IMG/VR virus record: IMGVR_UViG_3300037847_006237 | Span: 1 to 58,778 of that record | Direction: 5' to 3' (one strand) | Length of the DNA stretch: 58,778 bases | DNA from: a virus | In this document: piece after piece, positions 1 through 58,778 of the stretch | Layout: the number at the start of each line of letters is the position of its first letter | How positions within the stretch are numbered: position 1 is the first letter of the stretch | Position numbers and translations under genes: made by a program | Notes under the pieces: generated by a model | Databases searched by the model: none | The model's input: only the letters and a program-made list of their open reading frames with translations | Told to the model about the DNA's origin: nothing

Positions 1-495
1 CCAAGAGGTAAGTATGGCAACGTAGACCTAACAACATACAGTGGAGCAAAAGCAAGAAGTTGGGGGAGAAGTGGGGCAGGAGTTCCTAAATCTTTGATGC
101 CAAAAATTAAACAGCATCCTATACTAACTGTCTCAAAGGTGACAAAGTATGAAGAAGTCAGAGATCTAATTTCTAATGGATATGCTGTCACAATTGCTAG
201 TAATCAAGGGTTTAGTTCCAGAAGAGACAAAGAAGGTTTTGCTGCACCAAAGGGAAACTGGGCGCATCAAATGTGCATCCTTGGTGTAGACGATAAACAT
301 AAACGACCGGGAGTCTTGGTTCAAAATTCTTGGGGTAAATGGAACGCTGGTCCTAAAAGACACAATCAACCAGATGGATCTTTTTGGGTAGATGCAGAAG
401 AAATAGAGAAACGCATCCTATCAAAAGGAGACTCTTGGGCATTTAGCGGATACGAAGGTTTCAAACCCAGAAAACTTAATACGAGAATAATATGA
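1..495 (+). CDS. Papain-like cysteine protease, C-terminal part (5' partial)
   Basis: The reading frame is open to the left edge of the window, so the start lies outside it. The visible part resembles the second half of C1 (papain-like) peptidases: an ANW-A-HQM-CILGVDD segment carries the probable catalytic His, and a VLVQNSWGKW segment carries the catalytic Asn followed by the usual Ser-Trp-Gly. The catalytic Cys would lie upstream and cannot be checked. Its stop overlaps the next gene by ATGA, and it sits among virion-type genes. In phages, papain-like proteases could process virion proteins or act during lysis or entry; which applies here is not visible. Confidence 0.7.
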   Translation, partial: PRGKYGNVDLTTYSGAKARSWGRSGAGVPKSLMPKIKQHPILTVSKVTKYEEVRDLISNGYAVTIASNQGFSSRRDKEGFAAPKGNWAHQMCILGVDDKHKRPGVLVQNSWGKWNAGPKRHNQPDGSFWVDAEEIEKRILSKGDSWAFSGYEGFKPRKLNTRII

Positions 496-917
496 AAGAG
501 ACACCATTAAATCTTACAACTGTCGTGGTCTTGTTGGTATTTATCTTTACTATTTTTGTTGATGTTGATTCTCCAGCATCGCCAAAAGAATTTGTTATAG
601 ATAAAGCAAGATCAGAAGGTTTTGTAGCTTTTATTGTCAATGAGAAATCATTTGACTCGGAGGGAGGTGATGTTCAAAATGAATGCGAATGTAATGGCAC
701 GAAAGAACTTATCCACGGAGATGGTCATAAAACACCATGTCCCTGCACAGAAAGTCCAGAAGGATGTAAATGCAGATCCGCCCAACCTGTGACGCAAGGA
801 GAAATTAAAAATACTGAACAAGCAGTAAAATGCGAAAATGGAACCTGCTCGCCTTCCTCTTCTAATAGAGGGAGGTGGGGTAGGCCCAACCTACTCAGAA
901 GAATGCTTGGAAAATGA
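492..917 (+). CDS. Membrane-anchored Cys-rich protein with HGDGHK motif
   Basis: This 141-residue protein starts at an ATGA overlap with the protease gene. Residues 8-24 form one hydrophobic segment, giving a predicted N-terminal anchor or uncleaved signal. The middle is Cys-rich: CECNGTKELIHGDGHKTPCPC is followed by a GCKC pair and a later CENGTC. Cys pairs around Gly-rich turns look like a small metal-binding knuckle, perhaps zinc-ribbon or DnaJ-like. The C-terminus is basic. Placement next to a cysteine protease and a second small membrane protein suggests an envelope-linked role in lysis or entry, but this is inference. No function is recognised. Confidence 0.65.
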   Translation: MKETPLNLTTVVVLLVFIFTIFVDVDSPASPKEFVIDKARSEGFVAFIVNEKSFDSEGGDVQNECECNGTKELIHGDGHKTPCPCTESPEGCKCRSAQPVTQGEIKNTEQAVKCENGTCSPSSSNRGRWGRPNLLRRMLGK

Positions 918-1207
918 AGAATCCGCATGAAGTAATGTCTTCTATCTTTTCCGAAGATGGTCTAAAAATCTCAGAATTTACCTTGAAAGTTCAGAGTGAG
1001 ACCTCTATAGACATATACAAGAGCGACGAGTCTATCATTATAGACTTTCAGGAAAACCAACCAACAGTAACTATAAAAAAAATAATAAAACTTAAATTAA
1101 CCGTAGAGGGAATCGAGCTATACAAAGATGGTGGACTATTAAAGTTAGATCGTTTCCCAGACATACCCTTTAAATACGAGTGGTTAGAAAATGAGCAACA
1201 GAATTAG
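914..1207 (+). CDS. Small hypothetical protein
   Basis: This 97-residue soluble protein starts at an ATGA overlap and is followed by a gene overlapping its last 17 nt. The composition is beta-rich and charged, with alternating hydrophobic residues (SIDIYKSDESIIIDF, VTIKKIIKLKLTVEGIELY) that predict a small beta-sheet domain. It has no Cys, no membrane segment and no recognisable motif. The tight overlaps on both sides make it a real gene of this operon. The function is not recognised. Confidence 0.6.
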   Translation: MKNPHEVMSSIFSEDGLKISEFTLKVQSETSIDIYKSDESIIIDFQENQPTVTIKKIIKLKLTVEGIELYKDGGLLKLDRFPDIPFKYEWLENEQQN

Positions 1208-1505
1208 CAAAGCCTCTAACATGGTATCTTTAGAGATTGAAAATAAGTTTGCAAAAAGCAGCAGAAATAAAACAATAGCAAGATCTTGTTTGAAGCTTTG
1301 TGCAGAATGGGCAAATGTAAAACAAAGCGCACTAGAAGATTTTAGCAAATACCAAGCTAAGAAGTCTTGCAGAAAATACGTAAAAGAAAATCTAAAAGAA
1401 GAAGTTGCTGGCAGCGCGTTGGTCAGTATATTGTTTAGCGTAATTGTTAAACTTATTATTGAATGGGTTTTAGAAAATTATATTAGAAACCTGCTTAAAA
1501 AATAA
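1191..1505 (+). CDS. Small protein with C-terminal membrane helix
   Basis: The protein has 104 residues. The first two thirds are hydrophilic and basic with several Cys (SCLKLCAEW, KKSCRKYV). Residues about 77-98 (AGSALVSILFSVIVKLIIEWVL) are hydrophobic and predict a single C-terminal transmembrane helix, followed by a short basic tail. Together with the anchored protein at 492-917 it makes a pair of small membrane proteins beside a protease, so a holin/spanin-like or membrane-tethering role is possible, but no family was recognised. A 52-nt gap without a clear promoter follows. Confidence 0.6.
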   Translation: MSNRISKASNMVSLEIENKFAKSSRNKTIARSCLKLCAEWANVKQSALEDFSKYQAKKSCRKYVKENLKEEVAGSALVSILFSVIVKLIIEWVLENYIRNLLKK

Positions 1506-1557
1506 TCTTGTTAGCCAGCGAGATCCAGAGAACTTTATCGAGAGTTGGACAATTTTA

Positions 1558-2448
1558 ATGAAAATACTTTACACGCCTGCCGACTTTCCAGAACCTTTAG
1601 ACTATCAGTTTTCAATCATTGACACTGAGTCGTTAGATATACAAAATTACGGCCACTTTATTGAAATAAATGAAGATAAGTTTTATGGATCGCAAGCAAG
1701 ACATAGAGCCAGCAGACCGTTTGGGGTTTCTTGGAATCAAGAAAACCTATTTGTAGCCAACAGAACAAATCTAATCAAGTTTGATAAGAACCTAAATCAA
1801 ACAAATCATTACGATATTTATCACGGTAATCCACATCAAATATTAGAAATAGAAGGTAAAATATACGCCGCCGACACTTGTATAAATTGCATAAACGTTT
1901 TTGATATTGAGTCAGAAAAAGTACAAAAATTATTTGACCCCGTAAAACAAGAAGAAGTAACGATAAATGCGCCCGTCCACTACAGACACATGGACAAGAA
2001 TCATATAAATAGCCTACACTATGATGGAGAATTTATCTATGTTTTACTGCATAATTGGGGAAGGCACTTTAGCGAATATTTGAAACTGGATTTAGAATTA
2101 AAATTAGTAAAAAGAAAAGAATTCGTTGCAAAACTGGCTCATTGTGTGTATTTAGATAAGGGAATAGTTTGTACGCTAGATACGGGAACTTCGCACTGTA
2201 TAGTAAGAGAAGATAACTCCTGCGTAAGACTTAGAACTTTTGCAGAAGACTTCATCAGGGGGTATGCAGCGAATGAAGATTTTCATATTGTTGGAGCCAC
2301 AAACAGAGATAAGATGAAAGCTAGACTTATTTTTATCAATAAAAAAACATTAGAACAAACAGAATTAAACTTAAACTGCCGAGACTTTGCCGAATTGCGT
2401 CTTATAGATGAGTTTGATTATTCACATAACAAGGAGAGTTTCCTATGA
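1558..2448 (+). CDS. Beta-propeller-like protein (DUF4915-like)
   Basis: This 296-residue protein has repeated strand-turn blocks of the type VSWNQENLFVANRTNLIKFD, HQILEIEGKIYAADT and INSLHYDGEFIYVLLHN, each ending in a hydrophobic or aromatic strand. This is the pattern of a six-bladed propeller, resembling TIGR03032/DUF4915 proteins often found near glycan genes. A Cys-rich blade (DTCINCINVF) is visible. No signal peptide or catalytic motif is evident. Its stop overlaps the following cupin-like gene by ATGA. It may bind sugars or act as a scaffold; the exact role is unknown. Confidence 0.55.
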   Translation: MKILYTPADFPEPLDYQFSIIDTESLDIQNYGHFIEINEDKFYGSQARHRASRPFGVSWNQENLFVANRTNLIKFDKNLNQTNHYDIYHGNPHQILEIEGKIYAADTCINCINVFDIESEKVQKLFDPVKQEEVTINAPVHYRHMDKNHINSLHYDGEFIYVLLHNWGRHFSEYLKLDLELKLVKRKEFVAKLAHCVYLDKGIVCTLDTGTSHCIVREDNSCVRLRTFAEDFIRGYAANEDFHIVGATNRDKMKARLIFINKKTLEQTELNLNCRDFAELRLIDEFDYSHNKESFL

Positions 2449-3107
2449 TTTATCCCGGAATGTATGAATTAAAAGACCCAAGTATTTTTAGCGCGATAGA
2501 GGCAGAAATACAGTCAGGAATAGATTCTCTTGGAGATTTGTCTCAGTACAATAACGCACTTGATTTACCAGAAGATTTTGATATGGATGCAGAGTTTTCT
2601 ATGGAAACCTTAGCCGCAATTGAGGCTAGCGAGTCTATTCCAGCAACCTTGTCTAGACTTGTCACCTTTGGAGAAGATGATGACACGTCTATAAACCCAG
2701 AAATACAGAACATAAACAAATTGGGATGGAAATATTATAATTTCTTCGCTGCCACTAGGGGTTTAGCTTGTCCTTCAATGGTGGGCGGCATGAGCTTTTT
2801 TCCTGTGGATGGATTTGTTGGACTCCACAACAATTACTCCGCAGCAGAATATTGGATTTTAAGTATATCTTGGACTGAATCTGATGACGGGTTTGAATAC
2901 ATTTACCATGAAGTTGACAACAATGAGATTAAGCAATCAAGCACTACTCAAGGGTTCAACTATAGAATATACAACTGCCCAAATCCAGAACATGGAAAAC
3001 TATATCAAGGAAGAAAAGCCTCTGCAAACTCTTTTGAGTGGCAGATCTCTTTAGGTAGAGAAGTATGCCAAAGAATATGTCAAGACTGGAAGGGTTTGAG
3101 AGCATGA
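2445..3107 (+). CDS. Cupin / 2OG-oxygenase-like fold protein, probably inactive paralogue
   Basis: This 220-residue protein has an acidic N-terminal region (residues about 10-85) and a C-terminal half clearly related to the next gene. Shared elements are a Phe/Tyr-Pro-x-x-Gly-Phe/Tyr stretch before GLHNN (WHNN in the neighbour), an aromatic strand, a Glu/Asp-rich turn, and QGFNYRIYN (KGWNFRFFY in the neighbour). The layout suggests a double-stranded beta-helix like 2-oxoglutarate/Fe(II) oxygenases. The distal His of the neighbour (FWHSIY) is replaced by Gln here (FEWQIS), so the metal site may be lost. It starts at an ATGA overlap. The assignment is inferred from pattern, not from a recognised family. 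Confidence 0.5.
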   Translation: MIYPGMYELKDPSIFSAIEAEIQSGIDSLGDLSQYNNALDLPEDFDMDAEFSMETLAAIEASESIPATLSRLVTFGEDDDTSINPEIQNINKLGWKYYNFFAATRGLACPSMVGGMSFFPVDGFVGLHNNYSAAEYWILSISWTESDDGFEYIYHEVDNNEIKQSSTTQGFNYRIYNCPNPEHGKLYQGRKASANSFEWQISLGREVCQRICQDWKGLRA

Positions 3108-3751
3108 GAAGTGAGAGAAGGCATTATTCACTTAGGGACGATCTAAAGGCAGAACTGTCTGAATCGCTAAGTGGCATATTAGAAAAATACGAAATTTTAA
3201 AAGGATACTCCGTAGAGCAAAGAAACAACGAATACTACACCAGTAGAGAATTTTTAGATTTAGTAAAAGAAAGTGTTAAACTCAAGCAGGCAAAATATAT
3301 AAATTTAAATTCAAATTCAAATTGCAAATCTACGATTCCTCTGGGTGAATCCACAGCGGGGCAACCGTTTGGCGCTGAGATTCATGATTGTATCTCCTCG
3401 TTTGTTGCTAGTAATTCAGATTTGCCAAAAAAAGACTGTAGTAATACCGGAAGAATGTTATATCCAAAAAACGGTTATATGGGTTGGCATAACAACTCAA
3501 GAGTTGGATGGAGGATTTACTGCACATATTGCGTGGAAGATGCTAAATCATACTTTAGATATGAAGATGACAACGGAGAACTTGTTGACTGCCCAGAAAA
3601 CAAAGGTTGGAATTTTAGATTTTTCTATATAAGAGATACATTTTCACCCTTCTGGCATTCAATTTACACTGAAACTGAACGTGTTGCTATTGGCACTTAC
3701 TTAGGTAAAGATCAAAACAAAATACAAAACTTACTAGGAGAAATAAAATGA
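3104..3751 (+). CDS. Cupin / 2OG-oxygenase-like fold protein
   Basis: I place the start at the ATGA overlap at 3104, preceded by GGAAGGG; an in-frame ATG 39 nt upstream has a poorer context. The product has 215 residues. An N-terminal helical region is followed by a probable double-stranded beta-helix with GYMGWHNNSRVGW, SYFRYEDDNGELV, GWNFRFFYI and FWHSIYTETERVAIGTYLG. This reads like the first His, the turn, the second His and the Arg of a 2-oxoglutarate/Fe(II) oxygenase, with Asn in place of the usual Asp. It is paralogous to the gene before it. Activity is unproven. It sits between a propeller protein and a tail-type lectin protein. Confidence 0.5.
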   Translation: MRSERRHYSLRDDLKAELSESLSGILEKYEILKGYSVEQRNNEYYTSREFLDLVKESVKLKQAKYINLNSNSNCKSTIPLGESTAGQPFGAEIHDCISSFVASNSDLPKKDCSNTGRMLYPKNGYMGWHNNSRVGWRIYCTYCVEDAKSYFRYEDDNGELVDCPENKGWNFRFFYIRDTFSPFWHSIYTETERVAIGTYLGKDQNKIQNLLGEIK

Positions 3752-5073
3752 CCCTACTTCATATAGAAGGATTTGATGTAATAGATTCTACAGCCAAAAG
3801 CACTTTGACTGGTATAGATATGTCTCATCAAGCGAAACAAACTTTAGGCTCAAACAGTACTTATACTGCTGATCCGGGATCTTTGACTGCATTTGATGTC
3901 ACAGGAAGATACACTGGTAGCACTTGTCTTCAATTAAATCATGAGCAACATACAGCAAGAGTAGACAATGAAGATGGTAGCACCAGTTATACAGGAAATA
4001 CCGGAACTTGGTCTAGGATTCCATTCGCAGAGCAGCAGGCTCTTGGGAGTTTTACATTTGGTTTTGCGTTTAAAACATCTGCTATAAATTCCACTCATGA
4101 AACCACTATTGCTTCTATTGCTGACAACAACGGGAACCCACTGCTTCTTTTGTCTTACAATACATCTGGCTATCTAAAAGCATACTTGTTTAATAATAGC
4201 AACGCTACATACGCTAGAACTTTTAGGGCCGGGCTTGCTAGTATTCCGTCTTCCGACAGTGTTTCAAACAACGGGAACCACAAGCAGAAAAACTTTGTTC
4301 AAGACGAATATGTAAATGCGGGTGGTTCTACAACGGATCATAGCCCTTTGGGTACTGGAAGCACTGCGCTTGTCGCCGATACATGGTATACGATAGAGTG
4401 TCAAATAGTTGAAAACTCCAGTAAAAACTATAGCTTAGAATTGAGATTAGATGATGTTGTACAGGTAGATAGCGATAGTAATGCTGTTTCAAATAATACG
4501 TGCGCAAATCTTCATGAAGTAATTTTCTTGAATGCTTTTCTACTGGATCATTCTGATAACTCCGCTCAAACAACTGAGCATAATCATTTCTTTGATGATT
4601 TTTACTTTTTGGACGATGCGGGCAGTAATAACACCGACTTTCTTGGGTCTGGGATGAGGGTTCAAGGACTGCCGCTTGGTTCTGCTGGTACTGCTTTTAC
4701 TCAAAACTTCTCCGTAACTTCGGGAACCATTGCTGGCAACTTAGGAGATTTTGATACCAGTACTGTGGCAACCTTAGCCAATCCCGGATCGGGTATCTTT
4801 GATGTGTCAGATCCAGAAACCGTTAAAACGGGAAATGGAATTAGATACATAGCTACTGCAAAGTACGCAACAGGAGCTACAAACTTGGAGTTCTTTACAA
4901 GAACCAATAGCGCTAACCATCCTGCCAGCGGAGCTATACACGATGGAAGCGCAATAGCTTTAACTAGTAGCTTCAATACCTATCAAGAGATACAAGAACT
5001 AAATCCGGCCACAAGTGCTAATTACAACGAGGCAGAGTTGGACGCAATTCAGATCGGATTAAGAGCTAGCTAA
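3748..5073 (+). CDS. Virion surface protein, concanavalin-like fold
   Basis: This 441-residue protein is rich in Ser, Thr, Asn and Gly and almost lacks Cys, as is typical of phage fibre or decoration proteins. Residues about 1-300 read as a LamG/concanavalin-like sandwich: LLHIEGFD at the start, GSTCLQLNHE, a FTFGFAFKTS strand, WYTIECQIVENS and DDFYFLDDAG near the end of the domain. Residues about 310-441 form a second beta domain. It probably binds glycans or decorates the particle. It starts with an ATGA overlap and ends before the 129-nt regulatory gap upstream of nrdJ. Confidence 0.6.
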   Translation: MTLLHIEGFDVIDSTAKSTLTGIDMSHQAKQTLGSNSTYTADPGSLTAFDVTGRYTGSTCLQLNHEQHTARVDNEDGSTSYTGNTGTWSRIPFAEQQALGSFTFGFAFKTSAINSTHETTIASIADNNGNPLLLLSYNTSGYLKAYLFNNSNATYARTFRAGLASIPSSDSVSNNGNHKQKNFVQDEYVNAGGSTTDHSPLGTGSTALVADTWYTIECQIVENSSKNYSLELRLDDVVQVDSDSNAVSNNTCANLHEVIFLNAFLLDHSDNSAQTTEHNHFFDDFYFLDDAGSNNTDFLGSGMRVQGLPLGSAGTAFTQNFSVTSGTIAGNLGDFDTSTVATLANPGSGIFDVSDPETVKTGNGIRYIATAKYATGATNLEFFTRTNSANHPASGAIHDGSAIALTSSFNTYQEIQELNPATSANYNEAELDAIQIGLRAS

Positions 5074-5110
5074 AATTTATATATTTGTAGCTTTTATACG
5101 TGTAAGTTTA

Positions 5111-5132
5111 TCTAAAATTGTATAATTTTAGA
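5111..5132. promoter_or_regulatory. 22-nt perfect palindrome abutting the nrdJ promoter
   Basis: TCTAAAATT and AATTTTAGA are exact inverted repeats separated by GTAT. The palindrome ends one base before the proposed -35 hexamer of the nrdJ promoter, the position expected of an operator. The stem is AT-rich and not followed directly by a clean T tract, so it is a weak terminator candidate for the upstream gene. No known operator was recognised. Confidence 0.45.
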
Positions 5133-5161
5133 TTGGCTTTTTGTAGATTTGAAACTATAAT
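5133..5161 (+). promoter_or_regulatory. Sigma70-type promoter upstream of nrdJ
   Basis: TTGGCT (5133-5138) and TATAAT (5156-5161) are separated by exactly 17 nt, matching the sigma70 layout with a perfect -10. Transcription would start near 5168, leaving a leader of about 35 nt with AGGA (5191-5194) before the ATG at 5203. It lies in one of only three sizeable gaps on the plus strand. The 5074-5202 gap holds this promoter and the adjoining palindrome; I see no cobalamin riboswitch in it. Confidence 0.6.
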
Positions 5162-5202
5162 AGATCATCTATTAAACACTTTACAGGACGAGGAACGAAT
5201 AA

Positions 5203-7425
5203 ATGTCATTGAAATCCCTTATGGATTATACTTTTGTAAGCAAATATGCGAGATGGATACCGGAAAAGAAAAGAAGAGAAACGTGGAACGAGGCAGTGGA
5301 TAGAGTCAAGCAGATGATGCTTGATAAATATGTCTACCAAGAAAATGAAAACGGAACATACCCATACAAACCAGAAGTTGCAGAGGAAATTGAATGGGCA
5401 TATGAACAGATGCGTAAAAAGCGTGTGCTTGGTAGTCAACGCGCTTTACAATTTGGTGGATCGCCAATCTTTAAGCATAATGCAAGAATGTATAATTGCA
5501 TTGTGTCTTTCTGTGATAGAACTAGATTCTTTCAAGAGTGTATGTATCTACTTCTTTGTGGATGCGGGACAGGGTTCAGTGTGCAAAAGCACCACATAGA
5601 TAAACTACCAGACCTTTTACCTAAAAAAGAGGGAAGTAAAAAATATGTTATACCTGATACGATTGAGGGATGGAGTGATGCTGTCGGAGTCCTCGTATCA
5701 AGTTATTTTGATCAGTTCCTTGGGGAAGAGTTGTTTGTAGAGTATTCTGGTAAGAATGTAAACTTTGATTACAGTCAAATCAGACCGGCTGGAGCATATC
5801 TTAAATCTAGCGGAGGGAAAGCACCGGGACCAGAGCCTCTTAAAAAGGCTCTAAGTAATATCAGGAAAATTTTAGACAGGGCATTGAAAGATGGACAAAA
5901 GAAACTCTCCCCCATCCAAGCTTACGATATTGTTATGCATACCGCTGACGCTGTTATTTCTGGTGGGGTTCGTCGTAGTGCTACCATTTGCGTATTTAGC
6001 CCTGACGATAAAGAGATGGCGACTGCTAAAACAGGAACTTGGTTTATCGACAACCCTCAAAGAGGTAGATCAAATAATTCAGCACTACTACTTAGAGACA
6101 AAACCACAAAAGAAGAATTCACAGAACTGATGAAGTCCGTGAAAGAGTTTGGTGAGCCGGGATTTGTTTGGTCAGATAGCACAGAACTGCTTGTCAACCC
6201 TTGCGTTGAAATTGGCATGTGGCCTGTTTGTGAGAAAACAAAAGAGTCAGGATGGCAGGCTTGCAACCTGTCAACAATTAATTGTGCAAAAATTAAAACG
6301 GAACAAGACTTTTTTGATGCTTGTCGTGCCGCTACTATTATTGGTACGTTGCAGGCAGGTTTCTCAGAGTTTGAATATCTGGGTGGGGCATCAGAAAGAA
6401 TTATTTCAAGAGAAGCTTTGCTTGGCGTAAGCATGACGGGGATCATGGAGCAGCATGAAATCTGCTTAGACCCAACCGCACAAAAGCGCGGTGCTACTAT
6501 CGTCAAAAAAACGAATAAAAAGATTGCAGAGATGATTGGTATCAATCAGGCCGCTCGTACTACCTGTATCAAGCCAGAAGGTACTTCAAGCTGCATCCTT
6601 GGAACATCTAGTGGTATCCATCCACATCACGCTAAAAGATACATCCGTCGCGTCCAAGCTAATAAGATGGAACCAATATATAACTATTTTAAAGAAGTAA
6701 ATCCCAGAGCTTGCGAAGAAAGCGTATGGAGCAATAATGAAAGCGATGACGTTGTTGGGTTTTGTGTAGAGGTTCCAGATGGAAGTAAAACTAAGAACGG
6801 TGTAGATGCTACTCAGTTGTTGGATTATGTAAAGTCTACGCAGCAAAACTGGGTAATAAACGGTACTAATAAAGACCTATGCACACAACCTTGGTTAGTT
6901 CATAACGTAAGTAATACTATTAATATTAAACCAGACGAATGGGAAGAAGTAGAGAAATATATTTATAAGAATAGAAAGTATTTCTGTGGTATTTCTTTGC
7001 TTCCTATTTCTGGAGACAAAGATTACCCGCAAGCTCCATTTACTACAGTTTATCTGCCAAGCGAGCAGGTTGCACATTACGGTGACGCATCATTGTTTGT
7101 AAGCGGATTGATTGAGGTTGCACTGACACTTTGGGAAGACAACTTGTGGGCGGCGTGTGACAGTCTACTTGGAGTCGGAGAAAAAATTAAAGGCAATGGT
7201 AAAAAGGCTTGGAAAGAGCGATGCGAAAGATTTTCTGAAAAATACTTTAGCGGAGACCTTCGCAAGCTTACTTATTGCATGAAAGATGTGTATAATTGGA
7301 AGGAGTGGGTAGACATGAATAGAGAATATGCAGATGTTGACTTTACAAACGTCATAGAAGAAACCAATAACGTAAAGCCAGAACAAGAAATAGCTTGTGC
7401 TGGTGGCAAATGTGACATAATTTAA
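5203..7425 (+). CDS. nrdJ: Class II (B12-dependent) ribonucleoside triphosphate reductase
   Basis: The product would reduce ribonucleoside triphosphates to dNTPs using adenosylcobalamin. The 740-residue length matches the monomeric RTPR subgroup. Visible motifs are RMYNC (Cys99, half of the active-site disulfide), GGVRRSATIC (about 254-263), NPCVEI (Asn332, Cys334 as thiyl-radical Cys, Glu336), ACNLSTIN (Cys354), KPEGTSS and PHHAKRYIRR further on, and a C-terminal CAGGKC pair (Cys732, Cys737) that would relay electrons from a thioredoxin-like donor. No radical-generating small subunit is present, as expected for class II. The gene has its own promoter and is intact. Dependence on host B12 is inferred from the class. 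Confidence 0.93.
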   Translation: MSLKSLMDYTFVSKYARWIPEKKRRETWNEAVDRVKQMMLDKYVYQENENGTYPYKPEVAEEIEWAYEQMRKKRVLGSQRALQFGGSPIFKHNARMYNCIVSFCDRTRFFQECMYLLLCGCGTGFSVQKHHIDKLPDLLPKKEGSKKYVIPDTIEGWSDAVGVLVSSYFDQFLGEELFVEYSGKNVNFDYSQIRPAGAYLKSSGGKAPGPEPLKKALSNIRKILDRALKDGQKKLSPIQAYDIVMHTADAVISGGVRRSATICVFSPDDKEMATAKTGTWFIDNPQRGRSNNSALLLRDKTTKEEFTELMKSVKEFGEPGFVWSDSTELLVNPCVEIGMWPVCEKTKESGWQACNLSTINCAKIKTEQDFFDACRAATIIGTLQAGFSEFEYLGGASERIISREALLGVSMTGIMEQHEICLDPTAQKRGATIVKKTNKKIAEMIGINQAARTTCIKPEGTSSCILGTSSGIHPHHAKRYIRRVQANKMEPIYNYFKEVNPRACEESVWSNNESDDVVGFCVEVPDGSKTKNGVDATQLLDYVKSTQQNWVINGTNKDLCTQPWLVHNVSNTINIKPDEWEEVEKYIYKNRKYFCGISLLPISGDKDYPQAPFTTVYLPSEQVAHYGDASLFVSGLIEVALTLWEDNLWAACDSLLGVGEKIKGNGKKAWKERCERFSEKYFSGDLRKLTYCMKDVYNWKEWVDMNREYADVDFTNVIEETNNVKPEQEIACAGGKCDII

Positions 7426-7437
7426 TTAGGCATAAAA

Positions 7438-8292
7438 ATGGCAGAAATCATCTTAAAGATAGGAAGCTCTGAGCTTTGGGACGATGGCGATGTGGCAGAG
7501 GCTGTAAATGACAGAATTACAAGCTCTACGCACGTTCAACTTTTAGCAGACCCCAAAAAAGAAGGGTTTAACTCTTCTGGATTAAGGCCAGACGGTCTTG
7601 GTAAGGCTTACTCAGACTGTATGTACCAATACAGATTTGAAAGAGTTTCAAAAACAGAGGTCATTAGAGTAGAACTGGATAATACAGGCGCTCCGATTGT
7701 AGACTCAGACGAGCTTTTTGGCCCAGAGGCAATCAATGTAGAAGAGTTTGTTTTCAGAAGATATAGAAATCCTAATCACAGGCTTTTCGGAGCTAGGGGC
7801 GCAGAGATCTGGTATGGTGGACAATTTTCTAGCGATTTAGACGCGATAGATAATGCTTGGACTAAGATAGAGTCTTACACAGACAAAACTAGAACTCAAG
7901 ATGAATTTAAATATTTTCCTTTAGGTGTACTAGATAAAAAGCACTTTCTCGCTGTGCCAATGGAAGACTTCGTAGACGAGGCTTTGGCGGAAAAGAAAGA
8001 GCCACTATGGAAGATAAATGAAAATGGCCTATACCTGTGGACTAGGGTCAACGATGACAGTTCCACATCAGAGGTTTATTCTCAAGATCAGCCCGAAGAG
8101 GGCTGGGAGAAGGTTTATGAGAAAAACAGAGTAAGAAATGTAGACTGGAGAAATAAGCTAGATGGTTTGGTAGACCCATCGCAAGTTCTAGATCCAGAAA
8201 CTTCTGTGGATATTAGGCTAACCGCTCCAAATCAGTCTAGAGATATACAAAAAACAAAATATAATAATGAAAACATATCTCCAATCAGATAG
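7438..8292 (+). CDS. Hypothetical protein, possibly virion-associated
   Basis: This 284-residue acidic protein begins 12 nt after nrdJ. It has no membrane segment and no catalytic motif that I recognise. Aromatic-rich blocks (MYQYRFERV, EIWYGGQFSSD, EFKYFPLGVLD, GLYLWTRVNDD) suggest a mixed alpha/beta or beta fold. It lies between nrdJ and a large spike-like gene, and its composition resembles the neighbouring virion-type proteins, so a structural role such as tail completion is plausible but not shown. Confidence 0.5.
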   Translation: MAEIILKIGSSELWDDGDVAEAVNDRITSSTHVQLLADPKKEGFNSSGLRPDGLGKAYSDCMYQYRFERVSKTEVIRVELDNTGAPIVDSDELFGPEAINVEEFVFRRYRNPNHRLFGARGAEIWYGGQFSSDLDAIDNAWTKIESYTDKTRTQDEFKYFPLGVLDKKHFLAVPMEDFVDEALAEKKEPLWKINENGLYLWTRVNDDSSTSEVYSQDQPEEGWEKVYEKNRVRNVDWRNKLDGLVDPSQVLDPETSVDIRLTAPNQSRDIQKTKYNNENISPIR

Positions 8293-8318
8293 CATAGCGG
8301 CTCGAAAGGATATAGAAA

Positions 8319-10892
8319 ATGCCAAATACGACCTTCACAAACGCAACAGACTACGGTCCAGATGACAGTCTAAGTAGTGCTGTGACCGTTAGCGGTATTA
8401 CTGCTGGAGATGTTACTAATGTAAGACTTGAGATAGACTGGAACCCAAATGGCGGTGACGCATTTTGCGGAAACGATGCGTCTGGTAGCTCTCTTACTGT
8501 TACCGATCCAGACGGCAGCACCATCACTATATTTTCATACGGCGATAAAAGCGGTGCTGGCGCAAGGACAGATACGCACGATATAACTAGTAGTTTTGCG
8601 TCAACGTTTAACGGAAGTTACACGTTTAATCTAGAAGACGAAGACGCAATGGGGTGCAATACAATAGATGAAACAAGGGTTATAGTGACAACCTCGGCTA
8701 GCTCTGGACCGGGTAGTATCGCAGGGCTTGGTGTTGAAGTTCTAACGTTCAGCGGTCCCACTAACAACCCCGCCATTGCAGGTCTTGGGGCAGAGGTTTT
8801 AACTTTCGATGGGCCTAGTAACAACCCAAGCGTTGCGGGCCTTGGGGCAGAGGTTTTAACTTTCGATGGACCTACTAATAATCCAAGCGTAGCGGCTCTT
8901 GGTATCGAGATTTTGGGCGTACCCACGGGCGGTGGAGCTACCGGCGTGGTGACTAAGACAATAGGCACAAATTCTAGAGACTATTCTACCATATCTCTAT
9001 GGGAGGCTGATCTAGATAGCACAAGTGTATATGCAGCAGACGCAGAAGCTGTAGGAGAGTGCTATAATGATTCTACATTTGCTCCATTTACTATTAATGG
9101 AGGCGATTCAATAACGTTAAAAAGTGTAACATTAAAAGCTGCCGCAGGCGAGGTTCATGATGGAACTGCTGGCACAGGCGTTAAAGTTGAAACTACTGCT
9201 AACTGGCAACGGGCTGTATATCTTGGATCTAACGGGTATACCATACCAGTAAAAGTAGAAGGTATTGAAATTGTTCAAGCGCACAACAGCGCCTTTTCTG
9301 GAATAGCTGCTATATTCTCATACGCTCACAATAAAGTTTTTACAAAATGTATAATTCATTCTACCTATGAAGCTGAAACTAACGGGTTTGTTGGATTAAA
9401 TACGGGCCATTGGAAATCTTTTATATCTAATAATGTGATCTACAATGTTAAATATGGCCTAGCAGGAAATAATTATTATACTGGATCGAAGTATGTAAAC
9501 AACACAATAAACTCGAATAACGGTTACGCGCTCTCTACAAGAGAAGCTAACATATCTAAAAATACCATAAAAAACAATTTACTATTCCGTCGAGATGGTC
9601 TTGAGTCACATACAATACAGGGTAGCGTTCCATCTAATGTTGCCAATTGGGACACGAATATGGTTCAAAATGGAACAATGTACGGATCAAATCCGTATAC
9701 AGACGTTTCTATTGATAACATGTTTATATCCATAGTTGTTGGTAGCGAAGATTATCATCTAAGAAGTCAATTCGATTATGAAACCCCTTCTCCTGCTATT
9801 GGCATAGGGCTAAACCTTTCTTCGGAAACCTTTCTTGATTCTGGCGTTGCAACAGGATTTCATTCAGGGTTAGCAACAGAAGATATCGACTCTTTATCTA
9901 GGGGTCAAAACTGGGACATAGGCGCAGACCAAACTCCAACTACAATAACCAAAACTATTGGAACAAGCTCTAGGGACTACTCTACTATATCTTTATGGGA
10001 AGCAGACCTAGATAATACCGACGTTTACTTTTATGAAGATAGAGCAATAGGAGAATGTTATAACGACTCCACCTTTACTGAAACATTTAGTTTAAATAGC
10101 GGATCTACAATAGGCTTATTTTCCGTAAATTTAACCGCTCCTAAATCAGAGCGTCATGACGGAACCGCCGGAAGCGGAGTGACTATTACCCAGCCCGGAA
10201 GCTATCAAAAAATTTCCGTAACTGCCGATGTGCCTGTTTCTTTTGAATATCTAATATTCGATCAAGCAGGAACTTTTGGAGCAACCATGACTATTAATTC
10301 ATCAAGTTACTTATTCCATATGTCTAGATGCATAATTCATTCAGGCAAAAATTGGATGGTTAGAAACTTTTCAACTGCAATTATTGATAATAGTATATTT
10401 TACGATAGCGGTGACAGTGGTGGTCAGGGAGCGTCTATTTTTTCAAGTGGAGGAACGCTGGATTGCATAAATAATACGCTTGTGGATCATATACATGGAA
10501 TAACAAGAGATGCAGGAACTGTTACCGTGGTAAACTCTATAGTTGTTTCTGATCCTGCTAGCGGAAATCTAAGAGATACAGACTTTAGCGGAACAATAAC
10601 GCAAAAATATAACGCTTCTTCTGACTCTAGCGCGTCAGGAACAGGCTCTCTGACATCACAAGCCTTCGACCTAACTATGTTTCAAAGTATTTTAGCGGGA
10701 AGTGAAGATTATCACTTAAATCCTGAGTCTTCTGCTGTTAGGGCGGGCTATAACGCTTTGTCAGATTACGCCTCTTATGCCACAATAGCTACCGATATAG
10801 ACGGAATCACTAGATCTGCTGCGCAGGATTGGGACATGGGAGCAGACCAAACCGGCGCAGGCGGAGGTATGCTGTTACTCGGAGTAGGTTAA
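8319..10892 (+). CDS. Repeat-containing beta-helix virion protein (tailspike-like)
   Basis: This 857-residue protein follows AAAGGA. Residues 1-130 form a beta domain (DPDGSTITIFSYGD). Residues 134-200 are a 19-residue tandem repeat of the form IAGLGAEVLTFDGPTNNPS. The rest contains two related modules beginning TKTIGTNSRDYSTISLWEAD (about 211) and TKTIGTSSRDYSTISLWEAD (about 543). Each continues with short Asn-rich rungs (NNVIYNV, VNNTINSNNG, ISKNTIKNN) and closes with SEDYHL plus a Pro/Ala-rich end and DWD-GADQT. Such rungs predict right-handed parallel beta-helices as in phage tailspikes and polysaccharide-binding proteins. It probably contacts the host surface. No catalytic residues could be assigned. 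Confidence 0.65.
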   Translation: MPNTTFTNATDYGPDDSLSSAVTVSGITAGDVTNVRLEIDWNPNGGDAFCGNDASGSSLTVTDPDGSTITIFSYGDKSGAGARTDTHDITSSFASTFNGSYTFNLEDEDAMGCNTIDETRVIVTTSASSGPGSIAGLGVEVLTFSGPTNNPAIAGLGAEVLTFDGPSNNPSVAGLGAEVLTFDGPTNNPSVAALGIEILGVPTGGGATGVVTKTIGTNSRDYSTISLWEADLDSTSVYAADAEAVGECYNDSTFAPFTINGGDSITLKSVTLKAAAGEVHDGTAGTGVKVETTANWQRAVYLGSNGYTIPVKVEGIEIVQAHNSAFSGIAAIFSYAHNKVFTKCIIHSTYEAETNGFVGLNTGHWKSFISNNVIYNVKYGLAGNNYYTGSKYVNNTINSNNGYALSTREANISKNTIKNNLLFRRDGLESHTIQGSVPSNVANWDTNMVQNGTMYGSNPYTDVSIDNMFISIVVGSEDYHLRSQFDYETPSPAIGIGLNLSSETFLDSGVATGFHSGLATEDIDSLSRGQNWDIGADQTPTTITKTIGTSSRDYSTISLWEADLDNTDVYFYEDRAIGECYNDSTFTETFSLNSGSTIGLFSVNLTAPKSERHDGTAGSGVTITQPGSYQKISVTADVPVSFEYLIFDQAGTFGATMTINSSSYLFHMSRCIIHSGKNWMVRNFSTAIIDNSIFYDSGDSGGQGASIFSSGGTLDCINNTLVDHIHGITRDAGTVTVVNSIVVSDPASGNLRDTDFSGTITQKYNASSDSSASGTGSLTSQAFDLTMFQSILAGSEDYHLNPESSAVRAGYNALSDYASYATIATDIDGITRSAAQDWDMGADQTGAGGGMLLLGVG
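8718..8918 (+). repeat. 57-bp in-frame tandem repeat (19 residues)
   Basis: Three full units begin at 8718, 8775 and 8832, and a diverged partial unit begins at 8889. Each encodes a peptide of the form (I/V)AGLGxEVLTFxGPxNNPx. The second and third units are nearly identical in DNA, which points to recent duplication or slippage. They form a repetitive link between the N-terminal beta domain and the beta-helix modules of the spike-like protein. Confidence 0.85.
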
Positions 10893-10912
10893 AGAAAAAC
10901 GAAAGGATAAAA

Positions 10913-11479
10913 ATGAATAAAGACTCAAGCAAAACAAGTTCACATGACTCAGACGCAAGATTAAAGCAGTTAGAAGAATTGCAATCAAAAATGAGCGGAA
11001 GGACAGCAGCAAGTACAACAACATCTTTTCCTAGATATATAAAGCCTTGGAATGGTACACCTTTAGAGTTTGTAAAACTAAATGAAGGCGCAAAAACCCC
11101 TACAAAAGCAAATGAGTCTGATGCTGGCTTTGACCTTTACGCCTCTCATGGTGCTATATTAGAGAAACATACACATAAGCTAATTAAGACAGGTATATCT
11201 ATGGCTATACCTAAAGGGTATGTTGGCTTGATTTGGCCGCGATCAGGTATGGCTTACAAGTATGGTATAGATGTTTTTGCTGGCGTGATTGACAGTGGAT
11301 ACAGGGGGGACATTGGTGTTATACTTTACAATTCTCAATATAGTAATTACAATGTAGAAAAGGGCGACAGAATTGCTCAACTCGTATTGCAAAAAGTAGA
11401 AAACTTTGAACTTTTAGAAGTGTCTAATCTAAACGAGGCAGACAGGCAAGAAAACGGTTTTGGAAGTACAGGTAAATAG
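10913..11479 (+). CDS. dut: dUTP diphosphatase (dUTPase)
   Basis: This trimeric-type dUTPase hydrolyses dUTP to dUMP and diphosphate, keeping uracil out of DNA and feeding dTMP synthesis. All five family motifs are present in order: SDAGFDLYA, WPRSGMAYKYGI, GVIDSGYRGDIGVIL, GDRIAQLVL and NGFGSTGK. The start at 10913 follows GAAAGGA and gives 188 residues; the frame is open upstream into the spike gene but without a good site. Residues 1-35 are a Ser-rich charged extension before the core. It sits with nrdJ and phoH among virion genes. Confidence 0.93.
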   Translation: MNKDSSKTSSHDSDARLKQLEELQSKMSGRTAASTTTSFPRYIKPWNGTPLEFVKLNEGAKTPTKANESDAGFDLYASHGAILEKHTHKLIKTGISMAIPKGYVGLIWPRSGMAYKYGIDVFAGVIDSGYRGDIGVILYNSQYSNYNVEKGDRIAQLVLQKVENFELLEVSNLNEADRQENGFGSTGK

Positions 11480-13411
11480 ATGACAGCTAATACACCATAT
11501 AATACCAATACTCAAGGTATACCTTTTAATGCTCCAAGTCACAGAGTAGCGTCTTACTGCCAAGCTGTTTTTGTATGGGAAAGAAACACAGAAGAAGAAC
11601 TTAGCTACCCTTATGACCCAACTGAAAATTCATTGTTTTTAAAAGGGGTGCAGGCAGTTGGAACTTCTTCTAGCTTAAATCCAAGTTCGTTGTCTGATAC
11701 TGGAAGATTCCAAAAACAGGCAGTTAGATATGGAGAAACAGAATACGAGATAACCATTGAAAGGGTTCTTGGATTTGAATCAGAGATGTTTTATCGTGTT
11801 TACGGGAATAATGACCCAACCGAATATCCCGCTCAGTACGCTGATGACTACAAAGAAAATCACCTTTTAAATAAAAAAAATATGGGAAGTAGAGGGTATC
11901 CTGTAAAGGACGGGTCTGACTATCTTTCGTTAAGAAATTATGATATAACAATACTATATACGCCTGATAGGTTTCCTAGAGTAGGCAACGCTGTAAACAG
12001 ACCAACGTTTGATAGTAATGAGCCAGAATTGTATCTTTCTGAGGCTTCTGATAATTTAAACACTGGCGATACGCCTACAATTATATCTAGTCCATTTAGG
12101 ACGCAGGATTTTCAACCTACAGAAACTACAAAGAGTAAAGCCGAACTAGAAATTAATCCGGTTCCAGACACTAAACCTATAACCGGCGGGTTTGTTGAAG
12201 ATGGTGGGATAGATCCGCTAGCTGGCTCAGGAGGCTCGGTAGAAGACAATGATAGATACGATGTAATATCTATGACTTATAGAAACTGCCTCATATCCTC
12301 CATTAGCTACGATATTGGCATAGACGGCATAACAGAGTCTATTATTTTGACATCTAAGAATTTAGTTCACAACATTAATAATTCTGCGGGAGGAAGAGAT
12401 CCAAAAGATATTAGATACTATAATCTTCCAAACAAAGAGTTCTTTTCGGTTCAAGCAAACTATAGATATCCAGATAATCCTGTTTATCTATGGAAAAAGA
12501 TAGAAGACGACCCACTTTCTGCAAATTTTGGAAAGGTTACTACTACTCAATATTCGGAAACAAACCCAGAAGAGGGAGACGCAGTTGAATCACTCAACTG
12601 GTACAGAGTCAAGGCCAAGTCTCAAGAAGGGATGTCTGTGCGTAGGCATCATATAGATATACTAAGAGATTCGTATGGGCCTTCTAGCCTGCCAACAGAA
12701 GTAAGCAATCTATTCGATCTAGAAGTTACTTACGAAGCTGAAATAGGAACAGAATATACAAACAGAACAGAAAATGGTCAAATAACCTCGCCTGATGTCA
12801 CTAGAAGAAGAAAAAATCTAGCTATAACATCTATAAACATAGAACTATCTTTTAATTATGAAGAACTACCGAATATTGGCAAAAGAGCCGGTAGCATTAG
12901 AGAAAAAGAGCATGAAGTAAACAGATTCAAATACTTGTCCCTACCTGTAGAGGTTACATGCTCGTTTGAAGGAATTACGAGACAGGGGTTGCCTTACTGG
13001 AACTTCCTGCACGAATATAGCAATCTTTCCGATCCGAATCAGGCAGATTTTGACTCTATTAGAAACGTAGATAATATTTACACAAAGGCAGCGGGCATAA
13101 AAAAATACAACGACGCTGACATGAATCATTTGACTGATTGGATGCAGCCAGACAGAGAAATAAAATTAGTAGCTAGAGCTATATATGATTCACAAGAGAA
13201 GTTTTTTCTTTGGGATTTGGGAAAACGTAATTATCTTGTTGACATATCTACTTCTGGCGGAGACACATCTGGTGGAGAAGTAACAACCACACTAACCTAT
13301 ACTAATTCTTATAGCGATGCAGTATTAACCAAAGGAGACTATAACGAAAGCGGCGCTGGAGTAGTGATAGTTCCGTACGATATAGACTATCCAAGTGACG
13401 AACCCTTATAA
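11480..13411 (+). CDS. Large virion protein, possibly tail-tube-like
   Basis: This 643-residue beta-rich protein starts directly after the dut stop. Its C-terminal third (REIKLVARAIYD, EKFFLWDLGKRNYLVDIS, SGGDTSGGE, TLTYTNSYSD) has strand patterns like tail-tube or sheath-associated proteins. A middle region (RNCLISSISYDIGIDGITESIILTSK) resembles the strand-turn-strand core seen in similar phage structural proteins. There is no signal peptide or enzyme motif. The location between dut and phoH and the composition point to a structural role; the specific part of the particle is uncertain. Confidence 0.5.
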   Translation: MTANTPYNTNTQGIPFNAPSHRVASYCQAVFVWERNTEEELSYPYDPTENSLFLKGVQAVGTSSSLNPSSLSDTGRFQKQAVRYGETEYEITIERVLGFESEMFYRVYGNNDPTEYPAQYADDYKENHLLNKKNMGSRGYPVKDGSDYLSLRNYDITILYTPDRFPRVGNAVNRPTFDSNEPELYLSEASDNLNTGDTPTIISSPFRTQDFQPTETTKSKAELEINPVPDTKPITGGFVEDGGIDPLAGSGGSVEDNDRYDVISMTYRNCLISSISYDIGIDGITESIILTSKNLVHNINNSAGGRDPKDIRYYNLPNKEFFSVQANYRYPDNPVYLWKKIEDDPLSANFGKVTTTQYSETNPEEGDAVESLNWYRVKAKSQEGMSVRRHHIDILRDSYGPSSLPTEVSNLFDLEVTYEAEIGTEYTNRTENGQITSPDVTRRRKNLAITSINIELSFNYEELPNIGKRAGSIREKEHEVNRFKYLSLPVEVTCSFEGITRQGLPYWNFLHEYSNLSDPNQADFDSIRNVDNIYTKAAGIKKYNDADMNHLTDWMQPDREIKLVARAIYDSQEKFFLWDLGKRNYLVDISTSGGDTSGGEVTTTLTYTNSYSDAVLTKGDYNESGAGVVIVPYDIDYPSDEPL

Positions 13412-13420
13412 AGGCAAAAT

Positions 13421-14095
13421 ATGCGAAAAAAATCCCACAGCCAAAACAGGTCTAAAAAGAATTCGCCTGAGAAGGTAAAAATAGTACAAGGAAAAACAGA
13501 AAATCAAGACAGCTACATACGAGCGATTATAGAAAATGACGTTATTTTCTGTACGGGGCCAAGCGGGTCTGGTAAATCTTTTATACCATCTGGGATAGCG
13601 GCCCAAAAACTACACAGCGGTCAAACAGAAAATGTAATCGTTACAAGACCGCTTGTATGCTCTGGAAAAGAAATAGGATCTTTACCGGGAGAGTTAAACG
13701 AAAAAATAGCTCCTTATTTATTACCCATGAAAGAAAATATAAAGTTCTTTTTGGGACGGGCGTACTACGGACAGTATGAAAACGAAAACAGGATAAAGTA
13801 TTTACCTTTAGAGGTAATGAGAGGTAGTACCTTTAACGATTCATACATGATACTAGACGAAGCACAAAATTGTAGCATGGACCAAATAAAGATGTTTATA
13901 ACAAGAATGGGTAAAAATTCTAAGGTAATAATCAACGGAGACGTGAGACAAACAGACATACGCTCAGTAAGCGGTCTGTATGAGTGTATAGATAGGCTGA
14001 AAGACGTAGAGGGAGTTGCTGTTTGCAGTCTAACTAATCAAGATATACAGAGAAATGGAATTATTGGAAGAATTTTAAATGCTTTAGAAAATTAG
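13421..14095 (+). CDS. phoH: PhoH-like ATPase
   Basis: This 224-residue P-loop protein of the PhoH family has a Walker A GPSGSGKS at 46-53, VTRPLV just after it, a Walker B MILDEAQN at about 143-150, and a sensor-like KVIINGDVRQTD near 180. The length fits the single-domain phage PhoH proteins. PhoH-like ATPases are widespread in phages; roles in RNA handling or phosphate stress have been suggested, but the function is not settled. It is the last gene before the promoter-hairpin gap at 14.1 kb. Confidence 0.9.
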   Translation: MRKKSHSQNRSKKNSPEKVKIVQGKTENQDSYIRAIIENDVIFCTGPSGSGKSFIPSGIAAQKLHSGQTENVIVTRPLVCSGKEIGSLPGELNEKIAPYLLPMKENIKFFLGRAYYGQYENENRIKYLPLEVMRGSTFNDSYMILDEAQNCSMDQIKMFITRMGKNSKVIINGDVRQTDIRSVSGLYECIDRLKDVEGVAVCSLTNQDIQRNGIIGRILNALEN

Positions 14096-14117
14096 TGTGA
14101 TTTTTTAAGCTTGTGGA

Positions 14118-14123
14118 TATAAT
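14118..14123 (+). promoter_or_regulatory. -10 box (TATAAT) of the replication-operon promoter
   Basis: A perfect TATAAT lies in the 74-nt gap after phoH and is followed by AGAGG. No good -35 hexamer stands 16-18 nt upstream (GTGTGA or TGTGAT), so it may need an activator or a phage-modified polymerase. Transcription would begin at about 14129-14131, at the first bases of the GC-rich hairpin. The context TATAATAGA matches that of the nrdJ promoter. Confidence 0.5.
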
Positions 14124-14127
14124 AGAG

Positions 14128-14145
14128 GGCGGCTAGGTAGCCGCC
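14128..14145 (+). terminator. GC-rich hairpin: terminator or 5'-mRNA cap hairpin
   Basis: GGCGGCT and AGCCGCC form a perfect 7-bp stem around the tetraloop AGGT. The following TTCTTG is only a weak U tract, so termination of the upstream transcript may be partial. The hairpin starts 5 nt after the TATAAT box, so the new transcript would begin with this stem. A 5'-terminal stem is known to protect mRNAs from decay. Both uses are possible. Confidence 0.55.
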
Positions 14146-14159
14146 TTCTTGACTTAAAC

Positions 14160-14164
14160 GGAGG
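14160..14164 (+). promoter_or_regulatory. Perfect Shine-Dalgarno GGAGG
   Basis: GGAGG is followed by five A residues and the ATG at 14170. It is one of the strongest ribosome sites in the window; most genes here use AAGGA, GAGG or stop-start overlaps instead. It fixes the start of the zinc-ribbon gene and suggests high translation of the first gene of the operon. Confidence 0.8.
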
Positions 14165-14169
14165 AAAAA

Positions 14170-14511
14170 ATGCCGACATACGATTTTGAATGTGAACCTT
14201 GCGCTTATTATACTGAAATTGTACAGGGTCCATCAGAGCCAAGCACCCTTATCTGCCCGCTTTGCCAAGAAAAAAACTTAAAAAAGGTTTTTATCAACGC
14301 TCCACACGTTTCTGTTAGAGGCGAGGTAAAGACAATGGGTCAGCAGGCAGACAAGAATACAAGGAACATGGGTAGATACGAACTAGAAGATAAAAACAGA
14401 GCAAACAATATGGATGTGCATAAGAAACATAAAGAGGTTTCTGCCAAAAGAAGAAAGATAAACAAAATGACCCCACAACAAAAAATTAAATGGATTAGGG
14501 ATGGTGACTGA
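14170..14511 (+). CDS. FmdB-like zinc-ribbon protein
   Basis: This 113-residue protein begins MPTYDFECEPC, the typical opening of FmdB-type zinc ribbons. Two Cys pairs (CEPC at 8-11 and CPLC at 36-39) would bind one zinc. The remainder is charged and helical, rich in Lys, Arg and Asn. FmdB-like ribbons were first linked to transcription control, and phage versions are of unknown role. As first gene after the 14.1-kb promoter with a perfect ribosome site it could be a regulator, but that is inference. Its stop overlaps the next start (TGATG). Confidence 0.75.
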   Translation: MPTYDFECEPCAYYTEIVQGPSEPSTLICPLCQEKNLKKVFINAPHVSVRGEVKTMGQQADKNTRNMGRYELEDKNRANNMDVHKKHKEVSAKRRKINKMTPQQKIKWIRDGD

Positions 14512-14756
14512 TGCCTTTTATAGATGAAATACCAAACGGTCTTCCTAGGTCTGAACAACCTCATCACGCAACCGTGACCATGAAGATCGACATTAGAAAA
14601 ATGCTAGATAACGGAAATTTAGATAGCTGCGTACTAGGAAACGAAGCTTTAGAAAAGTATGGAATATCTAACAAGCTGCAAATCTGTGTTTCTGGAGTGA
14701 CAGAAGCGGCCTGCATTAGGAACTTAATAACAATGCTGGAGAAAATGAATGGATAA
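14511..14756 (+). CDS. Small hypothetical protein
   Basis: This 81-residue protein overlaps the previous stop by one base and is overlapped by the next gene. A Pro-rich start (DEIPNGLPRSEQP) is followed by VTMKIDIRKML and a helix-rich end (GVTEAACIRNLITMLEKMN). There are two isolated Cys and no metal motif. The tight packing supports a real gene. The function is not recognised. Confidence 0.55.
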   Translation: MPFIDEIPNGLPRSEQPHHATVTMKIDIRKMLDNGNLDSCVLGNEALEKYGISNKLQICVSGVTEAACIRNLITMLEKMNG

Positions 14757-15084
14757 ATTTGATAATTCAGAACCAAAAGAAATGGTCAGAAATTTTTATG
14801 ACATCAATGGTAAGAGTTTAGTAGAAAAAGATCAAGAAAACTATGTTGCTAAAATGACGTTTGATAAAGCTAGGGGAGAGAAAACAGCATTTTACTTTAT
14901 AAAAACATATAGAGGTCAGCTATTAGATCCTCATGCTAATGATAAAAATATTTCTCAAATGAAACGAAGAACTTTTGTAGAAAAAAGAGTCAACGCTAAG
15001 TGCTTTGATAACTATGTTAAGTATCTACAAACAAAAAACAGAACCTACTTTACTAGATCTCGACGACTATCTATGGAGAATTAA
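14749..15084 (+). CDS. Hypothetical basic protein
   Basis: This 111-residue basic protein overlaps the previous gene by 8 nt and ends exactly where the next starts. It contains KTAFYFIKTYRGQLLDPHAND and a very basic C-terminus (KRRTFVEKRVNAKCF, TRSRRLS), which would suit nucleic-acid contact. There is no membrane segment. Function unknown; position at the head of the replication operon suggests an accessory role. Confidence 0.55.
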   Translation: MDKFDNSEPKEMVRNFYDINGKSLVEKDQENYVAKMTFDKARGEKTAFYFIKTYRGQLLDPHANDKNISQMKRRTFVEKRVNAKCFDNYVKYLQTKNRTYFTRSRRLSMEN

Positions 15085-15426
15085 ATGAAAAAGGGTCCAC
15101 TTTCTAAAAAAGAAAAAGCTTATATTACTGCAAACTACCTAGACACTACGCCCACAGTCATGGCGGGAGACATGGATAGATCGGTACATGTAGTAGATAA
15201 ATTTGTTTCTACTTTAAGCTTTGAAAAAAACACAGAAGAAAAAGCTTCTACCGTTGAGCCTTCGGAAAAAGTAGGTAGTACATCTAGTTTGTTCGCAAGG
15301 AATAAAAAGCAAGGCGTTACCGTGATGACAGAAGCAGCGTCTGCAAAAAGTGACCAAGCCAGAACTTTCAACAGGACTCCTCCCAAAAGACAAAGAGGAA
15401 TGATTCATACAATAAAAAAGGATTGA
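15085..15426 (+). CDS. Putative HTH-like DNA-binding protein
   Basis: This 113-residue protein follows GGAGA. Residues 5-42 (LSKKEKAYITANYLDTTPTV, MAGDMDRSVHVVDKFVSTL) resemble a short helix-turn-helix of the kind in Myb- or GcrA-like phage proteins, where a basic helix and an ANY turn precede a recognition helix. The rest is low-complexity, Ser/Thr/Lys-rich and ends with a basic PPKRQRG stretch. It may be a small transcription or DNA-binding factor. The domain call rests on pattern only. Confidence 0.45.
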   Translation: MKKGPLSKKEKAYITANYLDTTPTVMAGDMDRSVHVVDKFVSTLSFEKNTEEKASTVEPSEKVGSTSSLFARNKKQGVTVMTEAASAKSDQARTFNRTPPKRQRGMIHTIKKD

Positions 15427-15427
15427 C

Positions 15428-15943
15428 ATGATTTGTACGCATAGAGATCAGTACATGAAAATGCTAACTAGATCAGAAATGATGATCAGTTGGAAGATAA
15501 AGTTGTCAGATGGTACTGATGTTTACGGTGATTATGATAGACCCGACACAAAAAATCCTTGGATAAGGCTGTCAGAACACTGCAAAGACAATGATCTTCT
15601 TATAACAAGAGTAGAGTTACACATGTTTGGAACTCCCAAGCTAGTGTTTTTTGAAGACGAGAACGGTCTTGATGGTATTTCTATCATGAGGGGCATAGCA
15701 AAAGAACAATCTATGACAGGAGACCATTCCGAATCTTTTCAAACTTTGACAGTCTCTCTATTGAGGGACTGCTGCTCTTGGGTAGATGTGAAAAAATACA
15801 CATGGCCCATAAACGAGCTTGAAGAATTTAATCAAGTTAGAGCAGTAACTAAACAAAACTTAGAATACATGATTTTCAAAAATGGATCAGAAAAACTCAA
15901 AAACCCAAAAGTACAAGAGCTTATCCACGGGACAGCCTTGTAA
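15428..15943 (+). CDS. Hypothetical protein
   Basis: This 171-residue protein has AAAGGA before the ATG. It has mixed alpha/beta character (MISWKIKLSDGTDVYGDYDRP, LITRVELHMFG, KLVFFEDENGL), with Trp and Cys residues (RDCCSW) but no clear metal site. Its last 62 nt are overlapped by the next gene in another frame, so both must be constrained there. Function not recognised; it lies directly upstream of the recombinase gene group. Confidence 0.55.
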   Translation: MICTHRDQYMKMLTRSEMMISWKIKLSDGTDVYGDYDRPDTKNPWIRLSEHCKDNDLLITRVELHMFGTPKLVFFEDENGLDGISIMRGIAKEQSMTGDHSESFQTLTVSLLRDCCSWVDVKKYTWPINELEEFNQVRAVTKQNLEYMIFKNGSEKLKNPKVQELIHGTAL

Positions 15944-16376
15944 TGCTGCACAATACTGTGCAGAACTTGTTTGTTTAAGAAAGAGAGAAAGAGAGAATAA
16001 GGGCAGTTTAGAATTTAAGTTTTGGAACAAGTCTCAAAAAGAACAGTATCAAACCAATATAAGGGTTGCAAATATACTTATCAAAAAGTATAATGAAAAG
16101 GCTCTGGTTAGATACCTTAATAGTCCTAGCGGAAAAAATATCTATTCGCTAGGATTTTTACATAAGTCTAAGAAATTTGTTTTGGCCTTGAATTTTGTAG
16201 ACGAAGGTGTGGCGAAGTGTTTTGAAATATTGAACTCTCAAAGCAACAAACCAGAACCAAAGCAAGAAGAACCTAAAAAAGAGTTAGTGTTTAAGCATAA
16301 GAAAATCAAGGCTAAAAAGAATTCTTTATTTTCAAAACTAAGGAAGATAGATGGCAAAAACAATAAAAAAAGATAG
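15882..16376 (+). CDS. Conserved-looking phage protein with N-terminal Cys cluster
   Basis: This 164-residue protein starts inside the previous gene. Residues 20-32 carry three Cys (PCNAAQYCAELVC) followed by a very basic RKRERE helix, which suggests a small metal or nucleic-acid binding element. A compact domain follows (NIRVANILIKKYNEKALVRYL, YSLGFLHKSKKFVLALNF), then a linker and a Lys-rich tail (FKHKKIKAKKNSL). It overlaps the RecA-like gene by 26 nt, and translational coupling suggests a link to recombination. The exact role is unknown. Confidence 0.5.
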   Translation: MDQKNSKTQKYKSLSTGQPCNAAQYCAELVCLRKRERENKGSLEFKFWNKSQKEQYQTNIRVANILIKKYNEKALVRYLNSPSGKNIYSLGFLHKSKKFVLALNFVDEGVAKCFEILNSQSNKPEPKQEEPKKELVFKHKKIKAKKNSLFSKLRKIDGKNNKKR

Positions 16377-17445
16377 CATTCCTGAGTATCTAAAAAAAGA
16401 TGCTAAAGGGTATGGGAAGATTATTAAGACCGGAACCGAGGTATTAAAAGAAAAAAGCGGGTATGAGGTGATACCAGTCAGTCCCGCCATTGATATTGCG
16501 TTAGGAGGCGGCATCAAAGAAGGTAGTTGGGTAACACTAACCGGAGATCCAAAATCTGGTAAAACAACCACCGCGATGCAGATAGCCTGCAACTGCCAAG
16601 AAATGGGTAGGAATGTAATCTATATTGATGCAGAAGGTAGATTCAAAGATATGAATTTTCAGGTGGATGGTCTAGACCCTGAAAAGATGTCTATCATGGC
16701 CCCAGAAGATAAGCCAATCCCTGCTGAAAAGTTTTTGGAGTGGGGCTATTTAATGATGAGCCATCCAGATAATCATGGCGCAGTTCTTATTATTGATTCT
16801 ATCTCTTCTCTCATCCCAGAAAAAGAATTAGACAACGATTTTAGTCCCGGTCGTGCTGGACTTCCTAAAATACTTAGTATTTTTACAAAGAAGATGGGAC
16901 AGCTACTTCCTAGACAACGAGGACTAATGATTGCGATTACTCATTACATCGCCAATACTTCTGGTTTTGGTAAAGCTAAAATGGCAGACGGAGGAAACAA
17001 GATTCAGTATCAAGCTGATACAAGAATGGAGATAAGAAACGGTGGAAAAGATTCTCCAGCTATAAAATATTGGGACGATGAAAACGGAAAGAGGATAGGT
17101 CAACAAATTAATTGGGGTATCATATGCTCATCTATGGGACCACCGGGAGGCAATGTTCAAAGTTATATCAGGTATGGTCGAGGTATTGATAAAACTCAAG
17201 AGATCATAGAACTGGCCCTAGACTTAGGTTTTATCGACAAGGCTGGCGCTTGGATTTCTTGTCCGTTTTTATTGATGAATAAAGATATAGTTAAAAAGAT
17301 AAATCCAGACGTTGACATAGAAGACGATGAAGCTATAATAAAAGCTTTTAAGTTTCAAGGGCAATCAAAGTTGTACAACTTTATTTCTGACCATCCAGAA
17401 CTAATAACCATTCTGAAAAACATGATATTGGAATCTTTGTCTTGA
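16351..17445 (+). CDS. recA: RecA/UvsX-like recombinase
   Basis: This 364-residue strand-exchange ATPase would form filaments on ssDNA and drive recombination-dependent replication and repair. Walker A GDPKSGKT lies at 65-72, the YIDAEGRF strand with the catalytic Glu at about 91-98, Walker B AVLIIDS at 144-150, and an L2-like GLMIAITHYIAN segment near 195. The start at 16351 follows AAGGAAG. The C-terminal 90 residues are acidic and diverged from bacterial RecA. A UvsY-like candidate and a nuclease follow immediately. Confidence 0.85.
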   Translation: MAKTIKKDSIPEYLKKDAKGYGKIIKTGTEVLKEKSGYEVIPVSPAIDIALGGGIKEGSWVTLTGDPKSGKTTTAMQIACNCQEMGRNVIYIDAEGRFKDMNFQVDGLDPEKMSIMAPEDKPIPAEKFLEWGYLMMSHPDNHGAVLIIDSISSLIPEKELDNDFSPGRAGLPKILSIFTKKMGQLLPRQRGLMIAITHYIANTSGFGKAKMADGGNKIQYQADTRMEIRNGGKDSPAIKYWDDENGKRIGQQINWGIICSSMGPPGGNVQSYIRYGRGIDKTQEIIELALDLGFIDKAGAWISCPFLLMNKDIVKKINPDVDIEDDEAIIKAFKFQGQSKLYNFISDHPELITILKNMILESLS

Positions 17446-17837
17446 TAGTTTTTGGATTAGACGGGAAAGAGCATAAATGGAACCCTAAGTCTGGGGGAGG
17501 GCAAAGGTCTAAGCTGCACAAAAAAGCAAAGCAGCTACTAGACGAGTTGTTCCCTCATGACAGGGTTCTAGAGGAAGTATCTCTGCCCGGAACTAGGACT
17601 GGGAAAAACTCTATACTTAGAGCAGATTTATTTGTTCCAAACCGAAACCTAATAGTAGAAGTTCATGGACAACAACACTTTAAGTTTAACAAGTTTCATT
17701 TTAAAGACAAACTCTCGTTTTTTAGGGCGCAGGCCAGAGACAGGAAAAAGTCCGAATGGTGTGAAGTCAACGAGATAAGATTTATAGAATTTAACTACAA
17801 CGAGGATATAGATGAGTGGCGAAGAAAAATTGAATGA
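17442..17837 (+). CDS. Vsr/DUF559-like PD-(D/E)XK endonuclease
   Basis: This 131-residue protein starts with TTG in a TTGA overlap with the recombinase stop. The core reads LEEVSLPG, then LRADLFVPNRNLIVEVHGQQHF, then RDRKKSEWCEVNEIRFIEF. This is the Glu, Asp, Glu-x-His/Gln and trailing-Lys layout of Vsr-like or EDxHD nucleases. It lacks the N-terminal DNA-recognition modules of a full homing endonuclease. It could be a minimal freestanding homing nuclease or a domesticated recombination nuclease; the tight fit between recombination genes favours the second view slightly. Confidence 0.65.
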   Translation: MIVFGLDGKEHKWNPKSGGGQRSKLHKKAKQLLDELFPHDRVLEEVSLPGTRTGKNSILRADLFVPNRNLIVEVHGQQHFKFNKFHFKDKLSFFRAQARDRKKSEWCEVNEIRFIEFNYNEDIDEWRRKIE

Positions 17838-18276
17838 GTTTTTACAGTCTATTGAAGACTGGAAGCGTTCTAAGTATTTAGTAGAAGTTGAGCCTCCAGA
17901 AGAAGTTTCCAATATTATCAATGCTAATTACGAAGACATGAGGTCTTTGACTTCCGAAGAGTGTAACATATACAGCTTTAGACTATATGCCTATGCAGAG
18001 TATATAGAGACACAATTAGCCAAAGAAAAAAACGCTTTAGAGTGGGCAGATTCCTCTATCTGGTTTATAATAGGTAGCACGATGAACCAATACGGAGACG
18101 GTTGGACGAAGTGGCAGCAAAAGTATTTTGCAGCAGTCAAAGAAAACCCTCTAGCTTCTGAAATATTGAAAGTCAAAAATCACGCAGAGGCTAGAGTTAG
18201 AACGCTAGAAGGTAAAAACAGCAGAATTATTAAGATGGCAGAAATATTAACGAATATGGCTAGGAGAAAACAATGA
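17812..18276 (+). CDS. UvsY-like recombination mediator candidate
   Basis: This 154-residue, almost fully helical protein has GAGG before the ATG. The central and C-terminal region (LAKEKNALEWADSSIWFII, KYFAAVKENPLASEILKVK, ARVRTLEGKNSRIIKMAEIL) resembles small helical proteins coded beside phage UvsX genes. T4 UvsY is also small and helical, and loads UvsX onto ssDNA. Position two genes after the recombinase and two before DnaB supports a mediator role. Sequence identity to UvsY is not obvious by eye, so this is inference from fold type and context. Confidence 0.4.
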   Translation: MSGEEKLNEFLQSIEDWKRSKYLVEVEPPEEVSNIINANYEDMRSLTSEECNIYSFRLYAYAEYIETQLAKEKNALEWADSSIWFIIGSTMNQYGDGWTKWQQKYFAAVKENPLASEILKVKNHAEARVRTLEGKNSRIIKMAEILTNMARRKQ

Positions 18277-18701
18277 GTCAAGACATTGTAGAAACATTAT
18301 TGAATATGATGACAGAAGAGCAAAAGGCGGAACTTGTAAAAAAACTTCAAAGTTCAGACCTTGAAGCTCGCGATGTCGATAAGACAGAGAAAGAGGTTAA
18401 ACCTCCACAGCAAGAAACAAGAGTTTCAGACGACTTTACAATGAAAAGAGACAAGCCTAAGCAAAACTCTACACAATTAGAGGTTAAAAAAAGAGAAAAC
18501 CTTTTTGTAGACGATGGAACAGAGCATAAAAACGAAGCAAACAAAACACCAGAAGTTGTTCCTACGGCTAGGTCTAGACCTAAATTTCAAAAGGTTGAAC
18601 AGGTCTGTAATTATTGCAATAAGTCAGAAATGGTTCATCCACAATTTGTAAGAGAGTTTTATACTTGCCTAAGATGCGCGAGCGGTGGAGTAAAGAGATG
18701 A
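18273..18701 (+). CDS. Linker protein with C-terminal zinc finger
   Basis: This 142-residue protein has AGGAGA upstream and an ATGA overlap at both ends. Residues 1-30 form an amphipathic helix (VETLLNMMTEEQKAELVKKL). Residues 30-105 are low-complexity and charged, probably disordered. Residues 112-134 carry two Cys pairs (CNYC and CLRC) of a zinc finger. A helix, a flexible linker and a finger directly upstream of the helicase suggest a helicase loader or adaptor, but no family was recognised. Confidence 0.5.
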   Translation: MSQDIVETLLNMMTEEQKAELVKKLQSSDLEARDVDKTEKEVKPPQQETRVSDDFTMKRDKPKQNSTQLEVKKRENLFVDDGTEHKNEANKTPEVVPTARSRPKFQKVEQVCNYCNKSEMVHPQFVREFYTCLRCASGGVKR

Positions 18702-20146
18702 AAAACAATCTGCAAGACTTGGCGTCTGAAAGGGCTGTCTTAGCTTCTCTATGTCAATTTGGGCTAGACTCTTATCTTGAGATGGATTTTGTAGAGGAGA
18801 GTCACTTTACAGATGAGATGAATCAGCTAATCTTTAGCTGTATCTATAAAGTTGTTTCTGAAAATTTAAAAGTAGAACTTTCTTCTATACTATCTGCCGC
18901 GAATACTTTGGGCATGGAAGAAGTCATAAACACAAAAGAGGAAATATCTTTTGTTAGATCTCTGTTTAATTTTCCAGTACATAAAGACAACGCCCAAGCA
19001 CACGCAGCAAAACTTGCCAAGCTAAAGCTAGCCAGAGACTTTAAAAAGACAATATCTTTATGTTCAAAAGATTTAGATAACATTACTGGCGAAGAAGATA
19101 TTATGGATCTTATCTCCAAGGTGGAGAGTCCCATTCTAGATGCTACCGCTGACGTATATCAATCTTCTGGAAACAAAACAGAACTTATCGGAGATGAAAT
19201 TGATGAATATTTAGAATATCTTTCAGAAAACGTTTCCGACTTTGTAGGAATACCTACCGGCTTTGATAGATACGATCAGGCTATTGGTGGAGGTCTTAGA
19301 AGGAAGTGTGTAGATCTCATCGCCGCCCGTCCTAAAGTAGGCAAGTCTATGTTTGGTGATGCCGTTGCTGTAAACATAGCGAAGAAAAATATTCCGGTTC
19401 TTGTCTTGGACACAGAAATGTCAAAGAAAGATCACTGGAACAGAATGCTTGCGTGTTTGAGCGGAGTAGAAACCAAAAGGATATCAACCGGAAAGTTTAC
19501 AGAGAATGAAATTGAAAAAGAAAAGGTTACTAAGGCAGCAGAAGAATTAAAGACTATACCATATCACTATATAAATATCTCCGGTCAACCATTTGAAAAC
19601 ATACTTGGAATTATGAGAAAATGGATTTACCAACACGTTGGATTTGATGAGAATGGCGAAACAAATGACTGTGCTATAATTTACGATTACTTGAAACTTA
19701 TGGACTCTAGCGCCATTTCTAGTAACGTTGCAGAATTTCAAGTCTTAGGATTTCAAATTACCAAGCTTCACAACTTTATGGTTAAGTATGACGTTCCATG
19801 TCTAGCTTTCGTGCAGCTTAACAGGGACGGTATTACAAAAGAAACAACGGATGTTATATCTGGTTCAGATAGGCTTGTTTGGCTCTGTACTAGTTTTTCA
19901 ATCTTTAAACGTAAGTCTGATGAAGAAATGGCGGAGGACAACATAAGAAACGGAGATAGAAAAATTGTAACAGTAGAGACTAGACATGGCGAGGGTATGC
20001 AAGATGGAAACTATGTTAGTGTAAAAATGTTTGGTTCCATAGGTAAAATTGAAGAAGGTTTAAGTAGAGACGAGATACATAATAATGCAAGATCAAGAGA
20101 AGAAGGCTTTGAAACAGACGAAGAGCAAGACGCTATCCCAGCCTGA
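18698..20146 (+). CDS. dnaB: DnaB-like replicative helicase
   Basis: This hexameric 5'-3' helicase would unwind DNA at the fork. The ATGA overlap at 18698 with GGTGGAG upstream is the better start and gives 482 residues. An N-terminal helical domain (ERAVLASLCQFG) is followed by the RecA-like motor: IPTGFDRYDQAIGGGL, Walker A ARPKVGKS at 210-217, VLDTEMSKK, Walker B IIYDYLKLM at about 331-339, and the FVQLNRDG and SDRLVWL segments. Length and order fit the family. The primase gene begins within its last 62 nt, so the two are coupled. Confidence 0.9.
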   Translation: MKNNLQDLASERAVLASLCQFGLDSYLEMDFVEESHFTDEMNQLIFSCIYKVVSENLKVELSSILSAANTLGMEEVINTKEEISFVRSLFNFPVHKDNAQAHAAKLAKLKLARDFKKTISLCSKDLDNITGEEDIMDLISKVESPILDATADVYQSSGNKTELIGDEIDEYLEYLSENVSDFVGIPTGFDRYDQAIGGGLRRKCVDLIAARPKVGKSMFGDAVAVNIAKKNIPVLVLDTEMSKKDHWNRMLACLSGVETKRISTGKFTENEIEKEKVTKAAEELKTIPYHYINISGQPFENILGIMRKWIYQHVGFDENGETNDCAIIYDYLKLMDSSAISSNVAEFQVLGFQITKLHNFMVKYDVPCLAFVQLNRDGITKETTDVISGSDRLVWLCTSFSIFKRKSDEEMAEDNIRNGDRKIVTVETRHGEGMQDGNYVSVKMFGSIGKIEEGLSRDEIHNNARSREEGFETDEEQDAIPA

Positions 20147-21185
20147 AATAGCTAAAGTCTGCGATATGCTCTCAGAGCGTGTAGATGAACTGCTAGACAG
20201 GTTTGGCGTAGATTACGTAGAATATCCAAACAGATTTTCTTTTCCTTGTCCAGTGCATGGTGGAGATAGTCCAGAGGGATGTACGGTTTTTACAGATGGA
20301 GATACCGTTAAAGGAAATTGGAAATGTTGGACTTGTCATTGCGAAGAAGAATGGAAAGATAATATATTTGGATTTGTAAGAGGTTCGCTATCTTACCAAA
20401 AAGGAAGAAGCGTTTCTCTTAACGAAGCTTTTAGTTTTTGCTTAGAGTTTTTAGGTGAGTCTAAAATAGACATTGATGAAAATAGGCATGTAACAAACAA
20501 CAAAAAATCTAAGCTTTTAGATCTTTTTCAAAAGAAATATACTAGCCCAGAGCAAAAGTTTTCCAGAGACAGCATACAGAAGAAGTTAGACATTCCTTCT
20601 TCTTATTATATAGATAGAGGATATAAGAAAGAAACACTAATTACTTTTGACGTTGGCGACTGCTCAGAGGTCGGAAAGCCTATGTACAAAAGGGCCGTGG
20701 TTCCCATCTACGACATAAACTACAGCTATCTAGGTTGCGTCGGCAGAGATACAACAGATAAGTCTAAGCAGAAATGGCTTCATAGTAAAGGATTTAAGAA
20801 AAATTCACTATACGGCATAAATATTGCAAAAGATTTTATGAAAGATAGGTTTAAATACCCAACCCTCTTTATATTAGAGGGACAGGGTGACGTTTGGAGA
20901 ATGCACGAATCTGGGTACAAAAACTCCGTAAGTATTTTCGGATCTGCTTTAAGTGATGACCAGCTAGTTTTGCTAGAAGAGGTCGGCGTTATGAATCTTA
21001 TAATTCTTACAGACTATGATGAAGCGGGCAAGAAGGCAGCAAAACAGATAGTCCAAAAAGGAGGAAGAAGATTCAACTACTACAGACCAACAATATCAAC
21101 AAAAGATGTGGGAGACATGTCTATTGAGGAATTGAATTTAGAATTAAATCCACAGTTAAGCGATATGGAGACAATAAGAATATGA
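20085..21185 (+). CDS. dnaG: DnaG-like primase (CHC2 zinc finger and TOPRIM)
   Basis: This 366-residue protein would lay down RNA primers for lagging-strand synthesis. The N-terminal zinc site is Cys55-x2-His58 and Cys81-x2-Cys84 (CPVHGG, CWTC). The core contains YKRAVVPIYD and a YLGCVGRDTT strand. The TOPRIM fold follows with FILEGQGDVWRM (catalytic Glu) and ILTDYDEAGKKAA (Asp-x-Asp). It is shorter than bacterial DnaG and lacks its helicase-binding C-terminal domain. It overlaps dnaB by 62 nt and the dNMP kinase by ATGA. Confidence 0.88.
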   Translation: MQDQEKKALKQTKSKTLSQPEIAKVCDMLSERVDELLDRFGVDYVEYPNRFSFPCPVHGGDSPEGCTVFTDGDTVKGNWKCWTCHCEEEWKDNIFGFVRGSLSYQKGRSVSLNEAFSFCLEFLGESKIDIDENRHVTNNKKSKLLDLFQKKYTSPEQKFSRDSIQKKLDIPSSYYIDRGYKKETLITFDVGDCSEVGKPMYKRAVVPIYDINYSYLGCVGRDTTDKSKQKWLHSKGFKKNSLYGINIAKDFMKDRFKYPTLFILEGQGDVWRMHESGYKNSVSIFGSALSDDQLVLLEEVGVMNLIILTDYDEAGKKAAKQIVQKGGRRFNYYRPTISTKDVGDMSIEELNLELNPQLSDMETIRI

Positions 21186-22039
21186 CTAGAATTTTAGCTA
21201 TTGCAGGAAGAAAACAGTCGGGCAAATCTACGCTCTGTAATTTTCTTCATGGATACCAAATGAGATGTTTTGATATTATAAAAGACTTTGTAATAACAAA
21301 CGAAGGGGATCTTTTCGTAAATGCTGGACTGGGAGAAGACGGCAAAGAGGAAGATAGTTTTCTTAAACTAGACATATCAAGAAGAGATGAAGAATTTTTA
21401 CATTGGGCAGAAGGTGTTATGTTTCCATTTGTAAAAAGATATAGTTTCGCAAGCGAACTGAAAAAGATGTGTGCAGATCTTTTCGATATTCCTCATGAGT
21501 GCGTATACGGCACAGACGAGCAGAAGAATCAACTCCAAGAACACCTAAGATGGGAGAATATGCCAAGGTTTCAAAACATGAACCTTATGGTAAAAATGCC
21601 AATTGACGCAAAGAAAAGCTGGGACTGGCGAGAAGGGCCAATGACCGCTCGCGAGTTTATGCAATTCTTTGGTACAGATGTTATGCGTAAAATCTGGGAA
21701 CCTATATGGATTAACAGAACCATAAAAAAAATCAGTCAAGAAAAACCTCTTTTGGCAGTAATTGATGACATGAGATTTACAGACGAACTTTTAAAGATCA
21801 AAGAACATTGGGGAGATCTTAGTATGTGTGTAGGTCTTACTAGAAAAGTTAAGGAGGACAGTCATTCTAGCGAAAACGCAGATCCTGTGATTAGTGCCTG
21901 TGATCTAATTATAGACAATTCAACAATGACTATCAACGAAGTAAGCAAAGAATTGATATCTAATCTAGACAGCAGCGGCTGGCTTGGAGACGATATGTCT
22001 AAGCTGAAAAAGACTCCAATACACCAGATAAGGGAATAA
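21182..22039 (+). CDS. Deoxynucleoside monophosphate kinase
   Basis: This 285-residue P-loop kinase of the phage dNMP kinase type (T4 gp1-like) would phosphorylate dNMPs to dNDPs for replication. The P-loop GRKQSGKST is at 9-17. YSFASELKKMCADLF, YGTDEQKN, AREFMQFFGTDVMRKIW and VIDDMRFTDEL are the substrate-binding and adenylate-kinase-like segments of this family. It starts at an ATGA overlap. With nrdJ and dut it forms the nucleotide-supply set. Confidence 0.87.
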   Translation: MTRILAIAGRKQSGKSTLCNFLHGYQMRCFDIIKDFVITNEGDLFVNAGLGEDGKEEDSFLKLDISRRDEEFLHWAEGVMFPFVKRYSFASELKKMCADLFDIPHECVYGTDEQKNQLQEHLRWENMPRFQNMNLMVKMPIDAKKSWDWREGPMTAREFMQFFGTDVMRKIWEPIWINRTIKKISQEKPLLAVIDDMRFTDELLKIKEHWGDLSMCVGLTRKVKEDSHSSENADPVISACDLIIDNSTMTINEVSKELISNLDSSGWLGDDMSKLKKTPIHQIRE

Positions 22040-22040
22040 A

Positions 22041-23063
22041 ATGATAGCTACATACATCAGGTCTTCCAGCTATGGAAACTATGAATTTTGCCAAATGCAA
22101 TACTTTATGACTTATGTTTTAGGATATAGGTCTGAATCTGGCAAGAAGGCTCAACAAGGTACTGCGTGTCACAAGGTGATGGAGTGTCTTGCGGCGTGTA
22201 AAAAAGAACTACAAGAAAATCCAGAATCTAAAAATTTAAAGATAGTAGACGACGCTATTGGGGAAGTAGAGTTTACTCCTAGAAAACTAGGAACAAAAAA
22301 GTTTGTAGCGCAACTAATGAAAGATAGTTATGAACACTACACTTCACAAGATAGTCACAAGTATTATCCTGCTGATTTTAAGTTTTGTGAGAAGCAAGTG
22401 GAGACAGCGTTGACCTTTAACGATGGTCAGTTTGACCCAAGAAAAAGGACTATAGTAGATACAGAACCCACGTTCGACATACCTATTGAAGAAGAGTGGG
22501 CAAAGTATGAATACGAAATGCCAAACGGAGAGACTATAAAAGGCAACTTAGCTATAAAAGGAACAATCGACTTAGTTACGAGCGTTTCTGACAGCGTAAT
22601 CGAAGTCATTGACTGGAAAACCGGACAGAGAAAAAACTGGGCAACCGGAGAGGTTAAAGACTATGACAAGCTAACTAAAGACCCACAACTACTACTTTAT
22701 AACTATGCAATATCAAAACTTTATCCACAATACGATCAATCTATCATGTCCATATTTTTCACTAGGGACGGTGGACCTTTTAGCATGTGCTTTGACGATT
22801 CTGATCAAAGAAGTTTTCTAGACATGCTTCGGGTTAGATATGAAGAGATCAAGAAAAACATTAAGCCTAAACCAATAAGCGAAAAAAGGCTAGACTTTAG
22901 ATGTCAAAAGCTGTGCCATTTTTATAAGAACAACTGGCCCGGAACCAATACAACAATGTGTCAATATGTAGAAAATAAAATTCATACAATTGGCTACGAA
23001 CAAACAGTAAAAGAATGCACTAAAGAAGGTTTCAACATAGGATATTACGAGGCACCGGGATAA
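22041..23063 (+). CDS. RecB/Cas4-like PD-(D/E)XK nuclease with probable Fe-S cluster
   Basis: This 340-residue nuclease shows the RecB-family order: an N-terminal YEFCQMQYF segment, GTACHKVME (His), IKGTIDLV (Asp), EVIDWKTG (the D/E-x-K pair) and DPQLLLYNYA (the Q-x3-Y motif). Four Cys are placed like an iron-sulfur cluster site: Cys17 near the N-terminus and Cys288, Cys292 and Cys307 near the C-terminus, comparable to Cas4 and AddB. AAGGGA precedes the ATG. It probably resects DNA ends for the RecA-like and annealing proteins. Confidence 0.8.
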   Translation: MIATYIRSSSYGNYEFCQMQYFMTYVLGYRSESGKKAQQGTACHKVMECLAACKKELQENPESKNLKIVDDAIGEVEFTPRKLGTKKFVAQLMKDSYEHYTSQDSHKYYPADFKFCEKQVETALTFNDGQFDPRKRTIVDTEPTFDIPIEEEWAKYEYEMPNGETIKGNLAIKGTIDLVTSVSDSVIEVIDWKTGQRKNWATGEVKDYDKLTKDPQLLLYNYAISKLYPQYDQSIMSIFFTRDGGPFSMCFDDSDQRSFLDMLRVRYEEIKKNIKPKPISEKRLDFRCQKLCHFYKNNWPGTNTTMCQYVENKIHTIGYEQTVKECTKEGFNIGYYEAPG

Positions 23064-23923
23064 TGGCAGAATTAATTGATTTAAAGGGCGATTTTGATAA
23101 AGGCAACAAGTTCCTGCTAGAAACCTCTGAATTTTTAGCGGGTTCGCTGGATGACTCATACAGGGTGGTCGTTAAGTATGACTTAGGACCATTAGATATT
23201 CCCAATGACGATAAAAAAAATATTGTTTTTGCATTATCTAGAGAAGTTCATTTACCTCCAAAAGATATTCATGATCCAAGAGTTCATTACATTTTTCATA
23301 ATTATCCTGAATTAGATATGTGGGGTTATCCTACTGAAATTTCTAAAGTTTTTCCAGTGCCTATTGGTACATTCTTAGACGATGATGACTCAATAAATAT
23401 AAAAACAATTCTAGAAAGAGAATATGATTTTGTTTTCATTGGACAAATACCACATACCGGAACCAGAGATAAATTCAAGAAGTGTTTAGATAAATTTCTA
23501 GAAAGTTCTGGACACAACTTTAAATATAAAGTAGTTTATACAGACGGATTCGCCAGAGGTCTAAAAGGTAAAGAATATCTTGAGTTATTGGCAAACTCCA
23601 AGCTGTGTCTTTGCCCAACTGGAGCGACTAGCGAGGAGACGTTCCGATTTTTTGAGGCGCTAAAAATGGGATGCTTTCCGGTCTTAGAAAGACTACCCAA
23701 GTTTTGGTATTACTTAAACGCGCCATTTTTTACTGGTAAATGGGAATTTTTGGACCATACCATCAACCAAACGTTAAATTTTTTACATAATCCTAAGAAT
23801 AAAGCTGTGTTTATGTCTCTAGCAAGATATAATATGACAGTATTGGACCCCAAACATTTGTCACTCATTTTGAAATCTAAAATTGATGAATTTGATACCA
23901 CTAAATTGCAAGACCCACTATAG
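23063..23923 (+). CDS. Exostosin-like glycosyltransferase
   Basis: This 286-residue protein resembles the GT-B C-terminal half of exostosin-family transferases: YDFVFIGQIPHTGTRDKFKK, YLELLANSKLCLCPTG, SEETFRFFEALKMGCFPVL and a following Pro-rich loop. The Glu-rich ETFRFFEAL strand is the usual sugar-nucleotide site. It is separated from the main glycan island by the polymerase genes and overlaps dnaE-N by 38 nt. It probably transfers a sugar to a virion, DNA or cell-surface target; donor and acceptor are unknown. Confidence 0.65.
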   Translation: MAELIDLKGDFDKGNKFLLETSEFLAGSLDDSYRVVVKYDLGPLDIPNDDKKNIVFALSREVHLPPKDIHDPRVHYIFHNYPELDMWGYPTEISKVFPVPIGTFLDDDDSINIKTILEREYDFVFIGQIPHTGTRDKFKKCLDKFLESSGHNFKYKVVYTDGFARGLKGKEYLELLANSKLCLCPTGATSEETFRFFEALKMGCFPVLERLPKFWYYLNAPFFTGKWEFLDHTINQTLNFLHNPKNKAVFMSLARYNMTVLDPKHLSLILKSKIDEFDTTKLQDPL

Positions 23924-25499
23924 TCTTTTGAAAGGCTTCTGCAAACCTGAGAAGCTGGCTTATAAATGTTCAGAATTAGATCTTGAAGCTTGCGGAATTG
24001 CTGACTACAAGACCGTTTCTGGGGCTATCGAATTTCATGAATCCTGCACCCAGAACGGTGTCAAACCTATCATAGGTTGCGATTACGGAGACTTCTGCCT
24101 CTATGCTAAAAATAGAAAGGGGTGGATAGAACTTATGCAGATAGTAGGCTTGGTAGAGGATAGCGTAAATGTCATAGATATTTTTAACATAGCCAAGAAC
24201 GGGAACCTGATATGCGTTACAAGCTCTACAACTATCATGAAAGCTTGGGAAAAGATAACTAAATTTAAAAATCTTTTATTTAAGTATGACTATAAGAAAA
24301 GAGAAGTCTTGTATGTATCTAAAGAAGAAGTAGACGCGCATAGAGTCGTGCTTTGCTCTGGCATGAAGCTGACTTTGCCAAAAGTAGAGAGAAAGATAAG
24401 TAAAAAAGAAGATTTTGAAAACAGTAAGTATTTTACTAAAGACGGTTTTCATCTTCCGCAAGTCACGAAATCTAAAAAAGAATGCGAACTAGTAAAACAA
24501 ATAGCGGATATGTGTGAAACTTACGATGTAAAAAGCAAGCCTATGCTACCTAGTTTCTCATGTCCTAAAGGTTTTACAGAAGATGAGTATCTAAAGGATT
24601 TGTGTAGAGGTGGATGGAAAGAAAAGCTGGTTCCTCAAGGCAAGGTTTCTAATGTCCAGAACAAGCAAGAGTATCTAGAAAGAGTAAAAATTGAGCTAGA
24701 AGTTATCTTTAAGGCCAGACTAAGCGGATACTTTCTAATCGTTCAAGACATCGTGAATTATGTAAAGAATAAAGGCTGGCTCGCTGGACCGGGAAGAGGC
24801 TCTGCTGCTGGCTGTCTTGTTTCATACCTTTTGGGAATTACAGAAGTAGACCCTATTGAGTTTGATTTGCTATTCGAGCGTTTTTACAACGAGGGAAGAA
24901 ATACAGAAGATCATGTATCTCTTCCAGATATAGATGTAGACGTTCCTGCGGAGCATAGAGACGAGGTTATTGACTATATCAAAGAAAAATATGGTAAAGA
25001 AAACGTATCGCAAATGGTAACATACGGTAGGCTACAAGGAAGGTCTGCGCTTAAAGAGGTTATGAGAATCAACGACAATGTAAGCTTTTCCGAAATGAAT
25101 GAGATAACGGACTGCATACCAGACGAAGCGATGATTTCTGACCAGCTAGAGTTGATGGATAAAGAAGACAGGTCTATAATTAGGTGGGCATTAATCAATG
25201 AGGCTAGCAATCTTAAAAAATGGTGCTATATTGATGAAGAAGGAAACCTAGCTGGGCCTATGTCTGAAACTTTTAAACAGGCTATGATTATCGAGGGTAC
25301 AAATAAGTCTCAAGGTAAGCATCCTGCCGGTGTAATTATTTCTAAATATAAATTAAATCAAGTATGTCCTATGGTTACTGATAAAAGCGGTAAAAAGATT
25401 GTACAATTTGAGATGGTTGCCCTTGAGACTCAGGGGCATGTTAAATTCGATATTTTGGGTATCGACTTGTTAAGTAAAATTATGGAGATTTGCAAATGA
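23886..25499 (+). CDS. dnaE: DNA polymerase III alpha, N-terminal half (split DnaE-N)
   Basis: This 537-residue product covers the first half of a C-family replicative polymerase. Residues 1-70 are a PHP domain (THYSLLKG, GIADYKTVSGAIEF, GVKPIIGCDYG), in which two expected metal-binding His are Lys9 and Tyr41. GPGRGSAAG at 301-309 and PDIDVD at 347-352 give catalytic Asp348 and Asp350. HVKFDILGID gives the third, Asp522, just before the stop. The protein ends at a linker after ...KIMEICK, where intact DnaE continues. The stop overlaps the next gene by ATGA, and no intein or intron signature is visible. The first ATG (23886) lies inside the previous gene. Confidence 0.88.
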   Translation: MNLIPLNCKTHYSLLKGFCKPEKLAYKCSELDLEACGIADYKTVSGAIEFHESCTQNGVKPIIGCDYGDFCLYAKNRKGWIELMQIVGLVEDSVNVIDIFNIAKNGNLICVTSSTTIMKAWEKITKFKNLLFKYDYKKREVLYVSKEEVDAHRVVLCSGMKLTLPKVERKISKKEDFENSKYFTKDGFHLPQVTKSKKECELVKQIADMCETYDVKSKPMLPSFSCPKGFTEDEYLKDLCRGGWKEKLVPQGKVSNVQNKQEYLERVKIELEVIFKARLSGYFLIVQDIVNYVKNKGWLAGPGRGSAAGCLVSYLLGITEVDPIEFDLLFERFYNEGRNTEDHVSLPDIDVDVPAEHRDEVIDYIKEKYGKENVSQMVTYGRLQGRSALKEVMRINDNVSFSEMNEITDCIPDEAMISDQLELMDKEDRSIIRWALINEASNLKKWCYIDEEGNLAGPMSETFKQAMIIEGTNKSQGKHPAGVIISKYKLNQVCPMVTDKSGKKIVQFEMVALETQGHVKFDILGIDLLSKIMEICK

Positions 25500-25720
25500 A
25501 AGCCACACAAGAAGATTATAAATCAGTTATTTTCTCTGGTTGCTCTATTGATTGCAAAGGTGTTTCGATATGTAATCTTTCCAACCACTACAATAGACTT
25601 GTTAGTACAAACGAGTACCAAGTTTGGTCGGATAGAAATAAAGAATATCACCTTTTCAAAAATATAGACGAGGCCGTTAATAAATTTTTAGAACTAACAA
25701 ATAAAAGAAGAAGAGCTTAG
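25496..25720 (+). CDS. Small protein between the dnaE halves
   Basis: This 74-residue protein starts at an ATGA overlap with the stop of DnaE-N and ends 2 nt before the exonuclease. It has three Cys (SGCSIDCKGVSIC) and a WSDRNKEYHLF-NIDEAVNKFLEL segment with a basic end (NKRRRA). It matches no polymerase domain that I recognise. Its position makes a role in joining or regulating the split polymerase possible, but it may equally be unrelated. Confidence 0.5.
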   Translation: MKATQEDYKSVIFSGCSIDCKGVSICNLSNHYNRLVSTNEYQVWSDRNKEYHLFKNIDEAVNKFLELTNKRRRA

Positions 25721-25721
25721 T

Positions 25722-26417
25722 ATGAATTATAGAGACATTATCGTTTTTGACTTTGAGACCACGGGTCAGAACCCATATAAATGCCAGCCAACACAGATTG
25801 CCGCCGTAGCTATTCATGCTCGTAAGCTAGAGCTACAGCCGGGAGGCGTGTTTGAGAGTAAAATGCGATGCATTGTAGACGATGAAGAGGCTATCGCTGC
25901 GGGTTTTGATCCCATAGAAGACAAAGCCTTAGAAGTTACTAGAAAAACCAGAGAAGAGATTTCAAAGGGACCGCTACCAAAAACCGTATGGAATAAATTT
26001 GCTAATTTTTGTAACGAATATAACTTTAAAAAGACCAGCTACTACGCACCGATTGCGGCAGGATACAACATTAACGGCTTTGATATGCCTATTGTTGATC
26101 GAATGTGTGAGAAGTATGGCCCCGTGGACAAAAAGAGAAACAGGCAAGGAATTTTTAATCCTATCTTCACAATAGACGTTATGCAACATATCTACTGCTG
26201 GTTTGAGAACAATCAAGAAGTTAAAGGTTATGGCATGGACTACATGCGTGACTACTTTGGAATGTCTCAAGAAAGCAAAGACAAAGCGCACGACGCTTTG
26301 CAAGACGTTAAAGACACTGCAAATTTGATGATTAAATTTATGAAATTCCAAAGAACGCTTTTAGAAAAGACAAAGTTCCAGAAAGCGTTTGCTAATGGTG
26401 AAGTCTATGTCAAGTAG
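25722..26417 (+). CDS. dnaQ: DnaQ-like 3'-5' proofreading exonuclease (DEDDh)
   Basis: This 231-residue exonuclease has all DEDDh motifs: FDFETTG (Asp10, Glu12), GYNINGFDMPIV (Asp121), and AHDALQDVKDTA (His190, Asp195). It would remove mismatched 3' ends for the polymerase in trans, as epsilon does for DnaE. The gene lies between the two dnaE halves, tightly packed on both sides. The C-terminal 30 residues are basic and helical and could be an interaction tail. It is a good candidate for the proofreading subunit of the split polymerase. Confidence 0.85.
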   Translation: MNYRDIIVFDFETTGQNPYKCQPTQIAAVAIHARKLELQPGGVFESKMRCIVDDEEAIAAGFDPIEDKALEVTRKTREEISKGPLPKTVWNKFANFCNEYNFKKTSYYAPIAAGYNINGFDMPIVDRMCEKYGPVDKKRNRQGIFNPIFTIDVMQHIYCWFENNQEVKGYGMDYMRDYFGMSQESKDKAHDALQDVKDTANLMIKFMKFQRTLLEKTKFQKAFANGEVYVK

Positions 26418-26577
26418 TAAAAAAATTAGAATTTCCGACGTTCATGGAAACCATACATACGTAGACTTAGACGAATTAGTAGACTTTTATAAAAAGCAGA
26501 AGAAATTCGTAGAAAAGCTTGAAAAACAAATAAAGGATGCAGAAATTGACCTACGGAAAGAGGAAGATGAAAAATAA
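26407..26577 (+). CDS. Small coiled-coil protein between the dnaE halves
   Basis: From the ATG at 26407 the product has 56 residues; an in-frame ATG at 26395 would add four. A short beta-turn start (ISDVHGNHTYVDLDEL) leads to a strongly charged helix (DFYKKQKKFVEKLEKQIKDAEIDLRKEEDE) with heptad-like spacing, a likely coiled coil. It overlaps both neighbours. A small coiled coil between DnaQ and DnaE-C could serve as a linker or bridging subunit; this is inference. Confidence 0.5.
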   Translation: MSSSKKIRISDVHGNHTYVDLDELVDFYKKQKKFVEKLEKQIKDAEIDLRKEEDEK

Positions 26578-28132
26578 CTTTGATATCAACGATTTTAATG
26601 ATTCAGAGGTTTGGGATTTGATTTGCGAGGGTAGAACTAAAGGCGTTTTTCAATTAGAATCCAACCTAGGAAAACATTGGGCTAAAGAAGTCGCTCCGAG
26701 AAACATTATTGAGTTAGCCGCAACGATCTCTTTGATTCGGCCGGGTACTCTCAAAGCTAAAGACGAGAAGACTAAGAAGAGCATGACGCAGCTTTATGCG
26801 TTTAGAAAAGCTGGTAATACTGATTACCCAGTAGAGTATCTGCATGAATCTTTGGAACCTATTCTAAAAGAAACCTATGGGGTGCTTGTTTATCAAGAAC
26901 AGTCTATGAAAATAGCGCAGCAGCTAGCTGGGTTTAATTTGAAAGAAGCAGACGACCTAAGAAAGGCTATTGGTAAAAAGAAAGCCGATCTAATGGAAGA
27001 GATTAAAAAGAAATTCGTGAAAGGAACGCAGGAACAAGGGACTGTTAGCCAAAAGGCAGCAGAAGAAATATTTTCTTGGATTGAAAAATCTAGCAGATAC
27101 GCCTTTAATAAAAGTCATGCCGTGGCATATGCGATTAATGCTTACTGGTCTGCTTATTGTAAAACCCACAGACTAAAAAGATTTTACAAAACGTATCTCA
27201 ATAGATCAGACAAAAAACCAAAGTCAGAAATAGAGATAAAGCAACTCATTATGGATGCAAAGTCAGCAGGTATAGAAGTATATCCTCCAAGGCTTTCTAG
27301 ATTGCAAACAGACTTTGAACTAGACGATAATAAGAATTTGATTTATTTTGGTCTCAGGCATGTAAAAGGTGTAGGCACTAAGGAATGTGAGAAAATTGAA
27401 ACCCTTGAAGACGTTTCTGAATACTCTTGGATGGATTGTATCACTAAAGTAATACATCCTTTAAAGATAAACAAGAGAGCGGCTATCGCAATGATATCTG
27501 TTGGAGCTTTTAGTGGTAAAAATAATAAAGAAAGCAGAAGAAAAATGCTCTATGAGTTCGATAGCTGGAAACAGCTTTCTGCTCGCGAACAGTCTGCCAT
27601 TGTAGAAAACCAGAAAGAACCAAGCACAAGGTCCAAAACTCTTGCAGACGCAGTGGGAGTACTTATAGAAAACACCAAAATAAACTCTAGAAGAATGGAG
27701 ACCGTGATAAACGTTCAAAACTCTTTAAAAAATCCTTTTTATGACCTAGAAGATCATGCCGTCTCTATAGCGACTCAGGAAGCTAAGTTACTAGGATGTT
27801 CTTTAACGTGCAGCAAAGTAGACGATGCACAAGTGGCTACAGATTATTGCGAAGATGTAGCCAAAGGTTTAAAAAAGAAAAAGATAAGTTTAGCCGTTGT
27901 GATTAATTCTATCAGAGTGGTTAAAACAAGGAATGGAAAAAATCCTGGACAAGAAATGGCATTTCTTTCTGTAGAAGATAATAGCGGAGAATTAGAATCT
28001 GTGACAATTTTTCCAGAAACCTATGCCGAATATAAAAACGTTTTATTAGAAGAAAATACAGTGATGTTATTTTGTGAGCCTTCTAAGAAAGAAAAGGGAT
28101 CAGTAATCGTAAACAAAGCAATGCAAATTTGA
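26567..28132 (+). CDS. dnaE: DNA polymerase III alpha, C-terminal half (split DnaE-C)
   Basis: The start at 26567 follows GGAAAGAGGAAG and gives 521 residues. It resumes exactly where DnaE-N stops: FDINDFNDSEVWDLI, then the fingers with GVFQLES at 26-32, RPG at 58-60, YGVLVYQEQSMKIAQ at 104-118, LRKAIGKKK and FNKSHAVAYA. GLRHVKGVGTKE near 260 is a helix-hairpin-helix. The final 85 residues are an OB-fold (ISLAVVINSIRVV, FLSVEDNSGELESV). The tau-binding C-terminal domain of long DnaE proteins is absent. Both halves together would be about 1,058 residues, near a complete alpha subunit. Confidence 0.88.
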   Translation: MKNNFDINDFNDSEVWDLICEGRTKGVFQLESNLGKHWAKEVAPRNIIELAATISLIRPGTLKAKDEKTKKSMTQLYAFRKAGNTDYPVEYLHESLEPILKETYGVLVYQEQSMKIAQQLAGFNLKEADDLRKAIGKKKADLMEEIKKKFVKGTQEQGTVSQKAAEEIFSWIEKSSRYAFNKSHAVAYAINAYWSAYCKTHRLKRFYKTYLNRSDKKPKSEIEIKQLIMDAKSAGIEVYPPRLSRLQTDFELDDNKNLIYFGLRHVKGVGTKECEKIETLEDVSEYSWMDCITKVIHPLKINKRAAIAMISVGAFSGKNNKESRRKMLYEFDSWKQLSAREQSAIVENQKEPSTRSKTLADAVGVLIENTKINSRRMETVINVQNSLKNPFYDLEDHAVSIATQEAKLLGCSLTCSKVDDAQVATDYCEDVAKGLKKKKISLAVVINSIRVVKTRNGKNPGQEMAFLSVEDNSGELESVTIFPETYAEYKNVLLEENTVMLFCEPSKKEKGSVIVNKAMQI

Positions 28133-28139
28133 GGTAAAT

Positions 28140-28487
28140 ATGAATAAATGTACTTTTTTAGGTCGTCTGAATCCAGACATAGAAATAGAATTTACAGACG
28201 GGAAAACTCCACATATAATTTTTTCTATGGACGTAGAATCTTTTAGGAAAAGTAAAAACGGTAAAAAGAAGAGAGAATATAACTGTCTAGAGTTTGAAGC
28301 TTGGGATACAGCCGCTTTAACCATACGAGAAAAATTAAAATCAGACTGCACCATGTTGGTAGAATGTGAGGCTAGATCCACCTTCACCTTCTGCGGTGAT
28401 AGCGATTCGGAATTGGATAAAACTTATTTTAGAGTTCTTAGTTTTAAAATATTCCACGCTAATAAGGATTGGGGAAATGAGAAATAA
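28140..28487 (+). CDS. ssb: Single-stranded DNA-binding protein
   Basis: This 115-residue protein has the bacterial SSB OB-fold pattern: MNKCTFLGRLNPDIEI, HIIFSMDVESF, a basic loop (RKSKNGKKKRE), YNCLEFEAWDTAA, LVECEARS and YFRVLSFKIF. It lacks the long flexible acidic tail of E. coli SSB. GAGG precedes the ATG, and the next gene overlaps by 11 nt. It would coat ssDNA at the fork and during recombination. Confidence 0.8.
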   Translation: MNKCTFLGRLNPDIEIEFTDGKTPHIIFSMDVESFRKSKNGKKKREYNCLEFEAWDTAALTIREKLKSDCTMLVECEARSTFTFCGDSDSELDKTYFRVLSFKIFHANKDWGNEK

Positions 28488-30114
28488 AAAAGTTCTGTTT
28501 GTTTCCGAGGCTTCATGGCTTCCTACTGGATACTCTGTATATACAAATGAAGTTTTATCTAGGCTAAATAAAGTAGACGGAATAGAGGTTGCTGAAATCT
28601 CCACTTTTGCCGATGTTAATGATCTTAAAAAAAATCCTAGAGAATGGAAGGCTTATGCAAACAAACCACTAAAAACAGACCCGATATATGAAAAATACAG
28701 CAGTAGCGTATCTTGTCAGTTTGGAGACATGGTATTTAATCAGGCTTTGTTAGATTTTCAGCCGGATATCGTTATGGATATTCGCGATTGGTGGATGATG
28801 GAATTTGAACAAAGGTCTCCATTTAGAAACTTCTTCCATTGGGCGATCATGCCCACCGTAGACGCATCACCCCAAGATCAGCAATGGATCAACACATACG
28901 CTTCTGCCGACTCTGTTCTTACTTACAGCGAGTTTGGAAGAGACGTTCTTAAATCTCAATCAGACGATATCAACTTTATTGGCATGGCTCCTCCATCTGC
29001 TAGTCAAGACTTTTTTCCAGTTGAGGACAAGGGCAAACATAAGGAATCTATGGGTATCTCTAGAGACTGTACTATCGTTGGAACCGTAATGCGAAATCAA
29101 AGACGCAAACTTTATCCAGACCTATTCAAGAGTTTTAGAGAGACGCTAGATAGAACAAAGAACGATAATCTTTTTCTACATTGTCATACCTATTATCCAG
29201 ACTCAGGATGGGACATACCCGCACTGATACAGGAGTATGGTCTTTCTGGAAGGGTCACAATGACATATAAGTGCAGAGATTGTGGTAACATATCCATAGA
29301 GACTTTTCAAAACTCTATGAAGTTCTGTAGTAAATGCAATTCATTTAACAATCATTTGGTGGGAATAAATAATCCAATCAACACAAAAGAACTGGCAAGC
29401 ATTTACAATATTTTTGATCTATATGTGCAGTATGCAAACAGTGAAGGGTTTGGTATGCCACAACTTGAAGCCGCACAGTGTGGTGTCCCTGTTATTTCTG
29501 TGCGATATTCCGCTATGGAGTCTATTATAGATAATATAGAAGCTTGGGGAGTAGAACCATTATGTATGGTTAAAGAGGTAGAAACCGGATGCAATAGAGC
29601 AGTTCCAAATAATGAAGAGTTTGTAGACCTACTGTCTACATTAACGCATCCAGACAAAGACCTAGCCGCCGAAGGAAGTCGTCAGCGAGACTTAGCTATG
29701 CAAAAATATAGCTGGGATCAAACTGCTAAAGTTTGGGAAGAAAGAATTAAAGAAATAGAATTTAAAGACCGTAAAGAAACTTGGGAAAGTCCTGCTGATA
29801 TAAAAATGCCAAGCAAAGAGATTCCAAAAAACCTAACACCCACACAAAAAGCAGATTATCTGTTTGATTATGTTTTGTGCCGCCCAGAAATGAAGGGTGG
29901 GTTCTTATGGAGAAAAGTTCTTAAAGACCTGACCTTCGGATTTAGAAGACCTAATGCGGATTCAGATTTTTACTTTAACGAAAGTCATGTAAAGTCTGTT
30001 AAAGAAACGTCGCTATTTTCTTTTGAGGATGCGCATAGAGAGCTTTATAATTTGAGGATGCAGATAAATGAGTGGGAACAGGCAAGAATAGAAAAACTAA
30101 GAGGTTTATCGTGA
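28477..30114 (+). CDS. GT4-like glycosyltransferase with zinc-ribbon insertion
   Basis: The start at 28477 follows AAGGATTGGGG and gives 545 residues. The N-terminal Rossmann domain opens VLFVSEASWLPTGYSVY. The C-terminal GT-B domain has YVQYANSEGFGMPQLEAAQCGVPVIS, the usual E-x7-E nucleotide-sugar region. Between them lie CRDCG and CSKC, two Cys pairs about 20 residues apart, which look like an inserted zinc ribbon. About 120 further residues follow the GT domain and match nothing I recognise. It is the first gene of the glycan island and overlaps ssb by 11 nt. Confidence 0.8.
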   Translation: MRNKKVLFVSEASWLPTGYSVYTNEVLSRLNKVDGIEVAEISTFADVNDLKKNPREWKAYANKPLKTDPIYEKYSSSVSCQFGDMVFNQALLDFQPDIVMDIRDWWMMEFEQRSPFRNFFHWAIMPTVDASPQDQQWINTYASADSVLTYSEFGRDVLKSQSDDINFIGMAPPSASQDFFPVEDKGKHKESMGISRDCTIVGTVMRNQRRKLYPDLFKSFRETLDRTKNDNLFLHCHTYYPDSGWDIPALIQEYGLSGRVTMTYKCRDCGNISIETFQNSMKFCSKCNSFNNHLVGINNPINTKELASIYNIFDLYVQYANSEGFGMPQLEAAQCGVPVISVRYSAMESIIDNIEAWGVEPLCMVKEVETGCNRAVPNNEEFVDLLSTLTHPDKDLAAEGSRQRDLAMQKYSWDQTAKVWEERIKEIEFKDRKETWESPADIKMPSKEIPKNLTPTQKADYLFDYVLCRPEMKGGFLWRKVLKDLTFGFRRPNADSDFYFNESHVKSVKETSLFSFEDAHRELYNLRMQINEWEQARIEKLRGLS

Positions 30115-31199
30115 AAGTATTATACATAGGAAACTACAAAGATCAAACTGGGTGGGGCGATGCCTCGCTCAACAATATATTAGCTATGGATAAGGCGGGA
30201 GTCGATGTTGTTCCTAGAGCAATCACCTATAATAATAGGGCTGGCTTTGACAACGATAGAATCCTACAGCTTGAAGAAAAGAGTGCCGATGGATGCGATG
30301 TTTGTATTCAACATGTGTTGCCACATCTTTACAACTATGATTCAAATTTTAAGCTAAATGTTGGATTTTTAGAATCTGAAACATTGGATCTTAAATATAG
30401 CGGCTGGAACAATTACGCTTCTATTATGGATGAGATATGGGTTCCTAGCAACGCCTGTAAGAAATCTCTAGACATAGAAAAGCCGGTTCATATTATTCCT
30501 CATTGTCTAGACTTTTCAAAATATCAAGATACGCAGTCTGGAAATAAAATAGAAAACCTCATGGGAACATATAATTTTGTTTTTATAGGAGAGTTTATTG
30601 AAAGAAAGAACCTCAAAGCTTTGATTAGGGCTTTTCATACAGAGTTTAAACCTTGGGAAAACGTAAACCTATATATCAAGACTTCTGGGGCAGATCTTGC
30701 CGTCGTTCAAAATTTCTGCAACCAAATAAAGCGTGGACTAAAAGTTTCTGAGAACTACAAAGAAGAAGTTGTGATATGTGGAAAGCTAGACAAGGAAGAC
30801 TATATATCAACACTCGCTCAATGCCACTGCTTCGTTATGCCTAGTTACGGAGAAGCTTTCTGCATACCTGCGCTGGAGGCTTCTGCAATTGGGCTAGAGT
30901 GTCTTTGGACGGAAGGCATAGGAGTAGAAGATTTTGCTACGGGCGGAGACGTAGAGTCTTGTGAAGAGCCTTGTTTTGGCGGAACCGCATCGCTCAGAAA
31001 TTTGTATACTGCAAAAAATAAATGGTTAACAATTAACATCGAAAAGTTACAAGAAGCAATGAGAAACCGTTTCAATAATTACAAAAACGGTAATCGTGTG
31101 GACGTAGGTACTAAATGGGAAAGATGTAGTCACGAAAACGTAGGAAAGATGATCAGAGAAAGACTAGAGCAAGGAGTGAAAGATGCCAGCAATCGCTAA
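30111..31199 (+). CDS. GT4-like glycosyltransferase
   Basis: This gene starts with GTG in a GTGA overlap after GAGG and codes for 362 residues. The GT-B fold begins VKVLYIGNYKDQTGWGDASL. The donor domain has YNFVFIGEFIERKNLKALIRAF and VMPSYGEAFCIPALEASAIGL with the E-x7-E motif. It is probably retaining, as in family GT4. The acceptor is unknown. It is tightly coupled to glycosyltransferase genes on both sides. Confidence 0.8.
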   Translation: MKVLYIGNYKDQTGWGDASLNNILAMDKAGVDVVPRAITYNNRAGFDNDRILQLEEKSADGCDVCIQHVLPHLYNYDSNFKLNVGFLESETLDLKYSGWNNYASIMDEIWVPSNACKKSLDIEKPVHIIPHCLDFSKYQDTQSGNKIENLMGTYNFVFIGEFIERKNLKALIRAFHTEFKPWENVNLYIKTSGADLAVVQNFCNQIKRGLKVSENYKEEVVICGKLDKEDYISTLAQCHCFVMPSYGEAFCIPALEASAIGLECLWTEGIGVEDFATGGDVESCEEPCFGGTASLRNLYTAKNKWLTINIEKLQEAMRNRFNNYKNGNRVDVGTKWERCSHENVGKMIRERLEQGVKDASNR

Positions 31200-32205
31200 T
31201 CAAAGATCCGTAAGAAATATCACAAGAAGCGCACATAGGCCGGAAAAGCTAAATATTCTAACCTTTGCTACTCACGAAAGATACGAAGAAAACCTCTGTA
31301 AAACTGGTCACAACTTCTATTCATTAGCCATTGGTAAAACTTGGGATACGGACTATGCGCCCATTCCAGACAACTATCATATCGTAAACGCTATTCCTGA
31401 TTACGTTGATTTTGACTTAATTTTAACTCATACATCGTGTGACAGAATGTTTAAGGCTCACCAAGCCCTAACGGGCCTAGACGTTCTTCAAGGCAACAAA
31501 ACTGGAATTCCAATCCTTAGACACACCCATGTATTACCAGATATTAGGTTTGATGTTCCTGATCAAGCTTCCGCTTTTTGCAAATATCCTAGTGATAAGA
31601 ACTCATTTATATCTGAATACAACATGACGCAGTGGAACATGTCTAGAGCAACTTCCGCAAGTGTCGTAGAACACGGCGTTGACACCGACTTCTGGAAGCC
31701 CGATGACAGTGTAAAAAGGGATAACGTCTGTCTATCCGTGGTAAATGACTGGCCCAACAGAGACTGGTGTTGCGGCTTTAATCTATGGCGACAAACAACC
31801 CAAGATTTACCCGTAAGAGTTTTTGGAAAAAGTCCCGGTTTTTCGGAACCCGCAAATTCTACAGAACACCTAAGAGAAATTTATCAATCTTCAAGAATAT
31901 TTTATAATACTTCTTTACATTCTCCTGTTCCTAGTGTATTATTAGAAGCTATGTCGTGTGGGTGCGCCGTGGTTTCTACTAACAACTGTATGATACCTGA
32001 GATAATTGAGAATGGAAAAAATGGACTAGTATCAAACAACCCACAAGAACTGAGAGGGTGTTTAGAGCTTCTCCTTAAAAACCAAGATCTTGCAAAAGAA
32101 CTAGGAGATAACGCCAGAAAAACCATAGTCGAAAAATATAACCTTGAAAGATTTGTTAATAATTGGAACAACATACTTCACTCTACCGTAAATGAATACA
32201 AATAA
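31183..32205 (+). CDS. GT4-like glycosyltransferase
   Basis: This 340-residue protein starts at an ATG after AAGGAG, overlapping the previous gene by 17 nt. The N-terminal domain contains ILTFATHERYEENLCKTGHNF. The donor domain has CLSVVNDWPNRDWCCGFNLW, IFYNTSLHSPVPSVLLEAMSCGCAVVST and IPEIIENGKNGLV, a standard GT4 signature. The first 25 residues form a short basic lead. It would act in glycan assembly in the phage-infected cytoplasm. Confidence 0.8.
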   Translation: MPAIANQRSVRNITRSAHRPEKLNILTFATHERYEENLCKTGHNFYSLAIGKTWDTDYAPIPDNYHIVNAIPDYVDFDLILTHTSCDRMFKAHQALTGLDVLQGNKTGIPILRHTHVLPDIRFDVPDQASAFCKYPSDKNSFISEYNMTQWNMSRATSASVVEHGVDTDFWKPDDSVKRDNVCLSVVNDWPNRDWCCGFNLWRQTTQDLPVRVFGKSPGFSEPANSTEHLREIYQSSRIFYNTSLHSPVPSVLLEAMSCGCAVVSTNNCMIPEIIENGKNGLVSNNPQELRGCLELLLKNQDLAKELGDNARKTIVEKYNLERFVNNWNNILHSTVNEYK

Positions 32206-32214
32206 GGAATTTTT

Positions 32215-32634
32215 ATGAGAATCAAATTAGTAGGAAGAGGCTCAAAATCCCAAGAAAAGGGAGGAATGGGCGTAAGTCAATTAAACTCAGATGTTTTGGA
32301 TAGTGAGGCAACAGAAGTCTTGCTAGACAGCTTTCTGTGTGAGTTTTCTATAACAGAAATAAAAAAACTTATGGAACTTATAGGAAGTAAGTGCAGAATG
32401 GGGTGCGTCATGACTATAATAGAGACAGACTTTGATATTGTTTTTTCAAACGTCGCTATTGGTACTGAAAGCCTAGACTCTGTTAATTCACGCCTAGCGC
32501 AAACCAAAGGTATTAAAAGCTTGCTTACAACAAACATGGTATCCAACATAATTCCGCCAAGCTTTAAGATTACAAATAAGCATTTTAATTCAGAAGATTC
32601 AACGGTAACAATAAAAGCCAAGAGAGTAAAATGA
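32215..32634 (+). CDS. Hypothetical protein, possible methyltransferase remnant
   Basis: This 139-residue protein follows AAGGA. The pattern ATEVLLDSFLCEFSITEIKKLMELI followed by GCVMTIIETDFDIVF and a TNMVSNIIPPSFKITNKHF end resembles the C-terminal half of class I methyltransferases, where a post-motif helix and strand precede a final hairpin. The SAM-binding Gly loop is not seen, so it would be truncated or inactive. It lies within the glycan island. The assignment is weak; an unrelated fold is possible. Confidence 0.4.
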   Translation: MRIKLVGRGSKSQEKGGMGVSQLNSDVLDSEATEVLLDSFLCEFSITEIKKLMELIGSKCRMGCVMTIIETDFDIVFSNVAIGTESLDSVNSRLAQTKGIKSLLTTNMVSNIIPPSFKITNKHFNSEDSTVTIKAKRVK

Positions 32635-33428
32635 TAGAAACTACATGCAAAGACTGTGTTTTCGCACAGCGTGAAAACGATAAGCAGTACGGGTGTCAAT
32701 TAAATAGATTAGAAAAGTTGGGATTTCGCGAAAGCAATGTCCCACCCTTCGGGGATGGCAAATCTTTTACTGTAGAAAGGTTCTGCAACACTGCAAGACC
32801 TCAAGAGTGGTTAGATTCCTTGTCTTTTGAAGAAAGTCTAGATATCAAGAAAACCGTTATGAAAGAGGTTTATCCTAGAGTTGGAATTTTAATAAATTTT
32901 GATACAGAACAAGACCAGCCTCTTGAAAAACTACAGCATAGCATTTCTCAGTTACTTTCTCAGGAGTATGTACCAAGATATGTCATCGTTTGTAACGAAA
33001 AAGTAGAGTACAATGAAGCTATACAAGAAATGTTAGCTTCTAAACTTCCAGAAAGCACAGAACACCATATTGTTCAACTGGTTAGAAAATTTGAAGATAA
33101 AACACAAATTATAGACGAGTGCTTTAGACATGCTCTGAATGGATGGGTGTATGTAACAACCTGCGGAGAAGAAATTCCAAATACTTTAATGCAGACGTTA
33201 AACAGAATAATAAATGAAGACATGGAAAAGATTACAATTGTCAAGCCTTATGACGGATTCAACGGCATGATATTTCAAGCTGCCCTCTTTAAATTCTTAA
33301 ATGGAAACAGGCCAAAAGCTTGGACCGTGGAAGAAATAGACGATAGACCGTTTTTAGAAAAGGCCAAAGACCTAGACAAAGAAAATACTATTATGTCTTG
33401 GGAGGACTTTAATGAAAAACTATCCTAA
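32631..33428 (+). CDS. Degenerate GT-A-like protein with Cys4 N-terminal motif
   Basis: This 265-residue protein starts at an ATGA overlap. Residues 1-55 hold a Cys pair (CKDC) and further Cys (YGCQL, RFCNTA) that could bind one zinc. The remainder resembles a GT-A fold (RVGILINFDTEQDQP, LSQEYVPRYVIVCN), but the metal-binding Asp-x-Asp is missing: the matching strand ends WVYVTTCGEEIP. It may be a non-catalytic partner or a transferase with an altered site. The next gene overlaps by 17 nt and is a complete GT2. Confidence 0.5.
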   Translation: MIETTCKDCVFAQRENDKQYGCQLNRLEKLGFRESNVPPFGDGKSFTVERFCNTARPQEWLDSLSFEESLDIKKTVMKEVYPRVGILINFDTEQDQPLEKLQHSISQLLSQEYVPRYVIVCNEKVEYNEAIQEMLASKLPESTEHHIVQLVRKFEDKTQIIDECFRHALNGWVYVTTCGEEIPNTLMQTLNRIINEDMEKITIVKPYDGFNGMIFQAALFKFLNGNRPKAWTVEEIDDRPFLEKAKDLDKENTIMSWEDFNEKLS

Positions 33429-34239
33429 CGTAGCGGTCATCATATCTAATTATAATTATGGAGAATTTGTTTTAGATGCTGTTAAAAGCATAGAAAATCA
33501 AACCTACAAAGGGGATATTAGAATCTATTTGGTGGATGACGGCTCAACAGACGGATCTTGGGAAAAGATTAAAGACTACTTAATCGAACCCAACTCCGCA
33601 GATATTGGGCCGTGCGTAGGAGAACTATCCACTCCTTGCGGAAAGCAAAAAATAAACATCATAGAAAAAGAAAAAAGCCAATTTATAAGAATAGAAAACT
33701 CTGGTGCTAGTAATGCTAGAAATGTGGCGATTTATAGTGCTATGGACTGGGCAGACATGTTTGCTATACTAGACGCAGACGACGAATATAAACCAGAAAA
33801 AATCAGCAAGCTTGTAGAAGTATTGGAGCTAGACCCTCTCATTGGTGTAGCTTATGCAGATTACGACATCATCAAAACATATGGAGGTAACGCCTACACA
33901 AAAGAAGAGCTAAAAGAATCTTACTCAAGAGAAAAACTTATGCAGAGATGCATTGTTCATAGTGGAGCATTGATTAAAAAAGAATATATTAAATCTATTA
34001 TTCTTCCTAATGGAGAAATATACAAAACAAAACTTCATGGCCCAGCAAGCCAAGGCTTTATAGGATGTACAGAAGATTACGACCTATGGATAAGGCTATC
34101 AGATCATTGTATAATGGCGCATGTTGCAGAGAGTCTTTCTGTAGTCAGAGAAACTGGTCAAAACCAGTCTATGAAGATGACTACTGAAATATTTAATCAA
34201 AATGCAAAGATTATAGGATCTAAAAATGCCAGCGTATAG
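33412..34239 (+). CDS. GT2 family glycosyltransferase
   Basis: This 275-residue protein follows GGGAGGA. It has the GT-A core of family 2: VAVIISNYNYGEFVLDAVKSI, IYLVDDGSTDGSWEKI, NSGASNARNVAI, and FAILDADDEYKPEKI with the Asp-Ala-Asp metal site. Later GCTEDYDLWIRLSDHC matches the E-D-x-D/L-x-R acceptor-side motif. It is an inverting transferase by family. The linker after residue 50 is longer than usual and contains two Cys. Confidence 0.88.
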   Translation: MKNYPNVAVIISNYNYGEFVLDAVKSIENQTYKGDIRIYLVDDGSTDGSWEKIKDYLIEPNSADIGPCVGELSTPCGKQKINIIEKEKSQFIRIENSGASNARNVAIYSAMDWADMFAILDADDEYKPEKISKLVEVLELDPLIGVAYADYDIIKTYGGNAYTKEELKESYSREKLMQRCIVHSGALIKKEYIKSIILPNGEIYKTKLHGPASQGFIGCTEDYDLWIRLSDHCIMAHVAESLSVVRETGQNQSMKMTTEIFNQNAKIIGSKNASV

Positions 34240-34951
34240 TAAGTCGGTAACTACAATAAGAAAACATAAAGATTCTGAAAATGTCGGATTTGCAATACTT
34301 TCGGCTGGCGTGGGATCTAGAATAAAGACATACGAACCCAGAAGTTTAATAAAAATAAAAGACAAAAGCTTGATAGATCATCAAGTAAATGCTATTGAGT
34401 CTAAGTTTAAAGATCCAGAGATAATAGGCGTGTTTGGTCCCAACATGCCTAAAATAGTTAAAAACATTGGTCGAAACGTTAGAATTGTAGAAAATCAACT
34501 TTATGAAACAACTAACAATTCAGAAAGTCTAAGGCTTGCTCTAAATAATTCTGTAAAAAACAGCCTAATGTTTATTCATGGAGATATTCTTATAGACGAA
34601 ACGTTTTTTAGTTCGCTAAACTTCAACAGGTCTTTTGTTGTATATGAAGACAGAGGAATGATGGACGAAAAAGAAGTGGGCCTTACAATTATGAAAAACA
34701 AAGCAACTATTCTTTCTTATGGTTTAGAAGAAAAGTGGTGTCAGGCAGCCTTCTTTAAAGGTAAAGAACTTAAAATACTAAGAAATATTTTTAACTCATT
34801 TACCAAGCAGGACAAGAAGATGCTGACTTTTGAAGTGATAAACAAAATTATTGATTCTGGCGGAACCTTCCAAGCTCAAAAACTAGAGAAAAGCAAAATA
34901 TTAGAGATAGACTGCATAAAGGATATAAAGAATGAAAATATTAATCTGTAG
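34226..34951 (+). CDS. Sugar-phosphate nucleotidyltransferase-like protein
   Basis: This 241-residue protein begins with GFAILSAGVGSRIKTYEPRSLIKI, close to the G-x-G-x-R...K signature of NTP-transferases, and MFIHGDILIDE supplies the metal-binding Asp. It would activate a sugar phosphate to an NDP-sugar for the neighbouring transferases. The length is near the core domain only. The AGGATC site and a 14-nt overlap link it to the GT2 gene. The substrate sugar is not readable. Confidence 0.7.
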   Translation: MPAYSKSVTTIRKHKDSENVGFAILSAGVGSRIKTYEPRSLIKIKDKSLIDHQVNAIESKFKDPEIIGVFGPNMPKIVKNIGRNVRIVENQLYETTNNSESLRLALNNSVKNSLMFIHGDILIDETFFSSLNFNRSFVVYEDRGMMDEKEVGLTIMKNKATILSYGLEEKWCQAAFFKGKELKILRNIFNSFTKQDKKMLTFEVINKIIDSGGTFQAQKLEKSKILEIDCIKDIKNENINL

Positions 34952-35975
34952 CGATGGATACCACGCTCACTACTTTCAAAGAATGGCTTGGGCAAACGCA
35001 TTTAGCGCAATGGGATTTCAGGTTCATGTATGGGATAAAACAAAGACCAACGCTTTTGACATGTTTGATATGTTTGAACCAGATATATTTATGGGTCAGG
35101 CTTACAATCTAGACGAGTCTTTAATAAAGTGTATCTATGAAAGACCACACCTAAAAGTAGGGCTACGTGCTGGCGACTGGGGCGATCATGAGAAAGAGGT
35201 AGACAAATCAAGATACAATATTCTATTCTGTTCTAAGAAAGAAAAAGAGCTACTTAAAAAACTCAAGGACGAAACAGGAAAACCAGATTTTGTACATATT
35301 CATTATAATGATGCCGACATTAAAAGAACTCATAACTATTTTGAAACAATCGGAATCAAGCCGGTTTCGTTGATGATGTGCGCAGATACGGCAGCGTATG
35401 GCGGCGCTCAAGTTGATGAAAAACTAAAATGCGATATTGGTTTTGTTGGAGGGTACTGGCCTTATAAGGGTCAAGTTATTGATCGCTACCTTACTCCACT
35501 TTTATATCCACTTGATCGTTACAATGTAAAAATATTTGGTAATCAGCCTTGGGGCGTAAATCAATATTGTGGCCTTATAGATGATAATGATGTAAAGAAT
35601 CTGTTTGTTTCTGCTAAGATATGTCCTAATCTTAGCGAACCTCATGCACAAGCATATGGCATAGATATAAATGAAAGAATATTCAAGATTCTGTATGCGG
35701 GCGGCTTCTGTATTAGTGATAATGTAGAAGCATACAAGATGTTTGGTGATGGTATTGTAATTGCAGATTCTCCAGATGATTTTAGAGATAAAATTGAACA
35801 CTATAAAAACGCCGCTGACGAAAGAAGCGCATATGCGCAGCGAGGTCAAAAGCTTGTTGCGGAAAACCATACAGGATTTCACAGAATTGCAACAATTATG
35901 AAAGAGTTTGATTATGAAGATTTGTCTTTTGGTATTCTAAAAGCTTATAAGGATGCGTTAAATGAGCAAAAGTAA
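34932..35975 (+). CDS. CgeB-like GT-B glycosyltransferase
   Basis: This 347-residue protein follows AAAGGA. It opens MKILICSDGYHAHYFQRMAWANAFSAMG. The second half has CDIGFVGGYWPYKG, KICPNLSEPHAQAYGIDINERIFKILYAGGFCIS and GIVIADSPDDF, like the spore-maturation CgeB/GT1-type donor domain with its N-E-R-x-F-E-like motif. It probably modifies glycans. It overlaps the epimerase/reductase gene by 14 nt. Confidence 0.75.
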   Translation: MKILICSDGYHAHYFQRMAWANAFSAMGFQVHVWDKTKTNAFDMFDMFEPDIFMGQAYNLDESLIKCIYERPHLKVGLRAGDWGDHEKEVDKSRYNILFCSKKEKELLKKLKDETGKPDFVHIHYNDADIKRTHNYFETIGIKPVSLMMCADTAAYGGAQVDEKLKCDIGFVGGYWPYKGQVIDRYLTPLLYPLDRYNVKIFGNQPWGVNQYCGLIDDNDVKNLFVSAKICPNLSEPHAQAYGIDINERIFKILYAGGFCISDNVEAYKMFGDGIVIADSPDDFRDKIEHYKNAADERSAYAQRGQKLVAENHTGFHRIATIMKEFDYEDLSFGILKAYKDALNEQK

Positions 35976-36927
35976 AGTTGTTATTACGGGCGGTAGCGGT
36001 TTTCTTGGCAAGGCTGTAAATAAAGTATTAAAAAATAACCTTTTTTATGATGTCGTGTCTCTTGGTGGTAAAAGAGATTATGATTTAACAAATCAGAAAC
36101 AGGTTGATTACCTTTACAAAGAACATGAGCCGGATGCAATCGTACACCTAGCCGCTAGAGTTGGCGGAATTGGTGCAAACAAAAATAATCCGGGCTTGTT
36201 CATGTATGAGAACCTAGTTATGGGTATGAATCTCATAGAAACAGCCAGAAAGTATGGCAAGCTTCAAAAGTTTGTTATGGTTGGCACTGTTTGTGCGTAT
36301 CCCAAATTTACATCAGTGCCGTTTAAAGAGGATGATATTTGGAACGGTTATCCCGAAGAAACAAATGCGCCCTACGGAGTTGCTAAAAAGGCTTTGATGG
36401 AGATGTTAATCGCATACAACGCCCAGTATGATCTTAACTGCACAAACCTTATTCCTGTGAACATGTACGGACCTAATGATAATTTCGATCCCGCTATTAG
36501 TCACGTCATACCCGCAATTATATTAAAGATTGATAGAGCTATCACCAGTGGTGCTGAAAAGGTTAATTTATGGGGAACGGGAGAGGCTAGCAGAGAGTTT
36601 CTTTATGTGGACGATTGTGCGACAGCCATAAAAAGGGCGGTAGAAATAGACACAACGCCACATCCAATAAATATTGGAACAGGTCAGGAGTATACTATTT
36701 CCACACTGGCACATAAAATAGCCGATATGATGAACTTCAAAGGCGATATCGTCTTCAACTCCAACGGCATGGATGGTCAACCAAGAAGATGTTTGGACAC
36801 ATCCAGAGCAACCAAAGTGCTAGGATTTGAGGCTAAAACAGGATTAGATAGAGGGCTGCACGATACAGTAAGTTGGTACTATAAAAATAAGGATAAATTT
36901 GTTGATTACTTCCATCATATTCAGTAA
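35962..36927 (+). CDS. fcl: GDP-L-fucose synthase-like epimerase/reductase
   Basis: This 321-residue short-chain dehydrogenase would convert GDP-4-keto-6-deoxymannose to GDP-L-fucose, or a related GDP-sugar. The NAD(P)-binding motif GGSGFLG is at 10-16. HLAARVGGIGANKNNPG matches Fcl closely. The catalytic site is T109-V-C-A-Y plus Tyr138-x3-Lys142 (PYGVAKK). VNMYGPNDNFDP with SHVIPAII is also Fcl-typical. A GMD partner that makes the substrate is not present in the window, so the host or another locus would have to supply it. Confidence 0.85.
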   Translation: MSKSKVVITGGSGFLGKAVNKVLKNNLFYDVVSLGGKRDYDLTNQKQVDYLYKEHEPDAIVHLAARVGGIGANKNNPGLFMYENLVMGMNLIETARKYGKLQKFVMVGTVCAYPKFTSVPFKEDDIWNGYPEETNAPYGVAKKALMEMLIAYNAQYDLNCTNLIPVNMYGPNDNFDPAISHVIPAIILKIDRAITSGAEKVNLWGTGEASREFLYVDDCATAIKRAVEIDTTPHPINIGTGQEYTISTLAHKIADMMNFKGDIVFNSNGMDGQPRRCLDTSRATKVLGFEAKTGLDRGLHDTVSWYYKNKDKFVDYFHHIQ

Positions 36928-37768
36928 AGATAGACCGCTTCAACTAGACCTTTGCCTGCAAAGCATTCATAAAAATTTACAATCTTCAACAAGGAATATT
37001 GTAATATATAAGTGTTCTAACGATAAATATAAAGAAGCATACAAGGAACTACAAACTACATATACAAATGTAGAATTTTGGCCTCAAGGAAAAAGTCTTT
37101 TGAGGGACATATACCATTCTATTTTAACCGAATCAGATAACGAATTCGTCTGTTTCTTTGTAGATGATTGTATCGTATACCAAAATGTAAACATCGACAA
37201 AGAAGAAATTACCAACATCTTTAATGACGGTGCTGTGTGTTGTATTTCTTTGAGGTTGGGCCTTAATGTAAACAAAAGAAGCCACAGAGGTATGTTTTTC
37301 CCAGACGAAATTGGCGCTCACGGACTTTATTCTAAAGGGTGGATCGGGTGTTCCAAGACGACTTCGTGGTACGGAAACTATTGGTCCTACTCTTTGTCTG
37401 TAGATGGTCACATATTTAGAAAAAACGATATGTATAAAATGGTAAATGAATTGATTCACGTTTCTAAACTTTATAATAATGATAAAGAATGGAAGAATAC
37501 GCCAAACACATTCGAGGCTCAATTACAAAGATTCTGGGCAATTACTCCAAATGTTATTATATGTCCAGAAATTAGCGCCGTTGTCAATAGCCCAAACAAC
37601 AAAACACAGAACAGCCACCCCAACCAACATGGCGAAGTTTATAGCTACGATCAGGATAGCCTTCTAGAGCTATTCCTGTATGGAAAAAGAATTGATTTTG
37701 AAAAACTGGAAATTAAAGATGTAGAATGTCCTCACAAAGAAATAGATATACTTAAAGGATTATCATGA
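36902..37768 (+). CDS. GT-A-like glycosyltransferase, TTG start
   Basis: No ATG exists near the conserved start; TTG at 36902 with AAGGA upstream gives MITSIIFSKDRPLQLDLC as the N-terminus and 288 residues. The protein has a GT-A-like core with FVCFFVDDCIVYQ providing an Asp-Asp motif in place of Asp-x-Asp, and KGWIGCSKTTSWYGNYWSY further on. It overlaps the fucose synthase gene by 26 nt. It is probably a cytoplasmic transferase of the glycan island; donor unknown. Confidence 0.65.
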   Translation: MITSIIFSKDRPLQLDLCLQSIHKNLQSSTRNIVIYKCSNDKYKEAYKELQTTYTNVEFWPQGKSLLRDIYHSILTESDNEFVCFFVDDCIVYQNVNIDKEEITNIFNDGAVCCISLRLGLNVNKRSHRGMFFPDEIGAHGLYSKGWIGCSKTTSWYGNYWSYSLSVDGHIFRKNDMYKMVNELIHVSKLYNNDKEWKNTPNTFEAQLQRFWAITPNVIICPEISAVVNSPNNKTQNSHPNQHGEVYSYDQDSLLELFLYGKRIDFEKLEIKDVECPHKEIDILKGLS

Positions 37769-38520
37769 ACATATACCAACAGTATACTGAGTGTATTGAA
37801 GAAAACTTAAAATTAAAACCTAAAGATTGGTTTTTTAAATCTGACCCTAGATACAACTATGTTTTAGAACATGTGTCTAAAAATCAAGGAGAGCAGTACC
37901 TAGATCTGGTTATAGACGAGTTTCCAAAATTCTTTTCTAATCATAAAGATTTAATTATTGAACTTTGTGAAAAAAACGACACATTTGGAAAAACAAAAGG
38001 TGAAGAGTTCTATAGGCTTGTTTGCGGGCCTTTAAAGTTTTCCCCTACAAACATGAGATATCTTTATCAGTCTCTTTTGATATTAGATAAAATCCAAAAG
38101 TTTGGACTTAAAGAAATAGACATTCTAGAAATAGGAGGTGGATACGGAGGCTTGTGTCTATTCCTAATGGAGATATCTAAAGCTCTTGAGAACGTTAAGA
38201 TCAAGTCCTACGCGATAACTGACCTATGGCAAGCCAAATCCTTGCAGAACTTATATCTAGAAGCGCATGGAATAAGGCTAGCCCAAATATATTACAAAAA
38301 TTCTTTTTTGATAAGCAACTATGCGTTCAGCGAACTTCCGCCCACAATCAGGAATAATTACGAAACCCACGTTATAAACCCTTACTGTAGTCATGGTTTT
38401 CTGGCTTGGAACGGATGTGATTTTTACGAGTTTGTAAAAAGCAAGTCCATCTCAAGAGAAAAAGAAAGACCAGAAACCCACCCAAGAAACGAATACGTAA
38501 CATTTGAGCCTAAGAGATGA
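37765..38520 (+). CDS. Putative sugar O-methyltransferase (NanM-like)
   Basis: This 251-residue protein has an N-terminal helical region (residues 1-115) and a SAM-binding fold starting IDILEIGGGYGGLCLFLM at about 119. The Glu-x-Gly-x-Gly loop is intact. The later YETHVINPYCSHGFLAWNGCDFYEF resembles putative sugar O-methyltransferases found in polysaccharide loci. ATGA overlaps occur at both ends. It could cap or diversify the phage-made glycan. Confidence 0.65.
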   Translation: MNIYQQYTECIEENLKLKPKDWFFKSDPRYNYVLEHVSKNQGEQYLDLVIDEFPKFFSNHKDLIIELCEKNDTFGKTKGEEFYRLVCGPLKFSPTNMRYLYQSLLILDKIQKFGLKEIDILEIGGGYGGLCLFLMEISKALENVKIKSYAITDLWQAKSLQNLYLEAHGIRLAQIYYKNSFLISNYAFSELPPTIRNNYETHVINPYCSHGFLAWNGCDFYEFVKSKSISREKERPETHPRNEYVTFEPKR

Positions 38521-39377
38521 AATATTTAATACTTGCAAAGAAAACAAACGAAGGGGTTCCCGGAGACGATTCTGGAGATATTCAAAAATACTTTGAACTG
38601 GGATGGGAATCTGTAGGAAGTAGGTTTGATTTTATAGCTATGTTCAACAAAGGGGAAGCAAACGCTGAAAATCTTACCATAGTAACACTAGAAGATAGAA
38701 TGTTTATGTATACGAAATTCTACGACAATGTTATTTCGTATAAACAATTTCTTGAGATGAACATTCCTAAAGAAGACATTCTAGCAGACTGGCCCGCAAA
38801 CCACCTGTGTTTTAAATTTGTAAAGCATCCACATCAATACTTTAGCTTTGTGGATCAGGAGACTGGTAAATATTCTAGACATAAGCAAGATGGAGAATTA
38901 ATATTTAACGGATTTGATTTAGAAGGAACAATAGATCCTAGTGAAGAATTTATAACGATCTGTATGCGTCATAGAGATTGGTGCGAGGACAGAAATAGCG
39001 ACGTTTCTTTTTATCAAAAAATAGTTGACAAATTGAAAGACGATTATCCTATCTATGTTGCAGGTAGGGGCAATGAAGAATTTTGCGAAAAAAATAACAT
39101 AGAGTATGTAGCTAGGCTAAAGGATTATGTATCCTTAATAAAAAATAAAAAATGCAAATCTTTGATAACGCAGTCCACAGGACTTGCTGTGCTAGCTTTG
39201 ACCTGCGCAGAGACCGATATACATTTTGTAGACCATGCCGGTGTTTCAAACTTGGCGGGAGATAACGCTATTTCTGGAGGAAAACCGTGTCATTTCTACA
39301 AAGGATCGCTAATACCATACTATAACTTAAAAGAATCAACCTCTAACTTTATTATCGAAAAGGTAAAAAATGGCTGA
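38517..39377 (+). CDS. Putative GT-B-like glycosyltransferase
   Basis: This 286-residue protein starts at an ATGA overlap. The C-terminal half (FITICMRHRDWCEDRNSDVSF, YPIYVAGRGNEEFC, VARLKDYVSLIKNKKCKSLI, QSTGLAVLALTC) looks like the donor domain of GT-B proteins such as the ADP-heptose-type families, with a Gly-rich turn and an Arg-x-Trp segment. No Asp-x-Asp is visible. The placement among glycan genes supports the call, but the family is uncertain. Confidence 0.5.
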   Translation: MKYLILAKKTNEGVPGDDSGDIQKYFELGWESVGSRFDFIAMFNKGEANAENLTIVTLEDRMFMYTKFYDNVISYKQFLEMNIPKEDILADWPANHLCFKFVKHPHQYFSFVDQETGKYSRHKQDGELIFNGFDLEGTIDPSEEFITICMRHRDWCEDRNSDVSFYQKIVDKLKDDYPIYVAGRGNEEFCEKNNIEYVARLKDYVSLIKNKKCKSLITQSTGLAVLALTCAETDIHFVDHAGVSNLAGDNAISGGKPCHFYKGSLIPYYNLKESTSNFIIEKVKNG

Positions 39378-39675
39378 TACATTTGGCGGGCTAATAGATA
39401 AGCTAATAACAGTAGACATGAAGATGTGGAACAATCAAGAGTTTCTTTACGAGGTTCGTAGAATTCCCTTTGAAGAATTTCAAGAGAAATATACTGAGTC
39501 AGAAGATAAACAAAAGGCTCTTTTTGACTCTATTAAGAAGTGCTGCGACCTCAACTACCAAAGAAATCAACTGATTGATGAAATAGATGAGCTTCTTGCA
39601 TCCTTACTTGTTGACACAGCAACAGGAGAATTGGATTATGAAAAAATTATCCAAAGAAAACATAAAACTTATTGA
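39370..39675 (+). CDS. Small helical protein of the glycan island
   Basis: This 101-residue, largely helical, acidic protein contains IDKLITVDMKMWNNQEFLYEVRR, then FDSIKKCCDLNYQRNQLIDEIDELLASLL. It resembles the DUF4254-like helical proteins often coded in surface-sugar loci, whose role is unknown. It overlaps its upstream neighbour by 8 nt, and the acetyltransferase gene starts within its last 38 nt. Confidence 0.5.
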   Translation: MADTFGGLIDKLITVDMKMWNNQEFLYEVRRIPFEEFQEKYTESEDKQKALFDSIKKCCDLNYQRNQLIDEIDELLASLLVDTATGELDYEKIIQRKHKTY

Positions 39676-40072
39676 GATAAACGAATCTAACACAAAACTC
39701 ATCCACAAGTTTCTATTAGGATGTAACAAATCTCTAAAGAGCTTTAGATATTTTGAAAAAAGAAACATAGAACAAGCAATAAAGCTACATGAGTACACTG
39801 TGATTATGGCATACAAAGACAGCCTCATTGGATATGGACACTTAGATAGAGATTGTTATCATACTTGGCTTGGCATTTGTATTGCTGATATTTGGACAGG
39901 ATTGGGGGCTGGTGATATTTTAATGGAATCGCTCACAAGCAAATTTCCTAAGCGTCGTATATCTCTAACGGTAGACGTAGAAAATGAAGCAGCAATAAAT
40001 CTCTACAAAAAATACGGATTTGAAACTATGAAAAACGTTACAAAAGATGTAATACTAATGGAGAGAAAATGA
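39638..40072 (+). CDS. GNAT family N-acetyltransferase
   Basis: The start at 39638 follows AGGAGAA and gives 144 residues. The GNAT fold is visible: YGHLDRDCYHTWLGICIAD as strands 3-4, WTGLGAGDILMESL as the acetyl-CoA loop (a G-x-G-x-G-like turn after a variant Q/R-x-x-G-x-G/A), and LTVDVENEAAINLYKKYGFE as the final motif. It overlaps the aminotransferase by 4 nt. An aminotransferase followed by an acetyltransferase is the usual pair for N-acetylated amino sugars such as acetyl-perosamine. Confidence 0.75.
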   Translation: MKKLSKENIKLIEINESNTKLIHKFLLGCNKSLKSFRYFEKRNIEQAIKLHEYTVIMAYKDSLIGYGHLDRDCYHTWLGICIADIWTGLGAGDILMESLTSKFPKRRISLTVDVENEAAINLYKKYGFETMKNVTKDVILMERK

Positions 40073-41130
40073 TACCCGTCTACAAACCCTACATACCAAA
40101 TAAATCCATAGAATACGCCACAGAAGCGATACAGAGCGGCTGGGTGTCATCTATCGGAGAATACATAGAAAGGGCCACAGAAAGACTTAAAGGTATCACA
40201 GGTGTCAAGTACGCTGTACTAGTAAACAATGGAACTTCCGCAACCCATCTATGTGCTAGGGTTCTTAAAGAATGGCATCCTGAAACCAAAAGAGTGTTTC
40301 TGCCAAGCGCTTGTTATGTTGCCGCATATAACTCATTATTGTACGACGACAATGAGTGGGTACTACAGCCGATAGATTTAGATATTGATACTTGGAATAT
40401 GAGTATTCCAGAATACGAAGAGGGTGACGCTATTATGGCTGTTCATAATCTGGGCAACGTTATGCCGCTAAGTGGTGTTGAATGTCCAGTTATAGAAGAT
40501 TCATGCGAAACACTTCTTGGAAAATCTAAACAGGGCCATTCTCTTTGTTCTTCTCTGTCTTTTTTCGGCAATAAAAACATGACTAGCGGGGAAGGTGGTG
40601 CAGTTCTAACAGACGATGAAGATATATTTAGATATGTATATAAACTGAAAGGTCAAGGCCAGACACAAACAAGATACATACATGACCAACTAGGATATAA
40701 TTATAGGATGACCAATGTTCAGGCGGCACTACTCCTTGGTCAGCTTGAAGAATTAGAAATAATACAGGCATATAAAAAATCTCTGTTCATAAAGTATAAC
40801 AATCGCTTTAAAGACAACTCAAATATAATCCCTCAAAAGACAACATATGACCATTCTAATTGGATGTATGCTGTTAGGATTTTAGGATCTAAGTCGTATG
40901 AAGAAAACAAAATGTTTCTTGATTCTCGCGGAATAGACACGCGACCCATGTTCTACTCATTTAAGCATCATAAACATTTATACTTTTTACATAACATGGG
41001 CGGAAGGACAGTAGCAAACGCAGAAAAGCTACATAAAGAGATAGTAATGTTGCCATCTTATCCACAATTAACAGAAATAGAAATAAACCATATAACCGAT
41101 TCAGTAAAGGAGCTAGCAGAAACAAAATGA
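40069..41130 (+). CDS. DegT/DnrJ/EryC1-type sugar aminotransferase
   Basis: This 353-residue PLP enzyme would transaminate an NDP-4-keto (or 3-keto) sugar to an amino sugar. The start VYKPYIPNKSIEYATEAIQSGWVSSIG, the NNGTSATHLC phosphate loop, VIEDSCETLLG (the conserved Asp contacting the PLP ring) and SFFGNKNMTSGEGG with Lys169 as the Schiff-base lysine all match the family. The NYRMTNVQAALLLGQL segment is also typical. It resembles perosamine-synthase-type enzymes; the exact sugar is uncertain. ATGA overlaps occur at both ends. Confidence 0.88.
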   Translation: MIPVYKPYIPNKSIEYATEAIQSGWVSSIGEYIERATERLKGITGVKYAVLVNNGTSATHLCARVLKEWHPETKRVFLPSACYVAAYNSLLYDDNEWVLQPIDLDIDTWNMSIPEYEEGDAIMAVHNLGNVMPLSGVECPVIEDSCETLLGKSKQGHSLCSSLSFFGNKNMTSGEGGAVLTDDEDIFRYVYKLKGQGQTQTRYIHDQLGYNYRMTNVQAALLLGQLEELEIIQAYKKSLFIKYNNRFKDNSNIIPQKTTYDHSNWMYAVRILGSKSYEENKMFLDSRGIDTRPMFYSFKHHKHLYFLHNMGGRTVANAEKLHKEIVMLPSYPQLTEIEINHITDSVKELAETK

Positions 41131-41585
41131 ATATAGCCGCAATAGTAAAGAATCTAGGGCCGTCTCAATGTAATTTCTTCTTAACAAAAGAATTCAACAA
41201 ACTTTCAGAAAAGTCTGAAAACTCATGCACCGTTTTTGTAAACGATCCAACGGTTCCAGTTTTAGATCCAAGTTTCTCATGTCCAGTTGTTGCATTTCTG
41301 CCACACTTCAAGGGAGCTTGCATATCTACAGACATATACACAACACAACAAATGTTGAAAAACTCTAGCATAACAAATAAATTCTTTTATGTTTGGGACA
41401 TGGAGTGGATAATAAAAAGAATGGACTATAACAGCACTGTAGAACTTATGCGTAATGAAAGCTTAAAAATTATAGCCAGAAGCAAATCTCATGCCGAAGT
41501 AATATCAAACTTTTGCAATAAACAAGTTTGTGGGGTGGTGGACAACTGGGAATCTTCAAAACTTTTAGAATTAACGAGAAAATAA
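41127..41585 (+). CDS. Hypothetical protein of the glycan island
   Basis: This 152-residue protein begins MNIAAIVKNLGPSQCNFFLTKEFNKL and contains KFFYVWDMEWIIKRM and SLKIIARSKSHAEVISNFCNKQVCGVVDNW. The beta-alpha alternation resembles the N-terminal half of a GT-B fold. There is no donor domain, so it may be a partner of another transferase or a truncated one. It starts at an ATGA overlap and is followed one base later by the homing endonuclease candidate. Confidence 0.45.
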   Translation: MNIAAIVKNLGPSQCNFFLTKEFNKLSEKSENSCTVFVNDPTVPVLDPSFSCPVVAFLPHFKGACISTDIYTTQQMLKNSSITNKFFYVWDMEWIIKRMDYNSTVELMRNESLKIIARSKSHAEVISNFCNKQVCGVVDNWESSKLLELTRK

Positions 41586-41586
41586 A

Positions 41587-42357
41587 ATGTCAATAAACGA
41601 AGACTATGTAGTAAAGCAATATGAAAATAATCATAGCACATACTCTATTGCTAAAGAGCTAGGAACCTATCCTAAAAAAATAGAAAGGATTCTTAAAAAG
41701 AAAGGTGTAGAAAGAAGGAGTAGATCAGAAGCCCAAAGAGCGGCTATCGAAACAGGAAGAACAGAACATCCCACAAAGGGAAGAAAAAGAACCGAAGAAG
41801 AAAAAGTAAAGATAAGCGAAGGGGTGTATCGAAACTGGAAAGAAATGCCAGAAGACCAGAAGGCAGAAATATCAAAAAGGGCCAAAGAAAGGTGGGACGA
41901 TATTCCCGCAGATAAAAGACGAGAAATGATGGAAAAGGCTGGACAAGCCCTAAACAAAACATGCTCGGAAGGATCTAAGGCAGAAAGATATATCTACGAC
42001 AGGCTTCAAGAAAAAGGAGTAGATGTCGCAATGCACAAGAAAAATTTAATTCAAGGTAAATTTGAAATTGACTTGTTTTTACCATCTTTAAAGACTATAA
42101 TAGAGATAGATGGGCCACAACACTTCATGCCACTATTTGGAGAGAAAAAACTTAGAGACACTATTAAGCTTGACTCAATTAAAAGCGGTGCGCTTTTGTC
42201 TAAAGGTTACTGCGTTATCAGAGTAAAGTATATGTTAAAAAGACTATCACAGAAATCCGCAAGAGACTTGTGGGATATGATAGAAAAGGAAATTGATAAG
42301 ATTCAGAGCCGGTTTCCGGCTAAGAAGGACAGATTTATAGAATTGGAGATAAAATGA
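41587..42357 (+). CDS. Freestanding Vsr-like (EDxHD) homing endonuclease candidate
   Basis: This 256-residue protein has a layered build. Residues 1-40 are a helix-turn-helix (YSIAKELGTYPKKIERILKKK). Residues about 60-100 resemble NUMOD3-type DNA-binding motifs (GRKRTEEEKVKISEGVYRNW), with a second repeat-like block (RAKERWDDIPADKRREMM). Residues about 125-215 are the nuclease (GSKAERYIYDRLQ, FEIDLFLPSLKTIIEIDGPQHF, GYCVIRVKY), with the Glu, Asp and His-bearing motif of Vsr/EDxHD nucleases such as I-Bth0305I. It lies between the glycan island and the annealing protein and is coupled to it by ATGA. Confidence 0.75.
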   Translation: MSINEDYVVKQYENNHSTYSIAKELGTYPKKIERILKKKGVERRSRSEAQRAAIETGRTEHPTKGRKRTEEEKVKISEGVYRNWKEMPEDQKAEISKRAKERWDDIPADKRREMMEKAGQALNKTCSEGSKAERYIYDRLQEKGVDVAMHKKNLIQGKFEIDLFLPSLKTIIEIDGPQHFMPLFGEKKLRDTIKLDSIKSGALLSKGYCVIRVKYMLKRLSQKSARDLWDMIEKEIDKIQSRFPAKKDRFIELEIK

Positions 42358-43115
42358 CTTTAAGTACAGACCTATTTGACAAAGAAGATATTGAAAACAA
42401 AATGGACGATGTAGAAGAAGTAAAAGAAGATACACCGGCATATGGATCTGCTGAATGGCACGATTATGTTATGTCTCTATTCGATAAAACAGAAATGTAT
42501 AATGGTAATCCTCTTACTACAGGACTAAGGAGGGTAGCAGAAGAACTGCTAGGAGATATATTGGTAAGTAGACCAGTACAAGTAATCGCTTCTGACGATC
42601 CGAACGGACCGGGCCGAGCTACTGTTTCTTTTGAGGTTGTAATTGACTGGATGAATTCTGGTCAGCTTAGAACCTACGGAGACGTAGCAGACTGCTGGCA
42701 TGGTAACTCAGACGATCTATTTTGCGCCCATCCTGCTGCAACGGCCAGCACCAAGGCAGAAGGTAGATGTCTAAGAAAGGCTCTTAAAGTGCGCTGTGTG
42801 GCAGCAGAAGAGATCCCAAGAAACAAGGATGTTGTAGCTATCGTGAGGCAGTCTATCGCCTCTAAGCCCACTACAGGAGAGTGGAAATCAGAAGATCCGA
42901 TCAGCGATGCTCAGATTAATTTTATTGATGTAAAATGTAAAGATGTAGACGTAGATGTTTTAAAATTCATTAATCATGGTAAAGAAAGTTATGACTCTAT
43001 CGCCAAAGTGTCTAAGAGTAAAGCCTCTCTTATGATTAAAGTATTAAACGAATATCAAAACCAAAGTAAAGAAATTCCTGCAAACGTTGTGGGATATCAA
43101 ACCAACTGGAGATAA
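42354..43115 (+). CDS. Putative single-strand annealing protein (Rad52/Erf-like)
   Basis: This 253-residue protein has an acidic N-terminus, then a core with GRATVSFEVVIDW, GDVADCWHGNSDDLFCAHPAATASTKAEGRCLRKALKV. This is close to the beta-sheet plus AEARAL-RKALG helix of Rad52/Sak-like annealing proteins. A linker leads to a C-terminal SDAQINFIDVKCKDVDVDVLKFINH module, often seen at the end of phage recombinases. It probably anneals complementary ssDNA together with the RecB-like nuclease. GGAGA precedes the ATG. Confidence 0.6.
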   Translation: MTLSTDLFDKEDIENKMDDVEEVKEDTPAYGSAEWHDYVMSLFDKTEMYNGNPLTTGLRRVAEELLGDILVSRPVQVIASDDPNGPGRATVSFEVVIDWMNSGQLRTYGDVADCWHGNSDDLFCAHPAATASTKAEGRCLRKALKVRCVAAEEIPRNKDVVAIVRQSIASKPTTGEWKSEDPISDAQINFIDVKCKDVDVDVLKFINHGKESYDSIAKVSKSKASLMIKVLNEYQNQSKEIPANVVGYQTNWR

Positions 43116-43119
43116 AAAA

Positions 43120-43449
43120 ATGGAAGTAACTAAAAAAATAGGAAGTCTTACAATCACCTTTCCTGCGGAAACAGATAAGGCTATTGTAGAGAGGCTATCG
43201 ACACTAGAAGAGGTTTTTGGTCACACTAAATGCGGAAAGTGTGGTAGCGAGAATCTAAAATTCAACGTTCGTGAGAACGGTGGCAATAAGTATTATGAAC
43301 TTATTTGTCAAGACTGTGGCGCTAGATTGGCGTTTGGCGTTCACAAGGTGGGCGGAGGACTCTTTCCCAAGAGGAAAGATAGCGAAGGAAACTGGCTTCC
43401 AGACAAGGGCTGGACAAAGTGGAATAAAGAAACTGGCAAGCTTGAATAA
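43120..43449 (+). CDS. Zinc-ribbon protein
   Basis: The ATG at 43120 follows GGAG and gives 109 residues. A short beta start (KKIGSLTITFPAE) is followed by a four-Cys zinc ribbon: CGKCGSEN and ICQDCGA, about 25 residues apart. After that come GVHKVGGGLFPKRKDSEGNWL and a Trp-rich GWTKWNKETGKLE end. Zinc ribbons of this type appear in small phage proteins near annealing proteins. It is the last gene of the long plus-strand run. Confidence 0.65.
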   Translation: MEVTKKIGSLTITFPAETDKAIVERLSTLEEVFGHTKCGKCGSENLKFNVRENGGNKYYELICQDCGARLAFGVHKVGGGLFPKRKDSEGNWLPDKGWTKWNKETGKLE

Positions 43450-43470
43450 AGCAATTGCCCAGTTAATACG

Positions 43471-43506
43471 AAAACCCCGCTACTATTGTAACGGGGTTTT
43501 CTTTTG
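43471..43506. terminator. Bidirectional Rho-independent terminator
   Basis: AAAACCCCG (43471-43479) pairs with CGGGGTTTT (43492-43500) around a 12-nt loop, and the arm on the plus strand runs into TTTTCTTTTG. On the minus strand the complementary arm ends in AAAACCCCG, so it also reads as T-rich. It lies exactly between the plus- and minus-strand gene blocks and would stop both. The rest of the 43450-43538 gap holds nothing else that I recognise. Confidence 0.85.
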
Positions 43507-43538
43507 CTATATGAAATAACAAACTAGGCAGAAAGAAC

Positions 43539-44522
43539 TTATAGATACTCTAAGGATACATATATCCCGTACTGTTCTTTTGAGCCTAAAGACAATGGAC
43601 TTGCAGAAAGGGCGACACACCAAGTATGATGTGTATGTAGTCCTGTTCCGCCGTAGGTATTACCTATGTTAGCCGCAGCATGTCCGTTACCAAAGTCATT
43701 GGCAGCACCCACCAAAGCTGTTTGCTTTGTTGAGTCAACATACTGAGTCCACTTGGGCCACATCATTCCAGGCGTTACTCCAGCGCCAGTAGTATTATCT
43801 GTCACTTCTGCCAAACCCATTTGACCACTACCCGGAGAATCTAGCAGGGGAACAATAATACCAGAACCGCCTACGCTGAGATCGTTGTCTGTAATCGCAG
43901 CATCGCTTAGTCGCTCATCGCCATTAACAACAGCGTCTGTGTCTAGACCGTTGTAGAATTGAGTTCCTAAGCTGTTTTGATAGTAATTCTGAGCTATACA
44001 CATTTCGCTGGGCCACTCTTCGCCCCACCAAAAGATGTCGCCGCTTCCCATCGCATCAGAAGCTATACCCTGACTACCTTGGGTATTGTAGGCAGAACCA
44101 TTAAAGTTTACTATTTCAGCGGCCTTGGTGTTAACGCCACTCGCTGGATAATTAATGTTAGTCCTGTCGTAAACTCTAAGTTGGCAGTTTTGGGTCTTTA
44201 CTGCGGTGGTATGGCTAAACTGAACCCCCACAGAGCATTCCATGCTCTTTATCCCACTCAGCCCTACCGTGTAGGCAGTACCAGTAGAGTTGGTTGTACA
44301 CATACCACTAGGGTATACATTATCAACAAACTTGGTGTTGTTAGCCTGCCCTTTTATGGTACTAGCGTCACCATTTGATATAAATGTAGAGTCTTGATAA
44401 TCTGATATCTGAACCGAAGACCCCTGAGTCGGTCCAAAAAACGCAACACCAGACCCATGTAGCGAAGGCTCGTTTGCCTGCATGTTTGCCTGATATTTAA
44501 TTTGAAAGTCAATTGTAGCCAT
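43539..44522 (-). CDS. Virion protein, beta-rich
   Basis: This 327-residue protein follows a strong AAAGGAG site. It is rich in Gly, Ser, Thr and Asn: VAFFGPTQGSSVQISDYQDS, SMECSVGVQFSHTTAV, GSGIIVPLLDSPGSGQMG, GNTYGGTGLHTHHTWCVALSASPLSLGSKEQYGIYVSLEYL. This is a typical structural beta protein with no enzyme motif. It ends the minus-strand virion module, 33 nt from the terminator. It may be a tail or head decoration protein. Confidence 0.6.
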   Translation of the reverse strand: MATIDFQIKYQANMQANEPSLHGSGVAFFGPTQGSSVQISDYQDSTFISNGDASTIKGQANNTKFVDNVYPSGMCTTNSTGTAYTVGLSGIKSMECSVGVQFSHTTAVKTQNCQLRVYDRTNINYPASGVNTKAAEIVNFNGSAYNTQGSQGIASDAMGSGDIFWWGEEWPSEMCIAQNYYQNSLGTQFYNGLDTDAVVNGDERLSDAAITDNDLSVGGSGIIVPLLDSPGSGQMGLAEVTDNTTGAGVTPGMMWPKWTQYVDSTKQTALVGAANDFGNGHAAANIGNTYGGTGLHTHHTWCVALSASPLSLGSKEQYGIYVSLEYL

Positions 44523-44557
44523 GAGTTCTCCTTTGTTTAGTATAAATACACATTTTA

Positions 44558-45598
44558 TTAATTTGTGCGACTATTATTGTTCCATTTTTTAAAATCTAAG
44601 GATATATCCTGAATTATTTCACTTTCCTGCTTAGAGGGTATGTCATACCAATCTCCAAATATACAATGAGAGCTTGAATCCTCTATATGACATCCTAAGT
44701 ATCTTGAAAAATCTTTATTCGCTGCCCGAATCCATTTTGGACCGTTGAAGATATGAGAAGATCTTACCCAGAAAAACCCTCCCCAAAAACTCCAACGATA
44801 CTTGTTATCTGAGACATTCTTAAAAGAACCCACGCAGGAGCTTCCGCGCCTCATGGCCCATTCTGCTTCTTGCCAGTTATGAAAAACTGTATCGTATAAA
44901 ACCCCAGTTAAAAGATTGTTTAATTCTACGTTTTCACTAATCTTGTTAGTATTTGCAAAACATATTACATCTTTAGCAGAGCATTTTTGAAACTCGGAAA
45001 AAAGAGTGCATATAGTTCCACTCTTTACAATCTTATCAAACCTTTGTTGTATTTGAGGTAGATATTTGTCTCTTAGCTTTTTTTCTGGAACGTCAAAATA
45101 ACAAACCTTTTTTCCATTGAAAGTTTGTATTTCTCTGTCTATTCTATCTAAGTGATAAAGTATAGCATTTTCAGTATCGCATGAGAAGTAAAAAGACAAA
45201 TTACGTATAGACTCTTTTCCAATTGCAAACTTTCCACTAGCTGTATTTGTTTTTTGCATACATTGTTTACATCTATTTGTTTTTTCGTCCACGGGAGCAA
45301 CTCTACCACACCCCGCGCACTCTACAGATATAGCTTTCCATTTTCCAACTGGGCAAGCTAAAGACTTTCTTTTTATGCCACTTAGTATTGACGCTCTATA
45401 ATCATTGCTTTTTTCAGATATTTTTTCACATGTGCCGCTTTTGTTGTGTTTACAAACCGAACAAATCTTCATCCTTTCATTTATATATCTATTCTTTGAA
45501 GAAGCAGTACTTCTAGATTGACCAACAACAGGAAGGGAAGTGTTTCCTTTCTTATTGTTATTATTATTGTTATTACGCTTGTTACCACAACAACCCAT
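44558..45598 (-). CDS. Zinc-finger / glycosyltransferase-like protein with poly-Asn stretch
   Basis: This 346-residue protein has an Asn7 run after MGCCGNKR, coded by AAT/AAC codons. Residues about 40-120 hold several Cys pairs (CSVCKHN, CAGCGRV, CKQCMQK) that could bind two zincs. The C-terminal two thirds (ILYHLDRIDREI, YDTVFHNWQEAEWAMRRGSSCVGSF, RWSFWGGFFWVRSSHIF) resemble a GT-A-like transferase with a large substrate pocket. It sits between two virion genes and right after another transferase-like gene on the same strand. Confidence 0.5.
   Translation of the reverse strand: MGCCGNKRNNNNNNNKKGNTSLPVVGQSRSTASSKNRYINERMKICSVCKHNKSGTCEKISEKSNDYRASILSGIKRKSLACPVGKWKAISVECAGCGRVAPVDEKTNRCKQCMQKTNTASGKFAIGKESIRNLSFYFSCDTENAILYHLDRIDREIQTFNGKKVCYFDVPEKKLRDKYLPQIQQRFDKIVKSGTICTLFSEFQKCSAKDVICFANTNKISENVELNNLLTGVLYDTVFHNWQEAEWAMRRGSSCVGSFKNVSDNKYRWSFWGGFFWVRSSHIFNGPKWIRAANKDFSRYLGCHIEDSSSHCIFGDWYDIPSKQESEIIQDISLDFKKWNNNSRTN
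45552..45575. repeat. Trinucleotide-type microsatellite in coding sequence
   Basis: This imperfect run of TTATTG/TTATTA units codes on the minus strand for the seven-Asn stretch of the zinc-finger/transferase-like protein. Such runs are prone to slippage in units of one residue, which would change linker length without a frameshift. Confidence 0.7.
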
Positions 45599-46632
45599 TA
45601 TATAACCTCGCCATTATTATTCCAACGAAACTTTGTAGGATCGGGCCAAGATTTAATTCTCCAGCCAGCCCAAGGCTTTTTTGGTCCTCCTGCGTGATAA
45701 ATATTAGAAGATCCATAAAAACACTGCCTAAAAAGCACGTAAGAGCTAGCCGTCCTAACGGCTTCTAGATTATTCCACACGAAACCATTTTGTAAATCGC
45801 AATCTATTATATCTTGCAAAGCGCCCTGATCGTAATAAGAAAGATATTCTATAAGTCCTTCATTTTGTAATAGCATTAATCTGTCCTTCCATTGCGTTAT
45901 TATGCTTAAATCTTTCTGACTGCAACCGATTATTCCCGCGCAAGGCCAATAATTAGACGGCTTTTCTCGCCAATTAACTTTTGGGCGAGGCAATGCGTCA
46001 TATATCTTTTCTTTATTACTGTTCAGCGGCGGGGAATGACTTCCGTGGTCAGGTATAAAAAATTTCTCTTTGGAAATTTGCAGCATTTCTTCTAGGTTTT
46101 TATTACACCAAGTATCTGCATCCAACCAAAGAACACAGTCACTATAAGTCAGAGCGTCCTCTATGTACCAAGGCTTATTAAGCGTCTGCCAACCATCGTA
46201 ATCTTTGCTTATCTCAAGCCCTATAGTTTTAAACTCTACACCCCATTTTTGCATTTGGGATTTGAGTTTTTCGTTTTTTATTCCTAGATCATAACAGACA
46301 AATCTGGTGTTGTTTTTATTTAAAACGGTCCAAGCCAAAAGATAAGCGCCATTAATAAAATTTTCATCAGTTGCAGTAACAACAGTGCATTGATTAGGCA
46401 TATCAAACCTTTCAGGCTCATCCTCAGTAAAAAACTCATAAGGAAAAACACAATAAGAAGAAGATATCTCTTTTTCTAAACTTTTTAGTTCTTTTTTTAT
46501 AGCCTCTTTATTAGATCTGATAAATTCTCTATCTTCATTTGTGCATGATGACCAAGGCGAAACTCCTAAGTTTCCGTTATCTTTCACCCTTACTTCATAC
46601 CCCATAGATCTAATTTTATCAATTAAACTCAT
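45598..46632 (-). CDS. GT8-like glycosyltransferase with N-terminal TubC-like domain
   Basis: The start at 46632 overlaps the upstream stop by ATGA (minus strand) and gives 344 residues. Residues 1-52 (SLIDKIRSMGYEVRVKDNGNLGVSPWSSC, then NEDREFIRSNKEAIKKELKSL) follow the TubC N-terminal docking-domain pattern, better known from NRPS/PKS enzymes. Residues 80-260 form a GT-A core with Asp171-Ala-Asp173 (WLDADTW), WPCAGIIGCSQ and YYDQGALQDII, like families GT8 or GT77-type fold. It is coded within the virion module, so it may modify particle proteins. Confidence 0.65.
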   Translation of the reverse strand: MSLIDKIRSMGYEVRVKDNGNLGVSPWSSCTNEDREFIRSNKEAIKKELKSLEKEISSSYCVFPYEFFTEDEPERFDMPNQCTVVTATDENFINGAYLLAWTVLNKNNTRFVCYDLGIKNEKLKSQMQKWGVEFKTIGLEISKDYDGWQTLNKPWYIEDALTYSDCVLWLDADTWCNKNLEEMLQISKEKFFIPDHGSHSPPLNSNKEKIYDALPRPKVNWREKPSNYWPCAGIIGCSQKDLSIITQWKDRLMLLQNEGLIEYLSYYDQGALQDIIDCDLQNGFVWNNLEAVRTASSYVLFRQCFYGSSNIYHAGGPKKPWAGWRIKSWPDPTKFRWNNNGEVI

Positions 46633-47786
46633 ACTTCTCCCTCGTCGTAGCACTCATCATCAATAATCGGGCCTACTAAAACATCTGAGTCGGCAGCAGT
46701 CGCTATTCCAGCAATTGCAGCTTCTTGAGCGGAAAGTACGTTTGCATAATATGTGGCATTATGATCTGCTTCTGCAACAGATTGAATATTTACAGAGCAA
46801 AAACTAGAGCTATTCCAAGCCTTCTCAGCATCACAAGCCCAAGTATATAAATAGTCCTCAAACCCATCAGACCCCTCTAATGTGCAGTACGCTTTGTCTG
46901 GATTGTAGCAAATTTCAACAGCCCAAAAAATAGTATGATAATTATTTCCAATAGAGCTATTAGGAAATTGATCGTAGGCGTGCGCCTTCCATACAAGCCT
47001 TGTGCTGCTACCATAACCGCTATAAGAGGGGTTGGCTATTCCCGGTAGAGTAGGGCCAGCACCACTATACGCCCCATTTCCAGATATCTCTATCAAGTAG
47101 ATGTTACGAACTCTTGATGTGTTTTCTGGCGGAATGTCTGGACAAGGATCTACGCAAGAGTAATCGCAGTTACAGTCTGGACACTGGCTTAGAATATAGG
47201 GTTCATAGCCACCGTATAGATCTGCATCTATCCACGCACAATTAGTAAGATCGTCAAAAGTAGCACGTATTTCTTCGCGTATATCATGATATGTTTTTTC
47301 ACAGTAAGGATCGTCAATGTATTCAACAGTATTAAAGCAATCCGAAGCATTAATCCATGTTTTTTCTAGTTCGCATCCCCAGTTTAAAAGTTCGTTGTAG
47401 TAAGATTCGGCAGGAGCCAGCATGTCGTTCATTAAATCATAATCGCTATAGCAGTATTCAACCACCCAGTTGTGTTGATGGTAGTTTCTTCCTGCGTCAG
47501 CGCCTACGGTATCCTCGATATGATAATGCCAAAGTAGGGTGGCTCCCTCTCTTATAGGTATATTTGTATAAGGAGGTTCCTCTGGATTATTACGGTCAGT
47601 ATTACCAGAAATTCCTACTGTTAACATTAAGACAACTCTGCTACAAGGAACATTACAACAACAAGCCTTAGTGAACGCTATTCTTCCGGGCTCTCCCCTG
47701 TTCAAAGCCTCTATTTTACCTCCGGTAAAAACTAGTTTACCTTCATGAAATTGAAGCTTTCTCGTTAAATCGCTAAGGTGTGTCAT
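46629..47786 (-). CDS. Cys-rich virion protein with internal duplication
   Basis: This 385-residue protein is unusually rich in Cys (KACCCNVPC, CPDCNCDYSCVDPCP), with pairs suited to disulfides or metal. Two halves are related: both contain an IYLIEISGNGAY/VVLMLTVGISGN-type strand, an H-Y/HAYD region, an N-H-x-F/V-WAVE-C-Y strand and a later NWGCELEKTWINASDC / TWACDAEKAWNSSSFC block. Such internal duplication suits a stable tail or baseplate component. It ends upstream of the transferase-like gene by ATGA and follows the giant protein by 11 nt. Confidence 0.6.
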   Translation of the reverse strand: MTHLSDLTRKLQFHEGKLVFTGGKIEALNRGEPGRIAFTKACCCNVPCSRVVLMLTVGISGNTDRNNPEEPPYTNIPIREGATLLWHYHIEDTVGADAGRNYHQHNWVVEYCYSDYDLMNDMLAPAESYYNELLNWGCELEKTWINASDCFNTVEYIDDPYCEKTYHDIREEIRATFDDLTNCAWIDADLYGGYEPYILSQCPDCNCDYSCVDPCPDIPPENTSRVRNIYLIEISGNGAYSGAGPTLPGIANPSYSGYGSSTRLVWKAHAYDQFPNSSIGNNYHTIFWAVEICYNPDKAYCTLEGSDGFEDYLYTWACDAEKAWNSSSFCSVNIQSVAEADHNATYYANVLSAQEAAIAGIATAADSDVLVGPIIDDECYDEGEV

Positions 47787-47797
47787 ATATAATGCCC

Positions 47798-50700
47798 TTA
47801 ATCTTCGTCGTCAAAAACACAATCTTCACCCTCGTAAACATCATCATCAAGATCACAATGATTCCATACGTCCACCTTTTTCTTTTGGGTAGTTATAGTT
47901 CTTGTGCCAATGATTATATCATGCACTAGTTCAATCGTGTCAAACATATCCATATATACAACCATCCAGTAACACTCTGGTTCTGAGCCTGAACAAAGTT
48001 GAGCAGCGCCAAGTTCTGGTAATTCTTGCCCTCCTAAATCTATAGTAACAGAATTTGTAGATCTATCTACGTCTACTATGTCATAAGTAAGGTCGCCTTG
48101 TTTTATCTGTGCATTAACGCCAGAAGCTCTAGTGGGCAACAATCCTTCTACCGTAATAACTGCTTGATCGCTTGCTCTTACTACGTCTTTAATTGTAATA
48201 TCTTCACAAACAACCCCAGCGCCATCGTAGTCAGGATCATCGTGGCAGGGTCCATTAGGTAAATAGTCCCAAACACGCATCGCTACGCCTTTTCTTCCTC
48301 TTAGATCACTTTCAAATCTTCTTGGGTATTCTCCACCGAAAAAGCCCTCCATAGGGTCTTTAATTTTAATGTAGCCCCCAGCGTTGGAAGTTGGATCTAC
48401 TTCCCAAGCTCCCCTTAGTGGGTCAGGCGTAACAGAAATCTCGTCGGGAACACTCGTTACGCCACAAGGATATTGAGTTATTCTACCAATTATTTCTTCA
48501 ATTTCCGGCCTACTTTCTAGCGTTATACATCTTCTATCTACCTCATTACAATCAGAAAGATAAGGAAGATTTGTGTCTGGGTCTATCGCTCCTGTAAGAT
48601 CGGTAAAAGACTCTATTGTAAAATTGTGATTACCAAGATATCCAGACATATCATTAAGTATGTCAATCATATCCAGCCAGTCATCTTTTCTTAAACTATT
48701 AGGATAGCCATACTCTTTGTTTATTCCGCCTTCATAAATTGTGCCAGTACCACTGACAGGCGCATCCGTTGGTCCTGTCCAAGCGCCTCCGCCAGCAACC
48801 CAAGCGTCGTTAGGGGCGCCGTTGGTAAAGTAAGTACCATTTTCAGAAAGATTTATCCAATCAATAATATGCGATGAGTTATCTGCTAGCCAAGTTGTAG
48901 CATCAAAACCTTCGCCTTCACTAAAGTTGCCCTCATGAGGCCGACCATTCTCAAGATCAGGGTTTGGATGGGTACTGGTTATTGGTTGTAAAGCGCCCCT
49001 AGCAAGACCTTCATTGTTTTGATCGCCTGTTAGCCCATCTCTTGTTTGACATATTGTTATTACTTCACAGTCTTGAGTCATGCTAAACGATTCAGTAAAA
49101 GGAGAGTCTCTCCAAGCATCCATTATGGCCTGAGCAACGTCAGAGGCTGTCATATCGTCATTAATATAAACAGGAACCGCTGGGAAAGCGCTATCAAGAT
49201 AGGTGTACCTGCCATATGTAGGATATTCACTTAATTCTGGACCGGAAGGAAAGTCGTTAGTCTGATCATCATCAGAAAGGTCTCCAACCCAGTCTTTAAC
49301 AAAGAAAAAGTAATGGGCCAAAGTATCGTCTAGCTCGCTATCCAAGGGGTCTGTCGGATCGCCAGTTTCGTTTGTATAAGAGTCTCTAATACCAAAAAAG
49401 TCTCCAGTATAACTAGGATCTGTATTAACGTTTATCTCACTAGCTGCAATTGTTCTAAGCTTCATACAGGCGGCTCCCGGTCTTGGATAACAAGTTTTCA
49501 TAATCCAAAACTCCATATTCATGCCTTCTCCCGGGTTCGTTGCTACGTTATCCTTGGAGCTACCATGATATATAACGTCAGTATGATTCCTCCAGACTTG
49601 TGTTCCATCTGTTTCGCCTTCGTTCTGACAATAATCTAAGTGGTGGTCTGGTTTTCTAGGTTGAAAACCTCCCCAGTCGTAATAATTATTATCGGTTTGC
49701 ATTGGAAATTCTGTAGGGTCGGTAATAGTAGAAGAATTAGCATTGCTATGCCTGCTTATGGCGAGCCACCAAACTTGGGTATCTGTGGTACAAATATCAT
49801 CTGGGTCTTGGGTTTCAAAACCAACCAAATCCACTCCTCCGCCACTACTAAGAGGAACCCATTCATAATTTATCCTCATAACAGTAAGGTAAGAATTTTC
49901 TCCTGCATTCATGCTAAATTTTGGATCTCTATTATAGCACTTAATGATTTCAGGAGGATCGTTATGGGCCAAAGCACCATCACCCTTTTGATCAGAAACC
50001 TTTCTTAAAACTTTAAGATTGAATGTAGTTGGATTCATTGGGCTTTCTGGAGACTCTACATCCGTTACTACTATTCCAGTAAGGGTCTCTAATCCACCAG
50101 ACCAAATCTTTCTTTCCTTGTCCCACATAAGGTTTACTGGGCCGGTCTTCCAAAGATTTCTGTTGTAGGCTAGATTATTATTGAAAAGTCTTATATCCTC
50201 AACAGTTCCGGGTACTGGATTGTTAGCAACATCAAAACCCCAACCAGAAAGAACCATAGGCCCGCGAAGTCCAGCGGGTCTAAACTCAGACAAAGAATCA
50301 ACAGTTTGATCTGTTGTGTAATTATTGCTTGCATTTGTTGCGTATTCTTCTAGATCTAGACCAGTCTTCAAGTTCATAGTTTCTGGAGGAAGTCCATTCT
50401 TATCATGAACAACTATTTGGAAGTCATCAGACATTGCCTTTATATACAGGTTGGCTGGATTTGTTTCTTCTTCTCCATCAGAACCAACAACGTTAAACGT
50501 GTCATTGTCTGTAAATACTGCATAGTTAAAGTAAGGATCTAAGTCGTTGCTTGTTGGCATTATAGAGCCATTATTATCCGCAGAATCGCCTTGGGTGTTC
50601 CTGTAATAATTAAATGTACCTGGAGAATTTTCGTCTCCTTCACCAGCAACGATCTCTTCGTCTATATCTGGGTCTTGAATACTTGGCAAAACGTCATGTT

Positions 50701-53700
50701 GATTTCTTTCTCTATTGCTAGAAAAGCCAACCCAAGTCTGCTCTTTACTCATTCCAAAATTGGTAGAGTAACGTGGACCCACACCAGCGGGATCGGTAAA
50801 CACCACATCGGATATGCTTTCTGTTATTACACTTGTTACTTCTTGATGGTTATTTGGCCTATTTTCAGCAGGGATGAAATCGTCTACAATACTAGCAGAG
50901 CCAACAATGGGACTAATTTCACCAGCGCTTTGTGTGTACGGCTCATATCCGGCATTACCGGCAATAATGGCGACATGCGGATTAAAAGCGCTCTTATTTA
51001 CTGGATTGTCTAAAATCTTTTCTTGTGCTTTAACTGTAGAATCTTTAGCACCAGAAACACTTCCCCCTCCCTTTTGGGCGGCGTTCATTTTATTGCGCCA
51101 AATCCTAGCGACTCTAGACTGATTATATTTTTGAAGTTTTCCGAAGTCGGGAGTCCAAGTATTAAACCTATAAGATGTGGTCATGCCTCCAACGCCTATC
51201 TTAATAGATATGCTTGTAACGTATGGACCAGTGGCAATAAGCCTATCTCCTATGTTATATTCTGGAAACTCGGCAATTTCTATAGAGCCATTTTCTACCT
51301 CTTCCATCGTGGCTATACCAGTATCGGCTTGAGCCTGAGCCGTTTCTGCCATAGTATCTATGCTTCCAAAAGACTCTGGAACTAGCTGGCTATCAAAAAC
51401 AAAGTCTAGTTTTCCGTTTAGATGGTTTGAATTATACCACGGACCCCAAGAGTACCTTTTGCTTTCTTGAGGTATTCCAATGGCTAAAGGTGGAACAATC
51501 GCTGGACCAAATCCGTAAGGTCGCCAATTAATTTCTGTCTTGCCGTTAGAATCCCGAGTAGTCATACCAAGAAGCTCTCTAAAAGCAGGGTTTGCTCTTG
51601 CAAGATCAGTGCCATCAAAAGTCTCATTCATATACAGCAACATGTTAAGAAAGCCATGATCTTTGGAATGAAAAAGATCAGTGGTTTCTACCTGCATTTC
51701 CGTGTCAGCTAAAACAAACGGACTATAATCTACAGAACCCGGCCAATCTATCCACTCTATTCCTTGCTGAAACGATGGTCCTTGGTAAGCAACACCTTGT
51801 ATAGCTGTGGTATTTAACGTCTCGCCTACTGCGCCTTGATTATAACTTCCTAGTTGATATACATTTAAAGGTTTCAATCTTCCCGTAGAGTCGTAAAACT
51901 TTACATTAGAGAGTGGCGCATCTTCTACCCATGCAGAATCAGCCAATCCCCAAGACGGTACTTGAGCTATATCTTCTTTGAAAACTTTAAGGTTGTTTTC
52001 TATTCCGCCCGGTTCTTCTGGCAGCTTAACTAAAAATTTTCTACCATAAAAATTAGTAGCACACTCTGAGACAGCCTGCCAAACCGGACTAGACTCAGCC
52101 GTCTCAATATTAGCTACCTCAATATACCCTAAAAACCTTTCAAACATGCCTGCAAGCTCGGCCCTATTCAAGGCCATTGGTCCTCGCGCACTTCTAGCAA
52201 ACACGTTCGCTATATTGTTTAAAATAACTGGGGCGGGAAGACCACCAAGAGGTCCAGCGGGCTTTGCAAAGCCCAACGCTGCGGCGAATCCTCCGAAATT
52301 ACCATCTGCGCCTACGCTGAATCCCTCATATGCTCCAGAATTAGGATCAAGAAGCCCAAGTGTGTTTTTCCAAACAAACTCAACAAACTTAAAACTAACC
52401 CAAGCATCATATCCCATTCTGGCTTGTCTTAGCTCCATAATCGTTGCCGTATACGATCTATTTCCACCACCACTAAAAGGGCTTGTATAGAGACTCTTAA
52501 CATATAAAGTTACCTCTCTGTCAGAATCATAAGCCCCGTCAGCAACAGTTTCAAAATCTCTGGCTAAAACATAAGCACCACTATTGGTTTGAGCAAATAC
52601 AGGAATTAAATCAGCCGCAGTAGCCAAGAAGTATCTAGAAGCTGGACCCCCAAGAACTATTTTCTGCGTAGGTTCGTTTTGAAACTCTTTTCCAACGCTA
52701 GAATTCACCAAGGTTCCAGCCTCTCTAGCGTCTTCTACATACTGAGCGATAACACCCGGATCTGGAGGCGAAGACTTGTCTATTAGTTTAACTTTTAATA
52801 CAACGTTATCTTGATCTACAAACGGCTCGCCTATATCGTCGCACTCTTCGTTAGTTTCACCAGTGACTTCCCATATATAGTCTCTTTGTGTTAATTCGCA
52901 AACATCAGAAACCAATGAGTTTAAGTCTATATTTGGAGAACCGGAAACCCTATAATATTCTGGAACGACCTCTATAAGCTCAGAAAGGTCTAGCGAATAT
53001 TGAGACTCACCAAAGAAAAGCTTGTCCCCATGTGGGGTTCCGCCCCTAGATATAACCTCTATAGTTTTTAACAATTTTATAGCATCAAAACCTTGAGGAT
53101 TAGTACCAGAGTCGCCCCAAGTGCCAAAACCCCAATCGTCAATTAGTGTGTCGTCAACAAGCCATGTGTCGTCCGGATCATCCCCACTAAGAAGTCCAAG
53201 TGTATAATTTTCAAAATATCCTAACGGATTTAGAACATTTCTAACCAGCCCTTGTTGATAAGGAACCTGAGCGCCTGTCCAAGGTTCAAACTGCGTATCT
53301 CCATAATAAGCAGTGCCTTCAAAAGCATCTAATATTATATGTACACCATCCATAAAGGCAGAAGGTGAAGATAATGTTATGTTGTATTTTTTACCACTAA
53401 TAGATTCAGAATAATTCCACCTTTGAAGAATGCCGCCAAAAAAGAAATCTTTGTATCTAAAATAACAAGCGGTTCCAGCCGTAGGAATATCTGTAATAAA
53501 CCCATTTTCTGGATCATCAACCACTACAAAAGAACAATTAGAAGTATCTCCGCCAAAACCAACGTTGCAATCAACAGAAACAACAAGTCCATTAAACAGA
53601 GTAGGAACAGTTAGGTCTGTTTCTGTTTTTTCTGGAACCAAGAAAGAAAAACTTTCACTCACTACGCTATAGTTTGGATCGCTAGGAGTAAATACGGCAG

Positions 53701-54676
53701 ATATATCTGTAGACTTGTATATCTCAGTTCCCGCTGGAGGACTGTATACCCAAGAACCCGGAACAGGATCTCCTTGCCCCACACTACCTTCAACAGGACT
53801 CAAAGCCTCTACCGGATATTCGGCCTGAGAATTTGTTATGTATGGGGTTTCTTCACTCACTACCTCACAAGGAGAAATAAATCTTTCTCCCTTGCTTCCC
53901 GCTCCCGATTTTTGAACCGTATCCCACTGTATTACAGGAGGTATGGGATTTACAGTTACTGATATCTCTTTGGTTACGGGACTTATGCTGTCGTTATATT
54001 TTTCTTCAAAGGGTTGGTTGCTAGGAGTAAACGTTACAGTGAGAATATGGGTTCCTGCATCAAGAACATCACCAATATTAAAGCTGTACTCGTAATCGCC
54101 CTTAACAACCGCATTTGGAGCAGGGGAGGTGGACACATAAAGCTCTTCAAACGAAGTATTTTCGTCTTCTTCTCTATGTAAGTATCTAGCTTGGGCGGCT
54201 TGAAAATCTGGACCTAAAGGCTCTCCGTAATCCCACTCTGTTTGAGGAATAGTCCAATCGACCTTATCTTCAAGAGAACTTGCAACCCTAACAACTTTAA
54301 TAAAAAGCTTGCCCTCGACACCGCTATCTATGTCGTATGCAGGATCTCCATCTGGATCTAAGTAACTAGATAAGCCCGCCTGACTATTGGCAGTAGTAGT
54401 GAAAGTAACAGATATTTCATTCTTATCACCAACAGGAAGCACGTCCCCAGCAGAGTGACTAAATGTTTTAGTTCCTTGAGCCTCTGTTTTTTCGCCGGTA
54501 AATGGATCAAAGTAGTAAACCTTACAAGCGTCTATATATTCACTGGGTATACCTTCCGGTAATACCAATTCTAGCTCTTGGTTTGGTCCATACCACCTAC
54601 CATGCTCACGCCTTAAATCCTCTTCGGAATTAGGGTTCCATTCTATAAAAACATCTAAAATTTTTGGGGCTGCCAT
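47798..54676 (-). CDS. Giant tail/hub protein with N-terminal Ig-like domains
   Basis: This 2,292-residue protein has an AAGAAGG site. Residues 1-345 contain three Ig-like repeats (GDVLPVGDKNEISVTFTTTANS, GTHILTVTFTPSNQPFEEKY, STDISAVFTPSDPNYS). Residues about 350-470 (VDCNVGFGGDTSNCSF, YFRYKDFFFGGILQRWNYSES, YNITLSSPSAFMDGVHIILDAF) resemble the beta barrel of baseplate hub proteins. A long beta-rich region follows with many Asp, Asn and Gly, then a Cys- and Asp-rich C-terminus. Length and location after the tape-measure-like gene suggest tail-tip adhesion. Partner contacts are not readable. Confidence 0.7.
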   Translation of the reverse strand: MAAPKILDVFIEWNPNSEEDLRREHGRWYGPNQELELVLPEGIPSEYIDACKVYYFDPFTGEKTEAQGTKTFSHSAGDVLPVGDKNEISVTFTTTANSQAGLSSYLDPDGDPAYDIDSGVEGKLFIKVVRVASSLEDKVDWTIPQTEWDYGEPLGPDFQAAQARYLHREEDENTSFEELYVSTSPAPNAVVKGDYEYSFNIGDVLDAGTHILTVTFTPSNQPFEEKYNDSISPVTKEISVTVNPIPPVIQWDTVQKSGAGSKGERFISPCEVVSEETPYITNSQAEYPVEALSPVEGSVGQGDPVPGSWVYSPPAGTEIYKSTDISAVFTPSDPNYSVVSESFSFLVPEKTETDLTVPTLFNGLVVSVDCNVGFGGDTSNCSFVVVDDPENGFITDIPTAGTACYFRYKDFFFGGILQRWNYSESISGKKYNITLSSPSAFMDGVHIILDAFEGTAYYGDTQFEPWTGAQVPYQQGLVRNVLNPLGYFENYTLGLLSGDDPDDTWLVDDTLIDDWGFGTWGDSGTNPQGFDAIKLLKTIEVISRGGTPHGDKLFFGESQYSLDLSELIEVVPEYYRVSGSPNIDLNSLVSDVCELTQRDYIWEVTGETNEECDDIGEPFVDQDNVVLKVKLIDKSSPPDPGVIAQYVEDAREAGTLVNSSVGKEFQNEPTQKIVLGGPASRYFLATAADLIPVFAQTNSGAYVLARDFETVADGAYDSDREVTLYVKSLYTSPFSGGGNRSYTATIMELRQARMGYDAWVSFKFVEFVWKNTLGLLDPNSGAYEGFSVGADGNFGGFAAALGFAKPAGPLGGLPAPVILNNIANVFARSARGPMALNRAELAGMFERFLGYIEVANIETAESSPVWQAVSECATNFYGRKFLVKLPEEPGGIENNLKVFKEDIAQVPSWGLADSAWVEDAPLSNVKFYDSTGRLKPLNVYQLGSYNQGAVGETLNTTAIQGVAYQGPSFQQGIEWIDWPGSVDYSPFVLADTEMQVETTDLFHSKDHGFLNMLLYMNETFDGTDLARANPAFRELLGMTTRDSNGKTEINWRPYGFGPAIVPPLAIGIPQESKRYSWGPWYNSNHLNGKLDFVFDSQLVPESFGSIDTMAETAQAQADTGIATMEEVENGSIEIAEFPEYNIGDRLIATGPYVTSISIKIGVGGMTTSYRFNTWTPDFGKLQKYNQSRVARIWRNKMNAAQKGGGSVSGAKDSTVKAQEKILDNPVNKSAFNPHVAIIAGNAGYEPYTQSAGEISPIVGSASIVDDFIPAENRPNNHQEVTSVITESISDVVFTDPAGVGPRYSTNFGMSKEQTWVGFSSNRERNQHDVLPSIQDPDIDEEIVAGEGDENSPGTFNYYRNTQGDSADNNGSIMPTSNDLDPYFNYAVFTDNDTFNVVGSDGEEETNPANLYIKAMSDDFQIVVHDKNGLPPETMNLKTGLDLEEYATNASNNYTTDQTVDSLSEFRPAGLRGPMVLSGWGFDVANNPVPGTVEDIRLFNNNLAYNRNLWKTGPVNLMWDKERKIWSGGLETLTGIVVTDVESPESPMNPTTFNLKVLRKVSDQKGDGALAHNDPPEIIKCYNRDPKFSMNAGENSYLTVMRINYEWVPLSSGGGVDLVGFETQDPDDICTTDTQVWWLAISRHSNANSSTITDPTEFPMQTDNNYYDWGGFQPRKPDHHLDYCQNEGETDGTQVWRNHTDVIYHGSSKDNVATNPGEGMNMEFWIMKTCYPRPGAACMKLRTIAASEINVNTDPSYTGDFFGIRDSYTNETGDPTDPLDSELDDTLAHYFFFVKDWVGDLSDDDQTNDFPSGPELSEYPTYGRYTYLDSAFPAVPVYINDDMTASDVAQAIMDAWRDSPFTESFSMTQDCEVITICQTRDGLTGDQNNEGLARGALQPITSTHPNPDLENGRPHEGNFSEGEGFDATTWLADNSSHIIDWINLSENGTYFTNGAPNDAWVAGGGAWTGPTDAPVSGTGTIYEGGINKEYGYPNSLRKDDWLDMIDILNDMSGYLGNHNFTIESFTDLTGAIDPDTNLPYLSDCNEVDRRCITLESRPEIEEIIGRITQYPCGVTSVPDEISVTPDPLRGAWEVDPTSNAGGYIKIKDPMEGFFGGEYPRRFESDLRGRKGVAMRVWDYLPNGPCHDDPDYDGAGVVCEDITIKDVVRASDQAVITVEGLLPTRASGVNAQIKQGDLTYDIVDVDRSTNSVTIDLGGQELPELGAAQLCSGSEPECYWMVVYMDMFDTIELVHDIIIGTRTITTQKKKVDVWNHCDLDDDVYEGEDCVFDDED

Positions 54677-54690
54677 TTTTTATTTCCTTC

Positions 54691-56337
54691 TTATTGTACC
54701 AAGCCTTCTGGCTCATATTCCCAAGACTCACCTAAAGTATAGGTTCTTGTGTTAGGATTCCACTGCTCTGAAAAACTTCTACAATATCCGCCTTCGGGTC
54801 TGTATTGAGCAGAAAGATCCTCGCCATTAGGTTTTCCATATCCGGGCATCATAGTTATATCAACATTTATTGTAAGTTTTGCGGTCTCTGTCGTTTGCAT
54901 ATCTTGAATAATTGGTCCCTGTAGTCTTCCTATAATAGGAATCACAGCAATAACATCAACATATCCAGTTTGGTTCTGATAGTTTAAACTAACGGATTCT
55001 GTAGCGGCCCCTTCTATGGTTATGGTTCTTGTATCATAAGCCCTACTTAAAGTAATGGTTCCTGATGTTTTGCTGTGTGTCAAAGAATTGCTAATAAACG
55101 CAGGATTTAGATTTTGAATACCTCCAGAATCTAAGTAAGCCTGATTAGCTAGAGCAAAAACATTGCCTTCAAATATACCATAAGCAGAAAGAGCGTTATC
55201 ATACTTTGTAGTGGATTTAGAATTTGAATAATTAGAATCTATACCCTTAAATGTCGCATTGACCGTAATTCCTTCATAAGGAGAGCTTATATTATTTTCA
55301 GAACTTATTTCTATGTCATGGGTTGCAAAAAACGTTTCTTGAGACAGAACCCAAGTATCTGTAACGGAATAGCTACCAGCCGCAACGTCGTGAGATACAT
55401 TTCTCACATGATTATAAGCCCTGTAAGGAATATCTGAATTTGGACCTAGATCATATCCAAGTTCATCAGTTTCGTTAGGCTTATTCATATCAATAGGCAA
55501 GAATCTAGATTTGAAAAACTGATCATCGCCCATCATGTCTTGAAAAACTTCTACTGCCGGATCGTAAACAAGTCTACTCTCAACCCATTGTGCGGCCTGC
55601 CTGAAAGCTTCGCCATCTTCTTCTAGATTTCCAGCATTTTCAGCGTACTTTTTAATACCTACCGCAGACACCGTATGAGTGAGGGAGTATGTTTTTAAAA
55701 TGTCTCCATCCGCTTCATTGTCCTCAAGGTGCATCTCGCCTTCTTGTTCTGAAAGCTCCCAGTTTTCTTCCGCAGAGGCCAATCTATATGTGGCCTGTGT
55801 TACCTCTATATTTCCAAGGTTGTCTGCCGTGGATATCTCTTCATAAGCCTCAAAAACAAAAGAAAAATCTCTGGTTTGTACTCCAAGTTCTTCCTCAGAT
55901 TGTTCTGGCAAATCCACAGACAAAAGTCTAGCGTCTCTAAAGACTATTTCGTTAGCCTTACCGCCATAAGGAGCTATAGAAAGCTTTCCTGCGTTCTGGG
56001 AGGGAAATTGACTTCTAAGAAAGTGTAAGGCTATAATTGTTTCGCCCTGTATCTTATTTTGCCTTTCTCCCGCCTCTGTTATGTCTTGCTCAGGCTCTTC
56101 ACTTTTTATCAGAGCCGTACCGCTTATATTTATTGTAAACTTAGAGCCTATATAGGTTCCATCTGGTGTAGTATTGTTTTCTCTACTTATGGAGTATTTT
56201 GGAAACGGTCCAACAAATCCGCCCTCAACGTCTCCTTCGTCCAAAGGACTATTAGCACCAAACAAAGTTGGGTCAGAGCCACCGCCAATTAAAAGTTTTT
56301 TAGGGTTAGCTTCTACATGCTGTTCAAAAATAATCAT
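54691..56337 (-). CDS. Tail or baseplate structural protein
   Basis: This 548-residue protein is rich in beta-strand patterns (IGSKFTINISGTALIKSEE, VFRDARLLSVDLPEQSEEELGVQTRDFSFVFEAYEE, FSYSV-type strands, TAKLTINVDITMMPGYG). It has no membrane segment or enzyme motif. It lies between the giant hub protein and a repeat protein, with 15- and 4-nt gaps, and is probably a tail-tube or baseplate component. Some composition features recall the 643-residue protein at 11480-13411, though homology could not be shown by eye. Confidence 0.55.
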   Translation of the reverse strand: MIIFEQHVEANPKKLLIGGGSDPTLFGANSPLDEGDVEGGFVGPFPKYSISRENNTTPDGTYIGSKFTINISGTALIKSEEPEQDITEAGERQNKIQGETIIALHFLRSQFPSQNAGKLSIAPYGGKANEIVFRDARLLSVDLPEQSEEELGVQTRDFSFVFEAYEEISTADNLGNIEVTQATYRLASAEENWELSEQEGEMHLEDNEADGDILKTYSLTHTVSAVGIKKYAENAGNLEEDGEAFRQAAQWVESRLVYDPAVEVFQDMMGDDQFFKSRFLPIDMNKPNETDELGYDLGPNSDIPYRAYNHVRNVSHDVAAGSYSVTDTWVLSQETFFATHDIEISSENNISSPYEGITVNATFKGIDSNYSNSKSTTKYDNALSAYGIFEGNVFALANQAYLDSGGIQNLNPAFISNSLTHSKTSGTITLSRAYDTRTITIEGAATESVSLNYQNQTGYVDVIAVIPIIGRLQGPIIQDMQTTETAKLTINVDITMMPGYGKPNGEDLSAQYRPEGGYCRSFSEQWNPNTRTYTLGESWEYEPEGLVQ

Positions 56338-56340
56338 AAA

Positions 56341-57198
56341 TTACTCCAAGTAACCTTTTATTACTGTACTTATTGTTTTAGCCGTTGGGGGAGAAATAAA
56401 CATAGTAATTTCCCCAGAATTAGGAATGCCTCCACCATCTACAGTGATGGAAAAATTATCATTAATTGATTCAAAATTAGATATATAAACTGGCATACTA
56501 TCTGTTTTTGGAGACCTAATAAAGACATTGAAATCTTCGTTGTGCGTTTCTGTGGACTCTATGAATAGAGTTGAGGCAGCATAAGTACCTTCGTAGACCG
56601 CAGCAGGATTGTTGCCCGTTACGATTAAAGAAATGTTGGAATTTATACTTTCTCCGCCGCTTTCCCCAATTACAGAAGGCTCTACTTCAATATACAAAGT
56701 AGAAACACCAGAAGGTGTTGGAAGAACCTCTGGAACTGTCTGCATAAACAAAGTAGAATCGCTACTGACTCCAGACTTTATAGGAGCCTCTATTCGTAAA
56801 GGAGCAATACCTTGATCAGAATCAGAATGTACAAAATTACTTCCAGAAGCGTATAGCGAAAGCAAAGCATCCGATCTTTCTTCGCCACCGCCAGCATTCG
56901 TGTCGCTTTGTAGATAAAGAGGCCCAATAGCGTTATTTATACCGCCAGAAACAGAAAGCAATGTAGATTGGCCGCTGGCAGGATAAGGACCAGCAGTGAA
57001 CAGGCTAGGACTACTTGTTTCGGGAACTGGTCCAGACGTAAAAACGGAAGTATCGCCACTACCAACGGCTGGGCCAGATGCGAATAAGGATCTTTCATGG
57101 GTGCATGTTACAGGACCAACGGCAAATAGAGACCTACCAGTATTTTCTTGTACTGGGCCTGATATAAAAGTTGGTATTCCTGAATTTAATGCTGTCAT
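56341..57198 (-). CDS. Virion protein with 14-residue N-terminal repeats
   Basis: This 285-residue protein begins with about five 14-residue units of the form SLFxxGPxxxxxxx (TFISGPVQENTGR, SLFAVGPVTCTHER, SLFASGPAVGSGDT, SVFTSGPVPETSSP, SLFTAGPYPASGQS). The rest carries longer units with strands such as STLYIEVEPS, STLFIESTET, FNVFIRSPK and PVYISNFESI. The pattern suggests a beta-roll, trimeric beta-prism or fibre shaft. It follows the tape-measure gene by 2 nt and is probably a fibre or tail decoration. Confidence 0.6.
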   Translation of the reverse strand: MTALNSGIPTFISGPVQENTGRSLFAVGPVTCTHERSLFASGPAVGSGDTSVFTSGPVPETSSPSLFTAGPYPASGQSTLLSVSGGINNAIGPLYLQSDTNAGGGEERSDALLSLYASGSNFVHSDSDQGIAPLRIEAPIKSGVSSDSTLFMQTVPEVLPTPSGVSTLYIEVEPSVIGESGGESINSNISLIVTGNNPAAVYEGTYAASTLFIESTETHNEDFNVFIRSPKTDSMPVYISNFESINDNFSITVDGGGIPNSGEITMFISPPTAKTISTVIKGYLE

Positions 57199-57200
57199 TT

Positions 57201-58778
57201 TTAGCCTGGTGTTCTATTATTTATGTGGTCTTCTATCAAAGTAGGAAGCGTTCTGCCAACTTCTGATTTAATAATTTCGCCAAGAACGTTGCCAATCTCT
57301 TCGGCAATCGCGACTCCGTTACCTATGCCTATAAAACCTTCTATCTTATGAGTGTGTTCTGCTTCGACTTTAAGTGGGGTTTTCATAGCTTCTGCAATTT
57401 TATCGTAGCTAGCGGCAAGTTTTGAGGCGGTACTGCTCATATTTGCGCTTACTGTCTTAACTTGCTCATGAACAGTAACAAGCTTTGTGTTAATTTGTAT
57501 GAGACCCTGAGCAGAAGTGTTTAATGTTGCTTGATTCTCTACTGCCTTAGTTAGTAATGGGGTAAAAGTTGTTTGTAATTGGTTGATAAGTGGGCCAATC
57601 CCTGCTCCTCCGCCTGCTGCTGCTCCGCCCGCCGGTGCTGCTCCGCCCGCTGGTGCTGCTTTTGGTGGCGCTTTTGGTGGCGCTTTTGGTGGCGCTTTTT
57701 GTATTCGTTCTATATAATCCTTCTTCCATGCCTCATTAAAGGTCAAGTTTCCTGACTCTAGACCTCTTCGCATTTGTTTACCTAAGCGAGTATATTGAAA
57801 ACCTTTTGGAAGTTTTGCTTCACCACCTGCAAACAATCCCTGAACAGTTCCTGAATTAAGACTATTCATAAATGCCGTTCCGTATTTATCTACAGAAGAT
57901 TTCCTAATCACGAACTCGCCCGGAGTTAACATCGCAGGAACGGTATCTGTTCCCATACCCATGCCAGCTTGGGCAGCACTACTTGGAACGGTTCCTCCTG
58001 TATTAAACCGAAGAGGATTACTATTATTACTGCCTCTACTTGCCCAAAATTGATATGCCGCACTACCTAGCCTATTTTGGTAATCGCTTAATTGAGTAAA
58101 TTTTGTATCTCCTTGTTTCTTGTCAATGTGTGACTTTTCTCCCATCCAATTCAAAAAATGAACGCGACTATTACCTATTGACATTCCGTCATATCTAGCA
58201 TACCTTCCAGCAACGTTTTGCCAATCGTTAAACAAGAATCCATAAGGTCTATTAAAAAACTTAGAACCTTTGCTTTGTGCAAATTTCATAACGTTAAACA
58301 TATCAACTAGTTCAATAGATCTTGTACCCCTAGTTTTTGGGTTGCCCAACTCTTTTACAAAATCTTCTTGCGTGTAACCTTCTAGTATGCTTGCGTCTTT
58401 TTTATCAAAAGCGCTTTTAAACAGATCTGTATTAAAACGTGTGTTATTTGCGCTCTTTCCTGTTATCAATTTGTCAGCAAGGGCTTGCGCATTTTCATAT
58501 CGTTTTCCTTTAATATAAAGCTCATGCCCATCTGCTTTTCCTAAAGACTCCATTTTAAAATATGAATCAGTAATATGGGAAGGAAGAAAAAGTCCTTCAT
58601 TTATAAGTTCGGCTCTATGAGCCATTGACCTTTCCACAAAACTCATGTCAGAAAATTTATTGTTTGGGTCTACGTGAAGCGCTCGTACATCCTTTTGCCA
58701 CTTCTCAGCATCAGAAAGAGGTCGCGCTAAACCGGGCTGTCTTTTTGCTATGTTTTCCTCTTGAAGGTCAAGTTCAGC
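57201..58778 (-). CDS. Tail tape-measure protein, C-terminal part (5' partial)
   Basis: The frame is open beyond the first visible Met to the right window edge, so the N-terminus is outside. Key features are NTGGTVPSSAAQAGMGMGTD followed by TVPAMLTPGEFVIRKSSVDKYG, the motif common near the end of phage tape measures, a Pro-Ala-Gly linker (KAPPKAPPKAAPAGGAAP) near residues 315-345 of the visible protein, and a long amphipathic helix region with heptad-like spacing (TLNTSAQGLIQINTKL, VHEQVKTVSANMSSTASKL). It would set tail length and scaffold tail assembly. It heads the minus-strand tail module visible here. Confidence 0.8.
   Translation of the reverse strand, partial: AELDLQEENIAKRQPGLARPLSDAEKWQKDVRALHVDPNNKFSDMSFVERSMAHRAELINEGLFLPSHITDSYFKMESLGKADGHELYIKGKRYENAQALADKLITGKSANNTRFNTDLFKSAFDKKDASILEGYTQEDFVKELGNPKTRGTRSIELVDMFNVMKFAQSKGSKFFNRPYGFLFNDWQNVAGRYARYDGMSIGNSRVHFLNWMGEKSHIDKKQGDTKFTQLSDYQNRLGSAAYQFWASRGSNNSNPLRFNTGGTVPSSAAQAGMGMGTDTVPAMLTPGEFVIRKSSVDKYGTAFMNSLNSGTVQGLFAGGEAKLPKGFQYTRLGKQMRRGLESGNLTFNEAWKKDYIERIQKAPPKAPPKAPPKAAPAGGAAPAGGAAAGGGAGIGPLINQLQTTFTPLLTKAVENQATLNTSAQGLIQINTKLVTVHEQVKTVSANMSSTASKLAASYDKIAEAMKTPLKVEAEHTHKIEGFIGIGNGVAIAEEIGNVLGEIIKSEVGRTLPTLIEDHINNRTPG

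Follow-up and report, generated by a model that had tools for sequence, protein, structure and literature searches.

The locus at positions 23886-28132 of an IMG/VR virus record encodes the alpha subunit of a C-family DNA polymerase III (DnaE) in two separate genes. The record was analysed over its full length of 58,778 bp and is referred to as the window. The genes of the locus and the replication genes around it are the following:

18665..20146, plus strand: DnaB-like replicative helicase (PF03796, 3.5e-23), upstream in the same replication block
20085..21185, plus strand: Toprim (DnaG-like) primase (PF13662, 2.1e-12; phrog_47, 2.9e-34), in the same replication block
23886..25499, plus strand: DnaE-N, 537 aa, from ATG 23886 to the stop at 25499; degenerate PHP remnant and palm/thumb
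25496..25720, plus strand: S1, 74 aa, a conserved small protein; its ATG at 25496 overlaps the DnaE-N stop as ATGA
25722..26417, plus strand: X, 231 aa, a DEDDh (DnaQ/epsilon-like) 3'-5' exonuclease and presumed proofreading subunit
~26395..26577, plus strand: S2, 60-62 aa depending on the start, an ORF with homologues that overlaps both neighbours
26567..28132, plus strand: DnaE-C, 521 aa (531 aa if started at 26537); fingers, HhH and OB
28140..28487, plus strand: single-stranded DNA-binding protein SSB (PF00436, 4.7e-7), directly 3' of DnaE-C in the same gene run

An earlier note on this DNA had described a DnaE-N of 537 residues with PHP, GPGRGSAAG, Asp348, Asp350 and Asp522, and a DnaE-C of 521 residues with HhH and OB regions. 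Pfam and the coordinates agree with this description; in DnaE-C the fingers can be added (PF17657), and ATG 26567 is favoured as the start. The three small genes said to separate the halves, one of them a full DEDDh exonuclease, were found as S1, X and S2. Neighbouring genes overlap or nearly abut as described, with the ATGA overlap at S1, the start of X at 25722 and the overlap of S2 on both sides.

In DnaE-N, PF07733 spans the whole domain (E 1.6e-71) and the PHP match covers residues 6-89. The GPGRGSAAG motif is located at residues 301-309, and the catalytic residues D348, D350 and D522 are all present and unchanged across 23 relatives. DnaE-N hence carries the three catalytic aspartates and the GxGRGSA motif of a C-family palm. 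In its PHP domain, HxH and the second ligand motif have given way to other sequence (NCKTH; no ADSH-like motif), and a deletion has removed about 100 aa, leaving it without the intact metal ligands that are common in DnaE proteins, though not defining for them. The PHP metal motifs are retained in basal relatives. In a simple pattern test, HxH was absent from 114 of 154 N-halves, the window among them, and retained in the rest; its loss is seen on more than one branch of a tree of the joined halves. The alpha subunit of E. coli likewise has a PHP domain without a working metal site. The remnant in the window may still play a structural role, and the loss of the site fits with X as the proofreader.

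DnaE-C matches the fingers family PF17657 (9e-43) and HHH_6 in Pfam, while the sequence match of its OB region stays under the Pfam cut-off and is clear by fold. It thus contains the fingers, HhH and OB regions of a C-family DnaE. The AlphaFold model (pLDDT 89) superposes on residues 577-1073 of E. coli Pol III alpha (Z 21.2) and on residues 639-1121 of the Taq enzyme. The protein terminates at the OB fold, at the equivalent of E. coli residue 1073 or Taq 1121, and has no tau-binding C-terminal domain. Inspection of DnaE-C by eye revealed no clear clamp-binding motif. The longest frame opens at 26537; ATG 26567 is the likelier start, since the proteins of relatives begin at 'FDIN' and disorder is predicted for residues 1-12 of the longest form. 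In one relative (L072), DnaE-C contains a contiguous intein at RPG|C.

The position of the cut was determined by comparison with solved Pol III alpha structures. A profile of 23 N-halves aligns up to Taq 628 or E. coli 565, and a profile of 25 C-halves begins at Taq 645 or E. coli 590, with the C-half model aligning from E. coli 577. These complementary ends place the break in the short palm-fingers linker, after the third catalytic aspartate. Cut at this point, the chain yields two products that each consist of whole domains.

The protein X matches PF00929 (4e-15) and phrog_192, 'DNA polymerase exonuclease subunit' (7e-24). Its residues D10, E12, D121, H190 and D195 are unchanged in 126 relatives. 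With these five residues in the RNase_T fold family, X is, as judged from its sequence, a complete DEDDh exonuclease. An SSB gene also follows the halves in most relatives. In 29 of 154 intervals, the gap between the halves holds genes of the EndoVII, HNH or treble-clef type. Homing endonucleases are known near split genes of T4-like phages (PMC2988022), and by analogy the split may have arisen in such a setting. No homing endonuclease gene is present at the split in the window, and many split members carry no EndoVII, HNH or treble-clef gene in the gap.

To survey the distribution of the split, viral contigs were scanned with either half by similarity, a search that is blind to the split state and would also match intact enzymes. 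The relatives obtained share ~39-91% identity in DnaE-C and ~40-88% in DnaE-N, and a pattern scan gave at least 581 confirmed relatives among at least 600 stretches. Approximately 250 loci, many of them overlapping, were fetched by similarity to either half, and no intact close relative was found among them. Both halves are present in 156 distinct intervals, the window included; the split occurs in all of these, and X separates the halves in 155. The earlier note had suggested a search for this split and gene order in other phages, and both recur in these intervals. Loci with DnaE-N and no DnaE-C either run off the contig end or belong to chimeric-looking contigs (L246, L251). The gene order differs in the most divergent member, L102, which belongs to a 104-kb contig of a MAG labelled Lokiarchaeota. 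The split is kept there, the exonuclease is encoded ~10 kb upstream of the halves, and the gap is occupied by one DUF4326 and one macro-like gene. The placement of X between the halves is therefore not universal.

In a tree of joined halves (45 rows, quick method), the sampled split members form one clade with 99% SH-aLRT. The pairwise distances of the N- and C-halves correlate (r = 0.875), as expected for genes that travel together; because the genes are linked, this value is uninformative on contact between the halves. Most close pairs give an omega of ~0.03-0.06 for DnaE-N as well as DnaE-C, and the values for X are mostly 0.01-0.03. The values of the two halves indicate strong purifying selection; the split is old and conserved.

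These data bear on the question of whether the split is an assembly error or a decaying relic. The locus was read from a metagenomic contig, and individual relatives (L149, L176, L246, L251) show further breaks or chimeric ends, as such a reading would have it. Against this, 156 distinct intervals from many samples share the split, which rules out a sequencing or assembly error, a concern raised in the earlier note, as well as chance. A relic is rejected on the basis of the low omega (~0.03-0.06), the invariant catalytic residues and the lack of any other polymerase in the records searched. Error or decay is thus exceedingly improbable, and the split is very probably functional.

A further alternative is that the halves are rejoined into one ordinary DnaE chain by a split intein, trans-splicing or ribosome bypassing. 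Such rejoining has a precedent in cyanobacterial DnaE, whose halves are joined by a split intein, and the contiguous intein of L072 places an intein in DnaE-C of this lineage. At the cut, however, the N-half extends only 0-13 aa past the last palm helix and the C-half begins ~1-15 aa ahead of FDIN, so there is no room for split-intein pieces, and neither the N-intein nor the C-intein of the cyanobacterial type is present. DnaE-C has its own methionine. No intron was detected at the locus with Rfam, the halves are in different frames, and they are separated by about 1 kb that contains other conserved genes. The short tails, the Rfam result and the frames thus give no sign of a split intein, an intron or frame recoding. 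The earlier note, which saw no space for an intron or intein and regarded splicing as fatal to its reading, is borne out on this point. Rejoining is considered highly improbable.

Each half is single-copy in 22 records of up to 154 kb, comprising the window and 21 related records. An intact second dnaE, which according to the earlier note could have made the locus a relic, was found in none of them. Neither PolA nor PolB was detected in 17 viral records, and one DEDDh exonuclease was found per viral record. The split enzyme is the only detectable polymerase of these viruses in the records searched. The records are fragments and possibly incomplete, so a second polymerase could lie elsewhere in the genome. 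A search with PF02768 revealed no viral sliding clamp in the 17 records, although a divergent clamp could escape this profile. Contact with host replication proteins is therefore likely, and the split polymerase would presumably use the host clamp. The missing clamp would also suit a different role, in which the halves act partly with host Pol III, for example with DnaE-C or X on the host replisome, and do not form a viral replicase. This is improbable, given that both halves cluster with helicase, primase and SSB, that they co-occur on contigs of sufficient length, and that the records contain no other viral polymerase.

It is considered highly probable that the locus encodes the virus's own C-family replicase in two chains, which are assembled in trans and proofread by X. 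The earlier note had proposed assembly of the halves in trans and co-expression of polymerase and proofreader from the operon, and both remain the most plausible reading. In this enzyme, DnaE-N would contribute the palm/thumb, in which the metal-binding active site lies, and the PHP remnant, while DnaE-C would supply the fingers, HhH and OB regions for binding of the incoming nucleotide and the template. The tightly packed, coupled genes would be translated and the halves would reassemble non-covalently into one active site, a process that co-translation of the overlapping genes would promote. Both the physical assembly and the polymerase activity of the two-chain enzyme are predicted from the sequence. 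X would bind the two-chain complex as the proofreading exonuclease in a clade whose window member has lost the PHP nuclease site; its gene position and fold family point to this function. S1 is possibly a small accessory subunit. For the lineage as a whole, a multi-subunit core may be tentatively proposed, consisting of a palm protein, a fingers protein, a DEDDh exonuclease and S1, which would be made in this order from coupled genes and would assemble in trans. Since X would proofread, the lineage would have tolerated losing the PHP nuclease site more than once.

A stronger form of this explanation assumes a larger obligate complex, in which S1 (and X) bridge or chaperone the halves and DnaE-N and DnaE-C alone are inactive. 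S1 is immediately flanked by DnaE-N and X; in most of the window's wider clade its junctions are close or overlapping, and it is under purifying selection. A match to its profile is present in 73 of 127 distinct intervals. At this position, other lineages carry a different gene of 57-64 aa, and Rossellomorea phage phiT1, discussed below, has a 49-aa gene between its halves. On the other hand, the argument for S1 is one of position, and no small gene was detectable between DnaE-N and X in several lineages (L128, L130, L140). The AlphaFold model of S1 (pLDDT 79; predicted alpha-beta4-alpha) had no significant match in the PDB or BFVD by Foldseek. An obligate complex is possible, if rather doubtful. 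Neither S1 nor S2 had a match in PADLOC, and S2 is confined to few relatives (the L003, L027 group).

The proposed two-chain replicase of the window can be compared with several known systems. A precedent for assembly in trans is Aeromonas phage 25, whose split 43A/43B proteins purify together and act as a polymerase; the split NrdA of phage Aeh1 is also active (PMC2988022). The family B polymerase gp43, split in Aeromonas phages 25 and 44RR, and the NrdA of Aeh1 resemble the present case in that an essential replication enzyme is encoded in pieces, which assemble without splicing. They differ in belonging to other enzyme families, in being found in single phages and not in a whole lineage, and in having no proofreader gene in the gap. 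In group 2.2 jumbo phages, the catalytic core of Pol III alpha is divided over two proteins that presumably form a single enzyme again (Iyer, Burroughs, Aravind et al. 2021, PMC7824862). There, the cut separates the NTP-binding and Mg-binding subdomains and the genes are distant; the enzyme is minimal, without other domains, and occurs alongside a family B polymerase (PMC7824862). In the present viruses, the cut follows the third catalytic aspartate, and no PolB is found in the 17 viral records.

Two adjacent annotated dnaE genes are present in the cultured Cellulophaga phages phi19:2 and phiST and in Tenacibaculum phage Larrie. Their cut is located just before PDIDVD inside the palm, no gene lies between the halves, and the exonuclease is encoded several kb upstream. 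The closest counterpart in cut position is gp20-gp19-gp18 of phiT1 (PV767480.1), where DnaE is cut in the same palm-fingers linker and gp19 is the 49-aa gene; gp20 ends in ...KVIQNSVDQINQGVAV and gp18 starts with MFDILDIPLDDAK. In contrast to the window, phiT1 has no exonuclease between the halves, and its nearest relatives are intact DnaE proteins of Firmicute phages, e.g., a Moorella phage (36%). Both the Cellulophaga-type and the phiT1 splits fall outside the window's clade in the 45-row tree. With its position outside the clade and its intact nearest relatives, phiT1 was probably cut independently. Given this recurrence, it can be asked whether fission at the palm-fingers linker is a general phenomenon.

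The cyanobacterial DnaE-n and DnaE-c are likewise encoded by two genes, yet their cut lies further downstream and is accompanied by intein pieces, which are lacking at the window's cut. The earlier note named this split as a known case; the different site and the intein hold, and the Cellulophaga phages, jumbo phages and phiT1 show that splitting of Pol III alpha extends beyond cyanobacteria. As in the E. coli Pol III core (alpha, epsilon, theta), a polymerase is combined with a separate DEDDh exonuclease, and the alpha domains are the same up to the OB. Compared with this core, the window's alpha consists of two chains, has no tau-binding C-terminal domain, and has a shortened PHP with replaced metal motifs. 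Splits of phage Pol III alpha are already known at other sites and, in phiT1, at the same one. The open-access literature yielded the jumbo-phage and T4-like cases as precedents; an earlier account of a palm|fingers split that spans a lineage and has the proofreader gene in its gap was not found there, and this arrangement is apparently undescribed in it.

A replicative polymerase normally has a single catalytic chain, and most reports of splits concern oddities of individual phages or cases with inteins. In the present viruses, the cut is fixed over a wide lineage and affects the only polymerase that can be detected in them. A Pol III alpha that naturally comes in two chains offers a test bed for palm-fingers cooperation and for the co-assembly of a proofreader. 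The gene order also provides a clear marker for this uncultured viral group.

The interval between DnaE-N and DnaE-C, the separately encoded palm and fingers sides of the polymerase, carries additional genes in a number of relatives. Small genes of the EndoVII/HNH/treble-clef type are inserted in 29 of 154 intervals, at the junction of the DEDDh exonuclease gene with either DnaE-C or DnaE-N; carriers include the relative loci L002, L025, L019, L006 and L156, among others. In L095, L146 and L148 the stretch separating DnaE-N from the exonuclease gene contains a uracil-DNA glycosylase gene, which Pfam confirmed in L095 (E 3e-33). Furthermore, DnaE-C of L072 (5090-7249) contains a contiguous intein of ~190 aa at the conserved RPG|C motif, a call for which the Pfam Intein_splicing score barely exceeds the cut-off.

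Breaks in dnaE are also seen in the records of two named phages. In Bacillus phage vB_BpsS-140 (L185), two overlapping, unannotated frames at 4031-7638 encode dnaE, with the break at the PHP/palm boundary and locus tags 61 and 62 absent; either the gene is truly divided or the record contains a frameshift. In Alicyclobacillus phage MMB025 (L186, 2159-6521), an endonuclease gene breaks DnaE in the fingers region, possibly as part of a group I intron.

In L246 and L251, DnaE-N is followed by genes of bacterial metabolic or prepilin-type appearance, and these contigs are probably chimeric assemblies. Related viral modules occur on MAG contigs labelled Candidatus Lokiarchaeota (L100, L101 and L102); these are viruses of Asgard archaea or else phage contigs placed in the wrong bin. 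L102 (SHMW01000005.1), a portion of a 104-kb contig, shows broad synteny with the window.

Further genes of the window are:
23063-23923 and 28366-32205, several glycosyltransferase-like genes, either side of the replication genes
47798-54676, minus strand, 2292-aa protein, adjoining other minus-strand genes that are likewise unassigned

The 2292-aa protein is probably structural; a Pfam search with it returned zero matches. A Shine-Dalgarno-like motif precedes 24 of the 42 start codons of plus-strand genes in the window, compared with 135 of 1057 when any ATG is counted, and the host is therefore likely to use Shine-Dalgarno initiation. This motif frequency weighs somewhat against a Bacteroidota host.
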